This document shows, piece after piece, positions 1 through 34,105 of a DNA stretch of 34,105 nt; within the stretch, counting starts at the first letter, position 1; each line of letters starts with the position of its first letter. Made by a program: the position numbers and the translations under genes. This DNA comes from Candidatus Eiseniibacteriota bacterium (GTDB taxonomy: Bacteria > Joyebacterota > Joyebacteria > Joyebacterales > Joyebacteraceae), in assembly GCA_030613615.1 (NCBI GenBank), contig JAUWLR010000015.1, forward strand, positions 1-34,105. The letters run 5' to 3'. The notes under the pieces are model-generated. The model had not been told where the DNA came from. It did no database searches and saw only the letters and a program-made list of their open reading frames with translations.

Positions 1-105
1 AAGAGAGTGGAGGTTGTGGTAGTGCAGCCTCATGCCTCCCCCAATCGGCACACTGACGAGCCGCGTAGGCTCCGTGCCAATGCTGTAGAGCATGTCGGCG
101 CCCAT
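1..105 (-). CDS. Possible partial ORF, hypothetical protein (N-terminal end)
   Basis: On the minus strand an ATG at 105..103 opens a frame of 35 codons that stays open to the window edge, beginning MGADMLYSIG and including PIGGGMRLHYH. An in-frame TGA lies just upstream, so the frame cannot begin much earlier. No convincing ribosome binding site is visible and I do not recognise a family. The residue mix looks protein-like, but 35 codons is too short to be sure in GC-rich DNA. It may be the beginning of a gene that continues beyond the window. Confidence 0.25.
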   Translation of the reverse strand, partial: MGADMLYSIGTEPTRLVSVPIGGGMRLHYHNLHSL

Positions 106-392
106 TAGTGTACGGTGTCCTCATCCGACAGTCAACTACGGTGCTGTGTCCGCCTCGTAGTGGGACGCGATTCACTGATGGAGCAACAGCTGAGAGGGCT
201 CCGAGGTCAGACCCAGAACTTCCCTGGCAAGGATGCGGAGGTGGAAGATCCTCTGGAGGCGGCTGACGGCCGGGCTGTGGCGGCTATGCCTGAGGTTGGC
301 GGCTGCGCCGCCTCTGTTCTGAAGGCGCGCTGTCCAGCGCGCACGGCAGTCGAACCCGACGGGCGCGAAGTGTCCATTGGGCACGAACGCGC
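106..392. other. Gene-free stretch
   Basis: No convincing gene is seen. An open frame crosses this stretch on each strand, but both run on through the tRNA-Glu gene and lack ribosome binding sites or family similarity. A small GC-rich inverted repeat, GCGCGCTG-TC-CAGCGCGC, lies near 333-351. Nothing else stands out. Confidence 0.5.
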
Positions 393-419
393 GAAGACCC
401 GCCCTGCGGGCGGGTCTTC
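393..419 (-). terminator. Hairpin terminator after the tRNA-Lys/tRNA-Glu pair
   Basis: GAAGACCCGCCC at 393-404 and its exact complement at 408-419 form a 12-bp stem closed by a 3-nt loop, 6 nt past the encoded CCA of tRNA-Glu on the minus strand. The U-run after the stem is poor (TCTTCGCG), but position and stem strength fit transcription termination or 3'-end stabilisation. Confidence 0.6.
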
Positions 420-425
420 TTACGC

Positions 426-500
426 TGGCGTCCCCAACGGGAATCGAACCCGTGTTGCCGCCGTGAAAGGGCGGTGTCCTGACCCCTAGACGATGGGGAC
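426..500 (-). tRNA. tRNA-Glu (UUC)
   Basis: The minus strand folds into a cloverleaf with acceptor stem GTCCCCA/TGGGGAC, the T-arm motif GGTTCGATTCC, and the anticodon loop CTTTCAC, giving anticodon UUC (Glu). Discriminator G is followed by an encoded CCA at 426-428. It lies 62 nt downstream of tRNA-Lys in the same orientation, so the two are probably cut from one transcript. Confidence 0.95.
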
Positions 501-562
501 GCTGTATGTTGAGCCGCCGGGCGCCGTGTGGCATGTGGCGCGCTCCGTCGGGCTCCTTTGGA

Positions 563-638
563 TGGTAGGCCGTGCTGGTCTCGAACCAGCGACTCCCTGC
601 TTAAAAGGCAGGTGCTCTACCAACTGAGCTAACGGCCC
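563..638 (-). tRNA. tRNA-Lys (UUU)
   Basis: The minus strand gives GGGCCGTTAGCTCAGTTGG at the 5' end, anticodon stem CCTGC/GCAGG around loop CTTTTAA (anticodon UUU, Lys), T-arm GGTTCGAGACC, and acceptor 3' strand ACGGCCT with discriminator A and encoded CCA at 563-565. The first acceptor pair is G-U. The 5' end is only 18 nt after the stop codon of the class V aminotransferase, so it is probably co-transcribed with it. Confidence 0.95.
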
Positions 639-656
639 ACGACTCTAATCGATTCC

Positions 657-1793
657 CTATTGCTCAAACAAGACCCGTTGAAGAGCCGCCAGACCTACAC
701 CGGGCTCCGACGGATAACCGATGCTCGCGAGCGCACGCTCCAGAGCGCCTATGACCATCGCGAGGTCGCGCTCGCGGATGCCGCCCATGTGGCCGATCCT
801 GAACACGCGCCCGGATAGGTGCGTCTGTCCGCCGGCAACGCGCACACCGAACTCATCGTCCATCACGCGCACGATCTTGTTGGCGTCCAGGTCCTCAGGA
901 CACATTATGACGGTCACACCGTTCACGGAGTGCTCCGGGAGGATCGTGAATCCGAGCGCCTTCACGGCCGCCCGGGTCGCCTTCCCCATGCAGGCGTGCC
1001 GGCTGTAGACGTTGTCCCAGCCCTCCTCCTCCATCATGGCCAGCGCCACCTCGAGGCCGGAGACCAGCGAGACCGCGGTCGTGAAAGGCGTCTGGCCCTT
1101 CCGCTGCAGTCTCTTCCACGTCTTCGTGAAATCGAAGTAGTAGGTCGGCAGGTCTGAACTCGATACGAGCCCCCAGGCCTTCCCGTTCAAGGCCACGAAC
1201 GACAGCCCCGGAGGGGTCATCAGCGCTTTCTGCGTGCCGGCAATCACGACGTCGATGCCCCACTCGTCCATCCGGATCTCGTGCACGCCGACGCTCGACG
1301 TGGCGTCGACGACGAACGCGGCCTCGTGGTCCTTGACCGCGGCGGCCAGCGCCTTGACGTCGTTCAGGGCACCCGTCGAGGTCTCGCTGTGTATCACTAA
1401 GACGACCTTCGCGTCGGGATGAGCCGCGGCCACGCTCTTGAGTTCCGCGGGCTCGATGCTCTTCCCCCACTCCACCGGCACGTCGACGGCCTCCACGCCG
1501 TACGCCTTGCAGATGTCGACCCAACGCTCCCCGAACACCCCGTTGTTGACGCAGATGGCCGTCTCCCCGCGCGACAGGAGATTGGCGACGGCGGCCTCCA
1601 TCATACCCGTGCCCGAACACGTGAAGAGCAGCGTGTCGTTGTGCGTCTGCAGCAGTCGCCCGAGCTCGTCCTGGACGTGCCTGATCTTCTCGGAGAACTC
1701 CGGCGACCTGTGGTGGAGCACCTGCTTCCCCACCGCCGAGAGAATTGCCCCCGGCACCTTCGTGGGACCCGGCGTGAAGAGCTTCGACTTCAT
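657..1793 (-). CDS. PLP-dependent class V aminotransferase (serine-pyruvate / alanine-glyoxylate aminotransferase family)
   Basis: A 378-residue protein of the usual length for the PucG/AGXT family, which moves an amino group from Ser or Ala onto pyruvate or glyoxylate. It begins with the typical FTPGPTKVP motif. The PLP-phosphate loop is near residues 59-63 (CSGTG), the ring-binding Asp is D163 (FVVDATSS), and the Schiff-base Lys is K189 in AGTQKALMTPPG. The ATG is preceded by GGGAGGAAC at good spacing. It follows engB by 54 nt and ends 18 nt before tRNA-Lys, so these probably share a transcript. The exact substrate cannot be read from sequence; related enzymes in other bacteria act in serine/glycine metabolism, and some annotated homologues act on phosphoserine or aspartate. 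Confidence 0.85.
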   Translation of the reverse strand: MKSKLFTPGPTKVPGAILSAVGKQVLHHRSPEFSEKIRHVQDELGRLLQTHNDTLLFTCSGTGMMEAAVANLLSRGETAICVNNGVFGERWVDICKAYGVEAVDVPVEWGKSIEPAELKSVAAAHPDAKVVLVIHSETSTGALNDVKALAAAVKDHEAAFVVDATSSVGVHEIRMDEWGIDVVIAGTQKALMTPPGLSFVALNGKAWGLVSSSDLPTYYFDFTKTWKRLQRKGQTPFTTAVSLVSGLEVALAMMEEEGWDNVYSRHACMGKATRAAVKALGFTILPEHSVNGVTVIMCPEDLDANKIVRVMDDEFGVRVAGGQTHLSGRVFRIGHMGGIRERDLAMVIGALERALASIGYPSEPGVGLAALQRVLFEQ

Positions 1794-1847
1794 CTGGTTC
1801 CTCCCGTGGACGTCTCGACCAGTCTGACCCCGCGGCGTCCGGAACGG

Positions 1848-2438
1848 CTACCGCAGTCCCGCCGCCTCGCGCATCCAGCCCAGCAGTTCCTTCGAGCCCT
1901 CTCCGGTCTCCCCCGAGAAGAAGACCACGGGCGTGGTCTCGTCAGGCTCGAGCAGCTCCTGGACCGAGCGCAGCGCGGCGGCGCGCTTGCCTCGGGCTAT
2001 CTTATCAATCTTCGTCACTGCAATCAACGACGGCACCTGATAGTGCCTTATCCACTCGTACATCTGAACGTCATCGCGCGTCGGAGGATGGCGTGCGTCG
2101 ACAAGCTGGACGATGGCCGCCAGCTCCTCCCGCGAGTTCAGATAGCTCTCGACCAGCTGCCCCCACGCCTCCTTGACTCTGTCCGGGACCTTGGCGAATC
2201 CATAGCCCGGCAGGTCAACGATGATCATCTGGTTGTCGATCTTGTAGAGGTTGAGCTCCCTGGTCTTGCCCGGCGTGCGCGAGATGCGAGCGAGCTTCTT
2301 CCGCCCGGTGAGCACGTTCAGCATGGACGACTTGCCCACGTTGGAGCGCCCCGCAAGCGCGATCTCCGGCAGCCCCTCGCGCGGCAGCTGCTTGAGGCTC
2401 GCAACGCCCAGCATGAACTCAGCAGTCTGGATCTTCAT
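1848..2438 (-). CDS. engB: Ribosome-biogenesis GTP-binding protein EngB (YsxC/YihA)
   Basis: This small TRAFAC GTPase assists late assembly of the large ribosomal subunit. Visible motifs are the G1 P-loop GRSNVGKSS near residues 30-38, G3 DLPGYGFAKV, and G4 TKIDK. The product is 196 aa from the ATG at 2438 (MKIQTAEFML), matching the family's usual ~200 aa. The open frame extends 27 codons further upstream, but those residues resemble no family member and would run towards the lon terminator at 2518-2550. The chosen start has only a weak GGTGATC upstream. engB next to lon is a common arrangement. The hairpin between lon and engB suggests engB depends on readthrough or its own promoter. Confidence 0.93.
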   Translation of the reverse strand: MKIQTAEFMLGVASLKQLPREGLPEIALAGRSNVGKSSMLNVLTGRKKLARISRTPGKTRELNLYKIDNQMIIVDLPGYGFAKVPDRVKEAWGQLVESYLNSREELAAIVQLVDARHPPTRDDVQMYEWIRHYQVPSLIAVTKIDKIARGKRAAALRSVQELLEPDETTPVVFFSGETGEGSKELLGWMREAAGLR

Positions 2439-2517
2439 GATCACCAAGCGGTTCGGGCCAAAGGACGGCGGGCAAACGGCGCCAGTCAGTGTACCAGCTT
2501 GCACGCCCCCGTGTACC

Positions 2518-2550
2518 AAAAAAGGGCCCCGCAGTTCGTCCGCGGGGCCC
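2518..2550 (-). terminator. Rho-independent terminator of lon
   Basis: On the minus strand a perfect 9-bp stem (GGGCCCCGC at 2542-2550 and its complement at 2524-2532) with a 9-nt loop is followed directly by six T residues (2523..2518). It starts 24 nt after the lon stop codon. This is the clearest intrinsic terminator in the window and separates lon from engB. Confidence 0.92.
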
Positions 2551-2574
2551 GTTTCCTGTCGTCTGTTGTTCGTT

Positions 2575-4995
2575 CTAGTGCGGTGCAGACGGTGACAGAG
2601 GAGCCTCCGGACGCGATTCGCCGGCGTGTTCCTCCCGTTTGGCCACGTGCTCGTCCCAACCCTCGAACGCCAGGGCGAAGACCTGGTCCAGACTGTCCAC
2701 CAGCTCGATCTGAAGATCGCGCGTTACCTGCTTCGGGAACTCACCCACGTCCTTCTCGTTCCTGCTGGGAATGACGAGGGTCGTGAGCTTCGCCCGGTGC
2801 GCGGCCACTGCCTTCTCGTTCAGACCACCGATCGGCAGCACCTTACCGCCGAGCGTGATCTCGCCGGTCATCGCGACGTTCGGCCTGGTCGCCTTGCCCG
2901 TCAGCGCGGAGACCAGCGCGGTCGCCATGGCCACACCAGCGGAAGGGCCGTCCTTCGGGATGGCGCCCTCGGGCACATGAATGTGGATGTCGATGTTCTC
3001 CAGGTGCTCCTGGTCGATCCCGAGGTCCGCAGCGTGCGCCTTGGCGTAGCTGAGCGCCGCCTTCGCCGACTCCTGCATGACCTCACCGAGCTTGCCCGTC
3101 AGAATGAGATTCCCGTCACCTCTCATGGTGAGGACCTCGACGGTCAGTATCTCGCCGCCGACGCTGGTCCACGCCAGACCCGTGGCGACGCCGACACGGG
3201 CCTCCGTCTCGACCTCCTGCGACAGGAATCGCGCCATACCGAGGAACCTCTTGACGGCGGCCGGCGTGACGTTCTTGGTCACTCTCTTCCCCGCCGCGTG
3301 TTCCCTCGCGATCTTCCTGCAGATGTTGGCTATCTCACGCTCGACGTTCCTGACGCCGGCCTCGCGCGTGTAGTCCTCGATGATACGCACGAGCGCGGCC
3401 TGCGTGAACGTCACGCCCAGATTGACGAGCCCGTTGGCCTCGAGCTGCTTGGGAACCAGGAACTTCTTCGCGATCTGAATCTTCTCATCCCTGAGGTAGC
3501 CCGGCAGACGGATGGTCTCCATGCGGTCCTCCAACGCGGGAGGAATCGTGTGGAGAACGTTGGCCGTCGTTATGAACATCACCTCTGACAGATCGAAATC
3601 GACGTCGAGGTAGTGGTCGCTGAATGCACAGTTCTGCTCGGGGTCGAGAACCTCGAGGAGTGCCGACGCGGGGTCGCCCCGGAAATCGGAACTCATCTTG
3701 TCCACCTCGTCCAGAAGGAAGACCGGGTTCTTGCTGCCGGCCTTCTTGAGCCCCTGGATGATGCGGCCTGGCATCGACCCGATGTAGGTGCGCCTGTGGC
3801 CGCGGATCTCCGCCTCGTCGCGGACGCCGCCCAGCGATACGCGCACGAACTCCCGGTCCAGCGCCCTCGCGACCGAGCGGCCGAGCGAGGTCTTCCCCAC
3901 GCCCGGAGGTCCGACCAGACACATGATGGGACCCTTGACCTTCTCGGTGAGCTTGAGGACCGCCAGGTACTCCAGGATGCGTTCCTTCGGCTTCTTGAGA
4001 CCGTAGTGGTCCTCTTCGAGAATGTTCTCGACCTCGGTGATGTCGCCGCGGTCCTTGGTGCGCGTGTCCCACGGCATCGAGGTCATCCACTCGATGTATG
4101 TCCTGACGACGGTCGCCTCGGGCGACATCGGTGACATCTTCTTCAGGCGGTCGAGCTCGGAGAGCGCCTTCTTCTCGGCCTCTTCGCTCATGTTCGCGTC
4201 CTCGATCGCCTGCTGGAGTTCACTGACCTCCGGACTCCCCTCACCCTCCTGACCCAGCTCCTCCTGGATGGCCTTCATCTGCTGGTGCAGATAGAACTCC
4301 TTCTGGCTCTTCTGCAGCTGCTCGCGCACCTGGTTCTCTATCTTGCGCTCGAGCCTGAGGATCTCGAGCTCGCCCGAGAGTGCGCGCGCCAGGATGCGGA
4401 GCCTCGCCGTCACGTCCTCCGCCTCGAGAACGCGCTGTTTGTCCTCCATCTTGCCGGAGAGGTGGGTGGCCACGGTGTCCGCGAACCTCGACACGTCCTC
4501 CATGTTGACCACCGAGACGAGTACCTCCTGCGGTATCTTCCGCGAAAGCTGGACGTACTCCTCAAACTGGCCGGCAACGCTTCGCATGAGCGCCTCGGCC
4601 TCGACGGTGCGCTCGAACTGCTCCTCGCGAAGCTCCAGGCGGACCTGAAGGTAGTCTTCTGTTCTCATGAAGCGCTTGACCACGGCTCTCGTGAGCCCCT
4701 CGACCAGGACCTTCATGGTCCCGTCGGGAAGGCGCAGCAGCTGCAGAACGCGGACGATCGTCCCGACGCGATACAGGTCGTCGGGCTCGGGCTCGTGCGT
4801 TTCGACGTCGCGCTGCGTCACGACGAACATGATCTTGTCGCCGTGCATCACTTCCTCGAGCGCGCTGACGGAACGCGGCCGCCCGACGAGCAGAGGCACT
4901 ATCATGCGCGGGAAGAGAACGAGGTCTCTCAACGGCACGATCGGCAGCTTCTCGTTGAACTCGATGGTCTCGTCGTCGTGCTCTATCTGAAGCAT
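2575..4995 (-). CDS. lon: ATP-dependent Lon protease
   Basis: An 806-residue, full-length LonA. It degrades misfolded and regulatory proteins in the cytoplasm as an AAA+ hexamer. The N-terminal substrate-binding domain covers about residues 15-210 (KLPIVPLRDLVLFP), followed by a helical coiled region with FYLHQQMKAIQEELG. The AAA+ module has Walker A GPPGVGKT at 362-369 and Walker B FLLDEVD at 426-432. The S16 protease domain carries catalytic S685 in KDGPSAGVAM and K728 in GGLNEKAVAA. All key residues are present. GGGAG precedes the ATG. It follows clpP by 181 nt, with no clpX between them, which is unusual for this island. A poorly conserved, charged tail ends the protein after about residue 780. 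Confidence 0.97.
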   Translation of the reverse strand: MLQIEHDDETIEFNEKLPIVPLRDLVLFPRMIVPLLVGRPRSVSALEEVMHGDKIMFVVTQRDVETHEPEPDDLYRVGTIVRVLQLLRLPDGTMKVLVEGLTRAVVKRFMRTEDYLQVRLELREEQFERTVEAEALMRSVAGQFEEYVQLSRKIPQEVLVSVVNMEDVSRFADTVATHLSGKMEDKQRVLEAEDVTARLRILARALSGELEILRLERKIENQVREQLQKSQKEFYLHQQMKAIQEELGQEGEGSPEVSELQQAIEDANMSEEAEKKALSELDRLKKMSPMSPEATVVRTYIEWMTSMPWDTRTKDRGDITEVENILEEDHYGLKKPKERILEYLAVLKLTEKVKGPIMCLVGPPGVGKTSLGRSVARALDREFVRVSLGGVRDEAEIRGHRRTYIGSMPGRIIQGLKKAGSKNPVFLLDEVDKMSSDFRGDPASALLEVLDPEQNCAFSDHYLDVDFDLSEVMFITTANVLHTIPPALEDRMETIRLPGYLRDEKIQIAKKFLVPKQLEANGLVNLGVTFTQAALVRIIEDYTREAGVRNVEREIANICRKIAREHAAGKRVTKNVTPAAVKRFLGMARFLSQEVETEARVGVATGLAWTSVGGEILTVEVLTMRGDGNLILTGKLGEVMQESAKAALSYAKAHAADLGIDQEHLENIDIHIHVPEGAIPKDGPSAGVAMATALVSALTGKATRPNVAMTGEITLGGKVLPIGGLNEKAVAAHRAKLTTLVIPSRNEKDVGEFPKQVTRDLQIELVDSLDQVFALAFEGWDEHVAKREEHAGESRPEAPLSPSAPH

Positions 4996-5176
4996 CTCAT
5001 CTCCCGTTTGACATTCTCATGACGTGCAGGAGGGGCGCTCGCGAACGGCGGATGCACGCCCGTTACGCCCTGGGTTCCTACGTTTGCGCGGGGCGCCGCA
5101 CCACCGCGTCCCGCTCTATCTCAACATAACCTCCGCCATTCGCCGCCGCAAGGACCCGCCCAAACAGCCTGCAGGT

Positions 5177-5779
5177 CTACTCCTTCTTCTCGATCTCCTG
5201 CTTCCTCGTGATGACCTGGTCGATGATGCCGTACTCGAGGGCTTCCTCGGCAGACATGAAGAAGTTGCGGTCGGAATCGCTCCTGACCTTATCTTCGTCC
5301 TGACCCGTGTGATTGGCGATGATCTTAACGAGGCGCTCACGGAGCTTGACTATCTCCTTCGCGTAGATCTCGATGTCACTCGCCTGCCCCTCGCTGCCGC
5401 CCATCGGCTGGTGGATCATAATCCTCGCGTGCGGAAGCGCAGAGCGCTTCCCCTTCGTCCCGGCGCACAGCAGCACGGCCGCCATGCTGGCCGCCTGCCC
5501 CATGCAAATCGTATGCACGTCGGGGCGGATGTACTGGATCGTGTCGTAGATCGCGAGACCCGATGCGACGTAGCCTCCGGGGCTGTTGATGTAGAGGAAG
5601 ATGGCGCGCTCGGGGTCCTGTGCCTCAAGGAAGAGAAGCTCCGCGATCACGATGTTGGCAACCTTGTCGTCGATCGGCATGCCGATGAAGATGATGTTGT
5701 CGCGCAGCAGCCTGGAGAAGATATCGTACGACCTCTCTCCGGTGCGTGTCTGCTCGATCACGAACGGCGTCAGTCCCAT
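5177..5779 (-). CDS. clpP: ATP-dependent Clp protease proteolytic subunit, with Asn at the catalytic Asp position
   Basis: A 200-residue ClpP, the peptidase of the Clp system that forms a barrel of two heptamers and needs a AAA+ unfoldase partner. Nucleophile S98 lies in [11 protein letters not shown] and H123 in MIHQPMGG; the oxyanion segment NSPGG is at 65-69. The third triad position, normally Asp in a D-x-x-RD-x-F context, reads [12 protein letters not shown], so residue 172 is Asn (codon AAC). Asn at this place is known in Listeria ClpP1, where the triad is relaxed. The start ATG has GGAAGGA upstream. It lies 43 nt after tig. No ClpX or ClpA is encoded in the window, so its unfoldase must be elsewhere. 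Confidence 0.95.
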
Positions 5780-5822
5780 TGTCGTCCTTCCTGCGTTTGT
5801 GGTTCCATCGTCGCCGCGCTGC

Positions 5823-7181
5823 CTAAGCGCCGGCGCTCTCTGCCTCAGTGCTCGAGCCCTCTTCTGATTCGTCCAGCTCGAGCGCCTCCGTCTTGACGTT
5901 GGATACGCTCACCAGGAATCCGTGGACCTTCTCGAGCCAGAGCTCATCTTCGATCTGAGAGAGCGCGTCGGTGCCCGCGAGGTCGCTGATGAGCTCGTCG
6001 GGCTTCCGTCCCTGCGCCTCTGCGATCTGACCCACTCTCGCCTCGATGTCCTCCTTCGTAACGCTGGTGCCGTGCTCCTTGGCGATCTTCCCCAGAAGCA
6101 GTCCCGCCTTGAGCTGGTGCTCGACGACGGGGCCGTAGACCTTGGTGAACTCCTCCGGCACCTCCAGATCATCGGGCGGACCGTCCGCCGCGTCTCCGCG
6201 CGCCGCGCGCCCGTCCTGCTGCTGGGTCGTTCTCCAGTACGTGCGCTTGAGCCGGTCCTCCACGAGGCACTCGGGAAGCGTGAAGGGATTCCGCTTGATG
6301 AGCTCGCGGACGATGTCCTCCTCAAGCCTGTTCCTCGCCCACGACTTGGCACGCGCCTCAAGCGCGTTTCTCACGCGGACCCGGAGATCGAGCATCGTTT
6401 CGAACGGGCCGCAGGCTTTCGCGAAGTCGTCATCGACCACGGGAAGCCGTTTCTGCCGCACGTCCTTGACCGAGATCACGAAGCTCACCTCGCGGCCCGC
6501 GAGCGACTCCACCTGGAAGTCGTCCGGGTACTTCACGGCCGCGGTCCTGTCCTCTCCCGCACTGGCACCGATGAGCACCTGCTCTATCTCGGAAGGGACC
6601 TGCCCCTTCCCCAGCTCACAGATGTAGTCCTCGGCCTTCGAGTCGGCCATCGGCGCGCCGTCGTCTCCGAGCGGCGCGTAGTCCAGAACCACGATGTCGC
6701 CTTCGACCGCCGGACGCGTCACCTGCAGGAGCTCGGCCCTCTCCTCCCTGAGCCCCTCCACGTACTTGTCGACGTCCTCGTTGGCAACGACGGGGACGCG
6801 CTCGGTGAACTCGAGGTTCTCGTAGTCCTTGAGCTCAAACTCGGGCTTGACCTCGAAGGTCGCCGTCAGTGTGAACTGCCCGTCCTCGACGTCATCGCCG
6901 AGCTCCACCACGGGGTCACAGATCGGATGAAGGGCGGCCTCCCTGATAGCATCGGCGTAGGCGCCGCCCGCCATGATCTTGAGCGCCTCGTCCCGCGTTG
7001 CGGCGCCGTGGGTCCTCTCGATCATGCCGACAGGGACCTTGCCCTTGCGGAACCCCGGAGCCGTGGCTGCTTTCGCGACCTCCTTGAGGAGTTCCTTCGC
7101 CTTCGCCGCGACGTCGGCCTCCGGGAGACCGATGATCAGCTTTCGCTTCCATCCCTCGAGTTCTTCCACGCGTACCAGCAA
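5823..7181 (-). CDS. tig: Trigger factor, ribosome-associated chaperone and peptidyl-prolyl isomerase
   Basis: A 452-residue trigger factor. The ribosome-binding N-domain carries the signature GFRKGKVP near residues 43-50. An FKBP-type isomerase domain follows at about 155-240 ([13 protein letters not shown]), and the C-terminal chaperone arms fill the rest. The C-terminus is acidic ([12 protein letters not shown]). The start is a TTG at 7181, supported by AAGGAG six bases upstream; an ATG start would remove the N-domain signature. It lies 76 nt past tRNA-Leu and 43 nt before clpP, the usual tig-clpP order. A residue insert rich in Arg, Asp and Gly (around 330-345) precedes the last arm segment. 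Confidence 0.95.
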
Positions 7182-7257
7182 GAGCTTCTCCTTGTCAGGT
7201 TTGCAGGAAACATGCCCGAAAGCGGGCGCCGCCCTCTGCAGAAGACGGACTGTGTCA

Positions 7258-8292
<1,035 letters not shown>

Positions 8293-8394
8293 CGTGACTC
8301 CTCTCGTGCCTGATTGGGCTGCTGCCGCTCTGCCGCGCCGGCTCCTGAGGCACGGCGCCGGGCTGCCCCGTGGCCGTCAACCGGCGCACGACGG

Positions 8395-9492
8395 TCAGTC
8401 CGTCGGGTATTCCCTGGGCTCTTCCCGGCCTGCGAGCACCTCGAGCGCGCCCGAAGCCAACGACTCGAGCTCGTTCTCTCCGGGCAGGACCATCTTGTCC
8501 GCTATGAACGAGACGCGGCCGTCGACGAGTTCGATCAGATAGTCGGAATGCGCCATCGATCCCGTGTAGACGACGGCGTCGACTGAGCCCTTCAGAACAG
8601 AGGCCATCCCGGCGATCTCCTTCGCGATCTGGTAGGCCATCGCCTCAACAACCTCGCGCGCCTTGTTGTCGCCGCTCATCGCGCGGTCCGCGACGGAGCG
8701 GAAGTCATTCGTTCCCACGTAGGACGTCAGACCGCTCTCGCGGAGGATGATGCGCTGCATCTTCTCGATCGGGACGCCTTCTCTCTTCATGTAGTCGAGC
8801 ATCTCGATCAGTGGAAGTCCGCCCGCCCGCTCCGGCGAGAACGGCCCGCCCGATGCCGCGTTGTTGACGTCGATCATCCGCCCTTCAAGCAGGGGCGTGA
8901 TGGATATGCCGCTCCCCAGATGCGCGACGATGAGGTTCACCTCGTTCAAGGGGCGGCCCAGCAGCTTCGCTGCCTTCCGCGCCGTCGCCTTGGTGTTCAG
9001 GGCGTGTCCCAGGCTCTTCCGCGCGATGTCCTTGTGACCGGAGTAGCGGGCTATGGAATCGAACTCGTCGACCGACACAGGATCGACTATGAAGGCCCTG
9101 CCACCCAGGTCCTTGACCAGCGCATCCGCCAGGAGCGCTCCGAGGTTGGAGGCGTGCTGGCCCTGGTAGCCCACGCGCGCGTCTGCCAGCAGCTGCTCGT
9201 TGACGTCGTAGGTCCCGCTCGGAATCGAGCGCAGGAGCCCTCCCCGCCCGACGATGGCGTCGAACGGCTCACTGGTCTGCCCGCTCTCCTCGAGCGCGCG
9301 CTCGATGGCGTCCTTCCGGTAGTCGAGCTGGCAGGCGTACTCGAGCGGCGCATTCGGCGGACAGAGCGTGTCGAGCTCCTCACGCAAGTGCTCGATGGTC
9401 GCCTCGAAGACGCGCTCCTCCCCCTCGTAGACCGCGATTCTGGTGGTCATGCCGCCGGGGTTCACGGCGAGTATCCTGGCTCTGTCCGACAT
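8395..9492 (-). CDS. buk: Butyrate kinase / branched-chain fatty acid kinase
   Basis: A 365-residue acetokinase-family enzyme (ASKHA fold) that makes ATP from butyryl-phosphate. Motifs visible are the N-terminal phosphate loop ILAVNPGGMTTRIAV, GRGGLLRSIPSGTY, HASNLGALLAD, VAHLGSGISI and NNAASGGPFSPERAGGLP. The start at 9492 (MSDRARILAV) has GGGAG nearby and puts the first strand right at the N-terminus. The open frame runs 84 codons further upstream, but that part is low-complexity and unrelated. It is followed by ptb. A 277-nt gap separates it from asnA. Confidence 0.92.
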   Translation of the reverse strand: MSDRARILAVNPGGMTTRIAVYEGEERVFEATIEHLREELDTLCPPNAPLEYACQLDYRKDAIERALEESGQTSEPFDAIVGRGGLLRSIPSGTYDVNEQLLADARVGYQGQHASNLGALLADALVKDLGGRAFIVDPVSVDEFDSIARYSGHKDIARKSLGHALNTKATARKAAKLLGRPLNEVNLIVAHLGSGISITPLLEGRMIDVNNAASGGPFSPERAGGLPLIEMLDYMKREGVPIEKMQRIILRESGLTSYVGTNDFRSVADRAMSGDNKAREVVEAMAYQIAKEIAGMASVLKGSVDAVVYTGSMAHSDYLIELVDGRVSFIADKMVLPGENELESLASGALEVLAGREEPREYPTD

Positions 9493-9669
9493 CCGGAACG
9501 CTCCCTCTCCGAATCGTGTTCGACGGGCCACGGGCGGCGCGATAATACCACACCTCACGGCGGGTTCGTAGTCCCTCTGCCCGCTTGGGCGGCATCGGGA
9601 GCCCCTGGGGAGCCCCCGCGGCGGTGGATCGCCCCGCTTATGCGCCATCCACACGCCCGGAATACAGTC

Positions 9670-9712
9670 GAGGGACCACCCGTCGGCCGGTCTCCGCCGC
9701 GGATGGTCCCTC
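9670..9712 (-). terminator. Possible hairpin terminator between asnA and buk
   Basis: GAGGGACCACCCG at 9670-9682 and CGGATGGTCCCTC at 9700-9712 pair over 13 bp. The one imperfect pair is a wobble (G-U) only in the minus-strand RNA, which suggests the minus strand is the functional one. It lies about 60-100 nt past the asnA stop. No T-run follows, so it may be a processing or stabilising hairpin. The rest of the asnA-buk gap (9493-9769) is GC-rich with no gene. Confidence 0.4.
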
Positions 9713-9769
9713 TTAGCCGGCACCTTGGCCCCCGCGGGCGCCAAACGGCCCCGCGGAAGCGAGGCGCCT

Positions 9770-10897
9770 CTACTCTAGAACGATGATGTTGCGCTCGGCA
9801 CAGATCTTCTTCAGCTCCTCCGGCCACACGCTCACGGTGACCTCACCGAGGTGCGCGGTCCGAAGCAGGTACATGTAGGTCCGCGCCTGGCCGATGCCGC
9901 CGCCGATGGAGAGCGGAATCTCGTCGTTCAAGATGGCCTGGTGATACGGGAGCTTCAGGAAGTCGAGCTGGCCCGACATCTCCAGCTGCACCTTCATGGT
10001 CTCCTTGGTCACGCGGATGCCCATCGACGTCAGCTCGTGACGACGCTTCGTCACCGGGTTCCAGACGAGGATGTCCCCGTTCAGCCCGTGCATCATCTTC
10101 CCGTTCTTCTCGACCGTCTCTGTGACCCAGTCGTCGTAATCGGCCGCACGCATCTCGTGCGGATAGCCGTCCTCGAGGACCCAGCCGATGCCGATGATGA
10201 AGACGGCGGGGTGGTCCTGAAGAATGGCCGTCTCGCGCTGCTTCCGCGGGAGGTCCGGGTACATCGCGAGGATCTCCTCGGCGTGGAAGAACTCGAGCTC
10301 CTCGGGAATGGGCGGATAGCGGTCGTCCTTGAGCTCGGGGAACATCTCCTGCGCGCGCTTGCCGGCGCCGTAGATGACCTTCCAGAGCTTCTTGACCGTG
10401 TCCTTCATGTAGTCGAGGTTCCTGTCCTCGACCGTGATGGTCTTCTCCCAGTCCCACTGGTCGACGTACGAGCTGTGGTCGTGGTCGAGGAAGTAGTCCT
10501 TGCGGACGGCGCGCATGTCGGTGTTGATACCCTCACCGGGAGCGCAGCCGAACTGCGCCAGAGCCATGCGCTTCCACTTCGTCGCCGCCTGCACGACCTG
10601 CGTCTGGATGGGCTTGTCGAGACCGAGACCGGCGGGGAACTCGACGGGCGTCCGCGAGCCGTCGCGGTCCAGGTAGTCGTTGACGCCGCTGTTCTTGTCG
10701 ACGATGAGCGGAACCTGCACGAGCTGCAGGTTGAGCTCCTTCGCCATGCCGTCCTCGATGTAGCGCTTGATCTCGTAGAGCGCCTTCATTCGGTCCATCG
10801 GGGACAGGATGGGCTTGTAGTCCTTCGGGAGTATCTTCGCCACTTCTTCGTACGTGCTGATGCCCGGTCCAGCCAGATCTGCTCTCTTGTCTGCCAT
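9770..10897 (-). CDS. asnA: Aspartate-ammonia ligase (ammonia-dependent asparagine synthetase A)
   Basis: A 375-residue AsnA, which makes asparagine from aspartate, ammonia and ATP through an aspartyl-AMP intermediate. It has the class II aaRS-like core of the family. Recognisable blocks are WKRMALAQFGCAPGEGI, SSYVDQWDWEK, DYDDWV, HGLNGDILVWNPV, SSMGIRV-like TSMGIRVTKETM, and IGGGIGQARTYMYLL. It is about 45 residues longer than the E. coli enzyme, mostly at the N-terminus and in an insert near DRYPPIPEELEF. The ATG at 10897 (MADKRADL) has GGAG nine bases upstream; the 36 earlier in-frame codons are basic and do not resemble the family. Confidence 0.95.
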   Translation of the reverse strand: MADKRADLAGPGISTYEEVAKILPKDYKPILSPMDRMKALYEIKRYIEDGMAKELNLQLVQVPLIVDKNSGVNDYLDRDGSRTPVEFPAGLGLDKPIQTQVVQAATKWKRMALAQFGCAPGEGINTDMRAVRKDYFLDHDHSSYVDQWDWEKTITVEDRNLDYMKDTVKKLWKVIYGAGKRAQEMFPELKDDRYPPIPEELEFFHAEEILAMYPDLPRKQRETAILQDHPAVFIIGIGWVLEDGYPHEMRAADYDDWVTETVEKNGKMMHGLNGDILVWNPVTKRRHELTSMGIRVTKETMKVQLEMSGQLDFLKLPYHQAILNDEIPLSIGGGIGQARTYMYLLRTAHLGEVTVSVWPEELKKICAERNIIVLE

Positions 10898-11047
10898 TCC
10901 CTTGCACTCCGTTCCAGTTGCTGACCGTGTCGACTTCTGATGATCCCGCCAACGAGCCACCGAGAGTACCACCGCCTGCGAGGAACCGCAACGGCCGTGG
11001 GCCACCGGAGGCAGCCTACAGCGCCCGTGGACCCGCTACATCCTGGG

Positions 11048-12301
11048 TCAGGGCGATATCAGGACATCCGCGGCGTCCTTCGACGCGGCTCTGTGGTTCG
11101 CTATCACGTTCCCCAGACGCTTCATTCCCTCGACGATGTTCTCCTTCGACGGGTAGGAGAAATTGAGCCGCATGGCGTTCTGACCGCCACCGTCGCAGTG
11201 GAACGCGGTCCCGACGACGAAGGCCACATTCTGTTCGAGGGCCTCGTAGAAAAGCTGCTCGGCGTCGAAGCCTTCAGGCAGTCTGACCCACAGGAAGAGG
11301 CCGCCCTCGGGGCGCGTCCAGGACAGCCCGGGGAGATCCGGCATGTGCTCGTCAAGTGCTGTGAGCATCAGGTCTCTCTTCTCGCGGTAGATACCCTTGA
11401 CCTTCTCGATGACCTTGCCGAGGAGACCGCGCGCCGCGAACTCAGCGATGATGGCCTGGTTGAACGGCGGTGTGCAGAGGTCCGTCGACTGCTTCGCGAT
11501 GACCATCTTCTGGATGACGGCCTCATCGCCGATCATCCAGCCGAGCCTCATGCCGGGGAACAGTATCTTCGAGAACGTGTGCAGCCCGATGACGTGGCCG
11601 GTTCCGTCCAGAGCGAAGATCGACTTCTGGGTCTCCCCTTCGAAGCGCAGCTCCTTATAAGGGCTGTCCTCGACGATGAGCACGTCGTACTTGCGCGCCA
11701 GCTCGATGAGCTTGAGACGGCGCTCCTCGCTCATCGTGATCCCCGCGGGGTTCTGGAAGTCGGGCACAACGTAGATGAACTTCGGCTTCTGCCGCTTCTT
11801 GCGCATCCGCTCGAGCTCGCTCTCCAGGAGGTCCATCCGCATGCCGTCGTCATCGAGCTCGATGCCGATCATCTGAGCGCCGTAGCTCCAGAACGCGCCG
11901 AGACCACCCACGTAGGTCGGAAGGCCGACGATCACGTAGTCGCCACGGTCGATGAACACTTTGCCCGTGAGGTCCAGGCCCTGCTGCGACGCCACGGTGA
12001 TGAGGACGTTCTCCGGCTTGAGCTGCATCCCGTCCTCACGCTCGTGGTGCGCGATGAGTTCGTCCTTCAGTCTGGAGTCTCCTTCCGTCGGCCCGTACTG
12101 CAGAGCCGTCGCCCCCTGCGTCTTGAGGACGTGGGCCGTGATCTCCGCGACCTCGTCGATGGGGAATGCCGCCGGGTCCGGCAGCCCGCCAGCGAACGAG
12201 ATAACCTCCGGGCGGCGGGTCAGCTTGAGCAGTTCCCGGATCACAGACTTCTTCATGTGTTTTGCGTTCGTCGAGAATATCTCGTTCAGATCGCTGATCA
12301 T
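11048..12301 (-). CDS. PLP-dependent class I/II aminotransferase (LysN / 2-aminoadipate aminotransferase-like)
   Basis: A 417-residue fold-type I aminotransferase without the wHTH domain of MocR regulators. Motifs are SFAGGLPDPAAFP at 35-47, LQYGPTEGDSRLK, the PLP-contacting NPAG (184-187), and the Schiff-base Lys K245 in HTFSKILFPGMRLGW. These blocks are typical of 2-aminoadipate, branched-chain or aromatic aminotransferases; the sequence does not fix the substrate. GGGAGGGG precedes the ATG. It is divergent from the XRE-cupin pair, and its promoter (12397-12426) overlaps an inverted repeat, so one of these regulators probably controls it. Confidence 0.88.
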   Translation of the reverse strand: MISDLNEIFSTNAKHMKKSVIRELLKLTRRPEVISFAGGLPDPAAFPIDEVAEITAHVLKTQGATALQYGPTEGDSRLKDELIAHHEREDGMQLKPENVLITVASQQGLDLTGKVFIDRGDYVIVGLPTYVGGLGAFWSYGAQMIGIELDDDGMRMDLLESELERMRKKRQKPKFIYVVPDFQNPAGITMSEERRLKLIELARKYDVLIVEDSPYKELRFEGETQKSIFALDGTGHVIGLHTFSKILFPGMRLGWMIGDEAVIQKMVIAKQSTDLCTPPFNQAIIAEFAARGLLGKVIEKVKGIYREKRDLMLTALDEHMPDLPGLSWTRPEGGLFLWVRLPEGFDAEQLFYEALEQNVAFVVGTAFHCDGGGQNAMRLNFSYPSKENIVEGMKRLGNVIANHRAASKDAADVLISP

Positions 12302-12396
12302 GTCCCCTCCCGGGAAAGAACGACGGGTGCCGCGGGTGCACGAGGCGCATTCCGCGACGGCAGTGGCAATAGACTGCAGATATCGGCCAACTGTTG

Positions 12397-12426
12397 AATC
12401 TATCAGGTTGATTGTGGCCCTGTCAA
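12397..12426 (-). promoter_or_regulatory. Sigma-70-type promoter for the class I/II aminotransferase
   Basis: The minus strand carries a perfect -35 TTGACA (12426..12421), an 18-bp spacer, and -10 TAGATT (12402..12397, 4 of 6 matches). It lies about 95 nt upstream of the start codon at 12301. The -35 box is embedded in the inverted repeat 12425-12442. Confidence 0.65.
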
Positions 12427-12442
12427 CCGTCAGTTGACGGTT
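12425..12442. promoter_or_regulatory. Perfect palindrome, candidate operator
   Basis: AACCGTCA-GT-TGACGGTT is a perfect 8-bp inverted repeat. A nested repeat GTCAAC-N5-GTTGAC (12422-12438) overlaps it. It covers the edge of the -35 box of the leftward promoter, a position that fits repression. Its GTCAA/TTGAC half-sites also occur at 12522-12544. Confidence 0.6.
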
Positions 12443-12521
12443 CTACGGGCGCTTTCGCTCCGTCTGAGCACCCGCCGTCGGGGGCGTAGGTCCGGGTTCA
12501 CGACAGCCGCCACAGAAATTC

Positions 12522-12566
12522 CGGTCAAACTATTGACTTGACCGTATTCCTTTATTACTTTATGAA
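12522..12566 (+). promoter_or_regulatory. Promoter and candidate operator for the XRE-cupin regulators
   Basis: CGGTCAA at 12522-12528 and TTGACCG at 12538-12544 form a 7-bp inverted repeat with a 9-bp gap. The right half contains a -35 box TTGACC (12538-12543), followed at 17 bp by -10 TATGAA (12561-12566). This AT-rich stretch stands out from the GC-rich surroundings. It lies about 130 nt upstream of the first regulator's start, which fits autoregulation. The remaining bases between 12302 and 12696 show no gene. Confidence 0.6.
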
Positions 12567-12696
12567 TTGTGGAAGCTTTGGGGAATCTCCGTAGACAGGG
12601 AGCATCCCAATAAAGGCACCAATCACACCGTCAGCGGCGCACACCGCAATGCACTGGCGTTCACCGGGACGCGGAGGGAAAGGACGCAAGCGAACC

Positions 12697-13266
12697 ATGC
12701 CGACGAAGGCCGAACTCGGACACAGATTGAGGGTTGCGAGATTCGAGCGCAATCTGACGCTCAAGGAAGTGGCCGCTCGATGCGGCATGTCGGCCACACA
12801 TATCTCGGAGGTGGAGCGGGGGAAGACGTCTCCGACCATCGGCGCGCTCCAGCGGATATCGGCCGCTCTCGGCGAGAAGGCCTCCTACTTCGTCCAGGAG
12901 GACGAGCTGCCTCGGGTCAAGCTCACGCGCGTGACCGACCGGTGCGAGTTCTTCGGGACCGATGCCAAGGGAGTGCCTCTGAAGGTCGAGGCCCTGAGCA
13001 GCGGCATACCCGGTGGGTACGTGCAGGTCTTCAGAGAGTGCACGGAGCCGGGCACCATCCTCCACGGTCCGCCGAGGATCGGCGAGGCCGTAGTGTTGTG
13101 CATCGCAGGGATGGTCAGAGTAACGGCACTGGGTGAGTCGCACGTCCTGAGAGAGGGAGACACCATTCAGCTCCGTCTGGACGAGGGATACGTGGTTGAG
13201 AACATCGGCGACGAGGAGTCCGAAACCATCGTTGTTCTGACAGCTCCGACGCTGGTGCGGGTCTAG
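12697..13266 (+). CDS. XRE-family transcriptional regulator with C-terminal cupin domain (copy 1)
   Basis: A 189-residue two-domain regulator. The N-terminal helix-turn-helix covers about residues 7-60, with LTLKEVAARCGMSATHISEVERGKTSPT as its core, in pieces typical of XRE proteins. The C-terminal cupin barrel covers about 105-187 (PGTILHGPPRIGEAVVLCIAGMV, LREGDTI). The ATG at 12697 (MPTKAELG) is chosen because the paralogue downstream begins with the same MPTK and both products are then 189 aa; a GGAAAGGA lies upstream. The frame is open 16 codons further. XRE-cupin proteins such as PuuR or SutR commonly sense small metabolites in the cupin; here the ligand is unknown. The divergent aminotransferase is a likely target. 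Confidence 0.9.
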   Translation: MPTKAELGHRLRVARFERNLTLKEVAARCGMSATHISEVERGKTSPTIGALQRISAALGEKASYFVQEDELPRVKLTRVTDRCEFFGTDAKGVPLKVEALSSGIPGGYVQVFRECTEPGTILHGPPRIGEAVVLCIAGMVRVTALGESHVLREGDTIQLRLDEGYVVENIGDEESETIVVLTAPTLVRV

Positions 13267-13389
13267 CAGCATCCGGAGAGACGCCCCTCTGATGAGCCGC
13301 AACCTGTGGGGCACCTACGGGTAGATGGAGCTTCCGACAACCGGCTCGAGAGGCCACGCAAGCAGTGGGAAGAGTGGAGGATCAGGCAC

Positions 13390-13959
13390 ATGCCGACGAA
13401 GGAAGAAGTAGGACAGAGGGTCAGGCTGGCCCGTTTCAGGCGCGACATGACGCTGAAGGAAGTCGCCAACAGGTCCGGGATGTCCGCGACGCATATCTCC
13501 GAGATCGAGCGCGGCAAGACCTCCCCTACGATAGGCGCCCTGCAGCGCATAGCGGCCGCCCTGGAAGAGAGGCCGGCGCACTTCGTCGAGGAGCAGCCGT
13601 CGCCTCTTGCGGTGGTGGTACGCCGGAAGGACAGAACCACGGAGTACAAGTGCGACGCCGCCAACCGCCCCAAAAGTATTGAGCGGCTGACTGCGGATGT
13701 GCCCTGGGGGACGCTGAGCGTCGTGAGGAAGGTGACGCAGCCCGGTGACAAATTCGCCCGACAGGCAGCCCTGGGCGAACTGGTGGTCCACTGTGTACGC
13801 GGGATGGTACGATGGACGGTGAGGGACGAGTCATACGTCCTGAGAGACGGTGACACCATCCAGTTCACTCTTGAGGATGGGTGCACCTCCGAGACCCTCG
13901 GCGATGAGAAGTGCGAGATGATAGGCTTCTCGGCGTGCCCGGGGCGCAGGGGCTGGTAG
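13390..13959 (+). CDS. XRE-family transcriptional regulator with C-terminal cupin domain (copy 2)
   Basis: A 189-residue paralogue of the preceding gene with the same domain order. The HTH (residues about 7-60) is very close to copy 1: MTLKEVANRSGMSATHISEIERG followed by KTSPTIGALQRI is almost shared word for word. The cupin domain (about 105-187) is much more diverged, so the two may bind the same DNA while sensing different ligands. GGAGGATCAGGCAC precedes the ATG. The gap after copy 1 is 123 nt, and a terminator follows at 14030-14052. The C-terminus ends in a short basic tail (CPGRRGW). Confidence 0.9.
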   Translation: MPTKEEVGQRVRLARFRRDMTLKEVANRSGMSATHISEIERGKTSPTIGALQRIAAALEERPAHFVEEQPSPLAVVVRRKDRTTEYKCDAANRPKSIERLTADVPWGTLSVVRKVTQPGDKFARQAALGELVVHCVRGMVRWTVRDESYVLRDGDTIQFTLEDGCTSETLGDEKCEMIGFSACPGRRGW

Positions 13960-14029
13960 CCTCCGACCGCTCTCTTCCCTCCCGACCTCGCCGAGCTCGG
14001 CTGGGAGACGTGCCACATTATTGAACAGA

Positions 14030-14052
14030 CGCCCACCCTCAGGTGGGCGTTT
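14030..14052 (+). terminator. Rho-independent terminator after the XRE-cupin pair
   Basis: CGCCCACC at 14030-14037, loop CTCA, and GGTGGGCG at 14042-14049 form a perfect 8-bp stem followed by TTT. It lies 71 nt after the stop of the second regulator and separates it from the minor-pilin operon. Confidence 0.75.
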
Positions 14053-14149
14053 GCACGTTCCCGCCTGCAATCCGCAACTGACTGTGCAATCATAAGTTAC
14101 ACGACGCGGGCTCGTGGGGCACCGCCAGGAACCCTGCGAATTCATCTCT

Positions 14150-14178
14150 CCTAACCTGTTGCCGTTAGCAGAGTTACG
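14150..14178. promoter_or_regulatory. Degenerate copy of the 29-bp pilus inverted repeat
   Basis: CCTAAC at 14150-14155 and GTTACG at 14173-14178 are separated by exactly 17 bp, as in the repeats upstream of pilB and pilT. Half-site symmetry is weaker (TAAC/GTTA core only), and the gap to the sigma-54-like element is 32 bp rather than 24. An extra GTTAGC lies inside, at 14164-14169. Beyond this and the sigma-54 element, the gap 14053-14326 shows nothing else. Confidence 0.4.
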
Positions 14179-14210
14179 CGACCGCACATCTCCCTGTAAT
14201 CCCAGCGAAA

Positions 14211-14226
14211 TGGCACAGTCTGTGCA
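14211..14226 (+). promoter_or_regulatory. Sigma-54-type promoter of the minor-pilin operon
   Basis: TGGCACAGTCTGTGCA has a strong -24 half (TGGCAC) and GC at -12, with the required 10 bp between GG and GC. The -12 box has G where TTGC has its first T. It lies about 100 nt upstream of the first PilX-like gene. Confidence 0.6.
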
Positions 14227-14326
14227 ACCACATATGACCAGGCGCTCCCCCGTTGCTGCCTTGCACGAGGAGAGCCACGGGCTGGTTACGCACACGGGTC
14301 CGGACGCTCCAGAGGGAGGATGACTC

Positions 14327-15697
14327 ATGAACTCGACGCGAAAGACACTGACAGGCGAGTCAGGCTCCACGCTGGTCGTAGTCATGATCTGCGCATTGGT
14401 CATGCTCATCACCGCTCTCGCGCTCGTCCAACTGGGCGCTCAGGACGCGGCGCTCGCGCTCCGCGATGTGAGAGTGTCGCAGGCGTTCTACAACGCCGAA
14501 GCGGGCGCGGAACGGGGGGAAGCATGGCTTGGAGATCAGACTAACATGCCAACGACGCCGACCATGCCGTTCAGCAGCAGCCCCGAGAGCTTCGGCGGTG
14601 GCCTCATGCTCGTCTCCATCACACCCGACGCGTCCGGGTCACGAATCATCTACACGATCCGCTCTCTCTCGACGGTCCAGGGTAAGTCGCACGCCATCGA
14701 GGTCGATCTGACGCCCACCGCATTCACGGACTACCTCTACTACACCAACAGCGACGTGGGTCCCGGCAGTCCCGGTTACTTCAGGACCGGCGACGTGGTC
14801 GACGGCCCGATCCACATCAACGACATGATGGCCATCTGGGGCGATCCGGTGTTCACGTCCGAGGTCCAGACGACGGCCACTGAGATCCAGTACTACAACG
14901 ACAACTCTCCGATTCAGTCGAGCGCGCTTGAGAACCCGCCACACGACTATCCGGACTTCCAGGAGGGCCTGCAGCTGGGAGCGGCCACGATCCCCTGGCT
15001 GTCCGAGTCCGACCTCAACACGCTCAAGGGCCTGGCCGGGCTGTCGCTGTCGAACCAGGAGCTCCGCTTCGGCCGCGATGACGGCTCCGGCCCCATGCTC
15101 GGCTACGTCAGCTACTCGAACATCGGCAACGACTCGTGGACCGACGTGGACCTCAGCAGCTTCAACGGCCTCATCTACGTCAACGGTTCGTGCCTGGTAT
15201 CCGGCATCGTGGACGGCCAGGCCACGCTCGTGAACAACGCCACGATCGAGATCGTCGGCGACCTGAGCTACGCGGGCAGCGATGCCAACGGACCGCTCCC
15301 GGACTGTGACGATATCCTGGGGCTGGTCGCTTCGACCAAGGTCAGCATCTCCGACAACGCGGCCAACAGCAGCGACTGCGTCATTCACGCGCACATCATG
15401 GCGATGAACAACCAGGCAGCGCTGGTCGAGAACTACAGCCAGGGGACGCCGCGCGGCACGCTCACTATTCACGGTGGGATCGCGCAGGACAAGTGGGGAC
15501 CCGTCGGAACCGGCTACTTCGACGAGGCGGGCGAGTTCCACCTGCTGACGGGCTACGAGAGGGACTTCCACTACGACTGGCGTCTGAGAGATATGCTGCC
15601 GCCGGGCTACGACGCGATCATATTCAACGGCGGCGGATTCAACAGACTTGTCTGGCGCGAGATCGCACCGGTTGATCTCACACATTGGGAAGGGTAG
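14327..15697 (+). CDS. PilX-like (DUF4900) pilus-associated protein, copy 1
   Basis: A 456-residue protein with a prepilin-like N-terminus: a short leader ending GESG, then a hydrophobic helix STLVVVMICALVMLITALAL, and the PilX signature VSQAFYNAEAGAERGEAWL. The Glu usual at +5 of mature pilins is absent. The rest (about 75-456) is a large extracellular part resembling DUF4900, with DYLYYTNSDVGPGSPGYF, DGPIHINDM, CDDILGLVAS, VIHAHIMAMNNQ and TLTIHGGIAQDKWGPVGTGY. GGGAGGATGACTC precedes the ATG. It begins a four-gene minor-pilin operon behind a sigma-54-like promoter; 15 nt separate it from its paralogue. PilX-like minor pilins help start pilus assembly or mediate adhesion; the role of this large head is unknown. 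Confidence 0.85.
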   Translation: MNSTRKTLTGESGSTLVVVMICALVMLITALALVQLGAQDAALALRDVRVSQAFYNAEAGAERGEAWLGDQTNMPTTPTMPFSSSPESFGGGLMLVSITPDASGSRIIYTIRSLSTVQGKSHAIEVDLTPTAFTDYLYYTNSDVGPGSPGYFRTGDVVDGPIHINDMMAIWGDPVFTSEVQTTATEIQYYNDNSPIQSSALENPPHDYPDFQEGLQLGAATIPWLSESDLNTLKGLAGLSLSNQELRFGRDDGSGPMLGYVSYSNIGNDSWTDVDLSSFNGLIYVNGSCLVSGIVDGQATLVNNATIEIVGDLSYAGSDANGPLPDCDDILGLVASTKVSISDNAANSSDCVIHAHIMAMNNQAALVENYSQGTPRGTLTIHGGIAQDKWGPVGTGYFDEAGEFHLLTGYERDFHYDWRLRDMLPPGYDAIIFNGGGFNRLVWREIAPVDLTHWEG

Positions 15698-15712
15698 CGA
15701 AAGGATGAGACA

Positions 15713-17122
15713 ATGGACGGCATGAGGGGGACAAAGGGAGCTCCGCGCGAGCGGCCACATGCGAGATCGCTCGTGCGTGACGAATCAGGATCAACGCTGG
15801 TGGTGGTGATGGTCTTCGCCATCATCATGCTCATAAGCGTGATGGCCATCATGGAGATCGGCGCGCAGGACGCCGTTCTCGCGGTCCGTGATGTCCGCAC
15901 CTCACAGGCGTTCTACAATGCCGAGGCCGGAGCGGAAAGAGGCGAGGCCTGGCTCAGCGGACAGTCCTCATTGCCGACCGGCCCGACCGAGCCGTTCAAC
16001 GACGACCCCGAGGCGTTCGCGGGAGGTCTGTACCACATCGTTATCACTCCCGACGCGTCGGGAGCGCGGACCATCTATACGGTGACGTCGTACGCCACCG
16101 TCGACGGCCGCTCGAAGGCGATCGAGGTCGATCTGACGCCCACCGCGTTCTCGGATTACCTCTACTACACCAACAAAGACGTGGGTCCCGGCACTCCCGG
16201 CTATTTCAGGACCGGCGACGTGGTCGATGGCCCGATCCACATCAACGACATGATGGCCGTCTGGGGCGATCCGGTGTTCGCGTGCGAGATTCGTACGACG
16301 GCCACTGAGATCCAGTACTACAACGACGGCTCTCCGATTCAGACGAGCGCGCTTGAGAACCCGCCATACGACTATCCGGACTTCCAGGAGGGCATACAGA
16401 TGGGGGTGGCCACGATCCCCTGGCTGGACGAGTCCGACCTCAACACGCTCAAGAGCTTGGCCGGGCTGTCGCTGGCGAACCAGGAGCTCCGCTTCGGCCG
16501 CGATGACGGCTCCGGCCCCATGCTCGGCTACGTCAGCTACTCGAACATCGGCAAGGACTCCTGGACCGACGTGGACCTCAGCAGTTTCAACGGCCTCATC
16601 TACGTCAACGGTTCGTGCATGGTATCCGGCATTGTGGACGGCCAGGCCACGGTCGTGAACAACGCCACGATCGAGATCGTCGGCGACCTGATCTACGCGG
16701 GCAGCGATGCCAACGGGCCGCTCCCGAACTGTGACGACATCTTAGGGCTGGTCGCTTCGACCAAGGTCGTCATCTCCGACAACGCGGCCAACGGCAGCGA
16801 CTGCGTCATTCACGCGCACATCATGTCGATGAACAACCAGGCCTCCCTGGTCGAGAACTACAGCCAGGGGACGCCGCGCGGCACGCTCACCATTCACGGT
16901 GGGCTCGCGCAGGACAAGTGGGGGCCCGTCGGAACGGGCTACTACGACGGCGACGAGAACTTCCACCTGCTGACGGGCTACCAGAGGGACCTCCACTACG
17001 ACTGGCGTCTGAGAGACCTGATACCGCCGGGCTACGAGTCGATCATATTCGCCGGCGGCGGATTCAACAGACTCGTCTGGCGCGAGATCACACCGGTGGA
17101 TCTCACGTGCTGGGAGGGCTAG
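15713..17122 (+). CDS. PilX-like (DUF4900) pilus-associated protein, copy 2
   Basis: A 469-residue tandem paralogue of the preceding gene. From about residue 120 the two proteins are nearly identical; the first 120 residues and the last few segments differ more. The leader is longer (26 residues, ending RDESG), followed by STLVVVMVFAIIMLISVMAI and the shared TSQAFYNAEAGAERGEAWL. The Glu at +5 is again missing. Differences cluster in short patches such as TSEVQTTA/ACEIRTTA and the segment around YYDGDENFHLLTGY, so the duplication is fairly recent or is kept alike by gene conversion. A start with weak GAAAGGATGAGACA upstream fits. It is followed by the PilW-like gene after 38 nt. Confidence 0.85.
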   Translation: MDGMRGTKGAPRERPHARSLVRDESGSTLVVVMVFAIIMLISVMAIMEIGAQDAVLAVRDVRTSQAFYNAEAGAERGEAWLSGQSSLPTGPTEPFNDDPEAFAGGLYHIVITPDASGARTIYTVTSYATVDGRSKAIEVDLTPTAFSDYLYYTNKDVGPGTPGYFRTGDVVDGPIHINDMMAVWGDPVFACEIRTTATEIQYYNDGSPIQTSALENPPYDYPDFQEGIQMGVATIPWLDESDLNTLKSLAGLSLANQELRFGRDDGSGPMLGYVSYSNIGKDSWTDVDLSSFNGLIYVNGSCMVSGIVDGQATVVNNATIEIVGDLIYAGSDANGPLPNCDDILGLVASTKVVISDNAANGSDCVIHAHIMSMNNQASLVENYSQGTPRGTLTIHGGLAQDKWGPVGTGYYDGDENFHLLTGYQRDLHYDWRLRDLIPPGYESIIFAGGGFNRLVWREITPVDLTCWEG

Positions 17123-17160
17123 CAGACGGACGAGAAAACGGCCAACAAGAGGGTGTGCTT

Positions 17161-17676
17161 ATGAAAGCAATACACATTGACAAGCGACTTGGGCGCCGGC
17201 TCGACGGCAACGGCGGGTTCACTCTCGCGGAGATAATGGTCGTCGCGGCCGCCTCCGTAGCCGTTATCCTCTCGGTAGCTGTGGCCTATGTCGGGACGGT
17301 GCGGTCGTGGAACGGTACGGCGGGCCTTCTCGAGATCCAGCGTGAGGCCTCACTCGTCACGGGGATGATCCAGAACGTGGTGCGCCCGGCGAGCAGCCTT
17401 GCCGTGACACCGGGAGCCCACGGCGACTCGCTCGAGGTGTACTACGAAGTGGCCAGCGGAGACAGCTTGGTCGCCGAGTTCTACCTCGATGGCGCCGGGA
17501 ACCTGATGGACATCAATGGGATCACGGTGGCATCCTACATCGACTCGATCGACTTCGTCGTGTACGGGCGCACACTACACATCGACGGCTGGTTCAGAAG
17601 CGACATCGGAACGCCGAACAGGTTGACAGACGACCAGAGAGTGCAGATATCCGGAACGGCTATCTGCAGAAACTGA
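17161..17676 (+). CDS. PilW-like minor prepilin
   Basis: A 171-residue type IV prepilin. The leader of 19 residues is basic and ends in NGG; the cleavage site is G^FTLAEIMVVAAASVAVIL, with Phe at +1 and Glu at +5 as prepilin peptidase and assembly require. The hydrophobic helix is followed by a segment typical of PilW (LLEIQREASLVTGMIQNVV). The ATG at 17161 gives this leader; GAGGGTG lies upstream. The frame is open further upstream but overlaps the preceding gene. PilW-type minor pilins help prime the pilus. It lies third in the minor-pilin operon, 22 nt before the next gene. Confidence 0.85.
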   Translation: MKAIHIDKRLGRRLDGNGGFTLAEIMVVAAASVAVILSVAVAYVGTVRSWNGTAGLLEIQREASLVTGMIQNVVRPASSLAVTPGAHGDSLEVYYEVASGDSLVAEFYLDGAGNLMDINGITVASYIDSIDFVVYGRTLHIDGWFRSDIGTPNRLTDDQRVQISGTAICRN

Positions 17677-17698
17677 GAACCATGATCAGGAGGAAGCA

Positions 17699-18280
17699 AT
17701 GAACGCACGAAGCCCGCGCGGGCTGATGCGGCGAGCCTGGGCGACCGCGGCCCACAGACTCGGACTGCGTGAGGACCGCGGACACAACCGCGCAGAGAGG
17801 CGACGCTCTCGTCGGCTTGGGAGAGCGCGGAACCAGAGAGGCGTGACCGTGATAGAGATCATGGTCTCGGTCGTCGTCCTCGCGATCGTTATCGCGCCGA
17901 TGTTCGATGCTTTCGTGAGGGGAAGGGTCATGGTAGCACACCGCGGGGAAGAGCGGGTGGCGCTGAGGCTGGTCGAGAGGAAGGTCGAGCAGCTGCTCGC
18001 GGCAGGAGGGGCGATGACAGGGAGCGACGCGGACATCACCAGCACCCACATGGCCGCCGGAACTCACCCGATCAACTCTGCCATAACGCTCATCACTCGC
18101 GGCGACCTGGACACCTCAAACGATGTCATCGGCGACCTGACGTGGGAAGTGACCTCCGTCACGTGGTCGGACGCTGGAGGCACGTGGGACGACGCGACCT
18201 ACAAGCACGTCGTGACCAAGCTGGCGTGGCCACTGGGCGCGCACCGTGACAGCGTCTCGGTGATCACGATCATCAACTGA
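17699..18280 (+). CDS. PilV-like minor prepilin with an unusually long basic leader
   Basis: A 193-residue prepilin with cleavage site NQRG^VTVIEIMVSVVVLAIVI (Glu at +5) and the motif FVRGRVMVAHRGEERVALRLVERKVEQL in pieces typical of PilV/PulG-type pseudopilins. The leader is 48 residues long, with about 17 Arg or Lys, whereas most class III leaders have 5-25. The start is nevertheless well supported: GGAGGAAGCA lies right before the ATG at 17699, and no later ATG precedes the cleavage site except M10. It is the last gene of the minor-pilin operon; a terminator follows at 18361. Confidence 0.85.
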   Translation: MNARSPRGLMRRAWATAAHRLGLREDRGHNRAERRRSRRLGRARNQRGVTVIEIMVSVVVLAIVIAPMFDAFVRGRVMVAHRGEERVALRLVERKVEQLLAAGGAMTGSDADITSTHMAAGTHPINSAITLITRGDLDTSNDVIGDLTWEVTSVTWSDAGGTWDDATYKHVVTKLAWPLGAHRDSVSVITIIN

Positions 18281-18360
18281 TTCGGTGACGACGATCGTCG
18301 ACTGACGTGAGACGTAGCAGCCATGCCGGAGGGCGGCGTGGAGCATCCTGACAGCAACGA

Positions 18361-18391
18361 GGCCCGGCGCACACCCGCCGGGCCTTCTTCT
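18361..18391 (+). terminator. Rho-independent terminator of the minor-pilin operon
   Basis: GGCCCGGCG at 18361-18369 pairs perfectly with CGCCGGGCC at 18376-18384 around a 6-nt loop, followed by TTCTTCT. The T-rich side is on the plus strand, so it terminates the plus-strand pilin genes; it also lies between the convergent operons. Confidence 0.8.
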
Positions 18392-18414
18392 CGTTCCCTC
18401 ACTCTGACCGCACC

Positions 18415-19176
18415 CTACCCCAGGAGTGACGAGTACCACGCCAGCGCCGACTCACCCCAGAGCAGCGCCAGCACGGCGCCGAGGGCGATGAAGGGCCCGA
18501 ACGGCAGACTGCTGTCCCAGTTCTTAGGCTTGCGGGCCATCACGATCACGCCGACGACGGCGCCTATGAAGAAGGCGACGAAGAGCGAGATCAGAACCAG
18601 CTTCCAACCCATGAACGCGCCGAGCATGGCCGCGAGCTTGACGTCTCCCCCACCCATGCTCTCCTTCTTCAGGAACAGCTCACCCAGGACGCCTATCAGA
18701 TAGAGCGCCCCGCCACCGACCACCACACCCAGAAGCGAGTCCCAGAATCCCACGAGCCCGACGAGGGGAGCGACGATGATCCCGACCACGATGCCGGGCA
18801 GAGTCACCCTGTCGGGAATGATACGGAGGTCCAGGTCGATGAAGGAGAGCAGAAGGAGCACACAGGAGAGCAGCCAGTAGACGAAGAAGGGGACGGTCAG
18901 GCCGAATCGCATGAACAGAAGCACGGGCAGGACACCTGACAGCACCTCGACGACCGGGTACCGTGGAGAGATGCGTGCCGCGCAGTATCTGCACTTCCCG
19001 CGCAACAGCAGGTAACCCAGCACGGGAATGTTGTCCCGCGCACGAAGGCGGGTGCCGCAGGCGGGACAGGCCGATGGAGGCCTGACAATCGATTCGCCGC
19101 GCGGCACCCGATAGATGACTACGTTGAAGAAGCTCCCGAGTATCGACCCAACGATGAATAGAGCCGCTTCCGTCAA
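18415..19176 (-). CDS. pilD: Prepilin peptidase / N-methyltransferase
   Basis: A 253-residue inner-membrane enzyme that cleaves prepilin leaders and methylates the new N-terminus. The N-terminal cytoplasmic part has GSFFNVVIYRVPRGESIV and two CxxC pairs (CPACG and CRYC) that bind zinc. The aspartyl catalytic residues lie in LSFIDLDLRIIPD and in GGGDVKLAAMLG, the GxGD-type motif. Seven to eight hydrophobic segments are visible. The start is TTG, directly after the pilQ stop (TAG-TTG), with GGGGAG six bases upstream, so it is translationally coupled to the secretin gene. It is the last gene of the machine operon. Confidence 0.95.
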   Translation of the reverse strand: MTEAALFIVGSILGSFFNVVIYRVPRGESIVRPPSACPACGTRLRARDNIPVLGYLLLRGKCRYCAARISPRYPVVEVLSGVLPVLLFMRFGLTVPFFVYWLLSCVLLLLSFIDLDLRIIPDRVTLPGIVVGIIVAPLVGLVGFWDSLLGVVVGGGALYLIGVLGELFLKKESMGGGDVKLAAMLGAFMGWKLVLISLFVAFFIGAVVGVIVMARKPKNWDSSLPFGPFIALGAVLALLWGESALAWYSSLLG

Positions 19177-20598
19177 CTACTTCTCCCCCATTATCTCCGC
19201 GAGCCTTGCGGTCTTGCGCTCGGTGATCCGCTTGAGCGCCTCGGGTCCGAGGATTCTCGGAGTGATGAACACCATTACCTCTGAGTCCACCTCGCTCTCG
19301 ACGCTCTTGCGGAAGAGCCGCCCGAGCAGCGGGATGTCACCGAGGAGCGGTACCTTGAAGTGAGTCTCGTTGACGTCCTTCCGGAGGAGACCGCCAATGA
19401 CGATCGTCTCACCGTCCCGCGCCATCACCGTCGTCTTCGCCGTCCTCTTCCTCGTGTCTACCGCCTCATCCGGGAAGTAGGCCGATCGCGCTGCCGAGCT
19501 TACCTCGGGCTCGATGGTCATGGTAACGAAATCGTCGTTGTTGACGTGAGGCGTTACCTTGAGCGTGACGCCCACGTCGCCGTAGAGGGGCTCGATGGTC
19601 AGGTACCCATCGGGAGAAACGGTCGTCTTCTTGGCCATCGCGATGTGCGACGTGATGGCGATGATCGCTTCCTGGTTGTCGATGGTCAGGATCTGCGGCG
19701 AGGCAAGCACCTTGGCGAGTCCGTCACGCTCCATCGCCCTGATACGCGCGCTGATGTCCTGGAACCCGTCGATGAAGGAGTGCCACTTGCCGAAGCTCAG
19801 GTCCAGCAGACCCTCCATCGCCTTGTGCTCCACCAGGGTCGAGACAGTCTCCCACACGCCGGTCTCATCGTTCTGCACCAACTCATGTTGCCACTGGTGG
19901 ACGTAGTTGAACCCGCCGCCATACGACGTGCCCTGCTCAGTGTCGTAGCCCGAGTAGCCCCACTCGACTCCCAGATCGAGATTGGCCTCGTCGGCCACTT
20001 CGACGATCTGCGCCTCGATGAGAACCTGTCCCGTGGGGTTGTCGAGCTCCCGCACGATCGACTCGATTGTCGACATGTTCTCCGGGATGTCGGACACGAC
20101 CATCGCGTTTGTCCGCTGGTCCACGACGACGGTGCCGACCTCGGTCAGCACGGCCTCGATCGTGGGCTTCAGCATCACGGCGTCGGCGAAGTCGGTGTGG
20201 AAGACATCCGTCACGGTCGCCACTGGCGGGCCGTCCGGAGATTCCATAATGACGTAGATGTTCGTGCCCTTCTGGCGCGTGTACCACAGACCGTTGGCCT
20301 TCATGATCGCCGCCAGGGCGTCCTCGACGAGAACGTCCTCAAGGTAGACGTTGATCGTCTTCCCGGTCAGGCCGCTTCCGATGAGAAAGTTGATACCGGT
20401 CTTCTGCGTCATGACCTTGAGCACGCTGCCCAGCGTCACGCTCGTCAGATTCAATGAGAGTCTCTGACCCCGCTGGTCCGTGTTCGTCGCCCCACTCTGT
20501 GACCATGCGGGCGAGCACGTGACAATCAGCAGGGCGGCGACCACCGCGATGATCGTGAAGAAGCGGTACGCCTTGTCTGTCGATTTCCGGACCATCAT
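19177..20598 (-). CDS. pilQ: Type IV pilus secretin PilQ
   Basis: A 473-residue secretin that forms the outer-membrane channel for the pilus. A Sec signal peptide covers about residues 1-32 (hydrophobic FFTIIAVVAALLIV, cleavage after AWS). An N0/STN domain follows (LSLNLTSVTLGSVLKVM, TINVYLEDVLVEDALAAIM), then an N1 domain ending in LIEAQIVEVADEANLDLGV, then the secretin core with VLASPQILTIDNQEAIIAI and the late motif DGETIVIGGLLRKD, VPLLGDIPLLGRLF. It is shorter than proteobacterial PilQ because there is no AMIN peptidoglycan-binding domain. It implies an outer membrane. It directly abuts pilD and lies 10 nt after pilP. Confidence 0.95.
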   Translation of the reverse strand: MMVRKSTDKAYRFFTIIAVVAALLIVTCSPAWSQSGATNTDQRGQRLSLNLTSVTLGSVLKVMTQKTGINFLIGSGLTGKTINVYLEDVLVEDALAAIMKANGLWYTRQKGTNIYVIMESPDGPPVATVTDVFHTDFADAVMLKPTIEAVLTEVGTVVVDQRTNAMVVSDIPENMSTIESIVRELDNPTGQVLIEAQIVEVADEANLDLGVEWGYSGYDTEQGTSYGGGFNYVHQWQHELVQNDETGVWETVSTLVEHKAMEGLLDLSFGKWHSFIDGFQDISARIRAMERDGLAKVLASPQILTIDNQEAIIAITSHIAMAKKTTVSPDGYLTIEPLYGDVGVTLKVTPHVNNDDFVTMTIEPEVSSAARSAYFPDEAVDTRKRTAKTTVMARDGETIVIGGLLRKDVNETHFKVPLLGDIPLLGRLFRKSVESEVDSEVMVFITPRILGPEALKRITERKTARLAEIMGEK

Positions 20599-20608
20599 GT
20601 CAGACCTC

Positions 20609-21151
20609 CTAGTCTACGGTCAGTACGTATTGCTTCGACCCAAACGACAGCACGACGCTGTCGGTCCTGATCTCCACGACCCTTGCTCCCTTGATTCGAT
20701 CGCCGACGTGGAGATCTAATCCATCTATCATCACAACGGGATTCTGGGGGTCCCAGATGATCCCGGAAAGCCACATCTTCGGAAGCCTGGTTACCGCTCT
20801 GGCCGGGGCCTCGGTCTGCGGTTGTGCAGTGGTCTTGAGCACTCCGGCGGGCGCAACCATCGGATCCCTGACCTCCCCGGTTTCGACGGCGTACTCGTCC
20901 TGTCCGTCCGCCCGGCTTATCTTGCCGACCATCACGAGGTGCGCGTAATCGGCATCCAGCAGTCCGACGGGACCATTCCAATTCACGTTGCCCGAGGCGG
21001 CGAGTTCGTCAATCGCGGCGCCTCCTGACATGAACGAGACGATCGCCGCCGTGACCGCTATGACGGCAGACATAGTAGCCGCGACGGGCTTCGCCTTGCC
21101 GTGCAGCTTGGCCGCGAGACCGGTTGCCTGTGGCGGTAGTTTCAGGCCCAA
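20609..21151 (-). CDS. pilP: PilP-like inner-membrane lipoprotein-type alignment protein
   Basis: A 180-residue protein with one N-terminal membrane helix (about 25-42, AATMSAVIAVTAAIVSFM) and a C-terminal beta domain of the PilP/GspC homology-region type (MWLSGIIWDPQNPVVMIDGL, LHVGDRIKGARVVEI, SVVLSFGSKQYVLTV). The linker is Pro- and Ala-rich. There is no lipobox, unlike proteobacterial PilP, so it would be anchored by the helix as GspC is. It connects PilN/PilO to the secretin in the periplasm. It lies 3 nt after pilO and 10 nt before pilQ. Confidence 0.8.
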   Translation of the reverse strand: MGLKLPPQATGLAAKLHGKAKPVAATMSAVIAVTAAIVSFMSGGAAIDELAASGNVNWNGPVGLLDADYAHLVMVGKISRADGQDEYAVETGEVRDPMVAPAGVLKTTAQPQTEAPARAVTRLPKMWLSGIIWDPQNPVVMIDGLDLHVGDRIKGARVVEIRTDSVVLSFGSKQYVLTVD

Positions 21152-21154
21152 ACT

Positions 21155-22102
21155 CTATCCCTCCCATGCCGCGAGTGCGAGGAGCACCGTGGCCTCGCTG
21201 TCGCGTTCCCTGCTGTCTGCGTCAGATCTGATCTCGACCTCCTCGAGCAAGGTGAACCTCGGCGAGCCCTCGAGCAGAGACAGGAACTCACCTATCTCGC
21301 GGAAGGTGCCCCTGATTCGAAGTCGCAGGGGGTACTCCACGAGATGCCCGGAGACATCGCGAGCAAGCAGCAGATCGGGGTCTCCCATTATCTTCACGCC
21401 GGACCCTTCGGCCATCAGCCTGACCTCAGACATGACGGTCAACCGCTGGTCGCCGGTCATCAGGCCGTCCTTGAACACGCCGATGGCCGCGTCGGCCCGC
21501 TCTATGACCACGTAGTCGTGGAGTAGGCTCTTCTGCTCCTGCACCAGGTGCAAACGCCTGCTCGTGGGCTGCATGATGAGGAAGTGGACGGAACCGACGG
21601 CAAGTGCGTAAACGCACACCACGAGAACAGCTGTCTTACCCAGCGTGTTCGCCCGCCAGGAGGCCCGAAGCCAATGGGAGTCAATCCTCAGCAGCCCGAG
21701 GCCGCGAATCTTCCCCGCCTTCCGGACGGCTGCCGGCTCGTCGACTTCGCTTTCGCCGGCCGCCACCTCATCGGGGTCCTCCGCGCCCGCGGCGTCCTCG
21801 CCGCCTTCGGTGCCCGCGGCACCATCAGCGCCCGCGGCACCATCAGCGTCCGCGGCACCATCAGCGCCCGCGGCATCCATGGCGTCTCCGGATGCGTCGA
21901 GAGTCCCATCCTTCGTGTTGTCAACGACGCCCGTGTCGAGGGCATCGCCGGAAGCCCCGAGCGGGCTTCCCGGCTGCCCCTCAGACTCCGTGGCGTCAGA
22001 CGACGAGTCAGACACACCATCGGCCTGAGCCAGAAGGTCGTCCTCCGGTCGTCCGGTTCTCTCGTCGTCACGTCTGTACTCGCTGCCGTCTGGAATCTTC
22101 AC
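21155..22102 (-). CDS. pilO: PilO-like inner-membrane alignment protein with a long acidic N-terminal extension
   Basis: A 315-residue protein. Residues about 155-315 are PilO-like: one membrane helix (LGKTAVLVVCVYALAVGSVHFL), a coiled segment, and a ferredoxin-like fold (YPLRLRIRGTFREIGEFLSLL, FTLLEEVEI). Residues 1-130 are a disordered, acidic Ala/Asp/Gly/Ser-rich extension that should be cytoplasmic, followed by a basic patch (VRKAGKIRGLGLLRID). Within it, six-residue units of DGAAGA type repeat, encoded by 18-bp tandem repeats. Typical PilO has about 200 residues and a very short cytoplasmic end. It lies 58 nt after pilN. No SD stronger than GGAGAG is seen. Confidence 0.8.
   Translation of the reverse strand: MKIPDGSEYRRDDERTGRPEDDLLAQADGVSDSSSDATESEGQPGSPLGASGDALDTGVVDNTKDGTLDASGDAMDAAGADGAADADGAAGADGAAGTEGGEDAAGAEDPDEVAAGESEVDEPAAVRKAGKIRGLGLLRIDSHWLRASWRANTLGKTAVLVVCVYALAVGSVHFLIMQPTSRRLHLVQEQKSLLHDYVVIERADAAIGVFKDGLMTGDQRLTVMSEVRLMAEGSGVKIMGDPDLLLARDVSGHLVEYPLRLRIRGTFREIGEFLSLLEGSPRFTLLEEVEIRSDADSRERDSEATVLLALAAWEG
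21813..21884. repeat. 18-bp tandem repeat in the pilO extension
   Basis: Four units of 18 bp. Two are identical (CCCGCGGCACCATCAGCG), the third differs by one base, and the fourth is degenerate. In the pilO frame each encodes A-D-G-A-A-G or a close variant. The length is a multiple of three, so unit number may vary without breaking the gene. Confidence 0.85.
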
Positions 22103-22160
22103 GTTCTCTCCTGCTCTTCCACACCACCCGGTCGTCCGCTCACCTTGAAGCGAGCACCGA

Positions 22161-22775
22161 CTAGAACGCGCAGGCTATCTCGAATCCTACGACGCTGGTG
22201 CCGCGTATCTGCGCGAGGCCGGTTCCCAGGGATTCAACGCTCTGAATGATGCTCTGGAGTTTCTCGTCGTCCTCGAGGTTCTCGACAAACGCACTGATGG
22301 CCTGGTCACCCTCGGGACCTCGACCTGCCAAGGCCACGCCTTCGATTATGATGCCCCTGAAAGAGCGGGATTTGCCTCTCGCTCCCTCTTCGGCATCCCT
22401 GAGGTCCGCAATGCTGACTCGTGTGAGCCACACACCGTCGGGCACCGCCTTGGCGATGCTCTCCCAGATCGGTGTGAAACAGATGCGACCATCCACGATC
22501 TTCGCGAGGTCCTTCAGATGGGGCTTTGTCTTCCCGATGATCATCTCGAGCTCGTCCTCGCCGGGAATGCCCGGATACTGGACGGTGAAATGCTCTCGGA
22601 GCTCGATGATCTCGGCCGCATAGACATCGGCCATCCGAAGATCGGAGACCGAGACGGCGCCCATGCTCGCGAGAGTCAGACCCAGCGAAAGTGCGGAGAA
22701 CGCCACAATGGCCGTGACGATCTTCTTCCTGCTCTCAGGGACTATCCGCTGACCTATGAAGTTGATGTCGTACAC
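22161..22775 (-). CDS. pilN: PilN-like inner-membrane alignment protein
   Basis: A 204-residue protein starting with the short cytoplasmic motif MYDINFIGQRI, whose INF segment is the PilM-binding site in PilN proteins. One membrane helix follows (about 18-42), then a coiled region and a periplasmic ferredoxin-like domain (WESIAKAVPDGVWLTRVSI). The start is GTG, 3 nt after the pilM stop, so it is probably coupled to it. It pairs with PilO to form the scaffold that links the cytoplasmic motor to the secretin. Confidence 0.85.
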   Translation of the reverse strand: MYDINFIGQRIVPESRKKIVTAIVAFSALSLGLTLASMGAVSVSDLRMADVYAAEIIELREHFTVQYPGIPGEDELEMIIGKTKPHLKDLAKIVDGRICFTPIWESIAKAVPDGVWLTRVSIADLRDAEEGARGKSRSFRGIIIEGVALAGRGPEGDQAISAFVENLEDDEKLQSIIQSVESLGTGLAQIRGTSVVGFEIACAF

Positions 22776-22778
22776 TTG

Positions 22779-23801
22779 CTAGTTTGGGTCCTTTTTCATT
22801 GCCAGTGCCGCCGCGAGCGATGAGATCGGGGCGAGCCTCTTAACCGCCTCCGCATCGAATCGCGTGTCGTCCACACGAACCCTGTCCAACGGGCTCCAGC
22901 TGACGACCTGAAGACCAGCCATCTCGGAGATCGCATCACCGAGCCCCGGTACGATCGAGGCGCCCCCGCACATGAAGAGCGCGTCGACCTGCGTACCGTC
23001 CCCCCTCGTCTGGTAGTACCTGAGCGAGCGGGAGAGCTCGCCGACCAACCGCCGCGTCACGTGCTCGATTGCCCGCGCGGAAGCCAGCTCCCGCTCGGGC
23101 TCCATGACCTTCGTCGTCTCGGCGTCTTCCAGCGTCACGGAGAGCGCGTCTGCGATGGCCTGCGTGTAGTCGTTGCCACCAATCTCGATGTCGCGAACGA
23201 ACGGGACAGCTCCCTTTCGCGCTATTCCGACGCTCGTGCTCGAAGCGCCTATGTCGATGACACCGCAGGTCTCCGGCAGCTCCTCTTCCAGAAGCAGAGC
23301 GTCGAGCAGCACCAGCGCGTCGACTCCGACCACTCTGGGCTCGAGTCCAGCTTCCTCGAGTACGGCTATCTTGGCGTCCACCGTCTCTTTGCGCGCGGCG
23401 ACGAAGAGCACGTCCATCATGTCCGACGGCGACGCCTCGGATTCGATGACACAGTGGTCGAGGTAGGAACCGTTGAGCTCGAACCCGATAACCTGACTGC
23501 CCTCGTACCTGAGAGCCCCATCCAGCTCCGCCCTGCCCAGCGCGGGGAATCGCATACCTCTCACGGCAACCTTGCGTCCGCTGACCGAGATCGCGCTGTG
23601 GTTGGTCACCAGGTCCTTCCCCTCCAGCACGAGCGACATGGCGTTTCCGTACGCGGAGGACGATGCGTCGTCCGGGACGGCGACAACGGATATGTTCTCG
23701 AGTTCGAATGCCCTGGGAGAACCGGAAAGCTCGACCAGCTTCACCGAAGTGGAGCCTATGTCGACGCCCACCAACCCCCTGTGCTGTTCTGTCTTGCGCA
23801 C
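22779..23801 (-). CDS. pilM: Type IV pilus assembly protein PilM, actin-like
   Basis: A 340-residue cytoplasmic protein with an actin/FtsA fold. The phosphate-1 loop is GLVGVDIGSTSVKLVEL near residues 9-25, the phosphate-2 loop CGVIDIGASSTSVGI near 180-195, and FMCGGASIVPGL near the C-terminus forms the adenosine loop. PilM binds ATP and recruits PilN. Spacing to pilN is 3 nt. Upstream, a short hairpin (CGGGCC-N6-GGCCCG, about 23825-23842) and a 20-bp tandem repeat separate it from the pilin gene. Confidence 0.9.
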   Translation of the reverse strand: MRKTEQHRGLVGVDIGSTSVKLVELSGSPRAFELENISVVAVPDDASSSAYGNAMSLVLEGKDLVTNHSAISVSGRKVAVRGMRFPALGRAELDGALRYEGSQVIGFELNGSYLDHCVIESEASPSDMMDVLFVAARKETVDAKIAVLEEAGLEPRVVGVDALVLLDALLLEEELPETCGVIDIGASSTSVGIARKGAVPFVRDIEIGGNDYTQAIADALSVTLEDAETTKVMEPERELASARAIEHVTRRLVGELSRSLRYYQTRGDGTQVDALFMCGGASIVPGLGDAISEMAGLQVVSWSPLDRVRVDDTRFDAEAVKRLAPISSLAAALAMKKDPN

Positions 23802-23850
23802 TTGTCCTCTGCTCCTGCTTCCCCGGGCCCCGTGAGGCCCGCCCCCGACC

Positions 23851-23890
23851 GAGATCGCTCAGAACACTCTGAGATCGCTCAGAACACCCT
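23851..23890. repeat. 20-bp tandem direct repeat over the pilA2 stop codon
   Basis: The bases 23851-23870 and 23871-23890 are 19 of 20 identical (GAGATCGCTCAGAACACTCT and the same with ACCCT). On the minus strand each copy reads R-V-F-stop, so the last residues and stop codon of the pilin gene are duplicated in the 3' untranslated part. Confidence 0.9.
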
Positions 23891-24316
23891 AGTCAAGTCT
23901 CCGCCCTCGTCCATCGTGACCACGATCGTCGCAACCTCCGACCCGAAGGGCGCAACACTCTGCCCACCATCGCACTTGACCGTGAACGCGTTCGCGGACG
24001 GAGCCCCGTCAAACATGTAGCACTCCGAACTGAAGTAGCGGCCCGCGAGGTCGTTGTTGCTGACGCCCAGAAGTCCTCCGTTCGTTACCCGTGCACCATC
24101 CGTGAAGAGCGATGGGTTTGCGAAGGTCCCGTGCTCGACGTAGTAGACGCGCATGGCGCTTCGGATCATCCCGAGAGCGGCAATGGCCTCGGTGGATTTC
24201 GAGCGCTGGGGGACCATCTGGAACATGGGAAAGGCGATAGCCGCCAGCACGCCTATGATGGTGACGACTATCATCATCTCCGTCAGAGTGAAGCCCCGCT
24301 GGTTTCGCCCAAACAT
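23879..24316 (-). CDS. Type IV pilin, second major-pilin-like gene
   Basis: A 145-residue prepilin with a short leader (MFGRNQRG) and mature N-terminus FTLTEMMIVVTIIGVLAAIA with Glu at +5. A globular part with strands follows; two Cys (in CYMFDG and TVKCDG) are well placed for the C-terminal disulphide loop of pilins. The product is about 40% alike PilA1 by eye and has the same length. The ATG at 24316 gives the leader typical of pilins; the frame is open 52 codons further upstream but this part is not pilin-like. GGGGAG lies upstream. The gene follows PilA1 after a 186-nt gap that contains a strong hairpin. Confidence 0.88.
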   Translation of the reverse strand: MFGRNQRGFTLTEMMIVVTIIGVLAAIAFPMFQMVPQRSKSTEAIAALGMIRSAMRVYYVEHGTFANPSLFTDGARVTNGGLLGVSNNDLAGRYFSSECYMFDGAPSANAFTVKCDGGQSVAPFGSEVATIVVTMDEGGDLTRVF

Positions 24317-24446
24317 GATGCCTGCTCCCCAGAACATGTGTCGAACTGACTGACTGGTTCCGCGCCGGATCGCCTGTGCCACCTCCGACCGAACCGGATC
24401 ATAACCTGCCTTAGCAACTTCCCCTACCCTGCCCCCCTCTCGAATC

Positions 24447-24476
24447 GGGGGCGGCGCCACGGAGGGCGCCACCCCC
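24447..24476 (-). other. Strong hairpin between the two pilin genes
   Basis: On the minus strand GGGGGTGGCGCC and GGCGCCGCCCCC pair over 12 bp with a 6-nt loop. The single imperfect pair is a G-U wobble in minus-strand RNA and a C-A mismatch in plus-strand RNA, so the minus strand is favoured. It lies 26 nt after the pilA1 stop. There is no T-run. It could be an attenuator or an mRNA 3'-end stabiliser that raises pilA1 output over the downstream genes. Confidence 0.6.
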
Positions 24477-24502
24477 GCTCATGGTCACATCGTTGGCACG
24501 AA

Positions 24503-24934
24503 CTAGCCGTTCGTGATGGTGCCGTTATGATCGATGAACCGTATGATCGTAGCGACTTCCGTCCCGTACGGAGCGGCGCTCAGTGCGCCATCGCACTCGA
24601 TGGTGTAGGTAGTAGCATCCGGGGCGCCGCTGAACGTGTAGCACGCACCGCTGAAGTACCTACCGAGAAGATCGTTCACACTGACGTCCAGAACGCTACC
24701 ATTCGTCACGAGCGCGCCGTCCGTGAAGCTGGCATGCACGTACGTGCCATGCTCGGCGTAGTAGACCCGCAACGCACCGCGAATCGTGCCCAGTGCAGCC
24801 ACCGCCTCCGACGCCTTAGCACGCTCAGTCGCGCCCTGATACATCGGAATGGCCACAGCCGCCAGGATGCCGACGATGATGACAACGATCATCAGCTCGA
24901 CAAGTGTGAAACCCCCCTGGTTCTTGCGCAGCAT
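24503..24934 (-). CDS. pilA: Type IV major pilin
   Basis: A 143-residue prepilin with leader MLRKNQGG and mature helix FTLVELMIVVIIVGILAAVA, with Phe +1 and Glu +5. The globular domain has strands and a Cys pair (CYTFSG ... IECDG) suited to a disulphide-bounded loop. It has the strongest ribosome binding site of the operon, AAGGAGGTG, nine bases before the ATG, which fits a major subunit. It lies 46 nt after pilC, and a strong hairpin follows. It is the best candidate for the main pilus subunit. Confidence 0.93.
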   Translation of the reverse strand: MLRKNQGGFTLVELMIVVIIVGILAAVAIPMYQGATERAKASEAVAALGTIRGALRVYYAEHGTYVHASFTDGALVTNGSVLDVSVNDLLGRYFSGACYTFSGAPDATTYTIECDGALSAAPYGTEVATIIRFIDHNGTITNG

Positions 24935-24980
24935 TTGTATTCACCTCCTTCCTGCTCTCTTAAGGCCTCTGGATGCCCAC

Positions 24981-26183
24981 CTACTCGATTCCAGTCGCCA
25001 TCTGGAATATCGGCAGGTAGATTGCGAGCACGACCACGGTGACAATCGCTCCGAGTCCCACAATGAGAATCGGTTCGATCATCGAGGTCAGCCCGCTTAT
25101 CGCCGCGTCGACTTCACGCGTGTAGAAATCGGATATCTTGTTCAGCATCTCCGGCAGGTTTCCGGAGCTCTCTCCTGCGGCCACCATGCTGACGACCATC
25201 TTCGGGAACACGCTCGACTCCCCGAGTTTCTCGGAGATCGTGGAGCCGTTAATCACACCGACGCTCACGTTGTCCACGGCCGCCTTGACCACCGCGTTAC
25301 CGGCCGTCTCCCCGACGATCTCCAGGGCAGCTACGACTGCGACGCCGTTGTCCATGAGCGTGCTGAGCGTGCTGCTGAAGCGCGCCACGGCGGCCTTGAG
25401 GATGAGCTTGCCGAAGACCGGGGTTCTGAGCAGCCAGCCGTCGACCGTGCTCTTGCCGACGGGCGTCTTGTGCCACTTCCAGAAGGCGTAGATACCACCG
25501 CCGGCGAGCACGATCTCGTAGATGAGATAGCGCCCGATGAACCTGGATGTCGCCATCAGGAACTTGGTCAGGGGTGGGAGCTGCATATCGAAGCTCGCGA
25601 AGATGCTCTCGAACTGCGGGATCAAGAACAGCATGATCCCGGCCACTGCCATGATGAAGAACCCGGCGATGAACGCCGGGTATGCCGACGCTGCGCGAAT
25701 CTTGCACGTCATCGCGTCCTTGGCCTCGAGGTAGTCTCCCAGCCGCTGGAGCACGTTCGGCAGCGCGCCTGATTCTTCTCCCGCACGAATCATCGAGGTG
25801 AAGAGTTTCGAGAAGACCTTCGCGTGCTTCCCGAAAGCCGCGCACAGCGTCGAGCCGGCCTCAATGTCGTCCGCTATCTCCCGGAGCACACTTGCCATCG
25901 TCACGTGGTCGGACTGGTCCGCGATGCTCTGGATCGACTCGAGCACCGGCAGGCCCGCGCCCAGCATCGCGCCCATCTGGCGGCAGAAGATCGCAAGGTC
26001 CTTCGTCTTGACCTTCTTGCCCTTCTTGGTGCGGGTGGGCGTGATGGGAGCCGGAGAGACGGCCACGACGACCAGATCCTCCTTCCGCAGGGCCGAGACG
26101 AGTGACATCTCGCTCTCCGCGAACCTGGTTCCCTGGACCGTCCTACCGTTCGGTGTCTTGGCTGTGAAGATGAACTCTGGCAT
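24981..26183 (-). CDS. pilC: Type IV pilus inner-membrane platform protein PilC
   Basis: A 400-residue T2SSF-family protein. The N-terminal part (MPEFIFTAKTPNGRTVQGTR) and the two cytoplasmic T2SSF repeats are visible (IFCRQMGAMLGAGLPVLES near residue 70 and RFSSTLSTLMDNGVAVVAAL near 265). Membrane helices lie about 165-190, 215-235 and 370-395. It forms the platform that the ATPases PilB and PilT turn. GAGGGACC lies ahead of the ATG. The gap to pilT upstream is 36 nt, so the two should be co-transcribed. Confidence 0.95.
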   Translation of the reverse strand: MPEFIFTAKTPNGRTVQGTRFAESEMSLVSALRKEDLVVVAVSPAPITPTRTKKGKKVKTKDLAIFCRQMGAMLGAGLPVLESIQSIADQSDHVTMASVLREIADDIEAGSTLCAAFGKHAKVFSKLFTSMIRAGEESGALPNVLQRLGDYLEAKDAMTCKIRAASAYPAFIAGFFIMAVAGIMLFLIPQFESIFASFDMQLPPLTKFLMATSRFIGRYLIYEIVLAGGGIYAFWKWHKTPVGKSTVDGWLLRTPVFGKLILKAAVARFSSTLSTLMDNGVAVVAALEIVGETAGNAVVKAAVDNVSVGVINGSTISEKLGESSVFPKMVVSMVAAGESSGNLPEMLNKISDFYTREVDAAISGLTSMIEPILIVGLGAIVTVVVLAIYLPIFQMATGIE

Positions 26184-26219
26184 GTTTAGGTCCCTCTGGT
26201 CTGTTGTGACGTCGGTGCG

Positions 26220-27293
26220 CTAAGCCTTCACTGACCTCGAGAGCTCACGCATGATTCCCTTGATGTCGTTCGAGCAAGCGATGGCCTTATCAGTCGTGAT
26301 GCGCTTCTCGCTCTCCAGCCTCAGGAGCGATGAGTTCATGCTGTGCATGCCGTCCTTCGCGCCCGTCTCGATCGCCGACCTGAGCTGCTGAAGATTGTTC
26401 TCACGGATCAGGTTGCGAACGGCCGCGTTGGCAACCATCACCTCGGTTGCAAGTACTCTGCCCGATCCGCTCGCGTCCGGAAGCAGCTGCTGCACCAGGA
26501 CTCCCTGCAGCGACAGCGATATCTGCGTTCTCACGCCCTGCTGCTCGTGCGGCGGGAAGATGTCGACGATTCGGCTGATCGCCTGAGGGGCCTCGCTCGT
26601 GTGCACCGTCGTCAGCACCAGGTGGCCCGTCTCCGCCATTGTCAGAGCGGTGCGGACCGTCTCCAGATCTCGGATCTCCCCGATGCAGATGACGTCCGGG
26701 TCCTGTCGAAGCACCTGACGAACCGCCGAGGCAAAAGAGGGCGCGTCGCGGCCTACCTCGCGCTGGTTGATAATCGAGAACTTGTGGCGGTGCAGGTACT
26801 CGATGGGGTCCTCAATCGAAAGTATGTGGACGTTCTTGTTGTCGTTGATGTAGCAAAGCATCGAGGCCAGTGTCGTCGACTTGCCGGATCCGGTGGGTCC
26901 GCTGACGAGCACGAGGCCGTTCAGCTTCTCGCAGAAGTCCTTCATGACCAGCGGGACTCCGAGCTCTTCCATCGTAGGGATCTCCCACGGGAGGTGCCGG
27001 ACGGCGGCGGCGACGCTTCCCCGCTGGTAGTAGATGTTGAGCCTGAAACGCCCAAGTCCCTCCACACTGAACGAGGTGTCCAGCCCCTTGTCGGCTTCGA
27101 ACCTGGCGATCTTCTTCTCGTCGATCATCGCGTAGGAGAGCGCGCGGCTCTCTTCGGGACCCAGGGGCGGATAGTCCGCGGCAACGAGCGCTCCGTCGAT
27201 CCTGATCTGCGGGGGAACGCCGGAGGTGATATGGAGATCCGAGGCCTTGCGCTCGACCACTTCCTCAAGCAGCTTCCGAATTTCCGTAGTCAT
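26220..27293 (-). CDS. pilT: Type IV pilus retraction ATPase PilT
   Basis: A 357-residue hexameric ATPase that retracts pili and powers twitching. Visible are Walker A SGPTGSGKST (131-140), the Asp box (SIEDPIEYLH), Walker B (CIGEIRDLET), the His box HLVLTTVHT (224-232), and the PilT-specific motif AVRNLIRENNLQQL (291-304). It has no tetracysteine motif, which separates it from PilB. The ATG at 27293 (MTTEIRKLLE) matches the family start; the upstream open frame of 72 codons is not PilT-like. The sigma-54 element at 27484-27499 predicts a long leader of about 180 nt. Confidence 0.95.
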   Translation of the reverse strand: MTTEIRKLLEEVVERKASDLHITSGVPPQIRIDGALVAADYPPLGPEESRALSYAMIDEKKIARFEADKGLDTSFSVEGLGRFRLNIYYQRGSVAAAVRHLPWEIPTMEELGVPLVMKDFCEKLNGLVLVSGPTGSGKSTTLASMLCYINDNKNVHILSIEDPIEYLHRHKFSIINQREVGRDAPSFASAVRQVLRQDPDVICIGEIRDLETVRTALTMAETGHLVLTTVHTSEAPQAISRIVDIFPPHEQQGVRTQISLSLQGVLVQQLLPDASGSGRVLATEVMVANAAVRNLIRENNLQQLRSAIETGAKDGMHSMNSSLLRLESEKRITTDKAIACSNDIKGIMRELSRSVKA

Positions 27294-27414
27294 GTGTGCC
27301 CCGTCATTCTGATTCAGTCCCGGCCGTCCCGGAGGGAACTCGACCGTGTCCGGCAGCCCACCCCGAGCCCGGACGCTCAACCCTGAGAAGAACCCGGTCC
27401 ACCGCACCCTCGAC

Positions 27415-27456
27415 TCACTTGCACCTAAGTCCTTGTGAGCGGGCAGGTTCCGACAC
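27415..27456 (-). CDS. Possible 13-residue leader ORF in the pilT 5' leader
   Basis: GTG at 27456 begins a 13-codon frame (MSEPARSQGLRCK) ending in TGA at 27415. It is preceded by GGAAGGGAGG at 5-base spacing, one of the best ribosome binding sites in the window. If transcription starts about 12 nt after the -12 box of the sigma-54 element, this site would lie almost at the 5' end of the messenger. No codon run points to a specific amino-acid attenuator. It may be a leader peptide or a ribosome standby site. Confidence 0.3.
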   Translation of the reverse strand: MSEPARSQGLRCK

Positions 27457-27483
27457 GAGTACCTCCCTTCCGATACGGTAGAT

Positions 27484-27499
27484 TGCAAACCCCATGCCA
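27484..27499 (-). promoter_or_regulatory. Sigma-54 promoter of pilT
   Basis: The minus strand reads TGGCATGGGGTTTGCA: GG and GC lie exactly 10 bp apart and both the -24 (TGGCA) and -12 (TTGCA) boxes match the sigma-54 consensus well. It lies 190 nt upstream of the pilT ATG. Confidence 0.8.
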
Positions 27500-27523
27500 G
27501 TAATGCCAATGGGTGATGTAGTT

Positions 27524-27552
27524 GCTAACTCGCGCGCTGTCAGCCAGTTAGC
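27524..27552. promoter_or_regulatory. 29-bp inverted repeat, candidate enhancer site upstream of pilT
   Basis: GCTAAC and GTTAGC, perfect complements, are separated by 17 bp. The repeat ends 24 bp before the sigma-54 element. The same architecture and distance occur at pilB. It overlaps the last codons of the small prepilin-like ORF. Confidence 0.7.
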
Positions 27553-27695
27553 GCGTCTGGAGCCCCCCGTGACACTCGGAGGGCTCCGTGAACCATCAGA
27601 TTGCCTCGCATCCTGCACGAGCGGGCGGCATAGGCTGACAGCACGGTGACCATGAACCCGGCGAGCGTGAAGCCCCGCGTTCCGCTCGGCGACAC
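27540..27695 (-). CDS. Small prepilin-like ORF between pilB and pilT (possible pilin remnant)
   Basis: A 51-codon frame from GTG at 27695 to TGA at 27540, beginning 22 nt after the pilB stop with GGAGG seven bases before the GTG. The N-terminus reads MSPSGTRG and then FTLAGFMVTVLSAYAA, which is a typical short leader, cleavage site G^F and start of a pilin helix. Glu +5 is replaced by Gly, and the hydrophobic stretch is cut short by RSCRMRGN. No globular domain follows. Either a degraded pilin gene or a tiny prepilin-peptidase substrate. A hairpin (about 27557-27586) lies in its second half, and its 3' end overlaps the inverted repeat of the pilT promoter. Confidence 0.5.
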   Translation of the reverse strand: MSPSGTRGFTLAGFMVTVLSAYAARSCRMRGNLMVHGALRVSRGAPDALTG

Positions 27696-27717
27696 GGGGG
27701 CGCCTCCGGCCAGTCCA

Positions 27718-29286
27718 TCAGGGACCGCTTGGCGGCTTGCTCACCCTGTCCGACTCCATGGCGACGCTCAGGACCTCGTCCAGTGTCGTCACTCCTTCCT
27801 TGACCTTGCCCATGCCGCTGATGAGCAGGGTCTGCATCCCGTCCTCGAGGGCCTGGTCCCTGACCCTGGTTCCCAGCTCCCCCAGCAGCACGAGGTTCTT
27901 GACCTCGCGCGTGATCGGGAAGAGCTCGTAGACGGCAAGCCGACCCTTGTAGCCGGTCCCGGAGCACTCATCGCACCCGGCTCCGTGGTAGAACGTCACA
28001 TCGCCCTCATCGGGCATGGCGCGTCGGAAGCGCGCCACGAGCGCCGGGTCGGGCTCATACGGCTCCCTGCATTCCGTGCAGATCTTGCGGACCAGCCGCT
28101 GCGCAATGACCAGGTTCAGCGAGGTGCAGATGAGATAGGGCTCCACTCCCATGTTCAGGAGCCTGTCGATCGACGACGTCGCGTTGTTCGTGTGGAGCGT
28201 GCTGAACACGAGGTGGCCGGTCTGCGCGGCCTTGATGGCGATCGACGCGGTCTCGAGGTCTCGGATCTCACCAACGAGGATCACGTCCGGGTCCTGCCTG
28301 AGGAACGAGCGCAGTGCCGCCGCGAAGTCCAGCCCGATCGTGGGGCGTGCGCTCACCTGGTTGATCCCCGCGAGCTCATACTCGACGGGGTCCTCCACCG
28401 TCATGATGTTCTTGTCCGGTGAGTTGATCTTCGTCAGAGCGGAGTAGAGCGTCGTCGTCTTGCCACTGCCCGTCGGCCCTGTGAGCAGGATCATCCCGTG
28501 CGGCTGGGCGATGGCGTTGTGGATCATGCCCAGTGATGACCGATCGAACCCCAGATCCTCGAGATCGGTCTTGAGGTTGCTCCTGTCGAGGAGCCGCATC
28601 ACGACCTTCTCGCCGTACAGGACCGGAATCGTCGAGATACGTATGTCGATAGCGCGGCGCATGATGCGCACCCTGCAGCTGCCATCCTGCGGGAGTCTGC
28701 GCTCGGCGATGTCGAGCCCCGCCAGGATCTTGATGCGCGAGGTGATCGCCCACTGCATCCTCTTGGGAGGAGGAAGGATCTCCCTCAGCACGCCATCGAC
28801 CCTCAGCCTGACGGCGAGGGTCTTCTCCCTGGGCTCGATGTGGATGTCGCTCGCCCGTTCCTCCATCGCCTGAAGGAGGATCAGGTTGACGAGGCGGATG
28901 ACCGGCGCATCGTCGGGGTCGATCGAGAGCTGCTCGGGGTCGAGGTTTCCCCCGCTCCCGTCCGCCACCTCCACATCAACGATGCTCTGGATGCTCTGCT
29001 CGATGTCGATGGTGTCGCTGTAGTACTTGTCTATGGCTGAAGTGATGTCTTCGGCGTCGGCCCGTCTGGGAGTCACCTCGTAGCCGGTGTTGGCCGCGAT
29101 GGTATCCGTGGCGATGACGTCCAGCGGGTCCTCCATGGCAAGGATAAGAGCGTCGTCTTCCTGCCCCACGGCGACCAGGCGGAAGCGCTGGGCCATCTCG
29201 CGCGGAACGAGCCTCACAACGTGAGGATCGATCTCCATGCTGGACAGGTCCAGCCGTTCAGGCTCGTGCGGATGCGCAGTTTCCAA
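27718..29286 (-). CDS. pilB: Type IV pilus extension ATPase PilB
   Basis: A 522-residue GspE/PilB ATPase that drives pilus extension. Only the second half of the usual MshEN N-terminal domain is present (DLSSMEIDPHVVRLVPREMAQ to DITSAIDKYY). The core has Walker A TGPTGSGKTTT (269-279), Walker B VGEIRDLET, the His box HLVFSTLHTNN, and a four-Cys zinc site (CTEC at 403-406, CDEC at 438-441) typical of extension ATPases. The start is TTG at 29286, after a GGGGGGG stretch; an ATG at 29238 would lose conserved residues and has no SD. The upstream open frame begins before the sigma-54 promoter and is not used. It is followed by a small prepilin-like ORF. Confidence 0.92.
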   Translation of the reverse strand: METAHPHEPERLDLSSMEIDPHVVRLVPREMAQRFRLVAVGQEDDALILAMEDPLDVIATDTIAANTGYEVTPRRADAEDITSAIDKYYSDTIDIEQSIQSIVDVEVADGSGGNLDPEQLSIDPDDAPVIRLVNLILLQAMEERASDIHIEPREKTLAVRLRVDGVLREILPPPKRMQWAITSRIKILAGLDIAERRLPQDGSCRVRIMRRAIDIRISTIPVLYGEKVVMRLLDRSNLKTDLEDLGFDRSSLGMIHNAIAQPHGMILLTGPTGSGKTTTLYSALTKINSPDKNIMTVEDPVEYELAGINQVSARPTIGLDFAAALRSFLRQDPDVILVGEIRDLETASIAIKAAQTGHLVFSTLHTNNATSSIDRLLNMGVEPYLICTSLNLVIAQRLVRKICTECREPYEPDPALVARFRRAMPDEGDVTFYHGAGCDECSGTGYKGRLAVYELFPITREVKNLVLLGELGTRVRDQALEDGMQTLLISGMGKVKEGVTTLDEVLSVAMESDRVSKPPSGP

Positions 29287-29365
29287 GTCTCGCCCCCCCC
29301 TATGCGTGTCGAGTGGCGAGGCGGCCGACGCCCATGAGCGTACGGACGCACTCAAGACCTTGGAC

Positions 29366-29381
29366 TGCAAGGCACATGCCA
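29366..29381 (-). promoter_or_regulatory. Sigma-54 promoter of pilB
   Basis: The minus strand reads TGGCATGTGCCTTGCA with GG-N10-GC spacing and full -24 (TGGCA) and -12 (TTGCA) boxes. Transcription should begin about 29355, giving a 70-nt leader before the TTG start. Confidence 0.82.
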
Positions 29382-29405
29382 ATTATGACAACGTGTGCTA
29401 GAGGT

Positions 29406-29434
29406 GTTAACTGATAGCCAGCTGGTGGGTTAAC
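29406..29434. promoter_or_regulatory. 29-bp inverted repeat, candidate enhancer site upstream of pilB
   Basis: Two GTTAAC half-sites separated by 17 bp, ending 24 bp before the sigma-54 element, exactly as at pilT. The outer half-site contains the TAA stop codon of the HD-GYP gene. Confidence 0.7.
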
Positions 29435-30593
29435 TCAGGTCGAGCGGCGGCGCGCCGATGGCTTTGCTCATCCCGCTCTTGCCACACTTCGCATCTTGCA
29501 CGTTTTCGCTCTCCAACTCGATCGCGTCCTGCAGCGGTTCCGCCTTCACACCCCGCTTGAGGTTGAGAAAGGCCCTCGCTATGACCGGATCGAGGTACGT
29601 CCCTGCCGCCTCTTCAAGGACGCGGTACGCCTCCTCGAGAGCCAGAGAGTCCCTGTAGGGCCTCCTGGAAGTCAGTGCGTCGTATGTGTCCGCCACCGCG
29701 AGAATCCGCGCCCCCAGCGGGATCGAGTTCCCCTCGAGGCCGTCCGGGTACCCGCTGCCGTTATAGCGCTCGTGGTGGTGTACGATGATGTCAATGACGT
29801 CCGAGAGCTCAGGGATGGGACCGAGGATCCTCCCGGCGACCACTGGATGCTGCTGGATGAGGTTCCACTCCTCTTCATTGAGCTTCCCGGGCTTGTTGAG
29901 TACCGCTTCCTTGATGCCTATCTTGCCGATGTCGTGCAGGTAGCCGGCCAGCCACATGCGCTGGATCTCCTTGTCGGACAGCGAGAGGTACCTGGCGATG
30001 TTGACGGATTCCTCCGCGACGCGCGCGGAGTGCCCCTGTGTGTACTCGTCCTTCGCCTCCAGGGCCTGAGCAAGGGCCTTTATGCTGCCTGTGAAGAGCC
30101 TGTGAAGGTCCTCGTTGGCCCCGGTCAGCTGCTTGGTCCGCTCCTTGACCATCGACTCCAGGTTGCGCTGGTATTCCCTGTTCTCCTCCACCAGGCGCTT
30201 CTTCTCGAGAGCACGGTCGACGGTCATCTCGAGTGCCGCTAGATTGAGCGGCTTCGACAGGTGATCGTAGGCCCCGAGCCGCATGGCCTCGAGGGCCGCG
30301 TCGATGTCCGGGGCGCCCGTGATCAGTATGACCGCCAGGTCCTGGTTCCGGAGCTTGATCTGACGCAGGAGGTCGACGCCGCTCATGCCGGGCATGTGGA
30401 TGTCCGACAGCACACAGTCGTAGTCGTTCTGCGCGATCCTCGCCAGAGCGTCCTCCGCACTGGGAGCGGAATCGCACTCGAAACCGCTGCCGTTGAGCTT
30501 GCGGCAGATTATCTCTCGGATGAAGTGCTCGTCATCCACGACGAGAATGCTCGCCTTGGGGCCATCCACGGAATCTACCGTAGGATTGTCCAA
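29430..30593 (-). CDS. Response regulator with HD-GYP output domain (c-di-GMP phosphodiesterase)
   Basis: REC domain at about residues 15-130 of the product, with ILVVDDE, phospho-acceptor Asp in CVLSDIHMPGMSG, and KPLNLAALE. A coiled linker follows, then an HD-GYP domain with HD in YLHDIGKIGI and GYP in HHERYNGSGYPDGL. This family hydrolyses c-di-GMP to GMP, in the cytoplasm, when the partner kinase phosphorylates REC. The start is uncertain: I take TTG at 30593 (387 aa), which has GGGGAGG close upstream; a GTG at 30629 would give 399 aa but lacks an SD. It lies just upstream of pilB, so it may tune pilus activity. No partner kinase is seen in the window. Confidence 0.9.
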   Translation of the reverse strand: MDNPTVDSVDGPKASILVVDDEHFIREIICRKLNGSGFECDSAPSAEDALARIAQNDYDCVLSDIHMPGMSGVDLLRQIKLRNQDLAVILITGAPDIDAALEAMRLGAYDHLSKPLNLAALEMTVDRALEKKRLVEENREYQRNLESMVKERTKQLTGANEDLHRLFTGSIKALAQALEAKDEYTQGHSARVAEESVNIARYLSLSDKEIQRMWLAGYLHDIGKIGIKEAVLNKPGKLNEEEWNLIQQHPVVAGRILGPIPELSDVIDIIVHHHERYNGSGYPDGLEGNSIPLGARILAVADTYDALTSRRPYRDSLALEEAYRVLEEAAGTYLDPVIARAFLNLKRGVKAEPLQDAIELESENVQDAKCGKSGMSKAIGAPPLDLS

Positions 30594-30769
30594 TGGCCTC
30601 CCCTTCCAGAACCGACCGAGCCCTGGCACTCGAGTAGAACTGTACGGGCCTCAAGCCCGCCATCACACAAGTGACGTCGAAAGCAAGTTTCGTTCCACCG
30701 GGGTCTTGTGAAGGTAGGTCAGTGGGGCCGCGTGCGCGTGTCGGCGCGACGACACACAGGAATGCGGAA

Positions 30770-30783
30770 TAACCGGGCGGTTA
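30770..30783. promoter_or_regulatory. 14-bp palindrome upstream of the HD-GYP gene
   Basis: TAACCG-GG-CGGTTA is a perfect inverted repeat, about 180 nt upstream of the HD-GYP start and 16 nt past the stop of the next gene. Its TAAC/GTTA ends resemble the half-sites near pilB and pilT, but the spacing is different. The rest of 30594-30769 shows only a small hairpin (CGGGC-CTCAA-GCCCG near 30653). Confidence 0.35.
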
Positions 30784-30798
30784 GTGCGGCCGCGTGCC

Positions 30799-31125
30799 TC
30801 AACGACCGATGTCTGCGAGGTCGATCTGCGTCCACTCTCGCGCCAGCCTGTCCCACCTGAAGAACCGGACGGTGTCCACGTACTCGTCGTCAGACAGGAC
30901 GTACTCCGTCACCACGTCGCTGCCGGCGCGCCTCGAGTAGCTCATTCTCTTGTCGAGGACGACGGGCTTCCTGGTGCGCTCGAGTTTGATCCGTCCCGAC
31001 GCCCCGTCGAAGACTGCGGTCTCGACGGTCATTCGGCGCTCAGGATACTCCTCGGTGGTGTGTTCGGTGAACCCGAACATCTTCTCTATCTTGTCGAGGA
31101 GGTCCTCCCACTTCCGCTGGTGCAT
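30799..31125 (-). CDS. Conserved hypothetical protein, 108 aa
   Basis: A 108-residue soluble protein from the ATG at 31125, which has GGAGGAGTA directly upstream. It begins MHQRKWEDLLDKIEKMFGF, an amphipathic helix, followed by strand-rich sequence (RRMTVETAVFDGASGRIKLERT, KPVVLDKRMSYSRRAGSDV) and YVLSDDEYVDTVRFFRWDR. It has no signal peptide, membrane helix or Cys. The pattern looks like a short conserved family of unknown function that I believe occurs in several uncultured bacterial phyla. The frame is open 54 codons further upstream, but that part is Gly/Arg-rich and unlikely to be coding. It is divergent from tdh. Confidence 0.75.
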   Translation of the reverse strand: MHQRKWEDLLDKIEKMFGFTEHTTEEYPERRMTVETAVFDGASGRIKLERTRKPVVLDKRMSYSRRAGSDVVTEYVLSDDEYVDTVRFFRWDRLAREWTQIDLADIGR

Positions 31126-31412
31126 TACTCCTCCGGGTTTCTCCGCTGCCATGACAGGCCCGGACACGCGCCCGATTATAGCGCCTGAGCGGCCCCTCCG
31201 GAAGCCGCGTCCTCTGCCCGGGCCCGCTCCCACACCCACTCCAGCCTGGACATGCCTTCGGCGACAGGCCCGTACATCGTGACCCACCCGGCAGGGTGAT
31301 ATCCATGGCCTTGCGCCGGCTCAGGCCGCGGTATCGCGTTTGCCGACGGAATTTGGTAGTCTTGCTGCAGTCATCGGAAACCGACGGGCTCTCGGACAGA
31401 AAGGCGAGGCGT

Positions 31413-32396
31413 GTGGGCACCAAAACGATAGGCAGGATTCTGGTAACGGGGGCGCTCGGGCAGATCGGCTCGGAGCTGACCACCGAACTCAGGCGGAGAT
31501 ACGGGGACAGCAATGTCGTGGCGAGCGACCTCAAGCCAAGACCCGAGGGAGAGCTCGGGCAGGCCGGCCCGTTCGAGCGGGTGAACGTCACCGATGCCGA
31601 TGGCCTGTCAGGGATCTGCAGACGGCACGACATCGACACGATAGTCCACCTCGCCGCCATCCTCTCCGCCAACGGAGAGAAGGACCCGCTGATGGCGTGG
31701 CACGTCAACATCACCGGTCTGATCAACGCGCTGGAGATAGCACGTGACCTGGAACTCACGCAGGTGCTCTGCCCAAGCTCGATCGCCGTGTTCGGTGCGG
31801 GCTGCCCGAAGGAGAACACACCCCAGGAGACGGTACTGAAGCCGTCGACGATGTATGGCGTGACCAAGGTCGCGGGGGAGCTTCTGTGTGACTACTACGT
31901 CGGGCGCTACGGGGTGGATGCGCGAGGTCTGCGATATCCGGGCATCGTATCGGCCGAGACCCTTCCCGGAGGCGGCACCACCGACTACGCAGTCGAGATC
32001 TACTACGCGGCCGTCGAGAAGGGCGAGTACACCTGCTTCGTGAGCGAGGATACCAGGCTGCCCCTGATGTACATGCCCGACTGCATCAAGGGCACGATCG
32101 ACCTCATGGAGGCCGATTCCGACCGTCTGATCCACCACGGAGATTTCAACATCGGGTCGATGAGCTTCTCTGCTGGTGAGCTCGCCGCGTCGATCAAGGA
32201 GCGTATCCCGGGCTTCCGTGCGACCTACCGCCCCGACTACCGCCAGGCGATCGCCGACTCCTGGCCGTCTTCCGTTGACGACACGGCTGCCAGGAAGGAG
32301 TGGGACTGGCGGCCCGAGTACGATCTGCAGGCGATGACCGAGGACATGTTGACCAGGCTCCTGGCACGACACGAGGCGGGGCTGCTCTACCGATAG
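31413..32396 (+). CDS. tdh: L-threonine 3-dehydrogenase, short-chain (SDR) type
   Basis: A 327-residue extended SDR enzyme with NAD-binding loop TGALGQIG (12-19), the acid anchor after VVASDL, the Ser in CPSSIAVFG, and the catalytic pair Y148/K152 in MYGVTKVAGE. PGGGTTDYAVEIYY and ADSWPSSVDDTAARKEWDW are hallmark segments of the SDR threonine dehydrogenases, which oxidise threonine to 2-amino-3-ketobutyrate with NAD. The start is GTG at 31413 (MGTKTIGRILV) after AAGGCGAGG. The frame is open 39 codons further but those are basic and unrelated. A kbl ligase gene is not in the window. A strong terminator follows. Confidence 0.93.
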   Translation: MGTKTIGRILVTGALGQIGSELTTELRRRYGDSNVVASDLKPRPEGELGQAGPFERVNVTDADGLSGICRRHDIDTIVHLAAILSANGEKDPLMAWHVNITGLINALEIARDLELTQVLCPSSIAVFGAGCPKENTPQETVLKPSTMYGVTKVAGELLCDYYVGRYGVDARGLRYPGIVSAETLPGGGTTDYAVEIYYAAVEKGEYTCFVSEDTRLPLMYMPDCIKGTIDLMEADSDRLIHHGDFNIGSMSFSAGELAASIKERIPGFRATYRPDYRQAIADSWPSSVDDTAARKEWDWRPEYDLQAMTEDMLTRLLARHEAGLLYR

Positions 32397-32419
32397 TGCC
32401 GGCAGGCAGGAAAGACCGA

Positions 32420-32455
32420 GGCCCTGCACTCGAGGCGATTCACGAGTGCAGGGCC
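32420..32455. terminator. Bidirectional terminator between tdh and the VWA gene
   Basis: A perfect 13-bp stem, GGCCCTGCACTCG (32420-32432) and its complement (32443-32455), with a 10-nt loop. It lies between the convergent tdh and VWA genes. Flanking T-runs are short on both strands, so it probably serves both. Confidence 0.75.
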
Positions 32456-32485
32456 TTGGAACTCACTTCGGACCGATGAACGCGT

Positions 32486-33760
32486 TTACCTCCTGTTGCC
32501 CCTCAGGTACTGATAGCACAGGCCCTCAATATCAACGACGTCACCGTCCTTGAGCTTCTGGGTCGTCACTGCCTTGCCTTCAACAGTGACGCGTCCGCTC
32601 TCAACGTGAAGCTCCGGGGGCGATCCGTCCTTGGTCCCGGCGAATTCCATGATCGCCTCGATCTGGGGTATGAACGAGGTGCCGCTGCCCACCCGCACGG
32701 ATTCCACGCCGGGATTCTCGAGACCGATACACGCCCTGGCCGAAGTCGTCCCGTCCACGTCGATCGGCTTGAGATAGCCCCTCACGCGCTTCTCTCCCGT
32801 GCCGAAGATGGCCGTCGAGAAGCACATGGCCCACTTCTGGCGCTTCTCGGTACCCACCGCGATCAGCCCGACGAAAACGGCGAGGATGCCCGCGGAGCCC
32901 AGACAGAACTCCGACGAGAAGGCGCTGGATGCGCTCGACGCAAGCGCTCCAACGCGCTTGACCTTCTTCTCCCGGGGCGACTCGGAGGTCTCGGATGCCG
33001 TGACCGCATCCTGAAGCTCCAGCGTACTCGGTGCCTTGACCACCTCAACCGGCTCCGGGGGTCGCTGCTCGCCCGCGATCGCCCGGTAGGCCTCCGCAAC
33101 GCCTGAAGCGGTGGCAACGTGGCGGTAGGTGCCGCCTGTCCTCGTGGAGATATCCGTGAGCAGTTTTCCGTCGACCTTCTGCGAGCGGCCGAGGCCGATC
33201 GTGCAGATTCGGATTCCCTGCTCCGCGCAGAGTGACGCGAGTTCCAGAAGGCGTCTGCGGCTCCTGTCGTACGTTGCTTCGTATCGCGCGTAGCTGCTAT
33301 AGACCGGGACGAGTTTGCCGTCCGTGAGGAGAACGATGACCGCGTCGGCGCCCTTCCCGTCGCCCGCTTCCAGGCCGGGGAAGAAGTGAGCCCGCATCCG
33401 CCACACATATTCCAGACCCGCGGTGATGTCGGTCCTGTCGGCGTTGAAACCGAACTTGGTGTGTGCCCTCACGTAGTCCTTCGACGATTCGTCCTCGATA
33501 ACCACCGCGTGGTTCGGCAGTACGGAAACAGAACGCTCCCCGTAGCTGCAGATGGAGATGCGGTCCCCAGGCTCGGTGAGCGACACGAATTCCTTGATCG
33601 CCTCGACCGTCATGACCCCACGGCTCTGGTAGCGCATCGTCCCGGTGTTGTCCACAAGCACGACCCAGTCAACGCCGTACGCGGCGGCCGTGCTCGCCGC
33701 GCAGAGCAGGAACAGCGCCGCAAACAGCAAAGACCTCAGCTTTATCATCCGGCTCCACAT
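32486..33760 (-). CDS. Von Willebrand factor A (VWA) protein with membrane helix and FHA-like C-terminus
   Basis: A 424-residue protein. A signal peptide covers about 1-27 (LLFAALFLLCAASTAAA). The VWA domain runs about 30-230 with a MIDAS motif DNTGT (37-41, the DxSxS pattern), TDIT near 110, and LLTDGK near 145. A linker follows, with a membrane helix at about 287-303 (SAGILAVFVGLIAVG). The C-terminal 100 residues resemble an FHA-type beta fold, ending LKDGDVVDIEGLCYQYLRG. With these two membrane signals the VWA part would be outside and the FHA-like part in the cytoplasm. GGAGGGGACC precedes the ATG. The domain mix suggests a metal-dependent adhesion or sensing role, but the function is not known. 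Confidence 0.8.
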   Translation of the reverse strand: MWSRMIKLRSLLFAALFLLCAASTAAAYGVDWVVLVDNTGTMRYQSRGVMTVEAIKEFVSLTEPGDRISICSYGERSVSVLPNHAVVIEDESSKDYVRAHTKFGFNADRTDITAGLEYVWRMRAHFFPGLEAGDGKGADAVIVLLTDGKLVPVYSSYARYEATYDRSRRRLLELASLCAEQGIRICTIGLGRSQKVDGKLLTDISTRTGGTYRHVATASGVAEAYRAIAGEQRPPEPVEVVKAPSTLELQDAVTASETSESPREKKVKRVGALASSASSAFSSEFCLGSAGILAVFVGLIAVGTEKRQKWAMCFSTAIFGTGEKRVRGYLKPIDVDGTTSARACIGLENPGVESVRVGSGTSFIPQIEAIMEFAGTKDGSPPELHVESGRVTVEGKAVTTQKLKDGDVVDIEGLCYQYLRGNRR

Positions 33761-33964
33761 GGTCCCCTCCGACGTTCAACAGGCCCAGTAGGCAGTCGTT
33801 TCAGCCGCCACGACTGTGAGGAACGGCCCCGGCGCAGCACGGCTGGTCCGAGCGATCTACAGAGGGATGCACAAAGCGTGCCCGAACAGGCTTTCATTAG
33901 AGATGCTCCACCATGCCGCACACGCGGCTGCCAGGGCCGGCAGGTAGTCTGAATGCCCGCGGCG
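33761..33964. other. Intergenic stretch, 3' exon side of the group II intron
   Basis: No gene is supported. On the minus strand this is the DNA directly downstream of the intron end and upstream of the VWA gene. It may contain the VWA promoter, but I see no clear -35/-10 pair. Confidence 0.4.
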
Positions 33965-34036
33965 ATCGGGTAGGGCGGGGCCTCGCGGCCCCGTCCTCCC
34001 ACACCACCGGACGTACGGTTCCGTATCCGGCGGTTC
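33965..34036 (-). mobile_element. 3' end of a group II intron (domains V and VI)
   Basis: On the minus strand, domain V (34036..34003) is a 34-nt hairpin: ACCGCCGGA pairs with TCCGGTGGT, then a 2-nt CG bulge, a 4-bp upper stem TACG/CGTA and a tetraloop GAAC. The catalytic-triad position reads CGC with a central G-U wobble. Domain VI follows with a GGGGCC-GCGA-GGCCCC tip and a bulged A in CCTACCC, the expected branch point, and the intron seems to end at CCGAT near 33965. The rest of the intron lies beyond the right edge. Confidence 0.75.
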
Positions 34037-34105
34037 ACGAACAGCTCGCGAGTCTCCGATGCTCATCGAGAAGGCTCACGAGTCCCATGCGTCGCAGCAC
34101 GGAGG
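34035..34105 (-). CDS. Partial intron-encoded protein, C-terminal end (group II maturase / reverse transcriptase)
   Basis: One minus-strand frame is open from the window edge to TGA at 34037..34035, reading SVLRRMGLVSLLDEHRRLAS and two more residues. The stop overlaps the first base of domain V, where the ORF of such introns often ends. The fragment is too short to show reverse transcriptase motifs, so the assignment rests on position. Two other frames are interrupted or lack such a fit. Confidence 0.45.
   Translation of the reverse strand, partial: SVLRRMGLVSLLDEHRRLASCS

Follow-up and report, generated by a model that had tools for sequence, protein, structure and literature searches.

The pilus locus described here is very probably under the control of PilR. 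In the window, which is the whole stretch of 34,105 nucleotides that was analysed, three pilus transcription units can be defined from gene spacing (pilB, pilT, and a PilX-like gene), and each has a module of an inverted repeat followed by a sigma-54 element. These repeats are very probably operators of PilR, whose PilS-PilR system is encoded at another locus of this genome (G000:C168), and one signal would then serve all the pilus units.

Operator-promoter modules of the pilus locus

A first-pass annotation of this DNA had reported sigma-54 elements of the form GG-N10-GC at pilB and pilT, each with a 29-bp inverted repeat ending 24 bp upstream, and these details are exact. Both elements contain TGGCA and TTGC, as is characteristic of sigma-54 promoters. 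If transcription begins 12 nt past the GC, which would place the predicted starts near 29355 for pilB and near 27473 for pilT, both repeats are centred near -65. At its upstream end, the pilB repeat shares bases with the HD-GYP stop codon. A third module in the window (14150-14226, +), preceding a PilX-like gene, had been missed in the first-pass annotation (Table 1). For the comparison of sites, core spacing is counted from the end of GTTA to TGG, such that a core spacing of 26 equals the 24-nt gap between the 29-bp repeat and the element.

Table 1. Pilus genes, inverted repeats, and sigma-54 elements in the window
Feature	Coordinates	Strand	Details
pilB operator (predicted, PilR)	29406..29434	-	29-bp inverted repeat GTTAAC-N17-GTTAAC, GTTAACCCACCAGCTGGCTATCAGTTAAC
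pilB sigma-54 -24/-12 element	29366..29381	-	TGGCATGTGCCTTGCA, perfect consensus match
pilB, extension ATPase	27718..29286	-	TIGR02538 611 bits (below the 675.65 cut-off); PF00437 and MshEN above cut-offs
pilT operator (predicted, PilR; pilT and following genes)	27524..27552	-	29-bp inverted repeat GCTAAC-N17-GTTAGC, GCTAACTGGCTGACAGCGCGCGAGTTAGC
pilT sigma-54 element	27484..27499	-	TGGCATGGGGTTTGCA, perfect consensus match
pilT, retraction ATPase; heads a putative long operon	26220..27293	-	TIGR01420 454 bits (cut-off 319.1)
Putative rest of the pilT operon	18415..26183	-	pilC, two N-methyl pilin genes, pilM, pilN, a 315-aa gene without assignment, T2SSB-like, secretin (pilQ), prepilin peptidase (pilD)
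Third operator	14150..14178	+	CCTAAC-N17-GTTACG, CCTAACCTGTTGCCGTTAGCAGAGTTACG, core TAAC-N17-GTTA; the same in G002 and G004
Third sigma-54-like element	14211..14226	+	TGGCACAGTCTGTGCA, one mismatch; 32 nt past the third operator, 5' of the PilX-like gene
Pilin-like genes after the third module	14327..18280	+	PilX/DUF4900-type genes 14327-15697 and 15713-17122; more pilin-like ORFs to about 18280

The start of pilB is predicted to be the TTG at 29286, because the start of the longer ORF (29382) falls at the promoter element. The gaps between the genes from pilT to pilD are mostly short, therefore the pilT promoter probably drives pilT through the prepilin peptidase gene, a putative co-transcription judged from gene spacing. 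The PilX/DUF4900-type genes are on the opposite strand and face the pil genes. A further PilX-type pilin-like gene, on another contig (G000:C144:6347-6362, L032), has a perfect sigma-54 element and no TAAC repeat within 130 bp.

Six sigma-54-like sites with no more than one mismatch are present in the window and half of these, the ones at pilB, pilT, and the PilX-like gene, carry the repeat. The others lie inside pilT, inside pilC, and 5' of the HD-GYP gene. The last of these, TGGAACGAAACTTGCT (30682-30697, -), is just 5' of the HD-GYP response-regulator gene (29430-30629) and is without a TAAC repeat, therefore another activator may control this gene.

Conservation of the module and chance expectation

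Inverted repeats of this general form are common in the window, where 16 with perfect 6-bp arms and N17 are found against 14.6 expected from shuffles, therefore the repeat by itself means little. It had been proposed in the first-pass annotation that the equal lengths and distances at pilB and pilT make chance unlikely; this does not hold for a repeat of equal length taken alone, but it does hold for the core, the position, and the conservation. The features that are not due to chance are the TAAC/GTTA core, its placement relative to the sigma-54 element, and its conservation between genomes.

The nearest named relatives of this pilB are in Candidatus Eisenbacteria genomes. Across the family, the core of the pilB repeat has at most one mismatch in all 18 upstream regions investigated (17 of which are distinct), while the inner 17 bases vary freely. 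Core spacing is 26-27 in most of the 18 and 37-38 in four, which is longer by about one helical turn. The pilT module is kept within the genus, but four of its six members have a single mismatch in the core, which counts against the PilR reading. Comparison with relatives, which the first-pass annotation had suggested as a check, thus shows the repeats to be conserved in both close and family-level genomes. In dinucleotide shuffles of these 18 regions, an equally good match at an allowed spacing had P <= 0.003 in each; the regions are, however, relatives of one another and include two that are identical, and the choice of which spacings to allow was made with the data already in view.

A family pattern (TAAC-N17-GTTA and then, within 15-40 nt, TGGC-N8-TGC) has 40 matches in this genome and 19 family relatives, compared with 0 for the reversed pattern used as a control. 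Mere chance inverted repeats beside genuine sigma-54 promoters, for which the frequency of 6-bp-arm N17 repeats in the window (16 against 14.6) could be cited, are refuted by this control and by the conservation across genera, and this explanation can be given almost no credence. Outside the family there are five matches to the pattern, no more common than those to the reversed control, and these are not used as evidence.

A module profile, built from sites that include those at the ORP cluster, pilB, and pilT, finds four places in this genome at E <= 1: the ORP cluster, pilB, pilT, and a tolC-like gene. The search of the whole genome that the first-pass annotation had called for has produced further copies of the module, at the PilX-like gene and the ORP cluster. 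The regulated genes were collected by pattern and profile searching, and some may be missing from the lists. The genome itself is a draft assembled from metagenome data, with a completeness of 94.5% and a contamination of 5.8%.

That the repeat might belong to every sigma-54 promoter of this genome was considered and rejected, as most of the others inspected are without it. At two of these sigma-54-like promoters (G000:C36, L030; G000:C30, L051) there are instead GC-rich inverted repeats (CCCGCAG, CGCAGGGG) about 55 bp 5' of the element, which are perhaps sites of TPR-type activators. In other family genomes, the module is also found 5' of alanine racemase genes and of a secreted-protein family with an FFDDMESG motif (L075, L076, L077, L079, L080, L091, L092), at core spacings of 17, 20, 31, 32, and 34; the FFDDMESG gene of this genome (C166) has a sigma-54 element and no repeat. 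Genus g3 (L087 in G007, L088 in G018, L133 in G019) has a Spy/ZraP-like periplasmic gene that directly follows the gene for another response-regulator activator; its TAAC-N17-GTTA module has a core spacing of 39.

Candidate activators of the pilus modules

An rpoN gene, which the first-pass annotation had proposed to look for, is present in this genome (PF04552, 201 bits, E 1.3e-59), as are seven distinct convincing AAA+ activator genes. The protein encoded at G000:C168 has the architecture of PilR, with Response_reg, Sigma54_activat, and HTH_8 domains and a GSFTGA loop. The kinase beside PilR has a 6TM_PilS domain in G000, G008, and G009 (PF25323 scores of 37.2, 40.3, and 27.5 bits; the last is marginal against a cut-off of 27). 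A PilR orthologue with at least 78% identity is present in all 20 family genomes, and the recognition helix, INPSTLYRKLQRYGM, is identical in every one. In Eisenbacteria, as in G000, pilSR is encoded away from the pilus genes, and no module was found in the six pilSR neighbourhoods scanned; both observations count against PilR.

A second activator also has this type of operator at its own locus. At G000:C235 (1-6000, L127), a PAS-AAA+-Fis activator with the loop GSFTDA is encoded with two PF02579-like genes (one of the two matches is below cut-off), a DUF5320 gene, and two MinD-like ferredoxin ATPases. Based on its GAFTDA-type loop and the adjoining PF02579 and MinD-like genes, it is an ORP activator of the DVU2106 type. 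A TAAC-N17-GTTA and sigma-54 module lies between the activator and the ORP-like genes, and this module recurs in other genera and also in G097 and G025, there with one mismatch and spacings of 28-29. An activator gene close to another copy of the module, which the first-pass annotation had thought worth seeking, is thereby found. A near-copy (95%) of the ORP activator, truncated at a contig edge (G000:C123:3-896), is perhaps a result of strain mixture in the assembly.

Since the same operator type is also beside the ORP activator, sequence by itself does not tell which protein binds at pilB. The idea in the first-pass annotation of an operator-promoter module for one enhancer-binding protein is upheld as regards a conserved sigma-54 module, but the operator may serve two related activators and not just one. 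The recognition helices of the two are alike (STLYRKLQR in PilR and TTLWRKMKR in the ORP activator) and those of the other activators in G000 are unlike them, which may explain the common operator.

It is improbable that the ORP-cluster activator, with its DVU2106-like layout, is the only protein to read the pilB and pilT operators, coupling the pilus to the ORP/MinD-like genes. In its favour, the gene is directly 5' of the module in many family genomes, its product is the only other G000 activator with a TL-aromatic-RK recognition helix, and the profile search of this genome places the ORP-cluster site above pilB. However, the ORP activator was searched for and not found in G006 (100% complete), G008 (96%), and G017 (80%), all of which keep the pilB module, and this favours the C168 protein, PilR. 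Its absence from G005 and G015 is uncertain; C345 of G005 was considered and rejected, being a different activator of the TPR type. The operator between pilR and pilA in a second phylum, presented below, is moreover explained without an ORP activator.

It is conceivable, though on balance doubtful, that PilR and the ORP activator both bind the common operator and that the pilus and ORP genes are cross-regulated, which overlaps with the main reading in that PilR acts at pilB. The half-sites, inner length, and spacing are equal in the pilus and ORP promoter sets and the recognition helices are similar; however, the flanking and inner bases differ between the two sets, and related activators can discriminate by such bases.

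There is very little likelihood that the repeat is instead the site of a protein that is not an activator, such as a repressor, with the sigma-54 activator binding elsewhere. A repressor may also have a fixed site close to the promoter, and this operator type precedes several gene classes, but the operator recurs beside activator genes, most clearly at pilR, and of the genome's remaining sigma-54-like promoters, most of those inspected are without the repeat. In addition, there is little space for a further site at pilB, since the DNA upstream of the repeat codes for the end of the HD-GYP protein.

Evidence for PilR also comes from outside of the family. In other phyla, the closest homologues of the C168 protein are encoded in pilus clusters, arranged as pilT-pilC-pilS-pilR-pilin in G085, pilC-pilS-pilR in G025, pilB-pilT with pilS-pilR in G080, and pilS-pilR-pilA in G044. 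In G044, TAAA-N17-GTTA is present between pilR and pilA, at core spacing 26 before a perfect sigma-54 element. The generalised operator YAAS/STTR was scanned for in 23 pilR-pilA loci of the G044 phylum and in G085, with inner lengths of 9-24 and spacings of 5-69 (1,040 combinations). N17 was found at spacing 26 in seven loci, at 27 in three, and at 28 in one (G085), and every other combination was found in one locus at most; the strict rule fits only 10 of the 23 loci in the G044 phylum, which counts against the PilR reading. A whole-genome search of 80 genomes from this phylum for the generalised operator at spacing 26 gave 20 matches, against 0 for the reversed control, and 17 of these fall between the pilR-type HTH and the pilin gene, pilA. 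The YAAS/STTR degeneracy was chosen after inspection of the same loci, therefore this search is a test of location and not a fresh test of the motif. The Eisenbacteria module had already been defined when the work on the G044 phylum began, and the inner length and spacing agree. In the pilus loci of G028, G080, and G067, no matching operator was found on scanning. Before a pilC-like gene in G025 (C191, L268), a perfect TAAC-N17-GTTA is followed, at core spacing 29, by a perfect sigma-54 element; the response-regulator activator adjoining this gene has a different recognition helix, and the site is among the five out-of-family pattern matches.

As the operator also adjoins pilR in another phylum, the assignment to PilR draws on more than this locus. 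The activator is most likely PilR itself, judging from these sequence comparisons, with an operator that differs from the Proteobacterial one mentioned in the first-pass annotation. PilS would phosphorylate PilR, and phosphorylated PilR would bind both half-sites, TAAC and GTTA. The centres of the half-sites are 21 bp apart, about two helical turns, therefore a PilR dimer would sit on one face of the DNA. The AAA+ ring of PilR would assemble directly beside the sigma-54 polymerase waiting at -24/-12 and then open the promoter. With operators before pilB, pilT (and thus probably the whole pilT-C-pilins-M-N-Q-D operon), and the PilX-like gene, a single signal would switch on the locus. In some genera the gap is apparently longer by one turn, which suggests that distance may matter less than the face of the DNA. 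This is not a strict rule, as core spacing is 34 at the PilX-like site and 17-39 at sites before other genes.

Known systems and biological meaning

Control of pili by PilS-PilR and sigma-54 is known. The system proposed here resembles those of Pseudomonas aeruginosa, Myxococcus, and Geobacter in having a six-helix PilS, an NtrC-type PilR, and sigma-54 pilus promoters, and the likeness extends to the second phylum, where pilR is directly before pilA. The Pseudomonas-type PilR site contains TGTC and is further upstream, whereas the operator here is YAAS-N17-STTR, with its core 26-27 bp from the -24 box. The predicted targets also differ, since they include pilB and pilT, while the classical target in P. 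aeruginosa is pilA. In that species, pilB had been reported to be sigma-70 dependent and, in a 2018 paper, the set of genes controlled by PilR was called poorly characterised (PMC6058289).

The ORP operons and DVU2106 of Desulfovibrio vulgaris are alike in having an activator with a GAFTDA-type loop (GAFTDA in DVU2106; PMC4641369) beside a small PF02579 protein and MinD-like ferredoxin ATPases, and in their palindromic sites (PMC3897727, PMC4641369); this comparison with DVU2106 is one of layout. In the Desulfovibrio orp promoters, the activator sites lie at -88 and -131 and IHF sites intervene (PMC3897727), whereas the site here, centred near -65, leaves no space for an IHF-type spacer; an IHF-type bending site would hardly fit in the gap between repeat and element. 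DVU2114 is likewise a sigma-54 response regulator of pilus genes, but it controls Tad/Flp-type pilin genes (PMC3333781) and is set apart here by that description. Most palindromic sites in the D. vulgaris study have 3-8 bp between the arms (PMC3333781), compared with 17 bp between the core half-sites here. The first-pass annotation had regarded the site as unusually close to the promoter for an enhancer. The closeness is not very exceptional, as in D. vulgaris the largest share of sigma-54 promoters is less than 100 nt from the nearest activator site (PMC4641369).

No paper was found in the literature on the regulation of Eisenbacteria pili. Likewise, nothing was found that describes the operator or its nearly fixed position, nor its role at pilB and pilT or its sharing with the ORP activator, the Desulfovibrio sites having been compared by layout and position. 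A tentative and rather unlikely extension is that YAAS-N17-STTR at a fixed distance from -24 is an ancient PilR operator code of several non-Proteobacterial phyla that is also read by the ORP activator, which in Eisenbacteria would join pilus extension, pilus retraction, and the ORP/MinD-like system into a single cross-wired regulon.

Because the gap is nearly fixed and seems to change by about one helical turn at a time, it offers a natural test of how the activator ring must be oriented toward the sigma-54 polymerase. An operator that is testable and has a near-fixed geometry allows PilR targets to be predicted from sequence in groups that are represented here by metagenome-assembled genomes alone. 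It would also place the two pilus motors, pilB and pilT, under the PilR switch.
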